49,606 nt of DNA from the NCBI GenBank assembly GCA_025352105.1, contig JANXUB010000009.1, positions 1 through 49,606 on the forward strand. The letters are read 5' to 3'. The notes below the pieces were generated by a model. The model ran no database searches, had not been told where the DNA came from, and saw nothing but the letters and a program-made list of their open reading frames with translations. Position numbers and translations under genes: made by a program. The DNA is from Burkholderiales bacterium (lineage in GTDB: Bacteria > Pseudomonadota > Gammaproteobacteria > Burkholderiales > Casimicrobiaceae). Shown here piece after piece: positions 1 through 49,606 of the stretch (its first letter is position 1; each line of letters begins with the position of its first letter).

Positions 1-126
1 GGTTTGCTACAGCTGCTCTCGCTCACGCTGTTCGAGAAAACGACATTGCAAGACCTGCTGCAAGGGGCTACAACACGCGAAAACGACGCACTCTCGGCTA
101 ACCAATTGAATTTGTTCGAGTTTTAA
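1..126 (+). CDS. IS4-family transposase, C-terminal end (cut by window start)
   Basis: Frame 1 is open from the window edge to the TAA at 124-126. The peptide contains LSLTLFEKT and ends NQLNLFEF. This is the usual tail of one IS4-type DDE transposase group, in which LSLTLFEKT is followed by a short variable linker and a terminal NQLNLF motif. Only about 41 residues are visible, and the catalytic DDE residues lie upstream of the window. Whether the element is complete cannot be judged. The family call is from memory of the motif, not from a search. Confidence 0.6.
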   Translation, partial: GLLQLLSLTLFEKTTLQDLLQGATTRENDALSANQLNLFEF

Positions 127-141
127 CCGGACACTAGTGGG
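127..141 (+). mobile_element. Putative right terminal repeat of the IS4-family element
   Basis: Directly after the transposase stop comes CCGGACACTAGTGGG. IS4-family elements of this type carry a terminal inverted repeat of this general form immediately behind the gene. The left end is outside the window, so the repeat cannot be paired and the exact boundary is uncertain. The recQ start region follows about 100 bp later. Confidence 0.4.
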
Positions 142-241
142 TAATCGGTGATAGTCGACTAAAATAGAAAATGCCCTGTAGCCCTCGTGAAATAGACTTT
201 TCAGAAAAAAGCCATTGGAATGGGTGTCTACAATCACGGTG

Positions 242-2485
242 ATGACGCATACATCGGACGCAACCCTCACCGCGCTCAAACGCGTCTTTGGATTCGACGC
301 TTTTCGCGGCGCGCAGGAGACCATTGTTGCCACCGTCGTCGGCGGTGGCGATGCACTCGTGCTGATGCCGACCGGTGGCGGCAAATCGCTCTGTTATCAG
401 CTGCCCGCGCTATTGCGCAGCGGCGTCGGCATCGTTGTTTCGCCGCTGATTGCGCTGATGCAGGATCAGGTCGACGCGATGAAAGAGATTGGCGTGGCGG
501 CCAGTTTTTTGAACTCCTCGCTGTCGATGGAAGAGGCCAATCGCGTTGAACGCGACATGCGTGCTGGCAAGTTAAAGCTCGTTTATGTTGCGCCGGAGCG
601 GTTGAACACAGAGCGTTTTTTGTCTTTGCTGGATGAGTTGAATGAGCGCGAGGAAATTGCGCTCTTTGCGATTGACGAGGCGCACTGCGTATCGCAGTGG
701 GGCCATGATTTCCGGGCGGACTATCTGGAGTTAACACTCCTGCACACGCGCTACCCGAACGTGCCGCGTATTGCGCTCACGGCCACGGCCGATACGGCAA
801 CGCGTGACGAAATTCGCAACAAACTCTCTCTGACCGACGCTGCGCAGTTCGTGTCAAGTTTTGATCGGCCGAACATTCATTATGCGGTGACGGATCGTCG
901 CGAAGAGCGCTCACAGTTACTGGAATTTCTTGAAAATCACGAGGACGAAGCCGGAATCGTTTACTGCATTTCCCGTGCAAAGGTCGATGAAACCGCAGGC
1001 TGGCTGCGCACCAAAGGCTTCAACGCAATCCCATATCACGCGGGGCTAGACGCCGAAAAACGGCGTAAACATCAAACGAAGTTTCTGCAAGACGATGCTG
1101 TGGTCATGGTGGCAACCGTTGCGTTCGGCATGGGGATCGACAAGCCCGATGTGCGCTTCGTCGCCCACCTTGATCTGCCAAAAAGCATCGAAGGTTATTA
1201 CCAGGAAACCGGCCGTGCAGGCCGCGACGGCGAGCCCGCGTTTGCATGGATGACGTACGGCCTGGCCGATGTCGTCAAGCAGCTGCGCTTCATCGACGAG
1301 AGCGACGCGGGCGAGGACTTCAAGCGCCTGCAAAAAAATCGGTTAGATCGCCTGCTGGCGCTCGCGGAGACGACCGCCTGTCGTCGTGCCGTGTTGCTCG
1401 ACTATTTCAGCGAGCCGCAGCCCACGGGTTATCGCTGCATGAACTGCGACAACTGCAATGATCCACCCGAAATGTGGGATGCAACGAAGCCTGCGCAGAT
1501 GTTTTTGTCGGCCGCAGTGCGCACTGGCCAATTTTTCGGCGCGGCGCATTTGATTGACGTGCTTCGCGGTAGCAAAAGCGAGAAGGTTCTCGCTCGCGGG
1601 CACGACAGCTTGCCCGTGCACGGCATTGGGGCTGCGTACGAGGTGGACGTGTGGCGATCGCTCATCCGGCAATTGGTTGCGCGCGGCGCGCTGTTCGCGG
1701 ATGCGGAGGCCTACGGTGCGCTCAAACTGACCGAGTCCGCACGCCCGATTTTGCGCGGTGAGCAATCCCTGACGATGCGAAAAATCGCCACGAAAGCGGA
1801 AAAGCGCAGCGAGCGAACGCGAGATCGGAAAGGCGCGTTGCGCAAAGGCAGCGCAGCGAAATCTGGCGGTGTCGTGGTTGATGCCTTGAGCGCGGACGCA
1901 CGGGGTCGCTTCGCTGTACTCAAGGTTTGGCGCACGGCGCAGGCCAACAGCGCGGGTATTCCTGCCTACATGATTTTCTCCGATGCGACGTTGCGCGGTA
2001 TTGCTGAGCAAGCTCCGACGACGAACGCCCAATTGCTGGAAGTTTCCGGAGTGGGCGACGCCAAACTTGAGCGTTACGGCGAATCAATCCTGACACTTCT
2101 GGCAGGCGAACACAGCGAGATTGAGGCGCTCACACCGAGCGAATCCTCCATCGAAGCGGCTGACGCATTCGACATGACGCCGACCGTTGCCCATAGCTTC
2201 GCGCTCATTAAAGACGGTCATCCGGTCGCCGCCATCGCCGCCGCGCGCGTGCTCGCCGCCAGCACGATTTACGGGCACCTCGCAGTCGCAATTTCAGCAG
2301 GCGCACTGACGCTCAAAGAAGTGTTGCCTGAGATCAGTGACGTCGAACTGGACGCAATGCGAAGTGCGCTGCGTAGCGCGCAAACCGAAGCGCCCGACGC
2401 AATTCTGAAGACCGCTGCTGAACACATCGGCGAAACGGCGAATGTGCCTTGGCTTAGATGCGTGCTGTCCGAGATGGCAATTTAG
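242..2485 (+). CDS. recQ: ATP-dependent DNA helicase RecQ
   Basis: RecQ is a 3'-5' superfamily 2 DNA helicase acting in recombination and fork repair. The protein has 747 residues from the ATG at 242. Visible motifs are Walker A TGGGKS (K48), the DEAH box at D145-H148 inside AIDEAHCVSQWGHDFR, ALTATA, and the motif VI segment GRAGRDG. A zinc-binding cysteine cluster begins at C380 and ends CMNCDNC. An RQC winged-helix region follows, then an HRDC domain (RGRFAVLKVWR... GVGDAKLERYG). The last ~110 residues look like the helix-turn-helix (HTH_40) tail found on longer bacterial RecQs. The frame stays open upstream to a TTG at 215 and a GTG at 239. ATG 242 was chosen because the RecQ fold begins soon after; there is no strong ribosome site to decide it. 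Confidence 0.93.
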   Translation: MTHTSDATLTALKRVFGFDAFRGAQETIVATVVGGGDALVLMPTGGGKSLCYQLPALLRSGVGIVVSPLIALMQDQVDAMKEIGVAASFLNSSLSMEEANRVERDMRAGKLKLVYVAPERLNTERFLSLLDELNEREEIALFAIDEAHCVSQWGHDFRADYLELTLLHTRYPNVPRIALTATADTATRDEIRNKLSLTDAAQFVSSFDRPNIHYAVTDRREERSQLLEFLENHEDEAGIVYCISRAKVDETAGWLRTKGFNAIPYHAGLDAEKRRKHQTKFLQDDAVVMVATVAFGMGIDKPDVRFVAHLDLPKSIEGYYQETGRAGRDGEPAFAWMTYGLADVVKQLRFIDESDAGEDFKRLQKNRLDRLLALAETTACRRAVLLDYFSEPQPTGYRCMNCDNCNDPPEMWDATKPAQMFLSAAVRTGQFFGAAHLIDVLRGSKSEKVLARGHDSLPVHGIGAAYEVDVWRSLIRQLVARGALFADAEAYGALKLTESARPILRGEQSLTMRKIATKAEKRSERTRDRKGALRKGSAAKSGGVVVDALSADARGRFAVLKVWRTAQANSAGIPAYMIFSDATLRGIAEQAPTTNAQLLEVSGVGDAKLERYGESILTLLAGEHSEIEALTPSESSIEAADAFDMTPTVAHSFALIKDGHPVAAIAAARVLAASTIYGHLAVAISAGALTLKEVLPEISDVELDAMRSALRSAQTEAPDAILKTAAEHIGETANVPWLRCVLSEMAI

Positions 2486-2488
2486 CGG

Positions 2489-2960
2489 GGTTTGGCCGCC
2501 CGTGGCCGTAAAACCGAAAGGCTCGTAAAAAGCCTTCGCTATCTCGTTTTTTGCATCCACCGCAATGGCCAACACCGCAAGGCCGCAATGTTGACAACTG
2601 CCCGAAAGGTTCGGTTCAGCGCATCCGTCAGCCGAAATTCTCCAACGCCCCGCCGTTTATGGTTTGTTCGACGGGTACTTGCCCGAGTAGCGTCACGGGA
2701 AGATGTGGAGAGCGAGGCATTTTTTACTTATGGATTTGCCTACGCTGCGGAGACATCAGCGGCGTCAATTACCGAAGCTGACAGTGCGTAAAAAGCGATC
2801 ACACCGGAACTCAGCGGCAGGGTCAGCACGAACGTAGCGGCTACACGCCGCCCAGAATCCTGAAGCGCCCGCTCACGCTGGGAGCGGCCCGACGACTTGC
2901 TGTTGCACGCAAAAAAGGTCGTCTGCTCGGGGCTTTCCTATTTCCGTCCACTCGGAACGG
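2489..2960 (-). pseudogene. Decayed GNAT acetyltransferase (TacT-like) pseudogene
   Basis: On the minus strand the pieces of a GNAT N-acetyltransferase can be read in order but in different frames. First comes a stretch with RRVAATFVLTLPLSSGVIAF and YALSASVIDAADV, ending at a stop near 2730. Then PHLPVTLLG. Last is the C-terminal hallmark VDAKNEIAKAFYEPFGFTA near 2505-2575. In the family the order is beta-strand YYALSA, then LPVxLLGRLAVD, then the acetyl-CoA site, then the AxxFYExFGF signature. The frameshifts and internal stops mean no complete protein can be made. Toxins of this type usually pair with a DUF1778 antitoxin upstream; none is recognisable here. Confidence 0.7.
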
Positions 2961-3029
2961 ATGGATCGGCACACACAATTGCGATTCGCTTACGCACTCA
3001 ACGAAATGTAGGCGGGATCGATGAAAAAC

Positions 3030-3050
3030 GTAAGTAGTTTTGCGGATGCG
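3030..3050 (+). repeat. Copy 1 of dispersed motif GTAAGTAGTTTTGCGGAT
   Basis: An 18-bp sequence here (3030-3047) is repeated exactly at 36491-36508. A close variant extending further downstream (...CGGATGC-GCGGTG) is found at 31975-32000, and a shorter variant at 18084-18107. This copy sits between the two pseudogenes. Its function is unknown. Confidence 0.6.
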
Positions 3051-3155
3051 CGGTGCTCGACATTACAAATAAGCTTGATTTGTAAATCTCTGACTTCGCC
3101 GCCCCTAAATAGTGCCCCAATTTCAATGGCTCACCTGATTTATTTCCAAGATCAT

Positions 3156-3960
3156 TCAAGCGAGATCCAGGAGACTCCAAGCCTCCAATTTCTTCGACAC
3201 TTTCGCGCGACGGTCGTTTTCGGTGTGTGGGCGGGCGTCAAAAGAATGCGCGATTCCCATGCTCGGGTTGCCTTTAGCCAATATTTGCATCATCTGCATC
3301 GCTTCACGCTCGCGCCAAGTCGGCAGCGCAATCCGACTGCCCGTGTGGCGTCGGCGCACGACATCGCCGCCTACCGCGTTGATCCCCTTGAAGTGATCAA
3401 TGCTGGCAACCTTCACGGCGCCATGGCCTCTGTCGCGCTTTGCGCGCGCCATTGCACCAACCCATTGATCACGTCACTCCGCACGATTTGGAAGTTCTTT
3501 GAGAACGTCGTGCCGTATCAGAATTTGCGGTGGCTCGTCAAGGCGCGCGCGGTCGTCGTCCCTCACGATAACTTGGATGCCGTCAAGCCCGCCAATTCGG
3601 CCGAAAAAAATCGTCATGCTTACGGAAAGTACCGATTGGCTAAATCGATTAATCCTGCTCTCCGAAAATACGGCGTTGCCAACAATTCGACGTGTCCCGC
3701 CCCCCGCAACAAACGCGACAACGTACGATGCCGAATGCACTACAACGCTCGCGCTGCTAGCCGCCGCCAATGGCCGTGCCGCAGCATCATGGGCAAAAAT
3801 AAAGGTCTGCGCAGCTGCGATAAATACCGCTTGATCACAGGCCATCGCCGAATCGCAGAAGCGAGCCTTGGCGTCGGCGAGCCATCTCTGCGCTGCGAAT
3901 CGATCTATGAATTCAGGGGCTGGTTAAAAGCGGGTTTTGTACTGCTTTTCCAGTACCAAA
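3156..3960 (-). pseudogene. Decayed PAS-GGDEF protein pseudogene
   Basis: The minus strand carries a PAS-like segment beginning near CDQAVFIAAAQTFIFAHDAA. It reaches the start of a GGDEF domain (RHDVLKELPNRAE) and meets an in-frame TGA. Translation past the stop continues the homology: RDQWVGAMARAKRDRG, then ASIDHFKGINAVGGD. The same order is seen in the intact protein at 18353-19510 (CDQAVL, SRHDILTELPNR, FRDRLKGAMARAQRH, NLDGFKAVN). Downstream the GG[D/E]EF loop itself is missing, and a fragment with EAMQMM and SMGIAHS remains. This is a dead paralogue or remnant of a diguanylate-cyclase-like gene. Its N-terminal limit is approximate. Confidence 0.65.
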
Positions 3961-4491
3961 CGGAACCTGTCGCCTTTACGCGGCTTGATGAAACAGTGCG
4001 CAGTGTCGCGTTGAATAATCTGACTTTCTTAAGCTGACTTTTGTGTAATCAAAATGAATATCACCGAAAAAGTAGCGCGGCACAACGGTGCCCGCGCCCT
4101 GAGTTCGGCTGGCATCGCAAGCGGATGGCTAGACGAACTTGGTCTATCGTGTGGCCGCTTGCAGTCACAGTCAGCGGGCAACGATGCGCCGTGAGCAACC
4201 GCCAATCAACCAAATGATCACCCACACGACCTCCTTTCGCACTTTATCCGCGAGCATTCTCGCTACAGCGAATCGTCCGCGCGCGCAACGCTTGAGCGTT
4301 ACAGCGTGGCTCCGTGTGATCGCTCAGGATCGCGCTGCGCGAACTGCGCGAACTGAGGCACGCTTGGCGACTGCCCAGGCTGAAAATTGTGGTGCGACAA
4401 CGACCGAATTGCAGCTAAAGCATCGAAAGTTCTGTGGCTTCGGTAACAAATCATCTAAAGTTAAAAGACTTTTCTGTGTTTCGGGAAAACT
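3961..4491. other. Non-coding or decayed stretch upstream of the HD-GYP gene
   Basis: No convincing gene is visible. A 46-codon open frame (ATG 4054, stop 4192-4194) beginning MNITEKVARHNG has no recognisable domain and no good ribosome site. A longer + frame at about 4139-4495 is rich in Arg and Ala without family features. The last ~60 bp are AT-rich (ATCTAAAGTTAAAAGACTTT) and are the likely promoter region for the gene at 4492, but no sigma-factor consensus can be assigned with confidence. Confidence 0.4.
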
Positions 4492-5583
4492 ATGAAAACG
4501 GGCGCAAGCACAATCCTGCTTATTGACGACGTTGCAGAAAACCTCGAGATCCTCTCAGAACTGCTCTCAGCTGAGCACCAAGTTCTGGCTGCGACATCAG
4601 GGTTGGAGGGGTTGCGCGTGGCCAACGGTCAACCGAAACCGGATCTGATACTGCTTGACATCATGATGCCATCGATGGACGGCTACGCCGTACTTGCGGC
4701 GTTGCGCGGCGACCCCGCGACACGGGATATTCCGGTTATTTTTCTCACCGCATTGGCCGACTCGGTCGCTGAGGAACATGGCCTTTTTTTGGGGGCCGCA
4801 GACTACATCGCCAAACCCATTAACGCTGCTGTGGCCTTGGCTCGCGTGCGCGTGCAACTTGAAGCCAAGCAAGCCCGTGAGTGGATGAGCAATCAAAACG
4901 CGGTGCTAGAGGCGGAGGTGGCCCGCCGCATGGCTGAAAACGATCTTACGCAGAAAGTCAGCATTCGTGCGCTCGCGCACTTGGCAGAAGCGCGAGATCC
5001 TGAGACCGGCAATCACATTTTGCGCACGCAAGAGTACGTGCGAAGAATGGCAGTGGGGCTGCGTCATCATCCTCGCTTCGCCGCTACGCTAAGCGATCAA
5101 TACATCGAACTGCTGGCTCGCTCAGCGCCACTTCACGACATCGGAAAAGTGGGCATTCCCGATCATATTTTGCTCAAACCGGGCAAGCTGACCTCCGAGG
5201 AATGGAGCATTATGCGAACACACGCCAAGCTTGGAAGCGACGCTATCGAAAAGGCCGAACTCGATATCGAGACTCCACTTCCTTTCCTGTCGGCGGCCAA
5301 GGAAATCGCCCACTGGCACCATGAAAAATGGGATGGCAGCGGGTATCCCGACGGCTTGATGGGCGACCAAATTCCGATCTCTGCGCGACTGATGGCGATG
5401 GCCGACGTGTTTGACGCTTTGATATCCGTGCGCGTTTACAAATCGGCGATGTCACACGACGAGGCGCGTGCCATCATTGCCGAAGGGCGTGGCAAACACT
5501 TCGATCCAGATGTGACCGATGCGTTCCTCGACGGCTTCTCTGACTTTGTGTCAATTGCCGCACAGTACAGTGACGCCGTGTGA
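4492..5583 (+). CDS. Response regulator with HD-GYP c-di-GMP phosphodiesterase domain
   Basis: A cytoplasmic RpfG-like protein of 363 residues. Residues ~6-125 form a receiver domain with the acidic pair D12/D13, phosphoacceptor D56 (LILLDIMMP) and the conserved Lys in ADYIAKP. A short helical linker leads to an HD-GYP domain. It has the metal-binding HD of HDIGKVGIPD (H215/D216), HHEKWDGSGYPDGL with GYP at 284-286, and DVFDAL. These domains hydrolyse c-di-GMP, so phosphorylation probably tunes degradation of the messenger. The gene lies 38 bp upstream of a large histidine kinase gene and may be co-transcribed with it. That makes the kinase, or the hybrid kinase beyond it, the likely phosphodonor (inference). 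Confidence 0.93.
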   Translation: MKTGASTILLIDDVAENLEILSELLSAEHQVLAATSGLEGLRVANGQPKPDLILLDIMMPSMDGYAVLAALRGDPATRDIPVIFLTALADSVAEEHGLFLGAADYIAKPINAAVALARVRVQLEAKQAREWMSNQNAVLEAEVARRMAENDLTQKVSIRALAHLAEARDPETGNHILRTQEYVRRMAVGLRHHPRFAATLSDQYIELLARSAPLHDIGKVGIPDHILLKPGKLTSEEWSIMRTHAKLGSDAIEKAELDIETPLPFLSAAKEIAHWHHEKWDGSGYPDGLMGDQIPISARLMAMADVFDALISVRVYKSAMSHDEARAIIAEGRGKHFDPDVTDAFLDGFSDFVSIAAQYSDAV

Positions 5584-5621
5584 TGCCAAGCATCAAAATA
5601 CCGAACACATAGCGTTGAATC

Positions 5622-8600
5622 ATGTCACCTGGCGTCGAATCGCTATCGCCACAATTGCCACAATCGGCAGAGACTGCCGCAGCGCTCGGAACTCGTGCTG
5701 TCAGCCGCGAGATGCTTTGGTTTGCAGCGGGCCTTGTTCTGATATCCGGCGCTCTAGTGGCTGCGGCGTTGTTCCATCTGCGTACGCAAGTTGTTGAGTC
5801 GGGACAACGGTTAACGGAGTCATTCGCGCAGGTTATAGAGGAGCAAACCACCCGCACACTTCAGGCCGTCGATCAGCAGCTGCAATTAGCAATCAGCCGG
5901 GCTGCGCTTCTCAATCTGTCGAGCCGTCCCGATGCATCCGTGGTGCGTCAGTTCTTTAGTGAACAAATGAAGGAAATGCCTTACGTAAGTTTGATGGCGA
6001 TCGTTGACGCCGAAGGCCAATTCCAATTTGCATCCAACGAAGCGGGTCTTGGCGTGAACGTGTCTGACCGCGACTATTTTGGGGTTTATCGTACCCATCC
6101 AGACACCACCTTTTTCGTCGGTACGCCGCTAATAAGCCGCAGCAACGGCAAGTGGACGGTTGTTACGTCCAGGCCCATGACGACGGGGAGCGGTCAGTTC
6201 GCGGGCATCATGATCGCCGCGCTTGAGCTGAGCTACATCGACAGGCTCTGGCGCACAGTCGATGTCGGAGACGGCGGATCGGTCGCGTTGTTTCGACGTG
6301 ACGGGACGTTGATGGTGCGCACGCCGTTTCAGGAGGCGGCGATGGGAAAGGTGTTCGCGAGCGGTCCGATATTCAAGGAATTGATCTTGAAGAACCCTGG
6401 CGGGGTCGTTCAAAGTGTGAGTGCCGTTGACGGAGTACGACGCATCTTTGCGTATCGAACTTTGTCAAGGCAGTCTGAACTAGTGGTCGTTGTGGGCCAG
6501 TCAGTTGATCGCGTTCTCGGCCCCTGGCGTACTTTGGCATCACTTACGGCGGCCGTTTGGCTAATCGCGTCCGTCGCCGTACTCCTACTTTGTACGCTGT
6601 TGCACCGCAATCAAAAGCAAAGAGCCCTTGCCGAAGCGCGCGCCCAACAAACAGCCGAACGACTCGATCTTGCGACTACCGCTGCCTCAATAGGTGTGTG
6701 GGACTGGGATTTGACAGCTGACGAGTGGTACGCGACATCCACTTACGCCACCATGCTCGGATATGCACCGGAGCAGGGGCTGGCCAGCCGGGAGCGCTGG
6801 TTCGAGCGCGTCCATCCAGACGACAAAGCAGCGGTCGCCGCCAGCATTCAGGCTGTGCTCGCGGGCAATCCCGCGCCCTATCAATACGAAGCGCGTCTGC
6901 GTCATGCAGACGGGACGTACCGGTGGATGCGCGTGATTGGGCGAATGCTCACGACGGACGACACAGGTAGAGCCACTCGTCTCGGTGGCGTGCGGATCGA
7001 CATCACGGATCAGAAGCTGGCGCAAATTGCACCCATGCGGTTGGCGGCGATTGTCAACTCATCGAACGACGCCATCATTTCACGAGACCTGCACGGCAGT
7101 ATCACGAGTTGGAATCGCGGCGCGGAAAAAATATTTGGATATTTAGCCGTTGAAATGATAGGTACCTCAATCCAGCGGCTCATTCCGTCCGATCGCATTG
7201 ACGAGGAGGCCGAAGTTATGGAAAGTATCCGACGCGGCCAAAGCGTGGAGTCCTTTGAATCGCGGCGACACGCCAAGGACGGCCGCGAGATAGCTGTTTC
7301 GATCACGGCCTCTCCGATCATCGACGTTGACGGAAAAATCATCGGCGCTTCGAAAACGGCGCGCGACATCACCAAGAAAAAAGTGGCCGAAATAGTGATT
7401 CGGGATAGTGAGGAGAGATACCGGACACTGTTCGAGTACGCGCCAGATGGCATCGTTATCGCAGACTTCGAGGGACATCTGATCGATGGCAACACCAGCC
7501 TGTGTCAGATGCTCGGGTACTCGCGCCAAGAGCTCAGCGCGCTGCGCGCCGCTGACATCGTTCCAGAGGCTGAGATTGAACACATCAACGCGGCGCTTAG
7601 CGAAATAAAAAACGGTGCAGATCATCGCAGGGAGTGGCAATTTCGAAGGAAGAACGGAGAAATTGTCCCTGTCGAAGTCGTTGCTACCCGTATGCCCGAT
7701 GGCAAACTCATGGCGCTGGCGCACGACATAACGGCTCGCAAACGTGCGGTAGACGCTTTGGTTCAGAGCGAGGCGCGTTACCGCGAGCTGTTCGACAGTA
7801 ACCCGCATCCGATGTGGGTTTTTGATTCGGAAACGCTGGCGTTTCTTGCGGTCAATGACGCTGCGGTCGCTCGCTACGGCTACAGTGAATACGAATTTCT
7901 GAACATGACGATTCGCGACCTTCGACCGGCGGACACCGTACCGGTTTTACTGGATCACTACAGTGCGGTTGACGGCGTTTTAAATGACCACGGCGTGTGG
8001 CGGCATCAGCTGAAGGACGGTCGCAACATACTGGTGGAGGTCAGCTCGCATGCCCTGGTGTTTAACGGGCGAAACGCGCGCGCGATCCTCGCGCACGACG
8101 TGACCGCGCGCACCGTAGCGGAGGAGCATCTTCGCGCCAGCGAAGAAAGTCTCGCCATAACGCTGCACTCCATCGGCGACGCGGTCATCGCTACAGACGT
8201 TCGCGGACGGATCACACGCATGAATCACACCGCAGAGCGCATGACTGGCTGGACCCTAGCGGAGGCCGTCTCGCGTCCCCTGACTGAGGTGTTTTGCATA
8301 GTGAACGCACAGACGCGCCTCACGCCGATTAATCCGGCTGCGCTGGTCATCGAGCGGGGCGAAATCGTCGGTTTGGCAAATCACACTGTACTGATCTCGC
8401 GCGACGGAACGGAATACCAAATTTCAGATAGTGCTGCTCCAATCCGGAACGCACACGGCGCTATTGACGGGGTCGTTCTTGTTTTCAGCGACGTCACTGA
8501 ACAATACCGGGCGCAACAGTCGCTGGCCGCGACGGTAGAAGTACTTGAGCGCACGGGTGCGATGGCAAAAGTCGGTGGATGGGAGTTGGATCTCGGCACC

Positions 8601-9929
8601 ATGACGCCGTATTGGTCGCTGGAAACTGCACGCATTCACGAGGTTGATCCCCCAGTGGCTCCAGCCCTTGATGAAGCGATCCACTTTTATGCGCCCGAGG
8701 TACAACCCTTGATCCTTGGTGCCATAAAGGCGGCCATGGAAAAGGCCACGCCATGGGATCTGGAATTGCCAGTGATCACTCGCAAAGGGCGGCGAATTTG
8801 GGTGAGAACCCAGGGTTTTGTCGTGACCAAGCAAGGCAAGCCTGTCAAGTTGCTTGGTGCATTTCACGACATCACCGAGCGAAAACTTGCAGAGGAAGCA
8901 CTCATCGTGACGGAGGCAAGCTATCGCCGGATCGTAAACACCGCAGAGGAGGGAATATGGATGATCGACGCGTCTGCGCTGACGTCTTTTGTCAACCCAA
9001 AAATGGCGCAGATGCTGGGTTACGATGAAGGCGAAATGCTCGGAAGCAGTATGCTTGATTTTGTGGCCGAGGAGGGACGGGAGATAGCTAACGAAATAAT
9101 TTTGCGCCGCCTCGACGACATTTCCGAACGGTATGACTTCAAATTTTTCCGCAAGGACGGCAGTCACCTATGGGGGATGGTAGCCACTAGTCCGATCTTC
9201 GACGGCGACGGTCAATACACAGGTTCGTTGGCCATGATTACAGACATTACCGACCGTAAACGCGCGGAAAACTTGTTGCTGGAGTCCCTTGGCGAAAAAG
9301 ATGCGCTGTTAAGAGAGGTGCATCACCGCGTGAAGAACAATCTTCAAGTAATCAACAGCTTGTTGCGTTTGGAGATTGGGCGCCTTAATGATGCTCCCGC
9401 CAAATCTATTCTGGCCGCTATGCAGGGACGCGTGCAATCGATGGCGTTGCTGCATGAAACGCTGCACCGCGCGGGCACCTACGCGAGGGTAGACCTGGCG
9501 GTGTACATGAAGCAGCTCGTCAATCAGGTGTATCGTGCGCTCAGCGTCAACTCGGAGGCGGTACGACTGGTGTTGAATCTCGAATCTGTGCCGATTTCCA
9601 TGGATCAGGCGGTACCTTGCGGCCTGTTGGTGAACGAATTAGTTTCGAATGCCCTTAAGCATGGATTTCCAGACGGACGAGCGGGCGAGATATGCCTTGA
9701 CTTACAAACAATTGATCACGCCTCGCGGCTTCGACTTTGCGTGAGCGATACGGGTGTTGGGCTGCCGGTTGATTTTGAGCAGCGACGACGATGTTCACTG
9801 GGGCTGCAACTGGTTTCAGACCTCGCCACGCAGCTCGGCGGACAGCTCGCCGTGGAGCCTGGGCCGAAAGCGGTTTTTGTTGTGATATTCGCCGGGGATC
9901 CGCCAATGCCTGCACAGAGTAACTTGTGA
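5622..9929 (+). CDS. Membrane sensor histidine kinase with seven PAS domains (HisKA_2 type)
   Basis: 1435 residues. A TM helix near residues 31-50 precedes a periplasmic Cache-like sensor (FASNEAGLGVNVSDRDYF, VTSRPM). A second TM near 305-325 follows. Seven PAS modules come next, each ending in the usual D-[IV]-T block: DITDQK, DITKKK, DITARK, DVTART, DVTEQY, DITERK and DITDRK. The kinase core is the HisKA_2 type, with phosphoacceptor His in EVHHRVKNNLQVINSL (H1234) and an ATPase with NELVSNALKHGF and DTGVGLP. There is no receiver domain, so phosphate should pass to a separate protein. The adjacent HD-GYP regulator and the N-terminal receiver of the next gene are the candidates. The ATG at 5622 lacks a strong ribosome site; an in-frame ATG at 5712 would still keep TM1. 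Confidence 0.92.
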   Translation: MSPGVESLSPQLPQSAETAAALGTRAVSREMLWFAAGLVLISGALVAAALFHLRTQVVESGQRLTESFAQVIEEQTTRTLQAVDQQLQLAISRAALLNLSSRPDASVVRQFFSEQMKEMPYVSLMAIVDAEGQFQFASNEAGLGVNVSDRDYFGVYRTHPDTTFFVGTPLISRSNGKWTVVTSRPMTTGSGQFAGIMIAALELSYIDRLWRTVDVGDGGSVALFRRDGTLMVRTPFQEAAMGKVFASGPIFKELILKNPGGVVQSVSAVDGVRRIFAYRTLSRQSELVVVVGQSVDRVLGPWRTLASLTAAVWLIASVAVLLLCTLLHRNQKQRALAEARAQQTAERLDLATTAASIGVWDWDLTADEWYATSTYATMLGYAPEQGLASRERWFERVHPDDKAAVAASIQAVLAGNPAPYQYEARLRHADGTYRWMRVIGRMLTTDDTGRATRLGGVRIDITDQKLAQIAPMRLAAIVNSSNDAIISRDLHGSITSWNRGAEKIFGYLAVEMIGTSIQRLIPSDRIDEEAEVMESIRRGQSVESFESRRHAKDGREIAVSITASPIIDVDGKIIGASKTARDITKKKVAEIVIRDSEERYRTLFEYAPDGIVIADFEGHLIDGNTSLCQMLGYSRQELSALRAADIVPEAEIEHINAALSEIKNGADHRREWQFRRKNGEIVPVEVVATRMPDGKLMALAHDITARKRAVDALVQSEARYRELFDSNPHPMWVFDSETLAFLAVNDAAVARYGYSEYEFLNMTIRDLRPADTVPVLLDHYSAVDGVLNDHGVWRHQLKDGRNILVEVSSHALVFNGRNARAILAHDVTARTVAEEHLRASEESLAITLHSIGDAVIATDVRGRITRMNHTAERMTGWTLAEAVSRPLTEVFCIVNAQTRLTPINPAALVIERGEIVGLANHTVLISRDGTEYQISDSAAPIRNAHGAIDGVVLVFSDVTEQYRAQQSLAATVEVLERTGAMAKVGGWELDLGTMTPYWSLETARIHEVDPPVAPALDEAIHFYAPEVQPLILGAIKAAMEKATPWDLELPVITRKGRRIWVRTQGFVVTKQGKPVKLLGAFHDITERKLAEEALIVTEASYRRIVNTAEEGIWMIDASALTSFVNPKMAQMLGYDEGEMLGSSMLDFVAEEGREIANEIILRRLDDISERYDFKFFRKDGSHLWGMVATSPIFDGDGQYTGSLAMITDITDRKRAENLLLESLGEKDALLREVHHRVKNNLQVINSLLRLEIGRLNDAPAKSILAAMQGRVQSMALLHETLHRAGTYARVDLAVYMKQLVNQVYRALSVNSEAVRLVLNLESVPISMDQAVPCGLLVNELVSNALKHGFPDGRAGEICLDLQTIDHASRLRLCVSDTGVGLPVDFEQRRRCSLGLQLVSDLATQLGGQLAVEPGPKAVFVVIFAGDPPMPAQSNL

Positions 9930-9972
9930 GTGAGCTTACTACATCCAATACGTATTTTAGCGGCCTTTTCCT

Positions 9973-12900
9973 ATGACCAAAGCCATAAACCAAAGCATAG
10001 TTTCCATGGATAATTTTATGACTTTGCCCAAAAAAAGAGCAAGGATTCTCGTTGTCGAAGATGAGGCCATCATCGCCAGAGACATCCGGATGCAGCTCGT
10101 GGAGTTGGGCTACCAACCGATCGGTAACGCAACGCTAGGAGAGCAGGCGATCGCACTTTCAAGGGAGCTCCGCCCGGATTTAGTGTTGATGGATATTCAG
10201 CTTGCGGGGTCAATGGATGGAATCACTGCGGCGCACGCTATACGTGCCAAATTTTCGGTTCCCGTAGTGTTTCTTACGGCGTTTGCCGAAGACGACGTGT
10301 TGGATCGTGCAAAACTCGCTGAACCATTTGGCTACATTCTCAAGCCATTTTCCGAGCGCGAATTGCGTACGGTCATCGAGATGGCCCTGTACAAACAAGC
10401 GGCGGAACTAAAGGTTCAGCAAAGCGAGCAGCGCTTCAGAGCGATGTTTGAGTCTGAGCCGGAATGCGTAAAGCTGGTGGCGCGCGATGGCGCGTTGCTG
10501 GAAATGAACGCTGCCGGGCTTGAGATGCTGCAAGCCGATTCTGTGAACGACGTGCGGTCGCGCCCACTGGTGGAATTTCTCTTGCCGGAATACAGAGCCG
10601 CTTATGTTGCGCTATATGGGCGCGCGATGCAGGGTTTCACTGGCCTGCTGGAATACGAGATCATTGGTCTCAAGGGACGGCAACTAACGCTCGAAACACA
10701 TGCGGCTCCGATGTATGACGCCGACGGTGACATAAACATGATGTTGTGCGTCACTCGAGACATCACGGCTCGCAAGCGAGCCGAAGAAAAACTGCGGCTT
10801 AGCGATTCTGCGCTTAAATCGATCACCCAAGGCGTACTGATTACCGATCTCGACGGCCTCATACTTTCAGCAAATCATGCCTTCGAGATGATCACCGGCT
10901 ACACCGAGGCAGAATTTCTTAAAAAAACCTGCCGCTTGTTGCAAGGCGCGCTGACTGATGCTTTTACCGTCGCAGCGATCCGTACTGCGGTCACGAATCA
11001 GGTCGAGTTTTCGTGCCAGATACTGAATTATCGAAAAGACCGCACCATCTTCTGGAATGACTTGACGGTGGCCCCCGTGTATGACAGCCAGCACCACCTA
11101 ACTCATTTCATCGGCATCATCCGCGATATTACTAATAAAAAAGCGGATGAAGATCAACTGAGAAAGCTTTCTTTGGCCGTAGAGCAAAGCTCAGAAAGCA
11201 TTGTCATCACCGATGTAGACGGTGATATCGAGTATGTGAATGAAGCCTTCGTTTTCTCAACCGGATACAACCGCGAGGAGGTGGTGGGTCGGAATCCACG
11301 CTTTCTGAATTCCGGGGATACTCCCTCTGAAACCTTTGAGTCGATGTGGGACGCGCTATCGAATGGTCGTCCATGGAAAGGGCAGTTCTACAACAAGAGA
11401 AAAGACGGGCGCGAGTATGTAGAGTTCGCCATTATTTCTCCGTTGCGTCAAGCCGATGGGCTAATCAGTCACTATGTGGCAGTGAAAGAAGACATTACCG
11501 AGAAGAAGCGTCTTGGAATAGAACTGGACCGGCATCGCCACCATCTTGAAGACTTGGTTGCGACACGCACGTCAGAGCTAGTCGCAGCCAGGCGACAGGC
11601 CGAGGCCGCTAGTGTTGCCAAGAGCGCCTTTCTGGCCAACATGAGTCACGAGATACGAACACCTATGAACGCGATCATCGGGCTAAATCATTTACTCCGG
11701 CGAGCGGGCGCTACACCTCCCCAGCTAGATCGACTCGGACAAATGGAAACGGCTAGTCGGCATTTGATGTCGATCATCAATGATGTCCTTGATCTGTCAA
11801 AAATTGAGGCAGGCAGATTGCAACTTGAGAACGCAAACTTTCACCTCTCCGCAGTTCTGGACAACGTTGCTTCCATCGTCGGCCATTCGGCGCGCGAGAA
11901 AGGCATTCGCATCGAAGTCGATGCTGACGCTGTACCGCAGTGGCTTCGGGGCGACGTCACGCGGCTGCGCCAAGCATTGCTGAACTATGCGGGCAACGCA
12001 GTCAAATTTACCGAAAGCGGGGTGATCCGCATACGGGCGAAACTGCTTGAAAATAGGGACAATGAACTGCGGGTGCAATTCGAGGTTCAAGATACAGGTG
12101 TCGGCATCGCTCCTGAACACACAGCGCGGCTGTTTCACGCGTTCGAGCAGGCTGACGCGTCAACGACGCGCAAGTACGGTGGCTCTGGCCTCGGGCTGTC
12201 TATCACACGACGTTTAGCGCAACTCATGGGTGGTGATGTTGGCGTCACCAGCGTACCGGGACAGGGCAGCATGTTTTGGTTTACAGCAACCCTGCAGCCA
12301 GGGCATGGCGTAATGACCAACGTCGTTCCTGCTGGTGTTATCGAGGCGGAAGCGAGATTGCGGCGCGACTTCGGCGGCGCGCGAATACTGCTCGTGGAAG
12401 ACAACGCTATCAATCGCGAAATCGCGCTGGAGTTGTTGCACGCGGTAGGCTTGACCGTGGAGACAGCCGCTGACGGACGAGAAGCTGTTGGACTGGCGCA
12501 AACGTTTTGCTATGACCTTGTTCTCATGGACATCCAAATGCCGAACATGGACGGATTGGATGCAACCCGCGCGATCCGCAAGTTGCCAAACTGGAGGGAA
12601 AGCCCGATCCTTGCCATGACAGCAAATGCTTTTGACGAGGATCGCTATTCGTGCGAGGAAGCTGGGATGAATGACTTCATCGCAAAGCCCGTTGAACCCG
12701 TTGCGCTTTACGAAACTGTCCTATTGTGGCTTTCAGCCAGCGGGAAGCTCTTCTCGGACGAGACCGGACGGGTGAACCATCCTGTCGCTGGAATGGAAAA
12801 GAATTTGAATGGCGTCATCGGAAAGACCAACGCCCTTACACAGGATACGCAGCATACGCCGACTGCGCTGGAGGACCTGCGCCTCCTGCGGGGCATCAAT

Positions 12901-13521
12901 GTCGGAAGAGGGCTGGCGTTGTTGCGCGGAAACTCCGACAAATACTTGAGCTTGCTTGCGCGCTTTGTCGAGTCACACACCCAGGATGTCACACGTCTTC
13001 CGGGATGTATCGCGTCTGGAGATTTTCAAACGGCTCGACGCTTGACGCATAAGGTGAGGGGCACAGCTGCCAATTTAGGCGTTGAGTCTGTAAGCATTGC
13101 AGCGGGACAACTGGAGTCGTTGTTGCGCGAAAACGCCGCTGCGCAGCCGGGCGCGGAAGAGCTGCGCGTTGCGCTTGATGCAATGAGTCTTGCAATGATC
13201 TCGCTTTCGGCGGCGATACCGATGCAACCCGCTATTGTGATGGCGGTCGATGCGGTTCGACCTAACCTGAAATCCGTGGAGGCTATGCTCGACGAACTCG
13301 CTGTTCTGCTTGCGTGCAATGACACAGCGGTGATTTCGTTCGTGCACCGAAACGCAACCGCTTTGCAAGCGGCAGTGCGCCTGCAATGGAATGATTTGAC
13401 GTCCGCGATTCAGCGATTTGATTTTGCTTCAGCCCGCGAGGCCTTGTGGACGGCGCGTGACCTGTCCCCGTCATCGCATACCCATGATACTTCCGGAAAA
13501 CTCGTCAATTTTGGAGAATGA
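9973..13521 (+). CDS. Hybrid histidine kinase: REC-PAS(LOV-like)-HisKA-HATPase-REC-Hpt
   Basis: 1182 residues without a clear membrane segment. The order is: receiver with D74 (LVLMDIQL); three PAS modules; HisKA with H559 ([14 protein letters not shown]); HATPase_c ([28 protein letters not shown]); a second receiver with D853 ([13 protein letters not shown]); and an Hpt domain with H1026 ([13 protein letters not shown]). About 120 uncharacterised residues follow. The middle PAS resembles [11 protein letters not shown] with C320, AIRTAV, LNYRKD and FWN. The canonical Asn before the Cys is Thr, and the late Gln is absent. The N-terminal receiver allows input from another kinase, most simply the product of the gene 43 bp upstream. 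The architecture supports a complete internal phosphorelay. Confidence 0.92.
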
Positions 13522-13670
13522 AGGACACGGGAAATATCGAATACGGCGCTGAGCAGAGCATCGGATTTCTGCGCCTAGTCGAAGCTGACATGCAGATGAA
13601 GTAACGGTCTCAAAAGCACGGATTCGGTGACGCTCGTTTCTGCCAGCGGCGAGCTAAATCCAGCGGAATG
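13518..13670 (+). pseudogene. IS3-family orfA remnant
   Basis: Starting at an ATG that overlaps the stop of the hybrid kinase, the frame reads [20 protein letters not shown] and then VEADMQMK before a TAA at 13602-13604. Reading through the stop gives RSQKHGFGDARFCQRRAKSS and GM. This matches the IS3 OrfA pattern: EEQIIGFLREAEAGMPIKEL, then CRKHGFSDASFYxWRAKFGGM. Only the helix-turn-helix start of orfA is left. OrfB is not found nearby. Confidence 0.7.
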
Positions 13671-13895
13671 CATGATTCACAAACGCCTCTGGCGGCTCTA
13701 AGGCGAGGCGAGACTGGCTTTGGGTAGGAAAGGGAAAGCCGAGCGCTACGGCGGGCCTTTGTGGCTCATCGCGGCCGAGTCTGCCAATCAATTCTCCTGT
13801 CTGAAGTCGGCACGCCTTGAAGTTTCGCTCAAACTGCTGTCTGAATTTGCTCCGCCATGTCTGCAACAACCGATCAAGCAACACGGCAGTTTGAT
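13671..13895. other. Short region between the IS3 remnant and the phosphatase gene
   Basis: Together with the IS3 remnant this makes a ~370-bp gap between converging genes. I see no intact gene, no tRNA and no convincing terminator with a T-run. A minus-strand frame at 13654-13884 has no recognisable family features. Confidence 0.4.
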
Positions 13896-15959
13896 TTAAC
13901 CTTGTTTAAGCACGACCAGCATCACGTCATCCTGAAGCGGACTGTCCACGCAGTACGCGAGCAAATCACTCAGTATGGCTTCCTTGATCTGCGCTGCGTT
14001 ACCGTGTCGATGTAGCAGCAGTTGGTTGCCCAGTCGATCAGTGCCGTAGGCTATTCCGAGTGTGTTCTCTGCCTCGGTAACGCCATCGCTGTACAACAAG
14101 ACCGTGTCACCACGCACGATGGAGATGCGTGCTTCTGCCGCAAATGGTGAAATATCGTCCACCATGCCGACGGGGAATCCAAGTGCATCGGTGCTAATCA
14201 CTTCAACAGCACCGTCGGCGCGCGCGATAAGAATCGTTTCGTGTTGCCCAACGATTGTCAGATTTGCGCTCGCACCATTGTCTGGATCCCTGGCGTAATC
14301 GATAAGGCACAGAGAAAGATATCGATCAATCCCGCTTCTCTCGATATTGGCGAAGAGGGCGTGGTTGGTTTGCGCCAAAACGTGGGTCAACGGCATGCCA
14401 GGTTCGGTCAGCAGCCCTCTCAAGATACTCTGAGTCATAAGCATGATCACACCGCTTTCCAACCCGTGCCCCGTCACGTCGCCAATCGCGAAAGTGTCTC
14501 GATTTCCGCCGCTAAACAAGTCGTAATAGTCTCCGCCAACCTCTGTAGCGGGTCGAACTTCAGCCGCGACGTCCAGTCTATGAATCTGCCGCAACTCGGT
14601 TGCGCTTGGTCGCATCATTTGTTGAAGGCGCTGCTGCACGTTTAACTCTGAGCTCATTCGTTCGTTGTCAACTTCCAATCGCTGATTGAGCTTCTCGATG
14701 TTTGTCCGCGCGATCTCCAGTTCTCCTGTTTTTTCTCTTACTCGCTGCTCCAGACCATTGATCAACTCAAGCAGTTGACGAGTCATTTTTTGCAAAGCAT
14801 CAGCAAGCAAAAATGTTTCGTAGTTGCGTACGTTTAAAGTTGCAATTTGCTCGACGCTACTGTGCGTTCCTGCGGCAATACTATGAGCAATCTTTGCGAG
14901 TAGATGAAGCGCCCTGATCTGCCGACGAATGACCCAAATCAATATTGCACGACCTGAAAGCAACACGGCGATCAAAACCGCCAGCCCTGCCAAAAGTTGC
15001 GAATTGCGGGCCGACGTTCTCTCGGTGTCACCCAGCAATATCTGCAGACTACCAATGCATGTGCCGCCGGTATCCATCAACCCCACGGACTTCACCAGGT
15101 AGGTCTGCCCGTCCTGAAGCGATGCCCCTTCTGAGAGGCCGTCGCTGCACTGAGCGAGCTGCTCGGTGCGGACGTTGGAAACAGTGAGGGAATCGCGCAT
15201 GGTTGCGGCAGCAACCACCCATGACGGTGATTCCGATTCGCTTAACGTCCGATTGGCGGCGCGGGACGCAAGCGCGGCCTTCAAGACAATACGGAAATCT
15301 GCTTTGTGGAGTTGTTTCAGTTTGACAATGTAGCCGCTTTCGAGGTCAAAACTAATTTCCGAAAAACCGACCGTTTTTCCGCCGGACTTGACGGGAGCAA
15401 GGCCGAGCAATGCAATGCCTTCAACACCCACTTCTATGCCAGAGACACGGCCATTAGCGGCTGCGGACTTGTTGATCAACGCTTGCGGTATGACTATATT
15501 TTCGCGCAGGTCACGTGTGTCATGAACGCGGACCAATAGCGTTATGCTCGTCCTGTCGGATCGGTAAAAACTCAGCTCGCGTGCATCGAGAGAGTGCTGG
15601 AGTTCGGCAAATCGCTGACCTGTACTCGCAATGACTTGCGCCCTATCTGAGGCTAGGAGCGCCGAGGTAACTTCGATATTGTCTGCAAACAGTTCAGCAA
15701 CTACCGCCGCAATGTCCCCGCGCTTCTGGATATCTGCTTTGACTAATTGTGCAATCGTGTCTATCCGGAGTCTGCTTAGCTGTTCAAGGTCGTTGACGAA
15801 GACTGATCCGACTATTGCACCGAGGCCAAGAAGTGTCGCTGCATAAAAAAGTAGCGTGGATGAAAGTATGGTGACAGTAAGTGATGCCAGACGACGCGAC
15901 GGTGCGGGCGGCTTGAAATCCGACGGTTGCACACTTGCTCTCAGCTTGTTTTCGTTCAT
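13896..15959 (-). CDS. Membrane Cache-sensor SpoIIE/RsbU-type PP2C phosphatase
   Basis: 687 residues. A TM helix near residues 25-55 is followed by a long periplasmic sensor similar to double-Cache modules (VSGIEVGVEGIALLGLAPV, then KTVGFSEISFDLESG). A second TM lies near 320-345. Next come a linker and a coiled coil, then a PP2C/SpoIIE domain. It contains RPATEVGGDYYDLF, GDVTGHGLESG, LLYSDGVTEAEN and LQDDVMLVVLK, which supply the metal-binding Asp residues. Proteins of this build dephosphorylate STAS-domain anti-sigma antagonists (RsbU, SiaA). The STAS protein at 33505-33870 is a plausible target (inference). The gene is transcribed toward the hybrid kinase and is separated by 77 bp from the cyclase gene upstream. 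Confidence 0.9.
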   Translation of the reverse strand: MNENKLRASVQPSDFKPPAPSRRLASLTVTILSSTLLFYAATLLGLGAIVGSVFVNDLEQLSRLRIDTIAQLVKADIQKRGDIAAVVAELFADNIEVTSALLASDRAQVIASTGQRFAELQHSLDARELSFYRSDRTSITLLVRVHDTRDLRENIVIPQALINKSAAANGRVSGIEVGVEGIALLGLAPVKSGGKTVGFSEISFDLESGYIVKLKQLHKADFRIVLKAALASRAANRTLSESESPSWVVAAATMRDSLTVSNVRTEQLAQCSDGLSEGASLQDGQTYLVKSVGLMDTGGTCIGSLQILLGDTERTSARNSQLLAGLAVLIAVLLSGRAILIWVIRRQIRALHLLAKIAHSIAAGTHSSVEQIATLNVRNYETFLLADALQKMTRQLLELINGLEQRVREKTGELEIARTNIEKLNQRLEVDNERMSSELNVQQRLQQMMRPSATELRQIHRLDVAAEVRPATEVGGDYYDLFSGGNRDTFAIGDVTGHGLESGVIMLMTQSILRGLLTEPGMPLTHVLAQTNHALFANIERSGIDRYLSLCLIDYARDPDNGASANLTIVGQHETILIARADGAVEVISTDALGFPVGMVDDISPFAAEARISIVRGDTVLLYSDGVTEAENTLGIAYGTDRLGNQLLLHRHGNAAQIKEAILSDLLAYCVDSPLQDDVMLVVLKQG

Positions 15960-16036
15960 GACTTGTTAATTGTCTGAGGCATCATTGGGGGAAGGCGCCG
16001 GTAGCGATCTGGGCTTAGCCTAGACCAGCCCACGAG

Positions 16037-17728
16037 TCACCATCGGACGTGCGTTGGACGCGCCGATATCGTTCTATTTTTTCCTGCTCGTTTCGCCTCG
16101 TAGAGCAGGCCGTCGGCCAAATCAACGGCTTCGTTGGCGGTGCGTTGTGACATCGTTGCTTCGGCCAACCCGATACTGACCGTGACTTGGCCCACTTTTG
16201 CATCTTGTGCACTGGCTATCGCGTTCCGGCAGCGTTCGGCGACGACCAATGCGCCCGCGATACTCGTAGCGGGTAACACCACCAGAAACTCTTCTCCCCC
16301 GAATCGAGCGACGAAGTCGCTCTCGCGGACGCTGGTGTTGATCACCTGCGCGACACTTTGCAACACTTGATCCCCGTCGGCGTGCCCAAATGTGTCGTTG
16401 ATCCGTTTGAATGAATCGATGTCGATCATCATGACGCAATACGAGATTTGCGAGCGCTTCATTCGAACGAACTCGAGCGTTAGTCGTTCGTCCGCTGCCA
16501 TTCGATTACTCAAGCTCGTCAGAACATCGCGCCTTGCAAGAGATTGCAGCCCTTCGTTGGCCTTCAGAAGCTCTGCTGTTCGTTCAGCTACTTTTCGCTC
16601 TAACTGCTCGTTGCTTGACGCTAATTCCTGCTTGCTGGAAATCAGCGTGCTGGACATATCGGCGAACGCGTCAACCAGATTCCGAAGATCAGTAGTGGCG
16701 GTCGGTATGTCAATAGGGGTGCGCTCATCTCCGCTTTGAATTTTTTTTGCGATTCGCGCAAGCTGCCTCAAGGGGCGGCTCACGGTTGTCGCGCTCCACC
16801 GCGCAAGGCTAAAAAAGATCACGATGACGGTGAGCGATGCCCCCAGCAGCACACTCTTCAGGGTCGCGATGTTTTCAAGAGTACGTGTAAGGGGTTGCCG
16901 CACCACAACGTGCCACCCCAGGGACTTACCGGGCGACGCGTCCTGCACTGGCACGGTCGAGGACAGGTAAGCGCGACCGTCCTCCCAGATACTATCTATG
17001 TAGAGTTGATTGGCATTTTTTGCCTGAGGCGGCATGAGAATCGACGCCTCGTTGTCGGGATAGATGAACCGGTCGCTGCCGTTGCTGACGATGATGCCAA
17101 GCTGATTATCTTTTGCGCGCGCGGGCGTGACCCGGTCCAGTACTGCGGTTAGCCAGTTCAGGTCTATGTGTGCGCCAAGTACGCCACGTATAGTCGCTCC
17201 GTCAGTAGCGACGGGAACGGACAAATCGAGGTACGTTGTTGTTTGTTTCGTGGCGCCAGGTGGTACCGCAGCGCTCGACGGATTGACCCAACGGAGATCG
17301 CGGATGAATAGTCCTTTCAGCCCTCCGGTAAACCCGGGCTGATCTTTCACGTCCTCACCTACACGCAACGAGTGCGTGGCGGCCGTCACTATTCCCGTTT
17401 CGTCCGCTATCCCTATCCATGAAAAGTTGGGATGAGCCGCTTGTAGGCGCGTCAATGCCGCAGCCACCTCGGGGCTGTCAAGCGGTGCGGTACGCAGTAG
17501 CGGCTCTTGCGCCATAAGGCCGATTTCGCGTTGCCGCTCTCTAAGATTTTCGTCGATGACAGCAGAAATACCGCTAGCGAGATCGTGCATCGCGTTGCCG
17601 CGCTCGCCAACAAATCGGGGAACATATATGTACTCAATATACAAATAGGCAGGCAAACAAATGAACAACGCCAGTCCTGCGAAAAGCATCATCAAATGCT
17701 GCCCGAAGCTTTTTGGCGTCAGCGTCAC
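16037..17728 (-). CDS. Membrane diguanylate cyclase (Cache-HAMP-GGDEF)
   Basis: 563 residues from a GTG start at 17728 (VTLTPKSFGQH). TM1 lies near residues 12-30. The periplasmic part is Cache-like (GIADETGIVTAATHSLRVGE, then DLSVPV). TM2 lies near 290-310, followed by HAMP (RPLRQLARIAKKIQSGD) and a coiled coil. The GGDEF domain begins LTSLSNRMAADERL. The active site is intact as GGEEF (residues 477-481). An RxxD inhibitory site (RESD) sits five residues before it, so it should make c-di-GMP with product feedback. The nearest intact gene upstream is 624 bp away. Confidence 0.93.
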   Translation of the reverse strand: MTLTPKSFGQHLMMLFAGLALFICLPAYLYIEYIYVPRFVGERGNAMHDLASGISAVIDENLRERQREIGLMAQEPLLRTAPLDSPEVAAALTRLQAAHPNFSWIGIADETGIVTAATHSLRVGEDVKDQPGFTGGLKGLFIRDLRWVNPSSAAVPPGATKQTTTYLDLSVPVATDGATIRGVLGAHIDLNWLTAVLDRVTPARAKDNQLGIIVSNGSDRFIYPDNEASILMPPQAKNANQLYIDSIWEDGRAYLSSTVPVQDASPGKSLGWHVVVRQPLTRTLENIATLKSVLLGASLTVIVIFFSLARWSATTVSRPLRQLARIAKKIQSGDERTPIDIPTATTDLRNLVDAFADMSSTLISSKQELASSNEQLERKVAERTAELLKANEGLQSLARRDVLTSLSNRMAADERLTLEFVRMKRSQISYCVMMIDIDSFKRINDTFGHADGDQVLQSVAQVINTSVRESDFVARFGGEEFLVVLPATSIAGALVVAERCRNAIASAQDAKVGQVTVSIGLAEATMSQRTANEAVDLADGLLYEAKRAGKNRTISARPTHVRW

Positions 17729-18352
17729 TCACTGCCCCACATTGTTCACAAAGTACAGTCGTTGTAGCGCTCTTTCCTCTCGATTCCTTGCGTAAAACTA
17801 CGCATTCAAGCGGGGCACGTACCCGATTTTTTCGATATTTGGCTTAACGGAGAACAGTAGCGAAGACTTCAAGCGCCCGACGATGAGTCGATGTTGCGTA
17901 CGGCTGTGTGGACTCGCGTAGTCATCACCCTTCGCCTACGCCGGGATGGCGGCCAAAGCGTGTCGTAAATAGTAAATTCGCTGACCGCGTCGCGTGAGTA
18001 TGTGAATTTTGAGATCACAACGATCCCGTGCATTGTGTCCGGAATCGGCACGTGTTCGCATGACTTCAGGCATCGCGTTAGCCTGAGTAGTTTTGCGCAC
18101 AGGAATGCCTGCCGAGCGAAGTATTCTTCGTGTTGTTAGCTAGCTCTGAAATTGATGCGAGTTTGAGCAAGCCTGCTGATGGTGAGTTTTCTGCCATCAC
18201 CGCAGGCAAGGGAAACAAGGACTCAGTAGCGATTACAGGCAGTCTCATCGATGCACCTCGCTCCCAACAAAATAAGTCACTTAACCGGCGTACGGCCCCT
18301 CTCTGGATCCATCTTAATTCTGAGCATGATTGACCTAAGCCGAAAATTATCG
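17729..18352. other. 624-bp intergenic region without a recognisable gene
   Basis: The region lies upstream of the GTG start at 17728 and downstream of the stop at 18353, so it should hold the promoter of the Cache-GGDEF gene. It contains one copy of the dispersed motif at 18084-18107. A minus frame at 17869-18051 (60 codons) has no recognisable domain and was not called. Confidence 0.4.
18084..18107 (+). repeat. Copy 2 (divergent) of the dispersed AGTAGTTTTGCG motif
   Basis: TGAGTAGTTTTGCGCACAGG shares the core AGTAGTTTTGCG with the exact copies at 3030 and 36491 and then diverges. It lies about 360 bp upstream of the Cache-GGDEF start, in the opposite orientation to that gene. Being short, it could be coincidence on its own. 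Confidence 0.35.
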
Positions 18353-19510
18353 CTAGCCGCGTTGACTCAGATCAATGACCATGCGCACAAGATCTGGAAG
18401 CGAGTCGGCTTCCATTTTGGCCATGACTTTGGCGCGATGATTTTCAATAGTGCGGGGGCTCGCTCCCAGCATCTGTCCAATCGATTTACTCGACTTTCCT
18501 TCGACGAGCACATCCATCACTTCACGTTCTCGCTCGGTCAGCGTACGGATGCGCTTGGCCGTCTGTTCCCGCCGCAAGTCGTCGCGCCGGGATCGCGCCT
18601 CAAATTCCGGGAAGTAGAGCCTGAACATTCCGCGACCCGCCTCCTTGGCGGCGTACATCGCTACATCAGCCATTCTGAGCAAAGCATCGAGATCGCGCGT
18701 ATCGCTCGGCGAGGCTGCGATACCCGCGCTCGCCGTCACTTCAATTTTCTCGGCGTCTATCGTAAAGGGGCTTCTAATGCTCTGCAGCACCCGGTTTGCC
18801 ACGACAGTAGCCTGCTCTCTTTGGTCAATCGCTTCAAGTATCAATCCAAACTCATCACCCGAAACGCGACCCACCGAGTCCGCGTCGCGTACGCAGTCGG
18901 TGAGTCGTCGCGCAACTTCTTGAAGCAACGAGTCCGCAACGTTCGCGCCATAGCGACTGTTGACGGCCTTGAAGCCGTCCAGGTTGATCAGCATCACGGC
19001 AACCTGTCGTCCATGGCGTTGCGCCCGGGCCATAGCCCCTTTGAGGCGATCGCGAAAATCGGTTCGATTCGGCAGCTCAGTCAGGATGTCATGTCGGGAC
19101 ATGAATTGAAGTCGTCGCTCAAGCCGCTGCGTGCTACCCACGTCCCGCGCGACAGCCATAACGGCTTCCCTACCCTCAAATCGGCATTGCAGTATCGCCA
19201 GATTGACCCGCACCTCGACACCGTCCAGACGCCGCAGGTTGGTGTCAGCAAACGGCGCGGACAAAGATCCAACATGGGGATTCATGTCCGGTGGAAAGGC
19301 GATGCGATTTCCCGGTTGTCCCACGATTTGATCAGGACGAATCGCACCCAGTACCCCCAACGCCGCTTCGTTTGCAAAGGCGATTTTTTCACCCGTCAAC
19401 ATCAGAACCGCTTGGTCGCACACGGTGGCGAGTTGTTGAAATCGCGATTCCGACTCATTTGTTTGTTCGTGATTAACAGAAATATTCACTGTTTTCCGTT
19501 CTTTAAGCAA
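18353..19510 (-). CDS. PAS-GGDEF protein with C-terminal LuxR-type HTH
   Basis: 385 residues from a TTG at 19510; a GTG at 19489 is the alternative start. Residues ~20-130 are PAS-like (CDQAVLMLTGEKIAFANEAA). A GGDEF domain follows from SRHDILTELPNRTDF. Its signature is SGDEF at 217-221, with Ser for the first Gly, and an RxxD (RDAD) lies five residues upstream. The C-terminus from ~325 is a LuxR/GerE helix-turn-helix: LTEREREVMDVLVEGKSSKS, then ASPRTIENHRAKVMAKM. No membrane segment is visible, so this looks like a cytoplasmic DNA-binding protein sensing or making c-di-GMP. The fusion is uncommon. It is the closest relative in the window of the pseudogene at 3156-3960. Confidence 0.9.
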   Translation of the reverse strand: MLKERKTVNISVNHEQTNESESRFQQLATVCDQAVLMLTGEKIAFANEAALGVLGAIRPDQIVGQPGNRIAFPPDMNPHVGSLSAPFADTNLRRLDGVEVRVNLAILQCRFEGREAVMAVARDVGSTQRLERRLQFMSRHDILTELPNRTDFRDRLKGAMARAQRHGRQVAVMLINLDGFKAVNSRYGANVADSLLQEVARRLTDCVRDADSVGRVSGDEFGLILEAIDQREQATVVANRVLQSIRSPFTIDAEKIEVTASAGIAASPSDTRDLDALLRMADVAMYAAKEAGRGMFRLYFPEFEARSRRDDLRREQTAKRIRTLTEREREVMDVLVEGKSSKSIGQMLGASPRTIENHRAKVMAKMEADSLPDLVRMVIDLSQRG

Positions 19511-19782
19511 TATGGTCTAGCCAGCCACACAACCGCTCATGGCGATCCGAACCTGAAGTGTACGGCGACATTCGGCCACAATGCGGCATCGCGACCAGCA
19601 TCGCCGCACTGCGATGCCTTGCATAGCGTTAGTAGAAAGCGAGCCGTTATAGCGGTCTCGGCGGATGTGGCACCGAGACCCGCAAGTGCATCAAACGGCG
19701 GTTTCTCAGAGGTTCTCATTCGAGCAACCCTGCGTTCGCTGCCGCTGGTCTGCGATTTCAAACGTTCTGAGGACCATAAAGC

Positions 19783-20904
19783 ATGATAAACACAATCTGG
19801 ATCAACGGCAGATTTCTGTCGCGTCCGGTCTCCGGAGTGGAGCGTGTGGCGAGCGAGACTTTGAGCGAATTGGTAAGGGCTGTCGGGCGAGGTGGAGGCG
19901 CCCTGGACATCGCTGGCGTGCGCTACAACTTGAAATTTGTGGCACCCGCAGTGGCCGATCGATCAACCATGCAACGACGCGCAAAGGACATCGGTTTAGA
20001 GGTTGTTTTTTGCGGACGCTTTGCAGGGCATGTGTGGGAGCAATTTGAGCTTCCGCTTTTTGTTGGTCGAGATTGGTTGCTGAATCTCTGCAACACGGCA
20101 CCGGCGGTCAAACGGCGCCAGCTTGTTTTCATTCACGACGCTGGCGTTTGGGCGATTCCACACTGTTACAAGTGGACGTTTCGGATGTGGTATCGAGCAT
20201 TGTTTCGCGTGCTTTCGTGGCGCGGCGTCGGACTGATGACGAACTCGGCGTTTTCTGCTTCCGAGCTTGCCAGATATTTAAGGATATCGATAGCCAGGAT
20301 AAGTGTCGCTTCGCTTGGCACCGATCATATGAATTGCGGAGTTCTTCCGCGCGATGCGCTCTCCCGATTGTCGGTTCCTGACGCACGATTTCTGCTTGCC
20401 GTTGCCAGTCAGAATCCCAACAAGAATTTTGCCCTGATCGAGAAAGCCCTCGCTTTGCTAGGAGCATCAGCACCTGTTTGTATTGTTGTTGGGCAGGTGC
20501 GGGCCGACGTTTTTTCGAGCAGCGAACCGGCCCCGACGGCGCTGCGCTATTGTGGATATGTGAGCGACGATGAGTTGAAGGCGCTATTTGACCGCGCGAC
20601 TTGCCTGATCTATCCATCGTTCTATGAGGGATTTGGCCTGCCACCACTGGAAGCGATGGCGCGCGGATGCCCGGTTATTTCGAGCAACACGTCGGCGCTG
20701 CCCGAGACCTGTGGTGATGCGGCCACGTACTGCGATCCGACCGACCCAGCTGATCTGGCACACGCCATGCGCGAACTTGTCGACAACCCCGCGTATCGCG
20801 ATCAGATGGTGGAAAGAGGGCGCTTGCGCGCTTCTCGATTCCGGTGGGAAACCACCGCTGCCGTCTTGCTTCGCGTGATCGAAACCAAGATATCTTCGGC
20901 TTAG
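19783..20904 (+). CDS. Glycosyltransferase, GT4 family
   Basis: 373 residues with a GT-B fold. The N-terminal acceptor half begins MINTIWINGRFLSRPVSGVE. The C-terminal donor half carries the GT4 signature SFYEGFGLPPLEAMARGCPV with the E-x7-E pair, followed by SNTSALPETCGDAA. A GAGG ribosome site lies ~10 nt before the ATG. It is the first gene of a two-gene + strand unit, 16 bp before the next glycosyltransferase, and likely adds a sugar to the lipid-linked repeat unit of the adjacent exopolysaccharide on the inner face of the inner membrane. The sugar specificity cannot be read from sequence. Confidence 0.88.
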   Translation: MINTIWINGRFLSRPVSGVERVASETLSELVRAVGRGGGALDIAGVRYNLKFVAPAVADRSTMQRRAKDIGLEVVFCGRFAGHVWEQFELPLFVGRDWLLNLCNTAPAVKRRQLVFIHDAGVWAIPHCYKWTFRMWYRALFRVLSWRGVGLMTNSAFSASELARYLRISIARISVASLGTDHMNCGVLPRDALSRLSVPDARFLLAVASQNPNKNFALIEKALALLGASAPVCIVVGQVRADVFSSSEPAPTALRYCGYVSDDELKALFDRATCLIYPSFYEGFGLPPLEAMARGCPVISSNTSALPETCGDAATYCDPTDPADLAHAMRELVDNPAYRDQMVERGRLRASRFRWETTAAVLLRVIETKISSA

Positions 20905-20920
20905 AGAATCAGGAAACTTT

Positions 20921-22084
20921 ATGAAAGTCGCGGTAGTTCACGATTGGTGCGTCACCTACGGAGGTGCCGAGCGCGTCCTCGAACGGATTCTCGACATGTA
21001 TCCGGAGGCTGATCTCTTTTCGCTCATCGATAAAGTGCCAGATGGCCAGCGCGAATTTATGCGCGGGAAGCAGCCGCAGACTACGTTTTTTCAAAAAATC
21101 CCCAACATAGAAAAACATTATCGGAAGTTGCTGGCGCTCATGCCACATGCCGTCGAGCAGTTCGATCTGAGCGGCTACGACTTGATCATTTCCAGTCACT
21201 ACAGTGTTGCCAAAGGCGTGATCACCGGGCCGCGCCAAACGCACGTCTGTTACTGCCATTCGCCCATGCGTTACGCTTGGGACATGCAGCACAGTGCGCT
21301 CGCGGATGCTGGCTTGAACCGGGGGCTTAAGTCGATCCTTGCGCGCTGGCAACTCCACCATCTTCGGCAATGGGATGCGCGCTGCGCAAACAACGTTGAC
21401 GTGTTCATCGCCAATTCTTCATTCGTTTCTGATCGCATCTGGCGGTGCTACAGGCGGCAATCTACGGTCATACCGCCACCCGTCGATGTCGCATCGTTTG
21501 CGTTGCAATCAGAAAAAGATGACTACTACATCAGCGTCGGTCGACTCGTCACATACAAAAAAGTTGACCTGCTGCTGGAGGCATTTCGACAACTGCCTGA
21601 AAAGAAGCTGATCGTCGTAGGCGACGGGCCCGAATTGACCGCCCTGCGCGCCAAGGCACCGAGCAACGTCGAGCTGCTGGGGCGGCAACCGTTTGCAGCA
21701 ATGTGTGAGCTGGTGGCCCGGGCCCGCGCTCTTGTGTTTGCTGCCTACGAGGACTTCGGAATCGTGCCGCTGGAGGCGCAGGCTGCGGGCACTCCAGTAA
21801 TTGCGTTCGGCAGCGGCGGTTCGCTGGAAACCGTGGTCGGTTACGGTTCCCCGCAAGAACATAGTGGATCGAGTGAGCGAGGCGTGCGCCCTCCCACAGG
21901 TCTCTTTTTCTATCAACAGAGCGTGAATTCTGTTCGCGATGCGATCAATAGGTTTGAGCAACTGCCAGCCGGCACGATTACGCCAGAAAACTGTCGCGAG
22001 CATGCGTTGGCATTCAACGGCGAGCGATTTGACGTGGAATTTCGCTCGCGGGTTGAGGCGGCGCTCAGCGATCGCAGGTATTAA
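20921..22084 (+). CDS. Glycosyltransferase, GT4 family (WbaZ-like)
   Basis: 387 residues. The N-terminus MKVAVVHDWCVTYGGAERVL is typical of the WbaZ-like mannosyl/glucosyltransferase group. So is the segment TGPRQTHVCYCHSPMRYAWD. The donor half has GRLVTYKKVDLLLEAF, VVGDGPEL and EDFGIVPLEAQAAGTPVIAF with the E-x7-E pair. The ribosome site AGGA lies six nt before the ATG. The 3' end overlaps by 20 bp the stop region of the convergent glycoside hydrolase gene, so no terminator can stand between them. Confidence 0.88.
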   Translation: MKVAVVHDWCVTYGGAERVLERILDMYPEADLFSLIDKVPDGQREFMRGKQPQTTFFQKIPNIEKHYRKLLALMPHAVEQFDLSGYDLIISSHYSVAKGVITGPRQTHVCYCHSPMRYAWDMQHSALADAGLNRGLKSILARWQLHHLRQWDARCANNVDVFIANSSFVSDRIWRCYRRQSTVIPPPVDVASFALQSEKDDYYISVGRLVTYKKVDLLLEAFRQLPEKKLIVVGDGPELTALRAKAPSNVELLGRQPFAAMCELVARARALVFAAYEDFGIVPLEAQAAGTPVIAFGSGGSLETVVGYGSPQEHSGSSERGVRPPTGLFFYQQSVNSVRDAINRFEQLPAGTITPENCREHALAFNGERFDVEFRSRVEAALSDRRY

Positions 22085-23099
22085 TAGCGAACGCGGGGCG
22101 TGCAGTACCGTCCTGGCGGATAAGCCCAAATCGATGCTCTGCATTAGTGGGATCTGGCCCGGAATCAACGTGACCATAGAAGTAAATTGAACCTACGCCA
22201 GGAATCAACGAGAGCAAGGATCGTGTCGCACAAACGTGGTTGCGCTGAACGGACTCAGTGCTGCCTGGGCTTTTCCAAAGCGTTGCGACGTGTGTTGGCC
22301 ATCCGATTTCGGTGATATGCAACGGTTTACCGCGGCTGTAGCCGAGAATGCGCCTCACCCAGTCGGATGCGACTTGCGGCGTTGATGCTTTGCGCGACCA
22401 GACATACGCGTGGACCGATATACCGTCCACCAGATCGAGCAGGCCAAGTTCGACGAGCGCACGCAGATAGCCTCTATCAACTGCCTCGGGCGTTACAGAG
22501 CCAGCTATTATTTTTATATCCGGGGCGCTTCGACGAATGACCGGAACGACTTCTCGCAAAAGAGCAAGATAGTCTTCAGGCTTTCCCGGCGATCCGCCAC
22601 CGATGCTGATGTCCCATTCATTCCAGATTTCAAGGGCGGCTACTTGCCGGTGCACGTTTTCGGCGACGAATTGCGCGTAGCGCGTAAACGCCAAACGTTC
22701 AGCGGCAGTCGAGGGTTTCATACCGCGGGTGTGAACCGGGTGACCATAACCCAGTAGCAGGACGGGGAAGATACCGCTTGACCGGCTAGCAGCCAAGAGC
22801 GCTTTGATCGGGGCCGGTAGGTCGTAAACGCCGGGCGAAGTCTCGGTATGCGACCAGTAAACCTCGTCGCGGACACCGGCCCAGCCGTTGGCTGCTAATC
22901 TGGGTATTTCGACCGCCGGGTCGCCTACACCCTGTGCAAAGTGGGTGGAAATACCCAGCGTGATTGATCCCGAGTTGGGTATCCGTGCGGTTTCGGCCTC
23001 TGCTTGAATGCACGCCCAAAGCAGCCAAAAGGCCAGCCACCGCAAGCGCTTGGGTGGGTTGTTGTCGTTTTTACCCACGCTCGCGGAAGGCAGGTGCAT
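22065..23099 (-). CDS. Secreted GH-A clan glycoside hydrolase (PslG-like role)
   Basis: 344 residues. A basic N-terminus and a hydrophobic segment (WLAFWLLWACIQAEA) indicate Sec export to the periplasm. The (beta/alpha)8 hydrolase features of clan GH-A are visible: acid/base E161 in IWNEWD and nucleophile E264 in HITEIGWPT, with AYVWS and YFYGHVD between and after. Hydrolases of this type in polysaccharide loci (PslG of Psl is the known case) trim or release polymer in the periplasm. It is the last gene of the minus-strand operon. The ATG at 23099 overlaps the preceding polymerase gene by 29 bp; a GTG at 23078 would cut the overlap to 8 bp. Neither has a clear ribosome site. Confidence 0.85.
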   Translation of the reverse strand: MHLPSASVGKNDNNPPKRLRWLAFWLLWACIQAEAETARIPNSGSITLGISTHFAQGVGDPAVEIPRLAANGWAGVRDEVYWSHTETSPGVYDLPAPIKALLAASRSSGIFPVLLLGYGHPVHTRGMKPSTAAERLAFTRYAQFVAENVHRQVAALEIWNEWDISIGGGSPGKPEDYLALLREVVPVIRRSAPDIKIIAGSVTPEAVDRGYLRALVELGLLDLVDGISVHAYVWSRKASTPQVASDWVRRILGYSRGKPLHITEIGWPTHVATLWKSPGSTESVQRNHVCATRSLLSLIPGVGSIYFYGHVDSGPDPTNAEHRFGLIRQDGTARPAFAINTCDR

Positions 23100-24324
23100 C
23101 AGCAGAAATTCGCGCTACCAGTGCAAGAATCAGAGCGACTGAAGCGTTTTCGATCGCGTTCGTCGTAAGCCCGTAGGTTAGGGTGACGAGGAACAGAACT
23201 AGTGGTACGCGCCCAAGCCGCTCTTTGCTGATTCTTAGATGCGCAACTTGCCAGCAAACATAGAGGGTCAGGGGGGCAGCAAGCATCCCCAGCGTCACAA
23301 AGATGTACAGGTGAAGATTGTCACCTGCATTAAAAAGATGTGGCTCGAAATAGGTTTGGGCGGTTCCCAATGCGCCCAAACCGCGCCCCGTAAGCCACGT
23401 ACCGCGCTCAAACCAGAGATCGAATGCTTCCGGCCACATGTTGCGCAGGCGATCCTCGTACGAGTGCAACGACGATGACGTATTGAGCGCATTGAGGCGA
23501 GGGTTGTAGAGCAGACCGATCAGCGGCATTGCCCAGCCGAATGCCACAAGAACCGCGATAGTCGGAATGCGGATGCGGCGTAAGGCAACCGGAGATATCT
23601 CAGTGCACATGACGGCAACGGCGAGCACAACGAGCACCGTTTTTGAGTTGGTTAACCAGATACAGTAGGCCGTGGCACTGTACATGACTACTCGCCACGT
23701 ACGCTTAGCTGTGTGACCGCAGGCCACGGTAAGCAGAATGACCGATTGAATGGCGGCATCAAACGACGCGCGTGACACGCCGCTGTAGCGCTGCACGTCA
23801 CCCGACCACCATTCGCGGCCGGTCTCAACGGACACGCTGCCGACCGAATATTCGAAGCCGACCCACGGAAAAGCCAGATAGGGATTGAGCACTACGGCGA
23901 CAACTACGCATGCCCACAATACGCCGATCATGCGGGGCCAGTGACCAATCCTCTGCCAAGCTGGTGCCAGCAGTAAACCGATGTAGATGGGGATAAAGAG
24001 ATAGGTGGCGAAGGCGACCTGCGCTGGGTTCGGAATCATTAGCATGCCAACGAATATGGAGTATCCAAGGCACGCACACAACATCAGCGCGCGCGCACCA
24101 AAAGCACCCTTGGCAAACTGATAGGCGAGGGTGAGCATTGCGACGGCCAATCCACCGATGATCGGAAGGTACGCCGCAACCGCAAGCCCTGCGCTCGCCA
24201 ACATCCAGCGCAGTGGTCCAGAAAAAATCGTCGACAGCATGAATGCGAGTGCGCCGATCAATTGCAATCGATTGAGCCACTGCGGTTGTTCGGCTGCGAA
24301 TTGCCGATTACCTGGGTTGATCAC
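23071..24324 (-). CDS. O-antigen/EPS polymerase-like membrane protein (Wzy type)
   Basis: About 417 residues, nearly all hydrophobic, with 10-12 predicted TM helices. A large periplasmic loop near the C-terminal third contains SSSLHSYEDRLRNMWPEAFD, then RGLGALGTAQ and NAGDNLHLY. This is the layout of Wzy polymerases and O-antigen ligases, which join lipid-linked repeat units in the periplasm. The frame extends to 24501, but that extension is Arg-rich, lies inside the upstream glycosyltransferase and has no family features. I therefore place the start at the GTG 24324 (VINPGNRQFAAEQP), preceded by AGAGG at close spacing and overlapping the upstream gene by 17 bp. Confidence 0.8.
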   Translation of the reverse strand: MINPGNRQFAAEQPQWLNRLQLIGALAFMLSTIFSGPLRWMLASAGLAVAAYLPIIGGLAVAMLTLAYQFAKGAFGARALMLCACLGYSIFVGMLMIPNPAQVAFATYLFIPIYIGLLLAPAWQRIGHWPRMIGVLWACVVVAVVLNPYLAFPWVGFEYSVGSVSVETGREWWSGDVQRYSGVSRASFDAAIQSVILLTVACGHTAKRTWRVVMYSATAYCIWLTNSKTVLVVLAVAVMCTEISPVALRRIRIPTIAVLVAFGWAMPLIGLLYNPRLNALNTSSSLHSYEDRLRNMWPEAFDLWFERGTWLTGRGLGALGTAQTYFEPHLFNAGDNLHLYIFVTLGMLAAPLTLYVCWQVAHLRISKERLGRVPLVLFLVTLTYGLTTNAIENASVALILALVARISADAPAFRERG

Positions 24325-25528
24325 AAACCTCTTCGAGCAAATTCTCGTAGGCATCTGCCTGACGCTCGGGGCGAAACGCCAAAGACCGTTGCATCGCGGC
24401 CGAGCTGTGCGCCAGGAGCATCGCCGGGGAATCGATATAGCCCCGAATGGCTGTTGCGAGCGCTTCAACGTCGCCAGAGGTGACAACCGTTCCGCAGTCA
24501 AGCCGCGGAATTTCTGGCAAGCCTCCCTGATCCGACACTATGACCGGTCGTCCGAATACAAGCGACTCAAAGGCGACGTTGCCAAGCCCCTCAAATGCGC
24601 GCGATGGCACAGCGACGATATCTACGCACGAAAAAAAAGAATGCGGCGGCTGTTGCCCGAGAAAGCTTGACTGCGGAACGCCATACTCGCGGATCAGGCT
24701 CTGGATGTACGCTGGTTTACCCTCGCCAGCGATCAGCAAGCGGGCTCCAGTGCCTTCTAGTTTTCGCCACGCTGCGCAAAGCGTATCAATGCCTTTTTCG
24801 CCTTCGACCCGCCCCATAAATCCAATGGTCAAGCCATGATTTGGTAGTGCGACGCTAGGCAGCGGCGGACAGGTTTTTGGCCACTCGCCGCGCCACGAGT
24901 TGTGTACCACGCGCTTTGTTTTGTGTGAGCCAAACATGCCAAACTGCGCATTACGATCCAGGATTGCCTGACTCACCGCGATGACCGCCGTCACATGGTG
25001 TTGTGCCGCACGTCGCGTGGTGCTCAGAACGCGACATGAGGTGCATTGTTTAGTGCATGCCGTGCCGCCACGAAACATCGCAGTTTGCGGACAGATTAAA
25101 GACTGGTCGTGGATAACGTGGATCACTGGAATTTTGCGCTTCGCGGCCTGCCACCACACATTGCAAGACCATCCTTGAAGATTGTGGGTCAGCAGCATAT
25201 CGGGGCGGTCGGCGTCGAGTGCGTGCCCAAGAATATTTCCCATTGCCGGGTTCCACGCGTCTCGCAGATGCCATGCGAATGTCTGCAATTTCGGGCGAGT
25301 TGCGCCATCAAATGGCCAGTAGAAATTGCGCAGTCCGACATACTTTCCCTGAAAGTGCTCTGACACATGATCCGCGACCACGGCGTCGGTCGGTACGGTC
25401 GACATGACACGAATGCTGTGGCCTCTTGCAGCAAGGGAGTTTGAGACGGTAGCAACGGTTCGCTCGGCACCACCCACCAGGTAGGGAGGTTGCAACGTAT
25501 TTACGTGAAGAAGTTTGATTTTTTTCAT
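24308..25528 (-). CDS. Glycosyltransferase, GT4 family
   Basis: 406 residues starting MKKIKLLHVNTLQPPYLVGG, the usual glycine-rich acceptor-side loop. The centre has a cysteine group (CPQTAMFRGGTACTKQCTSC) seen in a subset of GT4 enzymes. The donor half has GFMGRVEGEKGIDTL, LLIAGEGKP and SRAFEGLGNVAFESLVFGRP with the paired glutamates. Its ATG overlaps the flippase stop by 4 bp (ATGA), so it is translationally coupled within the operon. Likely a cytoplasmic enzyme building the repeat unit on the polyprenyl carrier; the sugar is unknown. Confidence 0.88.
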   Translation of the reverse strand: MKKIKLLHVNTLQPPYLVGGAERTVATVSNSLAARGHSIRVMSTVPTDAVVADHVSEHFQGKYVGLRNFYWPFDGATRPKLQTFAWHLRDAWNPAMGNILGHALDADRPDMLLTHNLQGWSCNVWWQAAKRKIPVIHVIHDQSLICPQTAMFRGGTACTKQCTSCRVLSTTRRAAQHHVTAVIAVSQAILDRNAQFGMFGSHKTKRVVHNSWRGEWPKTCPPLPSVALPNHGLTIGFMGRVEGEKGIDTLCAAWRKLEGTGARLLIAGEGKPAYIQSLIREYGVPQSSFLGQQPPHSFFSCVDIVAVPSRAFEGLGNVAFESLVFGRPVIVSDQGGLPEIPRLDCGTVVTSGDVEALATAIRGYIDSPAMLLAHSSAAMQRSLAFRPERQADAYENLLEEVCDQPR

Positions 25529-26751
25529 AAGACTCCGAGAGACTTGCTAACGCGCCACACAAAAAAGACTTCGCAAAGTGCAATCGCGCATGCACTTCCA
25601 AAAGCACCCCACAGCATTGAGCAGGGGACAAGTAGCACCCACTGCAGCAGCAGCCCCCACCGCATCGCCAACCAAAAGTGTCGGGCGCGGCCAGCTGCCA
25701 CGTACGCGCGAAGCTCCATGCCTCGCACCAAGACGTGCAATGCCATCCAAATGGCCAATATTTGTAAGACTGACGACACATGATGTGAGTCGGAAAACTT
25801 CGATCCGGCAATCAGCGTTATCCAGAAGGGCGCACCAACGAACAGCACAATTGCAGCGCCCAGCGCAGCAGCGCCGAGCTTCATCAATTCGGGGGCACGC
25901 ACCAGACTTGACGGGAGGGCCGCGCCCGCTTTGTAGCTCCTCGCCCAGCCGGGTAATTTCGCTTGCAGTATTGGCTGGAACATGGCGTATCCGGTTCGGG
26001 AAAGCTTGTCGCACAGCGCGTAGATGCCGGCTTCAGCGGTTCCCGACACGAGCCCGAGCACAATTACCGGTACGCTTCCCATGGCTTGCATTTGAATTTC
26101 CGGAACGTACGACGGGCGAGCGCGTTTCACTAACAACCACGCCAGCCGCGAGCTAAATCGACCGTAACTGGGCAGCCGATGTTTTCCGCGCACCAGATGC
26201 GCGACGATTCCCGAGGCTAACGTTGCACTGCTCTGCAGCGCGATGGCAATCGCTACGTCGTCGGGACTGTGCACCATGAGGAACACAAGAATTACTGCGA
26301 GGCCTCGGCCTGCGAGGTGATGGATGGCCGTGTACTGACTCTGCTCGGTCGCCAGGAAGTAGTAGGTGGGGAACGATAGTGTGCCGAGCACATTCAGCAT
26401 CGCTAGCGCTAGCAGAAACGGGCTTCCGTTCCACGCATTGAATGTCGCGATCAGAGCCCACAAAACGCATGAACTCACCAAAGCAAGAATCGCTCTGATG
26501 AGCTGCGTCGCAGTAAAGACGCGCTGTATTGATATCGATGAATGTTGTCGGTGCGCAAGCGCGCGGATGGCGGTTCCGTTAATGGCGCTGTCGCACGCGA
26601 GCACCACCAGAAAGGTCGCGGCAACAGTCCAGGACAACAACCCAAAGCCCTCAACGCCTAAAGTTCGTGCGAGATAGGGCACAGTAAGCAGAGGCAGGAG
26701 CGTGTTGGCGATCTGCACAACGTAGAGACCGCCAAGATTGCGCTTGTTCAA
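25525..26751 (-). CDS. Polysaccharide flippase (Wzx-type, MOP superfamily)
   Basis: 408 residues with about 12 hydrophobic segments. The N-terminus is typical of Wzx: GGLYVVQIANTLLPLLTVPY, then LARTLGVEGFGLLSW. The family moves lipid-linked repeat units across the inner membrane. The start is a TTG at 26751 that overlaps the stop of the Wzz-like gene (TTGA, 4 bp), which points to coupled translation. The gene lies between the chain-length and glycosyltransferase genes, as expected in a Wzx/Wzy pathway. Confidence 0.87.
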   Translation of the reverse strand: MNKRNLGGLYVVQIANTLLPLLTVPYLARTLGVEGFGLLSWTVAATFLVVLACDSAINGTAIRALAHRQHSSISIQRVFTATQLIRAILALVSSCVLWALIATFNAWNGSPFLLALAMLNVLGTLSFPTYYFLATEQSQYTAIHHLAGRGLAVILVFLMVHSPDDVAIAIALQSSATLASGIVAHLVRGKHRLPSYGRFSSRLAWLLVKRARPSYVPEIQMQAMGSVPVIVLGLVSGTAEAGIYALCDKLSRTGYAMFQPILQAKLPGWARSYKAGAALPSSLVRAPELMKLGAAALGAAIVLFVGAPFWITLIAGSKFSDSHHVSSVLQILAIWMALHVLVRGMELRAYVAAGRARHFWLAMRWGLLLQWVLLVPCSMLWGAFGSACAIALCEVFFVWRVSKSLGVL

Positions 26752-27920
26752 GACTTTGCCTTGAGTAAATTCAAAATTTCGCGCAAAAATTCTTGTGTCT
26801 TCGGGTTTGCCGCCTGATGCTTCGCAAGCACAAACATAAACATAATAAAAAAGCCCACACCTGCCCCAAGCGTGGCGTTGATTGATCGTCGCGGACTGAT
26901 CTGTTTAGTAGGCGCCACTGCGCGATCAAGAATTTTTATCAAAGAAAGATCACGCGTTTCGTCCACCTTGGACAACTCGGCGATGCGGGAAACGATTTCC
27001 AGAAGTCCTTCCTGAAGCTTTGCATCGCGTCGCAAACGGGAAACTTCCTCCGCAGTTTCGTTGGCAGAGGACAGCGATACATGCAACGAGTTTTGACCAC
27101 CTTCGGTTCTTCGCTCCATTTGGCTGTAGCGCGCGCGAAGGGCCCCCAGTTGAGCTTCAACCCGTTGCAGTTCGGGATTGCCGGGCGTGGCGTAAGCGCG
27201 CATCGCTGCGGCAGCCGAAGCAATCGACGTAATTTGTGATTGCAGTTCCGCCGCAGTGGAGATCACGCTCTCCTCCTGACCTTTGATTCGCGCAAGTCCA
27301 GTGCGCCGTTCCGCTTCGCGCAACCTTGATTCCGCCTGCACCAATCTTCCTCGCGCGTCAGCCAGCCACGGTGCATAGAAATTGTTGCGCCTTTGCCGCT
27401 CGTCGCTGGCCAGTCTGCGAGAGACCTCATACATCTGCTCGATGGCAGCGTTGCAAAGTGTGGCCGACAGCGCGGCGTCTTTGTCGCTTACCTCGATTAC
27501 GATGATTCCGTCCTTGCCAAGCGTAGTCGCCAGATTCGCATTCAAGCGACGTTCAGCATCGTCAATCGTCTCAACGCGGTAGTGCGCTACGAGTTGGTGC
27601 GCTTCAATGAGCGGCAGCAAGACCGAGCGGCTGCGCAGGATGCCGAGATACAGCTCAGACGGGTTTTTTTGGCCAGCAGCGCTGGCTGCAAGATCGCCGG
27701 AGCCGCCCACCAACATCATGAGATTGCTGGCTACAGTTGAGCTGACTTGCGGAGGTAACACCCGCGCCTGCGCCCGAAACACTGGCTCGATAATAAAAAA
27801 CGCCACCAATCCAGCGAGTAGTCCGAACAACGTTCCAGCGAACAGCAGATTGCGTGACTTCACGATCGCTACGACCGCAGCACCCAACGGGCGCTCCGAG
27901 AGTCGGATTCCGGTAGCCAC
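26748..27920 (-). CDS. Chain-length determinant (Wzz/PCP family) without kinase domain
   Basis: 390 residues with the two-TM layout of polysaccharide co-polymerases. TM1 contains LLFAGTLFGLLAGLVAFFII, and TM2 near the C-terminus contains GAGVGFFIMFMFVLA. A long, mostly helical periplasmic part lies between, preceded by the Wzz core (FRAQARVLPP, YLGILRSRSVLLPLI). The proline-rich segment before TM2 (AVAPTKQISPRRS) is a family feature. No Walker motifs or tyrosine cluster follow TM2, so this is not a Wzc-type kinase. It probably sets polymer length and contacts the exporter encoded just upstream, separated by only 3 bp. Confidence 0.85.
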   Translation of the reverse strand: MATGIRLSERPLGAAVVAIVKSRNLLFAGTLFGLLAGLVAFFIIEPVFRAQARVLPPQVSSTVASNLMMLVGGSGDLAASAAGQKNPSELYLGILRSRSVLLPLIEAHQLVAHYRVETIDDAERRLNANLATTLGKDGIIVIEVSDKDAALSATLCNAAIEQMYEVSRRLASDERQRRNNFYAPWLADARGRLVQAESRLREAERRTGLARIKGQEESVISTAAELQSQITSIASAAAAMRAYATPGNPELQRVEAQLGALRARYSQMERRTEGGQNSLHVSLSSANETAEEVSRLRRDAKLQEGLLEIVSRIAELSKVDETRDLSLIKILDRAVAPTKQISPRRSINATLGAGVGFFIMFMFVLAKHQAANPKTQEFLREILNLLKAKS

Positions 27921-27923
27921 GGT

Positions 27924-30335
27924 CTAGAAGCCTCTAAGGATACGAATGCCAGCAGCGCCCAGTCCGAACTGATACAGGATTTGTGTCCAGTCCTTGATCG
28001 AGCGGGTCAATGACACCCGATCCGGGCTTTCGGGAACGATCACCGTGTCGCCCGGCGCGAGCGCCATGCTGAGATCCATCCGCTTGCCCAGAATGCCTGC
28101 TTCGCCGCTCAGCACCGTGCCATCCGCACGCAACAAATGCAGGCGATCCAGATCGCCGTACCGTGCAGCGCCACCAGCCTGACGAAGGTAATCGGAAAGG
28201 CGCTTGCTGCTGCCGTACAAGTAGGTTCCTTCATGCGCCACAGCGCCAACGACGCCAATGGTTGCGGGCACCGGCGGAACGTAGATCGCGTCGCCGTCTT
28301 CGAGCGCGACATCGGGTAAGCGCTCTGTCGATGCATCTTGCGGTAACAACTCGAAAATGATTCGTCCGCTTGCCTTTGCCGCTCGCAGTTTGGCAATTAA
28401 TGCTTTCAGATTGTCTGCTTCACTCGGAGCGGCGAGAGCTTCTTCTTGCGACGTAAGATTGCGAGCGCGCGTCGCGAAATGACGCTGGAATTCTTGCTCC
28501 AGCTGATCGACGGCCTCATTCATGCGCGCCTGCTGAAACTGGCGCGTGCTTTCGCGCGAAAGTTCAATGCCGTAGACGTAAGCCTCTCCGCTCAAGCCAC
28601 CTGCCCGTGCAATGAGCTGACGCAGCGAAGTTCCATGGGCTACTGAATACATGCCTGCGTTAAGCACCTCGCCCTCAATCTTTACGTACCGGGTGCGCTG
28701 CTCAGCGCGAATGCGGAAGTCTGCCTTCGAAAATATGGTAATGGTGTCACCCGGCGCGAGTAGCAGGTCATTCTGAGGATCGCGCTTGTTGACGGCGGAT
28801 TCAAGGTTAAACGGGAGCAATTTGGGCGATGTTGAACGACGGTCGATGCGCTCGACCACTGCATAGTCCCAATTGATCTCGGGCATTTCGCGTCGAATTT
28901 CAGGTGCACGGCGTTCAGATAGCCGACTCAGTGTGGTTTGCTGGTTGCGCGCTGCCCAGTAGACAGGCGGCACCAGCGCATCGGCGTTCGGAATCAAGTC
29001 GCTGACTCTCATGCCATCGCGGTACGCGACTCGCAGCGGAAGCGCAACGAATCCGGACAAGGTGACCGTGTTTTCGAGGCGAGGGGAAATGGGAACAAAT
29101 GTGAATAGTTCTCCATCCTGTACGGGTCTGGCCAGACCGCTGTTGTCGAGCACTACGATTTCTATCCTTCGCTCACGATGTCCAACGATGCGTTCAACAA
29201 CGGCTTGGCCGGCGCGACCGGTGGTTGAAACTCCGCCAGCTAACGCAAGTAGTTGCGCTACGGTCATACCAGTTTTCAATTGGAATACAGCGGGCACATT
29301 GACGCTCCCTCCTACCGCAGCAAACCCGTCGGCTATCGGGAAGTGAACAATATCTCCGTTGCGGATCGGTACATCGCTACCGTTATTTCCGAAGGCAAGA
29401 AAATCGTATAGATCGATTTCGGCGACGGCCTCGCCGCCGCGGCGCAGTTGAACCCGTCTCAGATTTGCGCGTTCGAGCACGCCGCCTGAATGAAATGCGG
29501 CAGTAAGCAGCGTGCTTTGCGACGGTAACGTCACACTCCCCGGTTTTTTTGCTGCACCGGTGATGTGGATAAGGACAGGCTGCGTAGCCCCGACCGACGT
29601 CGAAAGCTCAAAGTTCTTGAACTGCTTTTGCAAGGCGCCGCGCACCACGCTATCAAGCTGGTCGCGTCGAAGGCCCGCCACTGTGAGAGTTCCTACGCGC
29701 GGGATGTAGAGTTGACCCCGGCGATCAACGATACCTACGTGCTCAATGTCGATTTGTCCCCACGCGCGGGTGGAGATCTCGTCCCCGGCGCGAACGATGT
29801 AATTGGTCGGCAGCGGCAATTGCTCTGGAGTGACGAAGGCCGTGGGGCTGGCGAACGCGGCGTCTCCAAAGCGGGCAAGGCGAGTGCCCAATGACTGTTC
29901 AACGAAGTCATCGAATTCAAATCGCAGCGGATTGAGCGGCGGCACGGTCGGACCCGCTTGAGGCACGTCAACCCCGGTGCCAATTGCCTTGTCAGCGCTT
30001 CCTCTGCTATCGATACGCGTCTCTACGGTGGTCGACAAGCGCAGCGACGGCGCACCACTACTGGAAGGCCTATCGATAATCTGCACTGGAGGTGTTGGCG
30101 AGATCGTCCGACCGCTTTGCCGACCCTGCCGCGACGACGATTCACTTTCCGACTGCAGTGCCCCCAATGGAAGGTCGACTGACGGCGTCAGCGAAAGAAG
30201 ATCCTTCGCCTGCGACACAGAATTGACTTGCGCGCTGGAGTCAGCTGCAAGCACTGCGCTGAGGAACCAGAAACCAGCAAGTAGCTTCGCGCCCTTTACG
30301 CGGCTGGCCGAGAGTCGTGTCGAAATGGGATTCAT
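27924..30335 (-). CDS. Wza-like outer-membrane polysaccharide exporter with several SLBB domains
   Basis: 803 residues. The start is placed at 30335 (MNPISTRLSASRVKGAK) because a normal Sec signal follows, ending near AADSSAQ; the frame continues 7 codons upstream. The Poly_export domain is visible as NYIVRAGDEISTRAWGQIDI and YIPRVGTLTVAGLR. Several SLBB-like beta-grasp units follow (HITGAAKKPGSVTLP, VGGSVNVPAVFQLKTGMTVA, KIEGEVLNAGMYSV, GVVGAVAHEGTYLY). No lipobox cysteine is seen in the signal region, unlike classical Wza. It probably forms the periplasm-to-surface conduit. It lies 22 bp downstream of the initiating transferase. Confidence 0.88.
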   Translation of the reverse strand: MNPISTRLSASRVKGAKLLAGFWFLSAVLAADSSAQVNSVSQAKDLLSLTPSVDLPLGALQSESESSSRQGRQSGRTISPTPPVQIIDRPSSSGAPSLRLSTTVETRIDSRGSADKAIGTGVDVPQAGPTVPPLNPLRFEFDDFVEQSLGTRLARFGDAAFASPTAFVTPEQLPLPTNYIVRAGDEISTRAWGQIDIEHVGIVDRRGQLYIPRVGTLTVAGLRRDQLDSVVRGALQKQFKNFELSTSVGATQPVLIHITGAAKKPGSVTLPSQSTLLTAAFHSGGVLERANLRRVQLRRGGEAVAEIDLYDFLAFGNNGSDVPIRNGDIVHFPIADGFAAVGGSVNVPAVFQLKTGMTVAQLLALAGGVSTTGRAGQAVVERIVGHRERRIEIVVLDNSGLARPVQDGELFTFVPISPRLENTVTLSGFVALPLRVAYRDGMRVSDLIPNADALVPPVYWAARNQQTTLSRLSERRAPEIRREMPEINWDYAVVERIDRRSTSPKLLPFNLESAVNKRDPQNDLLLAPGDTITIFSKADFRIRAEQRTRYVKIEGEVLNAGMYSVAHGTSLRQLIARAGGLSGEAYVYGIELSRESTRQFQQARMNEAVDQLEQEFQRHFATRARNLTSQEEALAAPSEADNLKALIAKLRAAKASGRIIFELLPQDASTERLPDVALEDGDAIYVPPVPATIGVVGAVAHEGTYLYGSSKRLSDYLRQAGGAARYGDLDRLHLLRADGTVLSGEAGILGKRMDLSMALAPGDTVIVPESPDRVSLTRSIKDWTQILYQFGLGAAGIRILRGF

Positions 30336-30357
30336 CGTCGTTACTTTCCAGTGCAAG

Positions 30358-31776
30358 TCAATACGCGTTCTTTGTCGAGATCACGATCATCAGTGTACGC
30401 GCCAGAATGTAGAAATCGAACCACACCGACCATTGCCTCACATACTCGAGATCGAACTGAACACGCTTCTGCATCTTGTCGAGGGTGTCGGTCTCGCCGC
30501 GCCACCCATTGACCTGCGCCCAGCCCGTCAGTCCTGGCTGGACCTTATGGCGCACCATATATCCCCGAATCAATTGACGGTACTGTTCGTTGTGCGCCAT
30601 GGCATGAGGCCGCGGTCCGACCAGGCTCATCTGGCCAGCGAGAATATTCAACAATTGCGGTAGTTCATCGATAGATGTCCGCCGAATGAATTTGCCGACT
30701 TTCGTCACTCTCACGTCATTCTTGCTTGCCTGCGTCGTGTCCCCTGAAATGCTGGTCGAAGCGGCCATCGAGCGAAATTTCCAGATCTTGAACGTTTGCC
30801 CGCTCATGCCATAACGAAGCTGTCGAAAGAAAACTGGCCCTTTACTGTCCCACTTGATGGCGATGGCAGTGGCCAGCAGAAGAGGACTGACAGCAATGAG
30901 CATGAGCGCGGCGAGCGTACGGTCAATGATTGCCTTCAGCGCCCAACCGGCGTCGACTGAAGGTGCCTCGCAAACGCCGAAAAGCGGTATTCCACCAAGC
31001 ATTTCTAGTCTTGCTCGAATCGGTTTGTGGTTTGCAAAATCGTGAACTAAGTAGACTGACGCCGTCGTGTCTTCCAGAGCTTCAAGAATCGGTCCAACGC
31101 GCATCTCCGCTTCCATCGGCAACGAGATGAAGACGCGATCAACTTTGAGGCGGGCCACCTGTTCGGCGACATCAGCGAACTGACCCAGAAGCGGGAAATC
31201 TGGGCACGGCGGGACACGCGCCGCGACGCGATCTTCAAGAAATCCATGCACATTGACAGCAAGCCAAGTATCGTCTCGAATGGTACGAGCGAGCTTGATG
31301 TTGGATTCGTTGATTGCGACGAAGAGCACTGATACGCGTTCGCGGCGATGGAAAAAGCGCAGCGCAATCCAAACGGTCGCTGGCAGACAGAGCGCCGTAC
31401 TGAAGCACGCCAGCAGCCCCCAGACGAGTATTGCTAACCAGGAGATTGATTGACCCGCAAAATTCAAAAGCGCAACGACGCCCAAAAACCACAGGAAGCC
31501 GACGAGCGTCCTAAACAGCGCGACGGAAAAAAAGTATGACCAACGATCCTGCTTATTCAGTACGGCGTCAATGGGTATTCGGCAATTGAACATAACCAGA
31601 CAGGCCGCAATGATCAAAAGGAAGTTTGTGGTTTCTGCGGGACCATTGATCTGGGTCGCTGATAGCGCGTAGCAACCAGCAAGCAACGTAACTGCTCCGG
31701 GCACTATCCGGGTCAGCAGCGAGAACACTCCCGTTGAAATTGCCAGTAACGCGCCTTGGTGCCCATCTCTTTTCAT
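30358..31776 (-). CDS. Polyprenyl glycosylphosphotransferase (WcaJ/PslA-like initiating enzyme)
   Basis: 472 residues from the ATG at 31776, chosen because GAGGG lies at good spacing before it; the frame runs on to 31872 without family content. The N-terminal half has four hydrophobic helices and a CoA-binding-like middle domain ([19 protein letters not shown]). A TM hairpin near [19 protein letters not shown] follows. The catalytic domain has [44 protein letters not shown] and [13 protein letters not shown]. The enzyme transfers a sugar-1-phosphate, often glucose, to undecaprenyl phosphate and starts repeat-unit synthesis. It is the first gene of the seven-gene minus-strand operon. Confidence 0.9.
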
Positions 31777-32025
31777 CTTGATTCCCTCAGCCCTGAATTG
31801 AATATGTCGTCTCGCAGATCGTGTCTTGGCAGAGACGCGCGTCGTTGCAAGACCTCGTCGCAAGGTAGCCACTAGGCCTATCGTGCGAGAAATTGCGTTT
31901 CTAGCGATGAATCATATTTGCCTAGCAATCCACTGCACATGCGCAAAAATACCTACGCCGTTGCCAACAGCGTATAGGTAGTTTTTCGGATGCAGCGGTG
32001 AGAACTGGCATTTATCATTTTCCGT
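31777..32025. promoter_or_regulatory. Divergent promoter region between EPS operon and cyclase operon
   Basis: This 249-bp gap separates the start of the exopolysaccharide operon (minus) from the start of the cyclase-STAS operon (plus). Promoters for both must lie here or just beyond. The GAGGG ribosome site of the minus gene lies just upstream of 31776, and a copy of the dispersed motif lies at 31975-32000. No sigma-factor consensus could be assigned with confidence. Confidence 0.5.
31975..32000 (+). repeat. Copy 3 of the dispersed motif, upstream of a cyclase gene
   Basis: TAGGTAGTTTTTCGGATGC followed by AGCGGTG aligns with TAAGTAGTTTTGCGGATGC followed by GCGGTG at 3031-3054, with two substitutions and one inserted base. 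It ends 25 bp before the ATG of the diguanylate cyclase gene, so it would overlap the promoter or the leader. Confidence 0.5.
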
Positions 32026-32898
32026 ATGTCGAATCTTCCAGCTATGCTCGAACGCAATAAGACTCAGCTCATGTCTGCTGAAGACGAAGCGGCTTTGCGT
32101 GAAGAAGTAATGCGCCTCAAGAGCGAGCACTACGACCTGCAAATTGTTCTGCAAAACGCACTTGATCACGGGGATGTGATGCAACAGGAGCTCGCCGAAC
32201 GCAACTCCGCGCTAAATCGTGAAGTGGCCGAGCGATCTCGCATCGAGTCGCAGCTGAAATCCCTTGTCGCGAAACTGCAAGCGGAGTGCTCTGAGTACGA
32301 GGTTCTTGTTGATATCCTCGCGCAGCATGGCGACGCCCTTGAGGATTCTCGCAGCCAAGAGATGGAAGTCCTTGAGAAGGAGGTACTCACGGACGCGCTT
32401 ACGCAATTGCCGAATCGCCGTGCGCTCGATCAGAAGTTGCGCTTTCATTGGAACGAGGCTATGCGCGATGGAGTGCCACTTTCAATCATTTTGGGTGACG
32501 TGGATCATTTCAAGCTTTACAACGATTCCCTAGGACACCCCGCAGGCGACGAATGCTTGCGCCGCGTTGCGAGGGCGCTTCTTGCCGGGACGCGTCGCCC
32601 AAGCGACATGGTTGCCCGCTACGGCGGTGAGGAGTTCTGCCTGGTACTGCCGCACACCAATTCGGCAGGTGCGCAAACCGTCGCAAACTGCTTGATGGCT
32701 GCGCTGGCAGGCGCTGCCATAGTGCATCCGAAGTCATGTCACCCAAACGTGACATTGAGCTTGGGGATTGCGACCTTCGTCAAGAAAGGGAGCACCATCC
32801 TCAATCCGGAACAGCTTGTGGAGCAGGCAGATGCCGCCCTATATGAGGCAAAGCATGCCGGTCGTAATCGATTTCTTGTGTTTGAGGGCAAAGTATGA
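32026..32898 (+). CDS. Coiled-coil diguanylate cyclase (SiaD-like)
   Basis: 290 residues, no membrane segment. Residues ~15-120 are heptad-rich coiled coil (ALREEVMRLKSEHYDLQIVL, then a second block around EVAERSRIESQLKSLVAKLQ). The GGDEF domain from LTDALTQLPNRRALD follows. It carries an intact GGEEF at 200-204 and an RxxD site (RPSD) five residues before. This layout matches SiaD, where the coiled coil gates the cyclase through a partner protein. The stop overlaps the next start by 4 bp (ATGA), so the cyclase and the ATP-binding regulator are made together. Confidence 0.92.
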   Translation: MSNLPAMLERNKTQLMSAEDEAALREEVMRLKSEHYDLQIVLQNALDHGDVMQQELAERNSALNREVAERSRIESQLKSLVAKLQAECSEYEVLVDILAQHGDALEDSRSQEMEVLEKEVLTDALTQLPNRRALDQKLRFHWNEAMRDGVPLSIILGDVDHFKLYNDSLGHPAGDECLRRVARALLAGTRRPSDMVARYGGEEFCLVLPHTNSAGAQTVANCLMAALAGAAIVHPKSCHPNVTLSLGIATFVKKGSTILNPEQLVEQADAALYEAKHAGRNRFLVFEGKV

Positions 32899-33479
32899 AG
32901 TCCAGATTGATCGGAAATTTTCGTCCGGATTCCGACGATACTGAGCATTTGTCAGTTGTCTTTTCCAAGGGACGCTTACCGGTCAAGCACCGCTGGCGGA
33001 ACAACGGACTGACGGCAGATTTTGTTGCAAACTACGCTTCAACTTTTCTCGATCCGAGAGATAGCGATGATCCGCGAAAATTGAAAAGAATTCGCGAAAT
33101 CAAGGACTCAGTAAGCTATGTGGCCAACGAGTTACTGGAAAATGGATTGAAGTACCATGAGGATAGCGATGAAGACAAGGTCGGGCTTCGATTGCGCTGC
33201 GAAATTCACGATGACGGCTTGATTCTTAACGTCAGCAATTGCGCGGCGACAGACGCGGTCGCAGCGCTAGAGGCGCTAGCCAGGGAGCTGCTTGTTCGTG
33301 ACGTCACCGAGCTTTATTTTGAAAAACTTGAGCGAAATAGTGGCGAAAGTGCGGGCCTCGGTCTGATCACGATGGTTCACGACTATCAAGCACAGCTTGC
33401 CTGGCGATTGTTGCTACACGAAACGGGTAGGGTCACCGTTTGGACCCAAGCTTTTATTGCGCTCCCTCTTGAGTGCTAG
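32895..33479 (+). CDS. slr1658-like ATP-binding regulator (SiaB/anti-sigma-kinase relative)
   Basis: 194 residues. The segment SYVANELLENGLKYHEDSDE resembles the N-box of GHKL ATPases, and SAGLGLITMVHDYQA resembles the G-box region. This is the pattern of the slr1658/DUF6272-type regulators related to SiaB and to anti-sigma-factor kinases. Such proteins phosphorylate, or bind, a STAS-type partner. The partner here would be the product of the gene 25 bp downstream. I recognise the family from memory. Kinase activity cannot be inferred from sequence alone. Confidence 0.7.
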   Translation: MKSRLIGNFRPDSDDTEHLSVVFSKGRLPVKHRWRNNGLTADFVANYASTFLDPRDSDDPRKLKRIREIKDSVSYVANELLENGLKYHEDSDEDKVGLRLRCEIHDDGLILNVSNCAATDAVAALEALARELLVRDVTELYFEKLERNSGESAGLGLITMVHDYQAQLAWRLLLHETGRVTVWTQAFIALPLEC

Positions 33480-33504
33480 TTCAGGAATTTGATGAGGTAC
33501 GACC

Positions 33505-33870
33505 ATGCGAGTTACCGGCGAAAACTATCAGGCGGAGTACGACGAAAAGGTCGGCACCATTTTTCTAAGGGGAAATTTTCGGCTCAACGGACTGGAAGAG
33601 TATCGGCCCGTCATGGACGCGCTGCTTGAAGCGCTAGCCGGGTCAAATCCGTTGACGGTAGACCTTATGAAACTCGATTTTCTGAACAGTTCAGGTATCG
33701 CAATCTTGTCAAAATTTGTGCTTGAAGCACGCAAGAGCGCTTCGACAATACTCATATTCAGTGCCAATGAAGACATTACATGGCAGTCGAAGTCGCTCAA
33801 GAATTTGCAGCGCCTCATGCCCTCGCTGGAACTTAACTTTCAATGTTCACCAACCACTCCCGCTGCCTGA
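33505..33870 (+). CDS. slr1659-like STAS-domain partner protein
   Basis: 121 residues, a single STAS-like domain. It opens MRVTGENYQAEYDEKVGTIF, then FRLNGLEEYRPVMDAL. The phosphosite loop is DFLNSSGIAILSKFV. The C-terminus WQSKSLKNLQRLMPSLEL is characteristic of the slr1659-type regulators, which occur next to slr1658-type genes. In STAS antagonists a Ser in the loop before the helix is phosphorylated; one of the Ser pair in NSSG would be that residue. A GAGG ribosome site lies 8 nt before the ATG. It probably cycles between phosphorylated and free forms and controls the adjacent cyclase (inference). Confidence 0.78.
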   Translation: MRVTGENYQAEYDEKVGTIFLRGNFRLNGLEEYRPVMDALLEALAGSNPLTVDLMKLDFLNSSGIAILSKFVLEARKSASTILIFSANEDITWQSKSLKNLQRLMPSLELNFQCSPTTPAA

Positions 33871-33921
33871 TAGAGGCGTAGAGTCTGCTCCGTAAGGCAG
33901 TCATGCTCATGATTGTGGTGC

Positions 33922-33943
33922 AAGGCGGGCGCGCCTCGCTTTT
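33922..33943 (+). terminator. Possible weak terminator after the STAS gene
   Basis: AGGCG-GGCG-CGCCT forms a short stem-loop followed by CGCTTTT. The stem is only five pairs and the T-run is short, so the call is weak. It fits the end of the three-gene cyclase operon. Confidence 0.3.
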
Positions 33944-34065
33944 AACTGGCGATAGAGCATACTGTTGGCATTTAGCCATTTAAACAATCGCTCGTTTCCG
34001 CGTGATGATCAAGGACAAGAGCGACCTGAAATTCAATCGCTGTATTGACAAAGAGAGAAGATATC

Positions 34066-35622
34066 GTGCTTCGAATCGCCAGCCGCTCAGCCCTTTGGCT
34101 TGTTGCGTTTTCCACCATTTCGACAGCACATGCTGTGACGTGTCCGTTTGACAATGGCGGCTCAGACGCCTTGAATGATGGCGTTGTATTAGCCCGCTAT
34201 GCCCTGGGCGTCACGGGATCGCCAATGATCGCCAACACCCGCTACTCGAGTCTCGATCCAGCGCAAGTCAAGCTAAACATCGAGTGTGTTGGGTGCGCGC
34301 TCGACATGAACGGAGATGGTCGGGTCGACACGGTGGACACCACGATCATCGCGCGCCACTTGGCCGGGTTTTCCGGCGCATCCCTGACAGCAGGGCTAGC
34401 GTTGGGCTCACCCGTTTCGGCGTCCCGCGCGGATACTGCTTCAGTCGTCAGCTTTCTGGCTGCGGGCTGCGCTGCTGGCGGTGCTGCGAATTCGTATGTG
34501 CAAGGTGGAAATGCCTTTGGTGCAGCTGCGGTTTTGGGCAACAGCGACGCTTTCCCGCTTACCGTAAAGACGGGGGGCAGCGCAATAAAAGTTGTCCTTG
34601 CAAACGGTGACGGAGTTGGCGTCTATCCAGGCACAAACGCAGCGTTTCTAAATCCGCCCAACGTAATTAGCGGTCTGGCGGGTAATCTCTTTGCGGGAGC
34701 GGCAGGTGCCACCATCTCAGGGGGGGGCGCGAACACGACGGACTGCGACGATGTCGACACGTTGCAAACGACCGGTGCCAAGCGAACCTGCGTCAATGTC
34801 GTCACCGGCGACCACTCGACGATCGGTGGTGGACGTGGCAACCGGGCAAATAGTCGCGGCACCGTTGCGGGGGGCATCAGCAACTTCGGGTCAGGTATCG
34901 ACTCAACGGTAGGCGGCGGCATCCGCAATGCCGCCTACGGCAGTTACGCAGTGGTAGCGGGCGGCGATACCAACAAGGCTACGGGCAGTCAGGCGATGGT
35001 TCTGGGCGGCGTCGCCAATCTTGCGTCAGGGACAGGCAGCGCGGCCTCGGGCACCTTCGCAAAAGCGCGCGCTGATGGCATGTTTGCCTGGAGCGATTCG
35101 CTCTTAGTGGATTTTGATCCCGCCGCTCTCGGCGAACGTGGCGCGTCCATTACCAACGGCGCGCCGCTAGCGAACTCCTTCTACGTAAGGGCCACGGGCG
35201 GGGTGAAGTTTGTGACTGGCGTTAACCCTGTTACGGGAGCATTCACGCAGAGTTGCGAAATTAGCCCCGCTGGGACAGGCTGGTCTTGCTCAAGTGATCG
35301 CAATTTGAAGCACATGATCACAGAAGTGTCACCCACCGATATTCTGTCGCGACTGATGACGGTTCCGGTGAGCAGCTGGGCATTTATCGGACACACCAGC
35401 AAGCAACTAGGCCCAATGGCGCAAGACTTTTACCGTGCGTTCAAACTGGGTGATTCAGACCGACATATCAACTCGGTGGATGCACAAGGGGTCGCGTTTG
35501 CTGCGATTCAGGGGCTCGCCCAGATTGTCGCCGAAAAGGAAGCAAAAATTGCCAGTCAGGCGGTCGAGCTTTCTGCCTTGAGGCGCGAGATAGACGCAAT
35601 CAAAAGTCGACTTGGTATGTGA
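34066..35622 (+). CDS. Secreted protein: EF-hand/dockerin-like loop, head-like repeats, S74 chaperone domain
   Basis: 518 residues from the GTG at 34066, chosen because a signal peptide (LWLVAFSTISTAHA, cut before VTCP) follows and GAGAGAAG precedes it; a TTG at 34045 is the alternative. Residues 80-91 are a perfect EF-hand loop (DMNGDGRVDTVD) followed by TTIIARHLAGF, as in one half of a dockerin; a degenerate first half lies at ~29-48. The middle is Gly/Ala-rich with YadA-head-like repeats (STIGGGRGNRANS, STVGGGIRNAAYGSYAV, NKATGSQAMVLGG). The C-terminus is a Peptidase_S74 chaperone domain: SDRNLK with S410 and K415 in the spacing of the self-cleaving dyad. It ends in a coiled coil. Probably a trimeric surface or secreted fibre. 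Confidence 0.82.
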   Translation: MLRIASRSALWLVAFSTISTAHAVTCPFDNGGSDALNDGVVLARYALGVTGSPMIANTRYSSLDPAQVKLNIECVGCALDMNGDGRVDTVDTTIIARHLAGFSGASLTAGLALGSPVSASRADTASVVSFLAAGCAAGGAANSYVQGGNAFGAAAVLGNSDAFPLTVKTGGSAIKVVLANGDGVGVYPGTNAAFLNPPNVISGLAGNLFAGAAGATISGGGANTTDCDDVDTLQTTGAKRTCVNVVTGDHSTIGGGRGNRANSRGTVAGGISNFGSGIDSTVGGGIRNAAYGSYAVVAGGDTNKATGSQAMVLGGVANLASGTGSAASGTFAKARADGMFAWSDSLLVDFDPAALGERGASITNGAPLANSFYVRATGGVKFVTGVNPVTGAFTQSCEISPAGTGWSCSSDRNLKHMITEVSPTDILSRLMTVPVSSWAFIGHTSKQLGPMAQDFYRAFKLGDSDRHINSVDAQGVAFAAIQGLAQIVAEKEAKIASQAVELSALRREIDAIKSRLGM

Positions 35623-36817
35623 GCGTTCAAGGGGAGCTGAGGCGAGGACATGGCGTTGTCTTGTCATCTAGTTGGCGAGTATTCAGCACAATCAAAGCCA
35701 ATTTCAGGTTTAAGTTAACGACACCTAAAATTTCGCTGCCCTTATCGAGCATCAGACGCGCCGACGGTCGTTGGTCGATCCTTGCGCTACTGCGATTCAA
35801 CGCCCAGCGCTGGTGCTTACTCAAGTGGCCTTGACCGAATACTGTTCTTTTGAGCGGTCTGTAGGCGCGGATTTAGCCGCGCTCTCAACGTACCACGCAA
35901 CGCCAGGTCGTAGCCTACTAGGCCCAAACGAAAAGTATTGGGCCCTGACCGCAGACTCGACGGCCACGGCGCGCCGCAAGGTCGAAGCGCTGGAGCGTAT
36001 AGCCCGCCGCCCTGGCCGAGCGCTTGATCGGTGCTGCGGGCAACTTGATGCAAGTTCATCTCGAACAGCTCAGCCGCAAACGGGCCAGCCAATGCAAGCG
36101 AGCAGAAGTGGCATTGCCCGCCTACACCGGATCCGAGCGACGGCAAGTCTCCAGCTGACGCACAACATCGGTGGTTTGATTGCTCAGCGTTATCGCTTGT
36201 CATCCGGGCGACCGACGCTATCAACGTAATTAATTTTCTCTTCTGATTTGTGGCTAGATGTCGGGGCAATTTCCGTCGGATCTGCTTACTACGTCAGAAT
36301 CGTCGAAGCCAAACGCGCGATAGCCCGCCTGTGGCGGGGGCTATAAAAGCATCCGGTTGCGCAATGCGCGCCATGCACGGCCGTCAGTCGCGACGCGGTC
36401 AGCAGTCACCCGAATCCATGATCTCCAAATCGATGAGGCTGTGGGTGTCAGCAGCGATTTGAATCGAATAATCGCCATTTTTACGGCGGAGTAAGTAGTT
36501 TTGCGGATAGTGCAACCGCCGATTTCTAACTAATCTTTGCCCAATGAAATGGTTGCGCATGATTTGGAAAAAAGGCAATAGGCAAAGATGAATCGCGAAC
36601 ACAATGTAGCGTCATCGCTATGCAACCGAACACGTAGAGCCGCCATCAATAGCGCTTGCCTGATCGTAGACCTACGCAATGGGCTGGCTGGCTCAATGTC
36701 TGTGATCCGTCGCTGCACGAGCCGATTAGTTTCTAGAAGCTCTGCGCAACTTCGCCACTCTTTTTGTTACGTTTTTTTAGTTCGTAGCCAACGTCGGTAT
36801 TTTTCGGGAATAAATTC
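35623..36817. other. 1.2-kb region with no recognisable gene
   Basis: Open frames exist on both strands (for example + 35771-36229 and - 35817-36269), but they overlap each other and neither shows a domain, signal peptide or good ribosome site. The region could contain decayed genes that I cannot identify. It contains an exact copy of the dispersed 18-bp motif at 36491-36508. The last part should hold the promoter of the EAL gene at 36818. Confidence 0.4.
36491..36508 (+). repeat. Copy 4 (exact) of dispersed motif GTAAGTAGTTTTGCGGAT
   Basis: Identical over 18 bp to 3030-3047. The flanks GGCGG (36485-36489 region) and CCGCC (just downstream) could pair to put the motif in the loop of a hairpin. 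It lies 310 bp upstream of the GGAEF-EAL gene. Confidence 0.6.
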
Positions 36818-38977
36818 GTGAACGACATCAGTATTAGCCAGAAATCAACGGCGAACTTGGGCTCGGTCTCACTAGCGGCATCATTTGGTTTATTCGTCAT
36901 CGTCGTCGTCGCTGCCAGCACGCTGATCCAGCTTTCGATGCAGCAACAGGTTATTGCCGACGCGCAGGCGAGGCTTGTGGTGAACACCCTAGGCCTGTCA
37001 GAGGCGATTGAGCTGTCCGATCAGTCAAGAATTCAGCTCGCGGCGCAGCGAGTCTTCCAAGACGGCGATGCAAGGAGACTTTTAATCACCGACACCGTTT
37101 CGCAACCGATTGCTGATTTACGACCCAAGACAACCAGTGTCACCACGACGACATCGCTCACGCTCAGTGATTGGTTGCCGCGCGCAATCTGGTCCAAGAC
37201 GCTCCATCGGGCGCTCGATAGTCAGGGACTTTCAACCGGTACGTTGGCTGTCGACTACGAATTCAAAGCGTTGGCGCAGTCGTTTTTCTGGATACTTGTC
37301 GTGGCGGCTGGCTTACTTGGCTTCGCGGTCGTTCTTGCGCGGAGAACACATCAAAGGCTCGACCAGGCGTTGCGGCTACCAACGCGATCAATTGAAGAAC
37401 TCTCCGAACAAATCGCCCAGACAGGCGCGCTTTCGACACGGCTGCCCAAGCTTGCTGGCAACGATTTTGGTCGCTTTGAGTGGGCTGTGAATCGGCTGAT
37501 GGAGCAATTGGAGCGTCAGGAGAAGAAGTCGTCTCTGCACCTTGCGCGTCTTGAAGTAGAAGTTGACAAACGCACGAAGGCGCTCGCGGCGACCAATGAT
37601 CGCCTGAGACGGCTGGCGTACACGAGCAGCGAAACCTCACTCCCGAACCGGGCAGCTTTTCTTGACAGATTGCATAAGCTTTGCGCAACGCCATTTTCTG
37701 ATCGCGAAGTCCTCGCTGTGTTTGTTTTGCGAATGACGCGTGTGCGCTACGCAAACGAAGCTTTTGGATTCGATGTTGGTGACTTGATGATCGAATCAGC
37801 TGCAGCGAGTTTGGCTGCGGCAGCGTCGCCATCCTCGGAGATATTTCATTTGGGCGGTGCCGAATTTGCCGTCGTACAAATTAATGCACCACAAGAAATG
37901 AGCGTAGTTGCCGATGATTTATTGCGTCTGGACGAAGCTCCATTTGTGCATCGCGGCGCTACCTTGACGCTACTGCCAAAAATTGGTTACGCAGTTTTCC
38001 CGCTTGATGCAACCAACGTCGATGACTTGACGCGGTTTGCGATGCTCGCGTTGAACGTTGCTACATCGGCAAACGGTGCAAAAAAGGTCGTCCACTACTC
38101 GCCCGCGCTGCTTCAGGAGACTATCGAATTAGTTCATATCGAATCAGCAATCAAACGTGCTGTTGATAGCGGACAGTTTGAGCCGTATTTTCAGCCGCGT
38201 ATTGACACCAAAACAGGTCGCGTGAACGGTCTTGAGGCGCTAATTCGTTGGACTAGTCCGGAGCTTGCGAACTACACCAATTATGAATTGATTCCCGTTG
38301 CCGAGAGATCACTGCTGGCCACTGAGTTGGACGCAAAAATGATGCGTAAAGTTGTTCAGTGGCTGGCGCCGCTGGCAGCAGAAGGCATTCGCGTTCCAAT
38401 TGCCATTAACCTCTGTGCGCAAAGTTTTGAGCGACCCGCGTTGCCCGATGAAATCGCGGCCCTAGTGCACTCTCACGGTATCGACATAGGACAGATTGAG
38501 ATTGAACTCGTTGAGACGGTTCTCGTAGAGAATAACGACGTGGTCATGCGTAACTTGATGGCCTTTGGCGACATGGGCATTGGCATCCTGCTCGACGACT
38601 TTGGAACAGGCTATTCGTCATTGCGCCATCTTCGTGATCTTCCAATTTCAACCGTTAAGATTGACCGTATTTTCATCGCTGGTCTGCCAGAACACGCCGC
38701 CTCGCTAGCGATTGTGCAAAGCACCATAGAGCTCGCGAAGAGACTGGGTAAACGCGTTGTGGCCGAAGGCGTGGAAACGTATGCACAGTGGGAAATGTTG
38801 CGCGACATTGGATGCGACGAGGTGCAAGGCTATTTCCTGATGCGCCCGGCGCCTGCGGCCGCTATCGCCAATATGCTGCGACAGCAGTTCGACACGTCCG
38901 TTGGGCACATGTCAGTGGACTTGAGCCACCTTGCTGATGATCACCTTCCAATTGTGCTACCCATCGCCCCCGCTTGA
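36818..38977 (+). CDS. Membrane c-di-GMP phosphodiesterase with degenerate GGDEF (GGAEF-EAL)
   Basis: 719 residues from a GTG start. TM1 lies near 20-40. A small periplasmic part ends at TM2 near 155-170 (FFWILVVAAGLLGFAVVLA), followed by a HAMP-like linker and a coiled coil. The GGDEF domain is degenerate: its signature is GGAEF (346-350), lacking the metal-binding acidic residue, and the NRAAFLDRL start is altered, so it should not make c-di-GMP. The EAL domain looks active: EAL at 473-475 (GLEALIRW), ELVETVLVEN, DDFGTGYSSL, KIDRIFI, VAEGVET and EVQGYF. It should hydrolyse c-di-GMP to pGpG, with the degenerate half as a possible GTP sensor. Confidence 0.92.
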   Translation: MNDISISQKSTANLGSVSLAASFGLFVIVVVAASTLIQLSMQQQVIADAQARLVVNTLGLSEAIELSDQSRIQLAAQRVFQDGDARRLLITDTVSQPIADLRPKTTSVTTTTSLTLSDWLPRAIWSKTLHRALDSQGLSTGTLAVDYEFKALAQSFFWILVVAAGLLGFAVVLARRTHQRLDQALRLPTRSIEELSEQIAQTGALSTRLPKLAGNDFGRFEWAVNRLMEQLERQEKKSSLHLARLEVEVDKRTKALAATNDRLRRLAYTSSETSLPNRAAFLDRLHKLCATPFSDREVLAVFVLRMTRVRYANEAFGFDVGDLMIESAAASLAAAASPSSEIFHLGGAEFAVVQINAPQEMSVVADDLLRLDEAPFVHRGATLTLLPKIGYAVFPLDATNVDDLTRFAMLALNVATSANGAKKVVHYSPALLQETIELVHIESAIKRAVDSGQFEPYFQPRIDTKTGRVNGLEALIRWTSPELANYTNYELIPVAERSLLATELDAKMMRKVVQWLAPLAAEGIRVPIAINLCAQSFERPALPDEIAALVHSHGIDIGQIEIELVETVLVENNDVVMRNLMAFGDMGIGILLDDFGTGYSSLRHLRDLPISTVKIDRIFIAGLPEHAASLAIVQSTIELAKRLGKRVVAEGVETYAQWEMLRDIGCDEVQGYFLMRPAPAAAIANMLRQQFDTSVGHMSVDLSHLADDHLPIVLPIAPA

Positions 38978-38994
38978 AACACGCTTGAAACGTG

Positions 38995-39330
38995 ATCCTG
39001 TCAATGTTTTCATGTGCGTGTCGATGGCCCAACCTACGATTTCGTGGTTGAACACGTAGAGCACGCAGGCCTAAATCTACTCTGCACCCCACCCGCTTCG
39101 GCTTTGCGTCAAAGCGTTCACATGAGAGTGCGCACACGCCGAAGTTGTCAAATGCGATGGCCCTTGACTTTGAACGCGGCAAAAACGCCCCCAAGTCAAT
39201 TCGGCAAGCGCATCGCGAGCAATCATCATGGCTAACGCCCGACCCTTCGACGCGACGTGGTAGCCCGCCTGCGTGACCGAGAGCACCCGTAGACCACCGC
39301 AAGCGAGAACTCGCCCACCAGCTCGCTGAC
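38995..39330 (-). pseudogene. IS3-family orfB (integrase-core) remnant
   Basis: On the minus strand the segment LRVLSVTQAGYHVASKGRAL resembles the start of IS3 OrfB (V-[CL]-x-V-L-x-V-[ST]-x-[AS]-G-Y-Y-A-W). About 200 bp further on, LYVFNHEIVGWAIDTHMKT matches the integrase-core segment around the second catalytic Asp ([LI]-[FY]-[SN]-R-x-[VI]-V-G-W). The pieces lie in different frames with stops between, and most of the core is gone. It is an old remnant on the opposite strand to the orfA remnant at 13518; whether the two come from the same IS type is unknown. Confidence 0.6.
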
Positions 39331-39644
39331 CCGTTACGCCCGATTTCAGACTGCTCGGGCAACACTGTGCTCCTCCTCTCCGCAGCCGTTAACCGGCCGC
39401 TCTCGTAGCGCTTCCCGCACTGCCCGCTGCGACAAAACTCAGGTTCTCGGCCTTCTAGTGGCGAACCACTTCGGCTATGTATTTACGGGTGAACGCACGT
39501 CGCAAGAGCTTCAATTTCCCAGCTTTGTTTTTTTCTGATTTCATTTCAATTTGCGGTTCCCTAAGCGCACAACGGGAATCGCACAAGTTCACACTCGCGC
39601 AAATAAAAGTGCGCGGAGATCGTTTAACTTTAAGTGGATTGTTT
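39331..39644. other. Non-coding stretch before the tRNA pair
   Basis: No intact gene is visible. The stretch lies downstream (minus sense) of tRNA-Cys and may hold the tRNA operon terminator, but no clear stem-loop with a T-run stands out. A third tRNA, such as the tRNA-Leu that follows glyW-cysT in Escherichia coli, was looked for and not found. Confidence 0.4.
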
Positions 39645-39718
39645 TGGAGGCGGGTAGCGGAATCGAACCGCTCTAAACGGATTTGCAATCCGCTGCATAA
39701 CCTCTTTGCTAACCCGCC
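39645..39718 (-). tRNA. tRNA-Cys (GCA)
   Basis: The minus strand folds as a complete cloverleaf. The acceptor stem is GGCGGGT/ACCCGCC. The anticodon loop lies in CGGATTGCAAATCCG with anticodon GCA. The T-arm is AGCGGTTCGATTCCGCT, and CCA is encoded at the 3' end (39645-39647). It lies 92 bp downstream of tRNA-Gly on the same strand, the order seen in glyW-cysT operons. Confidence 0.95.
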
Positions 39719-39766
39719 GTCTCTGCTCTCTATGCGTAACGACAAATGTCACTACGCAAATGAAAA

Positions 39767-39785
39767 CGGAACCGTTGCGGTTCCG
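39767..39785 (-). terminator. Stem-loop between tRNA-Gly and tRNA-Cys
   Basis: CGGAACCGTTGCGGTTCCG is a 7-bp perfect stem with a short loop. On the minus strand it is followed by TTTTCATTT. It could be a partial terminator or an RNA-processing hairpin between the two tRNAs. Confidence 0.4.
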
Positions 39786-39810
39786 CTTGTTTGCTACCAG
39801 TCTTGGAAAC

Positions 39811-39886
39811 TGGAGCGGCAGAAGAGTCTCGAACTCTCGACCTCAACCTTGGCAAGGTTGCGCTCTACCAACTGAGCTACTGCCGC
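39811..39886 (-). tRNA. tRNA-Gly (GCC)
   Basis: Complete cloverleaf on the minus strand. The acceptor stem is GCGGCAG paired with CTGCCGC. The D-arm is AGCTCAGTTGGTAGAGC. The anticodon arm is CAACCTTGCCAAGGTTG with anticodon GCC, and the T-arm contains GAGTTCGAGACTC. CCA is encoded (39811-39813). The first gene of the Gly-Cys pair. Confidence 0.96.
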
Positions 39887-39938
39887 GACTAATAAAATTA
39901 TAGCTGATTCGCAAATGGATGCAAATCGACTGGGACGG

Positions 39939-41150
39939 TTACAGGACTTTCGCAATGGCCTCGGCGACGTAATTGACGTTCTTTCCGTTGAGCGAGGCGA
40001 CGCAAATACGACCGGAGTCGACCGCGTAGATGCCGAACTCATTGCGCAAACGATGCACCTGATCTTTCGTCAATCCAGAGTACGAGAACATGCCGCGCTG
40101 CGTGAGGATATTTTCGAAATTTGCGGTCGGCGCAAGGCGCTTTAGCGCGCCGTGCAGCGCCACGCGCATCGCCTTGATGCGATCACGCATTTCGCCTAAT
40201 TCCTTTTCCCAAAGCACACGCGCCTGCGGGTCGGTGAGCGCTGCGGCAACGACCGCGCCACCGTGTGTCGGCGGGTTCGAATAGTTGGTGCGAATCACGC
40301 GCTTTAATTGCGAGAGCACGCGTTGAGCCTCATCCTTGTCTGCGGCGACCACGGAGATTGCGCCGATGCGCTCGCCGTACAGAGAGAATGACTTTGAGAA
40401 CGAACTCGATACAAAGATCGGCCCCGGTGTTTGTGAGAACAGCTTGACCACAGCGCCGTCTTCTGTCACGCCGTCGCCGAAGCCCTGGTACGCCATATCG
40501 AGAAATGGCACCAGTCCACCCGCGCGAACAGCTGTGGCGATTTCCTGCCACTGTGCGAATGTGGGATCGACGCCGGTAGGGTTGTGACAGCACGCATGAA
40601 GCACGACGATACTGCCCACAGGCATCGCTTTCACGGCAGCCAGGAAGCCGTCGAAGTTCAGGCTTCGCGTCGCGGCGTCGTAATAGTCGTAGTCACGCAC
40701 ATCGAAGCCCGCACTTTCGAATAACGCGCGATGGTTTTCCCAGCTTGGATTGGAGATGTAAACAGCTGCATCGGGCGATACGCGCTTCAGAAAGTCCGCG
40801 CCGACTTTCAACGCCCCGGTTCCGCCAACTGCTTGCACGGTGACAGCGCGGTTGTTTTTTACGATGTCGGAATCAGATCCGAACACTAGTGCCTGAGTCG
40901 CCTTGTCATACGCCGCAATGCCGTCAATCGGCAGGTAGCCTCGCGGTGCCGATTTTTCAGCCATCGCGACCTCTGCTCGCTTGACGCATTCAAGCACTGG
41001 AATCTTGCCATTTTCATCGGTATACACGCCGACGCCCAAATTGACTTTGGCGGGATTGGTGTCAGCGTTAAACGACTCATTAACCCCCAGGATCGGGTCG
41101 CGTGGCGCCATTTCGACGGCGGAAAATAATGATGCGGCGGTATTTGGCAT
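39939..41150 (-). CDS. Aromatic/aspartate aminotransferase (class I, fold type I)
   Basis: 403 residues. The start region contains SLFSAVEMAPRDPILGVNES, as in TyrB/AspC enzymes of Proteobacteria. The PLP lysine lies in SSSFSKSFSLYGERIG. Other family blocks are VVLHACCHNPTGVDPT, DMAYQGFGDG, RTNYSNPPTHGG and the C-terminal RICVASLNG with the substrate-binding Arg. The enzyme moves amino groups between aspartate or aromatic amino acids and 2-oxoglutarate in the cytoplasm. AspC and TyrB cannot be separated reliably by eye. It is transcribed divergently from the BLUF gene with a 120-bp gap. Confidence 0.92.
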   Translation of the reverse strand: MPNTAASLFSAVEMAPRDPILGVNESFNADTNPAKVNLGVGVYTDENGKIPVLECVKRAEVAMAEKSAPRGYLPIDGIAAYDKATQALVFGSDSDIVKNNRAVTVQAVGGTGALKVGADFLKRVSPDAAVYISNPSWENHRALFESAGFDVRDYDYYDAATRSLNFDGFLAAVKAMPVGSIVVLHACCHNPTGVDPTFAQWQEIATAVRAGGLVPFLDMAYQGFGDGVTEDGAVVKLFSQTPGPIFVSSSFSKSFSLYGERIGAISVVAADKDEAQRVLSQLKRVIRTNYSNPPTHGGAVVAAALTDPQARVLWEKELGEMRDRIKAMRVALHGALKRLAPTANFENILTQRGMFSYSGLTKDQVHRLRNEFGIYAVDSGRICVASLNGKNVNYVAEAIAKVL

Positions 41151-41270
41151 GGATGAAAAAAGTGAACGAATTTTTGGAATTGGTTTTCAAACGTATTTTA
41201 TCGTGTGTGGCATCAACCGCGCCCGTCACAAGCCTGCGACCAACGGTTTCAATCACGATAAGATAGCTCG

Positions 41271-41693
41271 ATGATTAGATTGGTTTACGTTAGCACTTGC
41301 GCCCAAAACGTCCAGCTGGACGACGTTGAGTCGATTTTGCGCGTCGCAGAATCGTGGAACGCTGATCGTGAGATTAGCGGGATGTTGTGCTGGTCCGGAG
41401 AATTTTTTCTGCAATGTCTCGAAGGCGAGCGTGGCCCGGTAACCCAATGTTTCGCGCACATCGCTCGGGACCGTCGCCATCACTCGGTGGAGCTAATCGT
41501 CAGTTCCCCGACCACCGTTCGCTGGTTCTCAACGTGGGGCATGGGCTTCACGCGACTGATGTCATCGGGCCGTGTCGACCTGCCGAACTTTGCGGGAGGC
41601 AGTTTCAATCCGTATTTGTTGGAGGCAACGGATTTGCAGGATACCTTTGCACGCCTGGCAAGTCAGGCGCAGCGTTTGAGCGTTGACCCTTGA
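41271..41693 (+). CDS. BLUF-domain blue-light sensor
   Basis: 140 residues, a stand-alone BLUF domain binding FAD. The photocycle residues are present: the Tyr of MIRLVYVST, the Asn of SWNADREISGML, the Gln of GEFFLQCLEGE, and a Trp/Met pair in WFSTWGMGF. The segment IARDRRHHSVEL is also typical. No effector domain is fused, so output must be through a partner. Short BLUF proteins are known to act on c-di-GMP enzymes or transcription regulators, which suits this window, but no partner is encoded beside it. The C-terminus ends inside a 14-bp tandem repeat. Confidence 0.9.
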   Translation: MIRLVYVSTCAQNVQLDDVESILRVAESWNADREISGMLCWSGEFFLQCLEGERGPVTQCFAHIARDRRHHSVELIVSSPTTVRWFSTWGMGFTRLMSSGRVDLPNFAGGSFNPYLLEATDLQDTFARLASQAQRLSVDP

Positions 41694-41724
41694 CCCTCGT
41701 CCCTTGACCCTCGTCCCGTGACCC
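41687..41724 (+). repeat. 14-bp tandem repeat at the end of the BLUF gene
   Basis: The unit CCCTTGACCCTCGT occurs at 41687-41700 and 41701-41714, followed by a partial altered copy CCCGTGACCC. The first unit contains the BLUF stop codon (CCT TGA), so slippage here could change the C-terminus. No function is evident. Confidence 0.7.
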
Positions 41725-41822
41725 AGAGGGTGCGAAGGGGTAATCCCTAGTCGCTGTGAGGATGCGCTCAATAGAATTCGAAGAAGCGGTTTGTTAAATA
41801 TTCATACCGATTGTTAATAAAT

Positions 41823-41829
41823 AAGGAGG
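41823..41829 (+). promoter_or_regulatory. Strong Shine-Dalgarno site deciding the livK start
   Basis: AAGGAGG lies five bases before the TTG at 41835, a near-perfect match to the anti-Shine-Dalgarno sequence. It supports the TTG at 41835 over the upstream in-frame TTG at 41811. Confidence 0.75.
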
Positions 41830-41834
41830 TTACT

Positions 41835-43073
41835 TTGAAGGTTTCACTTAAGGCTTCGGCGATTGCCGTTGCGGTCTCGTTAATGGCAGTCAGTGCAGCG
41901 AGTGCACAAACCGTGAAGGTCGCGTTTATTGAAGGCATGTCCGGCCCCTTCGGCGGTGTCGGTCAAAATCAGCTGAACCATTTCCAGTACGCTGCTGAGC
42001 AGTTCAGCGGCAAGAATGCAAATTCGGGCGTGACGGTGCAAATCGTGCCTATGGACTCGAAAGGTAGCCCACAAGAAGCGCTGGCACTGTTCAAAAAAGC
42101 CACGGATGACGGCATCCGCTTTATCTCTCAAGGTAACGGCTCGTCGGTTGCTGGCGTCTTGATTGACGCGGTGAACAAGCACAACGAAAGGAACCCCGGC
42201 AAAGAGGTCGTGTTCCTAAACTACGCAGCGATTGATCCGGACTTCACCAACAGCAAATGCTCGCCGTGGCACTTCCGCTTTGATGCTGGCGTCGACATGA
42301 AGCTAGAAGCCCTGACCAACTACATGAAGGACAACAAGGCGATCAAGAACGTCTACGTGCTGGGTCAGAACTATTCATTTGGCCAGCAGGTGTCCAAGTT
42401 CACGGCATCAATGCTCGCTACCAAGCGTCCGGACGTGAAGATCGTTGGCAATGAATTGCACCCGCTCGGTCAGGTCAAGGACTTTGCTCCGTACATCGCG
42501 AAAATGATGGCTGCTGGTGCCGATACCGTGGTCACTGGTAACTGGGGCCCCGATCTTGCGCTCCTGATCAAAGCTGCCAAGGATGCTGGCTTCAAGGGCA
42601 ATTTCTATACGTTTTATGCAGGTGTGATTGGCGCGCCGTCAGCGATCGGCGAAGCCGGAACAGATCGCGTGTTCCAAGTGAGCTACTGGCATCCAAACGT
42701 TGAGAAAAATGCGCTGGAGTCCACCTACACAGGCTTCAAATACAAGTTCAAGGAAGAGTTCTACACGGTGGCTTTGGTCAACGCAACGAAGTTTCTGGTC
42801 GCCGCCGTTGAGAAGAGCAAGAGCACCGACGGATTGCCAGTGGCGCGCGCGCTCGCTGGCATGAAAGGTAAAGGCGGTTCTGGCGAAGATATCGAATTGC
42901 GCGCAGCGGATGGCGCGATGCAGCAGGCGCTCTACATTTCGCAGTGGACTCGTGCTGGCGGTCCTGGCGTGAAGTACGCCATGGAAGGCACGGGTCACGG
43001 GTTCAAGACCGTTCGCTATCTGGAGCCGAAGCTGGCCGCGATGCCGACAACGTGCCAGATGACGCGTCCCTAG
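41835..43073 (+). CDS. livK: Branched-chain amino acid ABC transporter, periplasmic binding protein
   Basis: 412 residues from the TTG at 41835. A Sec signal peptide (KASAIAVAVSLMAVSAASA) leads into TVKVAFIEGMSGPFGGVGQ, the start of LivJ/LivK-type binding proteins. Later blocks such as VYVLGQNYSFGQQVS, ADTVVTGNWGPDLALLIKAA and FYTFYAGVIGAP fit the family's two-lobe fold. It should bind a branched-chain or related amino acid or amide in the periplasm and hand it to the LivHMGF membrane complex encoded next. A clear terminator separates it from livH, allowing higher expression of the binding protein. Ligand specificity cannot be read. Confidence 0.9.
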   Translation: MKVSLKASAIAVAVSLMAVSAASAQTVKVAFIEGMSGPFGGVGQNQLNHFQYAAEQFSGKNANSGVTVQIVPMDSKGSPQEALALFKKATDDGIRFISQGNGSSVAGVLIDAVNKHNERNPGKEVVFLNYAAIDPDFTNSKCSPWHFRFDAGVDMKLEALTNYMKDNKAIKNVYVLGQNYSFGQQVSKFTASMLATKRPDVKIVGNELHPLGQVKDFAPYIAKMMAAGADTVVTGNWGPDLALLIKAAKDAGFKGNFYTFYAGVIGAPSAIGEAGTDRVFQVSYWHPNVEKNALESTYTGFKYKFKEEFYTVALVNATKFLVAAVEKSKSTDGLPVARALAGMKGKGGSGEDIELRAADGAMQQALYISQWTRAGGPGVKYAMEGTGHGFKTVRYLEPKLAAMPTTCQMTRP

Positions 43074-43184
43074 GAAAGCGCTGTAGCGTCGGTTCTTTTG
43101 CGGCAGCGGCAAGACGATTGCGGAGATGCTGATGAACAAGCATGTCCCTTGCTTGCTTGTCGGGCGGGCTGCATGCAGAACACA

Positions 43185-43216
43185 AAAGCGGGCCTGCGCC
43201 CGCTTTTGATTTTTTT
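43185..43216 (+). terminator. Rho-independent terminator between livK and livH
   Basis: AAAAGCGGGC-CTGC-GCCCGCTTTT forms a perfect 10-bp stem with a four-base loop, followed by GATTTTTTT. It lies 112 bp after the livK stop and 70 bp before livH. It probably lets some read-through into the membrane-complex genes. Confidence 0.85.
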
Positions 43217-43286
43217 GGTCACATTGCCGCGTTCGTGGCACTGTTTGTAAACTTGCAAGTGACGCTCAGTAGCGGCTAGGGGCCCG

Positions 43287-44234
43287 ATGGAATTCTTCAC
43301 AATATCCTTACTCAACGGCGTGAGTTACGGGTTGCTGCTGTTCATGCTGTCCGCAGGTTTGACGCTCATCTTTTCGATGATGGGCGTGTTGAATTTTGCG
43401 CACGCCAGTTTCTACATGCTGGGGGCGTATTTTGCTTATCAGGTTTCGGAGTGGACTAATTTCTGGGTCGCCTTCGTCATCGCGCCGGTACTGGTCGCGC
43501 TGCTGGGTGGGGCGTTTGAACGCACCGTTCTGCGCAAAACCCACAAGTTTGGGCATGTCGCAGAGCTTCTGGTGACGTTTGGTTTGTCTTTCGTCATCCT
43601 TGAGCTCGTGCAGCTGGTCTGGGGCCGAACGCCCGTTGAATACAAGGTGCCCGCAGCGCTCGACGGATCGTTATTCAAGCTCTTCAATTCCACCTTTCCA
43701 ACGTATCGCGCTTTCATGATGGTCGTGGCGATCGGTATGCTGGCGAGCCTGTTTCTGGTGCTCAAGAAAACGCGGATCGGATTGGTCATTCAGGCTGCGT
43801 TGACGCACCCGGATACAACTGAGGCGCTGGGACACAATGTGCCGCGCGTGTTTGCTTTCGTCTTTGCTGGCGGTTGTGGGCTGGCCGCGCTGGCGGGCGT
43901 GATTGGCGGCAACGCGTTCATCACCGAGCCGGGCATGGCGCAGGCGGTCGGCGCAATTATTTTTGTCGTCGTGGTGGTTGGCGGCATGGGTTCGCTAGGC
44001 GGCGCGCTCATTGCGTCGCTGCTGATCGGCGTGATGCAGACGTTTGCCGTGGGCCTTGACTGGTCGTTCATTGGCGGCCTGCAATCGCTTGGTGTTGACG
44101 TGACGCCAGAGACTTTCGGATATCCAGTATGGAAATTAAAGCTCTCTCAGGTGGCCCCAATCCTTCCGTATTTACTGTTGGTGGTGATGCTGGTGGTCAG
44201 ACCCAAAGGCATCATGGGGACTCGCGATGAGTAA
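43287..44234 (+). CDS. livH: Branched-chain amino acid ABC transporter permease LivH
   Basis: 315 residues, about eight TM helices. The start MEFFTISLLNGVSYGLLLFM, then GLTLIFSMMGVLNFAHASFY, is the LivH signature. The coupling region GGMGSLGGALIASLLIGVMQ is also present. It forms the inner-membrane channel with LivM. It overlaps livM by 8 bp, so livHMGF is one transcription unit with tight coupling. The predicted substrate is a branched-chain amino acid or a related short amide; the sequence does not decide which. Confidence 0.92.
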   Translation: MEFFTISLLNGVSYGLLLFMLSAGLTLIFSMMGVLNFAHASFYMLGAYFAYQVSEWTNFWVAFVIAPVLVALLGGAFERTVLRKTHKFGHVAELLVTFGLSFVILELVQLVWGRTPVEYKVPAALDGSLFKLFNSTFPTYRAFMMVVAIGMLASLFLVLKKTRIGLVIQAALTHPDTTEALGHNVPRVFAFVFAGGCGLAALAGVIGGNAFITEPGMAQAVGAIIFVVVVVGGMGSLGGALIASLLIGVMQTFAVGLDWSFIGGLQSLGVDVTPETFGYPVWKLKLSQVAPILPYLLLVVMLVVRPKGIMGTRDE

Positions 44235-45540
44235 CGCTGCGATGAAACCCCTCCACTTCAAACCGCTCAACGGCGTTCGCATCGTCGTCTGGAGCGCGTT
44301 TGCCGTCATCCTGCTGCTGCTTCCCGTATTGGCGCGATCAAATTTTGCCGTCACGCTGCTCTGCCTGACGGGCATCGCTGCAATCGCCTGCATGAGCTAC
44401 AACATGCTGCTCGGTCAGGCTGGAATGCTCTCGTTTGGCCACGCGGTCTACACCGGGCTTGGCGCGTTTGTCGCGATTCACGCGATGAACAAAATCGGCG
44501 GCGGCTGGCCGATCCCCATGTGGATGATCCCGCTGGTGGCAGGATTTGCCGGCCTTGGCTTCGGCGCACTGCTGGGATTTGTCACGACGCGAAAGGCGGG
44601 TACGCCGTTTTCGATGATCACACTGGGCGTGGGCGAGCTCGTCTTTGCCGCAGCGCTGATGTTTCCCGAGTTTTTTGGCGGCGAGGCCGGCATTAACTCT
44701 AACCGCACGGCGGGCAGCGGCTGGATGCACGGTTTGGGCCTTAACTTTGGCGGGCAAATTCAGGTTTACTACCTGATTGCGATCTATCTTTTCCTGTGCA
44801 CGGCAGCGATGTATGCCTTTACGCAAACGCCGCTTGGACGCATCGCAAACGCGGTGCGTGACAACGCGGAGCGCGCTGAATTTGTGGGCTACGACACGCG
44901 TTGGGTGCGCTACCTCATCGTGATGGCGTCGAGCTTTTTCGCGGGCATCGCGGGCGGCTTGACGGCAATCAACTTTGAGGCGGCGACGGCAGATCTGGTT
45001 CACGGAACGCGCTCAGGGGGGTACCTGTTGTTTACATTTCTGGGTGGCGTCGGCTTCTTCTTCGGACCGATCATAGGCGCAGTGTTGTTGATATTTTCGC
45101 TTGTAGTGCTCTCCGAGTTGACGAAGGCCTGGCAGCTCTATGTGGGTATTGTGTTTCTCATCATGGTGGTGTTTGCGCCCGGCGGAATTTCGTCGTTGTT
45201 GATGCTCAATTTGCGCCGCATCAAATATGGCGAATGGCGCAAGATGCGCTGGCCGTACGCGGGAATGGTTTTCTTCGGGCTCATCGCGCTCTGGGGCTTC
45301 GCAGCGATTGTCGAAATGGCCTACCAAGCGCAAGTTGCCGCAGGCTCCGGCAGCGTTGTGACGGTTGCGCGAATTCCGATGGATGCCTCCGTGTTGGCGT
45401 CATGGCTGATCGCCGCCGCAGTGCTGCTCTTCGGCGGCATATGTTTTGAGATTTGGCGTCGTAAATTCAACAAAGTCTGGGGCGAGGGCGAAGAGCGAAT
45501 CGCCGAAGCGATCAAAAAGGCGGAGGCAGCCATCGTATGA
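44227..45540 (+). CDS. livM: Branched-chain amino acid ABC transporter permease LivM, with C-terminal extension
   Basis: 437 residues. The LivM core is recognisable by IACMSYNMLLGQAGMLSFGH, ITLGVGELVFAAALMF, NAVRDNAERAEFVGYDTRWV and the coupling loop FTFLGGVGFFFGPIIGAVLL. After VVFAPGGISSLLMLNLRRI, where most LivM proteins end, about 110 further residues follow with two extra hydrophobic helices (YAGMVFFGLIALWGFAAIV and ASWLIAAAVLLFGGICF) and a charged tail. The extension reads as genuine coding sequence in frame and ends in a 4-bp overlap with livG. Its role is unknown. Confidence 0.9.
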   Translation: MSNAAMKPLHFKPLNGVRIVVWSAFAVILLLLPVLARSNFAVTLLCLTGIAAIACMSYNMLLGQAGMLSFGHAVYTGLGAFVAIHAMNKIGGGWPIPMWMIPLVAGFAGLGFGALLGFVTTRKAGTPFSMITLGVGELVFAAALMFPEFFGGEAGINSNRTAGSGWMHGLGLNFGGQIQVYYLIAIYLFLCTAAMYAFTQTPLGRIANAVRDNAERAEFVGYDTRWVRYLIVMASSFFAGIAGGLTAINFEAATADLVHGTRSGGYLLFTFLGGVGFFFGPIIGAVLLIFSLVVLSELTKAWQLYVGIVFLIMVVFAPGGISSLLMLNLRRIKYGEWRKMRWPYAGMVFFGLIALWGFAAIVEMAYQAQVAAGSGSVVTVARIPMDASVLASWLIAAAVLLFGGICFEIWRRKFNKVWGEGEERIAEAIKKAEAAIV

Positions 45541-46307
45541 GCACCTACGCACTGGAGCTGTCGAACGTCACCAAAAGTTTCGGCAAAACCGCCATCATTC
45601 GCGGGGTCAATCTCGCGGTCAACAAAGGCGAGCGTGTTGCCGTGATCGGACCGAACGGTGCGGGCAAGAGCACGTTGTTCAATCTCATCAGCGGGCGCTT
45701 CGAGCCCACCAGCGGCAGCATCAAACTGCACGGCAACGAGATCATTGGGCAGCGACCCTACGAGATCAGCCGTCGCGGGTTAGCGCGCAGTTTTCAGATT
45801 ACCAATATCTTCTCGCGACTGTCCGTCTTTGAAAACCTGCGCTGTGCGGCGCTCTTTTCCAGCGGGCAAAAATACAGTTTCTGGAAACCGCTGTCGAAGC
45901 TCACGGAGTTAAATGATCGTACCGAGGCGTTGATGGCTTCGCTCGAGTTGAAACGTCGGCGTGATGTCCCGGCATCGCTGCTCACCTACTCCGAACAACG
46001 CGCCCTCGAGGTGGGATTGACGATTGCGGGCGGCGGCGACGTGATCCTTCTGGACGAACCCACGGCGGGTATGAGTCACTCCGAAACAGACCGATTTGTT
46101 CATCTCATTCGTAAAGTCACGGTCGGAAAAACACTGCTAACAGTGGAGCACGACATGGGCGTTGTGTTCGGTCTCGCTGATCGAATCGCCGTGCTGGTTT
46201 ATGGCGAGGTCATCGCGTTTGACACGCCGGATAAAGTGCGGGCTGATGCCAAGGTCAAAGAGGCGTATCTCGGCGCAGTCCTCGACGCTGAAGGAGCGCA
46301 CGCATGA
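45537..46307 (+). CDS. livG: Branched-chain amino acid ABC transporter ATPase LivG
   Basis: 256 residues. Walker A is intact as GPNGAGKST, followed by LFNLISGRFEPTSGSIKLHG. A Q-loop region (ISRRGLARSFQITNIFSRLS) matches LivG. The signature motif region reads LLTYSEQRALEVGLTIAGGG, a weakened LSGG typical of this subfamily. Walker B is VILLDEPTAGMS, and the switch His lies in LLTVEHDMGVVF. It powers transport together with LivF on the cytoplasmic side. Four-base overlaps join it to livM and livF. Confidence 0.93.
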   Translation: MSTYALELSNVTKSFGKTAIIRGVNLAVNKGERVAVIGPNGAGKSTLFNLISGRFEPTSGSIKLHGNEIIGQRPYEISRRGLARSFQITNIFSRLSVFENLRCAALFSSGQKYSFWKPLSKLTELNDRTEALMASLELKRRRDVPASLLTYSEQRALEVGLTIAGGGDVILLDEPTAGMSHSETDRFVHLIRKVTVGKTLLTVEHDMGVVFGLADRIAVLVYGEVIAFDTPDKVRADAKVKEAYLGAVLDAEGAHA

Positions 46308-47035
46308 CCACCCCTGCCAACGGCAGCCCCTCCAAAATCGCGCTCGAAGTCAAGGAGCTGAACGCCTTTTACGGCAAAAGCCACATCCTGCAGGGCGTCA
46401 ACCTTCACGTCCGCGAAGGCGAAATCGTCGCGCTCCTGGGCCGCAATGGAGCAGGGCGCTCGACGGCGGTCAAAGCCATCATGGGTATGGTCGACAACAG
46501 CGGCGAAGTGCTCTGGCGCGGCAAAAACATTCTCGGCATGAAAGCCTACGAGATTGCGCATTTGGGGCTCGGCTACGTTCCCGAAAGCCGCGATATTTTT
46601 CCGAAACTCACTGTGCATCAAAACCTGATGCTGGGTGAAAAAGGCGGCAAAAAGCCAAACCGCTGGTCATTCGAGGACATGTACAAAATGTTCCCGCGCC
46701 TGCGCGAACGTCAGCACACCGAGGCGGGCGTGCTCTCTGGCGGCGAGCAACAAATGCTCACGCTCTGCCGAACATTGATGGGCGACCCGGACCTCATCAT
46801 GATCGACGAGCCGACCGAGGGGCTTGCGCCTGCGATTGTGCAGCTCGTGGCGGAATATTTGATGGAGCTGAAACGACGCGGAATCAGCGTCGTTCTGGTC
46901 GAACAAAAGCTCGCGATTGCGCTGCAAATCTCAGATCGCGTCTACGTGATGGGCGACCGCCGTATTGTGTTTGAGGGCACACCGGCGGAGCTTAAGGCCG
47001 ACGCGAATATCCGTAAAGAATGGCTGGAAGTTTGA
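46304..47035 (+). CDS. livF: Branched-chain amino acid ABC transporter ATPase LivF (Walker A Lys to Arg)
   Basis: 243 residues. Domains are in the usual LivF order: LNAFYGKSHILQGVNLHVRE, Walker A GRNGAGRST, YVPESRDIFPKLTVHQNL, signature LSGGEQQML, Walker B LIMIDEPTEGLAP and the switch region VVLVEQKLAIAL. LivF has Gln at the position where most ABC ATPases have the switch His, which is normal for this family. The Walker A lysine is Arg (R52, codon CGC), which is not the textbook residue but may be tolerated in some LivF lines. It is the last gene of livHMGF; no strong terminator is seen behind it. Confidence 0.92.
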   Translation: MTTPANGSPSKIALEVKELNAFYGKSHILQGVNLHVREGEIVALLGRNGAGRSTAVKAIMGMVDNSGEVLWRGKNILGMKAYEIAHLGLGYVPESRDIFPKLTVHQNLMLGEKGGKKPNRWSFEDMYKMFPRLRERQHTEAGVLSGGEQQMLTLCRTLMGDPDLIMIDEPTEGLAPAIVQLVAEYLMELKRRGISVVLVEQKLAIALQISDRVYVMGDRRIVFEGTPAELKADANIRKEWLEV

Positions 47036-47220
47036 GATCGATTGCTGGTACAGCTTTTAGTTAAAAAGACCACTGCATTGCGGATAGCGTTAAATAACGC
47101 CACTTGTCGACTTTGCGGCTTTTGCGCTGTTAGCCCCAATGCAGAGGGCATTTCGCAGAAAAGCCATTTTCCGGGATGCGGCAACAAAGGCCAATTGCGC
47201 CACGCTTTCCTCCACCCGGA

Positions 47221-48018
47221 TCAAGCATCGCGCTCACGATTGATCAGCCGCTGCCTTGCCTGATCGAGGTGAAACTGCATCGCCACGCGCGCCCGATCGC
47301 CGTCTTTTGCGCGGATCGCTTCAACAATCGCGGTGTGTTCTTCGAGCACTTTTTGCGCGCGACGGGCGGATCCGGTTCGCGTCAGGCTGATCGACAGCCG
47401 CATAAAACCGGACAGCGCCTCATGCGTGCTCTCCAGCACATCGCGGAAAAACTCGTTGCCGGTTGCGTCGGTGATGCTTTTATGAAACGCCAAATCCTCC
47501 TCGGCGTTCATCTTCCCACCAACTGCCGACAGCGCGAAGCGCTCGTGCGCGGCGTCGATGACCGACATTTGCTCGCTGGTTCTTCGCAGCGCGGCAAAGC
47601 GCGCCGCGTCGCCTTCCAGCGAAATTCGAACCTCTTGACAGCGCATATACGACGCGATGTTTTCGGCCGAAGAAAACGTCTTCAGCCGCGAAGCGGGCTG
47701 CGCGCTGACGAAAGAGCCGAGGCCCTGTTGCGCCGTGACCAATCCATCTGCGCGCAGCCGCAACAGCGCTTCGCGCACGACGGGTCGCGACACGCCGAAG
47801 CTCGCCGAAATGTCATTTTCCGAGGGCAGCTGATCGCCAACATTCAACTTTCCGGAAACGATTTTCTCAAAAATCTGGCCGTAAAGTTGGTCAGACAGCC
47901 GCATGCGCTTGGCCGAGCCTGCGGTGCCCGACGCGCCCACAGGCTCGTGAATATGTGCAGCTGCGACCTCCGCCTTGCGCAGATCAAGCGCCACACCCGT
48001 GCGTTTGCGTCCAGCCAT
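47221..48018 (-). CDS. GntR-family regulator with FCD domain
   Basis: 265 residues from the ATG at 48018 (MAGRKRTGVALDLRKAE). The frame runs to 48072, but that part lies inside a REPIN-like repeat and was rejected. A winged helix-turn-helix is clear: LYGQIFEKIVSGKLNVGDQL, then PSENDISASFGVSRPVVREA. The C-terminal helical FCD effector domain contains EEDLAFHKSITDATGN and EEHTAIVEAIRAKDGDRAR with metal-binding His positions. Such regulators usually repress catabolic genes until a sugar acid or organic acid binds. The TctC receptor and aldolase genes on the same strand upstream are the likely targets (inference). Confidence 0.9.
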   Translation of the reverse strand: MAGRKRTGVALDLRKAEVAAAHIHEPVGASGTAGSAKRMRLSDQLYGQIFEKIVSGKLNVGDQLPSENDISASFGVSRPVVREALLRLRADGLVTAQQGLGSFVSAQPASRLKTFSSAENIASYMRCQEVRISLEGDAARFAALRRTSEQMSVIDAAHERFALSAVGGKMNAEEDLAFHKSITDATGNEFFRDVLESTHEALSGFMRLSISLTRTGSARRAQKVLEEHTAIVEAIRAKDGDRARVAMQFHLDQARQRLINRERDA

Positions 48019-48045
48019 TTTGGCTAGCGAAACGCCGAAGTAAAC

Positions 48046-48133
48046 GCTACCCCTTTGATGCCCGGGGCCCACGCCCGACGCCGGTGGCTGATTGGGCTTA
48101 GGGCGTGGATACCGGCCTGCGCCGGTATGGCAA
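48046..48133. repeat. REPIN-like inverted repeat pair, proximal
   Basis: Two copies of a ~31-33 bp palindromic unit lie in opposite orientation. The copy at 48046-48076 is on the minus strand (GGGCGTGGGCCCCGGGCAT...). The copy at 48101-48133 is on the plus strand (GGGCGTGGATACCGGCCTG...). Each starts GGGCGTGG and contains an inner stem; the second has a perfect ATACCGGC/GCCGGTAT stem. The pair lies between the GntR gene and the TctC gene. Confidence 0.75.
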
Positions 48134-48154
48134 GCAATTGCATTCAGCGTCTCC

Positions 48155-49141
48155 CTAATCGATCTTGATGTTGCCCGCTTTGATCACCTTTGCCCACTTC
48201 GCGATTTCACTCGCCTGAAACGCCGCGAACTGCTCTGCCGTCATGGCCGATGGCTCCATGCCCAGCTTGCCAAGGCGCTCCTGAATTTCCGGGCTCTTGA
48301 TGATTTTTGCAACTTCGCTTTGCAGGCGTAGCAGCACCGGCGCTGGCGTGCCCGCCGGAGCAAAAATAGCCTGCCACGATTGCAGGTCGTAGCCCGCAAC
48401 GCCGCTTTCGGCCATCGTCGGCACATTCGGCAGTTGCGGCGTGCGCTTCGCCGACGTGACCGCCAGCGCGCGTACTTTGCCACTCTCGATGAACGGGCCT
48501 GCGACGACGCTGGTGTCAAACATCATCGGCACTTGGCCGCCGATCACGTCCTGCATGGCTGGCGCGCTGCCTTTGTACGGGACGTGCACCATGTCGAGGC
48601 CCGCAATGCCTTTGTAGAGCTCACCACTCAAATGCTGCGACGTGCCGTTTCCTGCCGATGCGAACGAGACGGAACCGGGCTTCGCTTTCGCCGCGGCGGT
48701 GAGCTCCTGTACGGTCTTGTACGGGCTCGATGCGCCGACCACGAGCACGTTGGCGTTGGTGCCGATCAACGCGACAGGCGCGAATGATTTCACCGGGTCG
48801 TACGGCAGCTTCGGATACAGGCTCACGTTGATCGCGTGCGAGCTGATCGTGCCGCCCAAAATGGTGTAACCATCCGGCGCAGCTTTTGACACGAAGTCAG
48901 AGCCGATGTTGCCGCCCGCGCCCGCGCGGTTTTCAACAATCACGGTGGTGCCCAGCGCCGGGCCAAGCTTTTGTGAGATCAGACGGGCCAGAATGTCCGT
49001 AGTGCCGCCCGCCGGGAAGGGCACGACGTAAGTAATGGGCTTTGACGGCCATTTGTCCTGCGCAAACGTGGGTGCGGCCAGAGTGCAGACTGCGCCGATT
49101 GTGGCGGCGAGCAAGGTGCGGCGAAGTGTTGAATGTTTCAT
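48155..49141 (-). CDS. TctC/Bug-family periplasmic receptor
   Basis: 328 residues. A signal peptide ends near LAAPTFAQ, followed by DKWPSKPITYVVPFPAGGTT. Typical Bug blocks follow: VIVENRAGAGGNIGSDFVSK, APDGYTIL, VHVPYKGSAPAMQDVIGGQV and VPTMAESGVAGYDLQSWQAI. A strong AGGAGG lies five bases before the ATG. Bug receptors bind carboxylates or related organic acids in the periplasm and are greatly expanded in Burkholderiales. No TctAB membrane genes are seen here, so it may serve a transporter elsewhere or act as a sensor. It lies between two REPIN-like pairs, with a GntR regulator on one side and a DapA-family enzyme on the other. Confidence 0.93.
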   Translation of the reverse strand: MKHSTLRRTLLAATIGAVCTLAAPTFAQDKWPSKPITYVVPFPAGGTTDILARLISQKLGPALGTTVIVENRAGAGGNIGSDFVSKAAPDGYTILGGTISSHAINVSLYPKLPYDPVKSFAPVALIGTNANVLVVGASSPYKTVQELTAAAKAKPGSVSFASAGNGTSQHLSGELYKGIAGLDMVHVPYKGSAPAMQDVIGGQVPMMFDTSVVAGPFIESGKVRALAVTSAKRTPQLPNVPTMAESGVAGYDLQSWQAIFAPAGTPAPVLLRLQSEVAKIIKSPEIQERLGKLGMEPSAMTAEQFAAFQASEIAKWAKVIKAGNIKID

Positions 49142-49191
49142 GTGTCCTCCTGAGTTACAAAATTGGGGTAGCGCCGAATAAATTCAATGTC

Positions 49192-49304
49192 TAGCCATGC
49201 CGACGGAGGTCGGTATCCACGCCCCTGGCCTCCGCCTGTGCAGGCTCTCCGCAAAGTCAAGCACTTGCGTCGGGCGTGGGCCCCGGCCTTCGCCGGGGTG
49301 GCAA
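49192..49304. repeat. REPIN-like inverted repeat pair, distal
   Basis: A minus-orientation copy at 49192-49224 (reverse complement GGGCGTGGATACCGACCTCC...) and a plus-orientation copy at 49268-49304 (CGGGCGTGGGCCCCGGCCTT...) match the pair at 48046-48133. Stem positions differ between copies in a mostly pair-preserving way. ATACCGGC/GCCGGTAT in one copy becomes CCCCGGC/GCCGGGG in another and CCGAC/GTCGG in a third. The stretch lies in the gap between the TctC gene and the aldolase gene. Confidence 0.75.
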
Positions 49305-49381
49305 TTTGTTCAGCGTTTCATTGGGATGGGTGCCGGTAGGGTTTGTAGTTCGTCGGGCGGGCACCACCCGCCGTTCGCGCG

Positions 49382-49606
49382 TTAGCCCGCGTAACCGCCG
49401 TCCAACGCTAGCAACGCCTTGGCGACCGGCTCAACGCGAGCACGTTCCGCAGCTTCAAGTCCAGTCAACATCGGCAGCATCGGCCCCATGTCAGCCACGC
49501 CAGCCAGCGTCACCGCGTCGTGCAGCACGCGGATCGGGCTGATGCCGTCGCGGCAATCCTCAAGCGGCATGTAGCGCGCACGGACGGCTTCAGCTTCGGC
49601 GTATTT
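49382..49606 (-). CDS. DapA-family aldolase/dihydrodipicolinate synthase, C-terminal part (cut by window end)
   Basis: The minus frame is open from the window end to the TAA at 49382-49384. About 74 residues are visible, with MPLEDCRDGISPIRVLHDAV, then TLAGVADMGPMLPMLTGL. This helical tail resembles the C-terminus of DHDPS-family (class I, Schiff-base) enzymes that include sugar-acid aldolases. The catalytic Lys and Tyr lie beyond the window. The neighbours (TctC receptor, FCD regulator) suggest catabolic use rather than lysine synthesis (inference). Confidence 0.6.
   Translation of the reverse strand, partial: KYAEAEAVRARYMPLEDCRDGISPIRVLHDAVTLAGVADMGPMLPMLTGLEAAERARVEPVAKALLALDGGYAG

Follow-up and report, generated by a model that had tools for sequence, protein, structure and literature searches.

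A stalked diguanylate cyclase and an slr1658/slr1659-type kinase-STAS pair probably form a SiaBC-like partner switch in a Casimicrobiaceae bacterium

What does a GHKL-STAS protein pair of the slr1658/slr1659 type control when its genes follow directly on that of a diguanylate cyclase? The question is raised by three genes on a 49,606-nucleotide stretch of DNA from a Burkholderiales bacterium of the family Casimicrobiaceae (the whole stretch is called the window). An earlier note, made from the sequence alone, had described the genes as coupled, and so they are: the gene of a 290-aa stalked diguanylate cyclase (32026-32898, + strand) shares a 4-bp ATGA overlap with that of a 194-aa GHKL ATPase (32895-33479, + strand), which is followed after 25 bp by the gene of a 121-aa STAS protein (33505-33870, + strand). 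Promoter and terminator scans gave values close to those of shuffled sequence. The assignment of the last two proteins to the slr1658/slr1659 type was borne out, the GHKL protein, our proposed Ser kinase, scoring 165.1 bits against slr1658_superfam (NF047703, cut-off 100) and the STAS protein, the proposed switch partner, 127.1 bits against slr1659_superfam (NF047705, cut-off 100). The slr1658 match also gives the 194-aa protein the GHKL/DUF6272-type kinship on which the note's reading depended; the protein stays under the cut-off of the slr1658_cyano equivalog (NF052618, 170.5 bits, cut-off 200) and slightly under that of DUF6272 (PF19788, 24.7 bits, cut-off 26.6), a model which its relative from locus L067 passes at 30.1 bits. 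In the cyclase a stalk (about aa 1-115) is followed by a GGDEF domain (163.2 bits, cut-off 23.8), whose GGEEF at aa 200 and I-site RPSD at aa 191 agree with the GG[DE]EF and RxxD signatures expected of an active diguanylate cyclase. The GHKL protein has an N-box (NELLENGLKY, aa 78) and a GLGL box (aa 154), with N78, E79, N83 and G156 invariant in 38 slr1658 rows, and in the STAS protein N61-S62-S63-G64 is invariant in 40 slr1659 rows. The latter motif, NSSG (aa 61-64; 33685-33696, + strand), contains the proposed phosphosite, Ser62.

The earlier note had likened the trio to the Sia system of P. aeruginosa, which consists of the phosphatase SiaA, the kinase SiaB, the DUF1987 partner SiaC and the cyclase SiaD. 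Like parts can be named for all four: a kinase, a STAS-like partner, a PP2C phosphatase (described below) and a stalked cyclase. By sequence, all three components of a partner switch (GHKL kinase, STAS protein with a putative Ser/Thr site, PP2C) are present. We rejected the trio as a true SiaABCD member, because all four Sia models score far under their cut-offs and the stalk lacks the SiaD repeat. The cyclase scored 143.2 bits against the SiaD equivalog (cut-off 290) and 162.5 against the generic GGDEF model, the PP2C 49.5 against the SiaA equivalog (cut-off 700), and the SiaB family and SiaC equivalog models, to which the note had pointed, did not recognise their counterparts (19.5 bits, cut-off 85, and 14.2 bits, cut-off 150). 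True SiaD loci were found in 2 of 274 genomes of the class; they have RISDxYQ-type repeats and give at most 6.6 bits with the window-type stalk and motif models, and no RISDxYQ repeat was found in the stalk of the window cyclase. The description of the cyclase as SiaD-like holds therefore for its GGDEF domain and coiled-coil stalk, not for its family. SiaD repeats lie 32 aa apart, whereas the stalk motifs of the window, of the type DLE..EHGD, lie 53 aa apart, and the genes do not follow the order siaA-B-C-D. Judged by its anatomy, the system works like Sia without belonging to it.

The predicted structures fit this view. In the model of the STAS protein (pLDDT 94.2) Ser62 is predicted to be the first residue of helix 62-76. 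When the model was compared with the PDB by Foldseek, the eight best matches by E-value were all SiaC chains (1.1e-5 to 7.4e-5), followed by RsbS (1.8e-3); by VIA, SiaC again came first (Z 12.8, rmsd 2.5, 115 residues aligned), the next being another STAS protein, RsfB (11.4), which makes SiaC the closest solved structure to the modelled fold. For the kinase, the comparison was made with the natural slr1658-slr1659 fusion of locus L113 (fusion model: pLDDT 81.3, pTM 0.65). Residues 11-189 of this model matched SiaB with Z 13.3 (rmsd 3.3, 154 aligned) and residues 203-319 matched SiaC with Z 11.2; UsfX, with Z 13.2 for the kinase half (rmsd 2.7, 129 aligned), ties with SiaB by this measure. The fusion was modelled with alignment A7, which has no separate slr1659 rows, so that the STAS half is represented by three rows only; it was preferred over A4, in which the STAS rows seem to be aligned to the slr1658 half. 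PDB sequences searched by profile gave weak matches (A5: SpoIIAA, E 0.0073; A6: SiaB, E 0.45; A2: keratin as the best, E 0.0021), and SiaC was absent among the matches listed. By modelled fold, then, SiaC and SiaB would be the closest or tied closest to the window-type STAS protein and kinase. The GHKL kinase and STAS antagonist folds are also common to SpoIIAB/SpoIIAA and RsbW/RsbV, which act on a sigma factor, whereas the output in the window would be a stalked enzyme.

We think, with a probability of about 0.77, that the trio and a distant PP2C form a SiaBC-like partner switch, which acts on the cyclase through docking to its stalk. The slr1658 protein would bind ATP and phosphorylate the slr1659 STAS protein at Ser62 of NSSG, and the dCache-PP2C would remove the phosphate upon an extracytoplasmic signal. 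The STAS protein, by analogy with SiaC most likely in its unphosphorylated form, would then dock onto the stalk, its basic helices 62-76 and 92-104 contacting the acidic DLE...EHGD motifs; docking would alter the cyclase dimer so that the GGDEF domain produces c-di-GMP, which could plausibly serve the neighbouring exopolysaccharide cluster. Phosphorylation, docking, sign of control and target process are all steps that we infer. The alternative that survives best concerns the sign: the phosphorylated STAS protein might bind the cyclase, or the unphosphorylated form might inhibit it. Sequence alone fixes neither direction, and there is a precedent in HsbD, which, according to PMC5085249, binds phosphorylated HsbA, unlike SiaC-type control. 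We consider this reversal unlikely, because the fold and the NSS phosphosite resemble those of SiaC (N67-T68-S69, both sites being N-[ST]-S), in which phosphorylation blocks binding. In the SiaC-SiaD structure T68 touches S82 and Q86 in one of the two stalk repeats of SiaD, the matching residues of the other repeat, 32 residues away, being S50 and Q54, and phosphorylation of T68 prevents SiaD binding (PMC8457831). STAS control of cyclases is represented by SiaC-SiaD and by two further systems described in PMC8457831 and PMC5085249, HsbR-HsbA-HsbD of P. aeruginosa (HsbA-HsbD) and BgrSTUWV-BgrR of Sinorhizobium meliloti (BgrV-BgrR).

The proposed docking site is a repeat of 14 residues with the consensus DLE[IL]xLx[TA]xx[ED]H[GSA]D. 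The first copy in the cyclase, DLQIVLQNALDHGD (aa 37-50; 32134-32175, + strand), scored 52.3 bits against the single-motif model A3 and was its sole match in the genome; the second, degenerate copy, EYEVLVDILAQHGD (aa 90-103; 32293-32334, + strand), follows exactly 53 aa later. The stalk of the window thus carries two motif copies as SiaD carries two partner-binding repeats (PMC8457831), and motif positions 7 (T) and 11 (H), counted from 0, would correspond to S82 and Q86 of SiaD in their i, i+4 spacing. In an alignment of 18 rows from 17 proteins, the stalks of GGDEF and histidine kinase outputs run for 93 residues without a gap. Among the 3576 ORFs of the loci read (see below), 58 matched the single-motif model, of which 21 have several copies by the exact pattern, from which spacing was taken because HMM alignment starts blur it. 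Seventeen of these 21 show a spacing of exactly 53, the exceptions being L064, L077, L098 and L111; the L067 protein has three copies, that of L077 five, with two pairs 32 apart. Beside slr1658/slr1659 the motif is carried by GGDEF, class III cyclase and histidine kinase proteins, and because it is found on several enzyme types in this position it is probably a docking site of the STAS partner.

How regularly these genes stand together was examined with six slr1658 proteins as queries against the contigs of 84,980 species; of at least 554 loci the best 80 were analysed, an uneven sample, because these are the loci most like the query proteins. Genes were counted if they were on the same strand and no more than 4 kb away. 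Domains were labelled by single-sequence searches and phyla by the titles of the records; a Pfam check of 20 labelled proteins agreed with the domain labels, and L064 proved to be PAS. Among the best 80 of at least 554 loci, slr1659 was found in 72, a PP2C in 62 and a motif-bearing protein in 53. The 23 loci from Pseudomonadota had slr1659 in 21, PP2C in 15 and a motif protein in 16 cases (12 GGDEF, 4 histidine kinase), the 56 from Cyanobacteria in 50, 46 and 36 cases, and the single locus from Tectomicrobia had all three. Where the context was untruncated, a motif protein was present in 10/12 loci of Pseudomonadota, 22/35 of Cyanobacteria and 1/1 of Tectomicrobia, and a PP2C in 10/12, 31/35 and 1/1 (same best 80). 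In Cyanobacteria, home of the Synechocystis slr1658/slr1659, the motif protein in this sample is mostly a class III cyclase (25/36: 22 alone, 2 with a separate GGDEF protein, 1 with both domains in one protein), whereas in the window it is a GGDEF protein; the others are 2 GGDEF proteins, 3 PAS proteins and 6 proteins that follow slr1659, are 108-189 aa long and lack a catalytic domain, four being HAMP-like. The order GGDEF-slr1658-slr1659 is more than chance, and it recurs in other proteobacteria; in L034, which is outside the count of 80, the gene row is GGDEF, slr1658, slr1659, a periplasmic-binding-like protein and PP2C. Natural fusions join slr1658 to slr1659 in L097, L113 and L116, and GGDEF to slr1658 in L067. 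These operons and fusions and the folds described above support the earlier note's picture, in which a stalked cyclase goes with a kinase-STAS pair of SiaB/SiaC-like kind.

The motif also keeps to the company of slr1659 at the level of whole genomes. In 19 genomes carrying slr1658 the single-motif model gave 23 matches in 13 genomes, none of the 23 farther than 2.8 kb from an slr1659 gene or fragment (in G459 two matches adjoin slr1659 fragments under cut-off); 6 of the 19 had no match. Since some of these loci helped to build the model, what tests the linkage is that the rest of these genomes gave no matches. The carriers from one family of another class (G102, G165, G228, G310 and G330, four of them read as L035-L038) showed no motif match. 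A two-copy stalk model was strong in 2 of 398 genomes of the phylum (127.5 and 106.9 bits; next 27.9), both among the 7 in which slr1658 was over cut-off, the other five having none; among 60 relatives it was strong only in the genome of the window (next 21.2 bits). In the class sample of 274 genomes, 7 with slr1658, the only strong match was again in this genome, the other carriers having a weak stalk variant or none, thus no sampled genome without slr1658 had a strong two-copy match. Of the 16 weaker matches in the class sample 4 lie within 1 kb of slr1658 or of a weak slr1658-like match; the 12 away from it mean that weak scores of this model prove little. It could be argued that the motif is a coil for dimerisation or signal transmission, travelling with the operons without binding the STAS protein, since it lies in a gap-free, helical-looking stalk directly before the catalytic domain, and since a variant of it is carried by three PP2Cs of another type. 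We find this explanation improbable: among the best 80 of at least 554 loci the six motif proteins after slr1659 lack a catalytic domain, L067 and L077 have tandem copies, none of the 76 PP2C ORFs of the loci read has the motif (single-motif model), and the charge of the motif is opposite to that of the STAS face. The absence from the PP2C ORFs weakens likewise the notion of a generic coiled coil, yet the three PP2Cs of the other type bear the variant. The net charge of STAS helices 62-76 and 92-104 is +3 to +7 in 40/40 rows, that of the 14-residue motif -5 to -3 in 28/28. The corresponding helices of two SiaC proteins, bounded by eye, come to -2 in one and to -3 or -2 in the other; four SiaD motif strings range from -1 to +1. 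With basic STAS helices, an acidic motif and negative SiaC helices, the polarity of the partner face is reversed relative to Sia.

The phosphatase, which the earlier note had taken to be missing locally, has a good candidate within the window: a 687-aa dCache-SpoIIE/PP2C protein (13896-15959, - strand; SpoIIE 107.2 bits, dCache_3 47.1 bits), which groups with the PP2Cs of slr1658 loci. A dCache-HAMP-GGDEF protein, assigned by domain match, is encoded 77 bp upstream on the same strand (16037-17728, - strand). The PP2C gene is 16 kb from the trio and on the opposite strand, and between them lies an exopolysaccharide cluster (19783-31872; glycosyltransferases, flippase, Wzz-like protein, SLBB export protein, WcaJ-like transferase), a possible downstream target of the switch. 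The degenerate second motif copy and the distant phosphatase on the other strand, whereas the PP2Cs of relatives are adjacent, count against the switch reading, as do the loci and carrier genomes described above that showed no motif. One may ask whether this PP2C is the cognate phosphatase at all, given its distance and strand, the other GGDEF protein beside it and a second, weak SpoIIE/PP2C match in the genome (24.7 bits, against 109.7 for the window PP2C, the only other match). We doubt the objection, because the PP2C domain scored 156-229 bits against 67 other PP2C ORFs of slr1658 loci and at most 63.1 bits against controls. The list comprised 68 of 76 ORFs, the window PP2C included, with more than 150 bits (69/76) and more than 230 aa; the seven under 150 bits were the second PP2C of L081 (122 bits) and six of 99-274 aa (L042, L045, L090, L096). 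Because of the 150-bit filter the lower bound of 156 bits is partly circular, which does not apply to the contrast with the controls. These were 14 loci, the better SpoIIE matches of 14 family- or order-level relatives, all without an slr1658 match; ten of the loci matched and four did not. An unrooted tree of 74 rows agreed, a branch with 95/98 support separating the window row and all 65 slr1658-locus rows from 8 controls. It was built from domains that had 225 aa or more, thinned at 80% likeness, and from the ten control matches less two under 23 bits; within it the window row pairs weakly with L039 (95/54), both on long branches. Also against the objection, slr1658 was found in none of 16 congeners, nor was a SpoIIE match above 31.5 bits. 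Phosphatase and switch genes were likely acquired together. The genome is a draft of 231 contigs with 3.1% contamination, therefore the absence from congeners could also reflect mis-binning.

That the slr1658/slr1659 pair controls another target such as a sigma or anti-sigma factor, with the cyclase a mere neighbour, has in its favour that classical partner switches target anti-sigma factors and that 27 of the best 80 of at least 554 loci (15 with untruncated context) lack a same-strand motif protein within 4 kb, but it is very unlikely, because all 23 motif matches adjoin slr1659, GGDEF is fused to slr1658 in L067, and GGDEF, histidine kinase and class III cyclase alternate as operon outputs in the same best 80 loci.

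The stalk-docking switch gives a testable mechanism to two superfamilies whose molecular function seems undescribed in the literature searched; it proposes likely candidates for the phosphosite, the phosphatase and the docking site, and offers an idea of how STAS switches select their output enzymes. The earlier note's remark that a link of slr1658/slr1659 to c-di-GMP is little described agrees with our search, which found neither the stalk motif nor a link between slr1658/slr1659 and a cyclase in titles and abstract starts (subscription journals and preprints lie outside this set). The names slr1658/slr1659 were absent from the titles and abstracts of the papers matched, among them PMC7555055 and PMC4614683. 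According to PMC7555055, disruption of Synechocystis slr1658 led to poorer recovery from iron limitation, and PMC6495340 presents Nostoc HmpU-W as a partner switch for whose STAS output no target has been defined. We lean slightly towards a wider reading, in which DLE...EHGD is a portable docking code and the slr1659-type STAS proteins are a second, charge-reversed SiaC-like branch, controlling any enzyme that bears the repeat, so that one module would serve several signalling chemistries from proteobacteria to cyanobacteria. If true, the SiaC-SiaD mode of control would no longer be confined to one cyclase family but would reach several enzyme classes, and targets of the switch could be predicted from sequence. 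These might be diguanylate cyclases, class III cyclases and histidine kinases, possibly also PP2Cs and adaptors without a catalytic domain. The four weak stalk matches of the class sample that lie within 1 kb of slr1658 or slr1658-like matches are a histidine kinase after slr1659 (L222) and three PP2C proteins with the variant DLQ[MI]LYxGTIEHGE in L226, L228 and L229, whose genes are divergent from a second, weak slr1658-like gene (L226: SpoIIE 139.5 bits; a strong slr1658 lies at 14 kb in the same genome, G526). No stalk variant was seen in L225 (G683), and a class III cyclase convergent with slr1659 in L224 has a still weaker variant, with 6 bits to the single-motif model.

The docking motif proposed for the STAS partner was also found in proteins other than the cyclase of the trio. 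In six of the relatives' loci (L069, L070, L091, L115, L113 and L116) the slr1659 gene is followed by one for a protein of 108-189 aa, which carries the motif without a catalytic domain; four of the six have a HAMP-like part, and it is possible that these proteins are adaptors. Three loci (L226:6898-7830, L228:5432-6373 and L229:12886-13938) each encode a PP2C protein in which the motif occurs in variant form. These proteins differ from the system phosphatase, matching the PP2C domain of the window protein with 21-27 bits, and are possible phosphatase outputs. A 768-aa GGDEF protein (L077:10485-12791), whose N-terminus was partly masked, has five motif copies, including two pairs spaced, like the repeats of SiaD, 32 aa apart.

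Two loci encode proteins that combine a STAS-like N-terminal part with a methyltransferase domain behind it (L038:5720-6898 and L228:6997-8166), in both cases adjoining a weak slr1658-like gene. The L038 protein has NNA in place of the NSS of slr1659; could it be a non-phosphorylatable slr1659 cousin?

In the window, the gene of a putative second cyclase (dCache-HAMP-GGDEF, 16037-17728, minus strand) lies 77 bp upstream of the PP2C gene on the same strand, thus the two may be co-transcribed. Directly after the trio, 34045-35622 encodes an S74 chaperone-of-endosialidase domain protein with a dockerin-like match slightly below the cut-off. Signalling genes (RR-HD-GYP, PAS-HWE kinase, hybrid kinase, GGDEF-EAL, BLUF protein) are densely packed at 4492-13521, 36818-38977 and 41271-41693.
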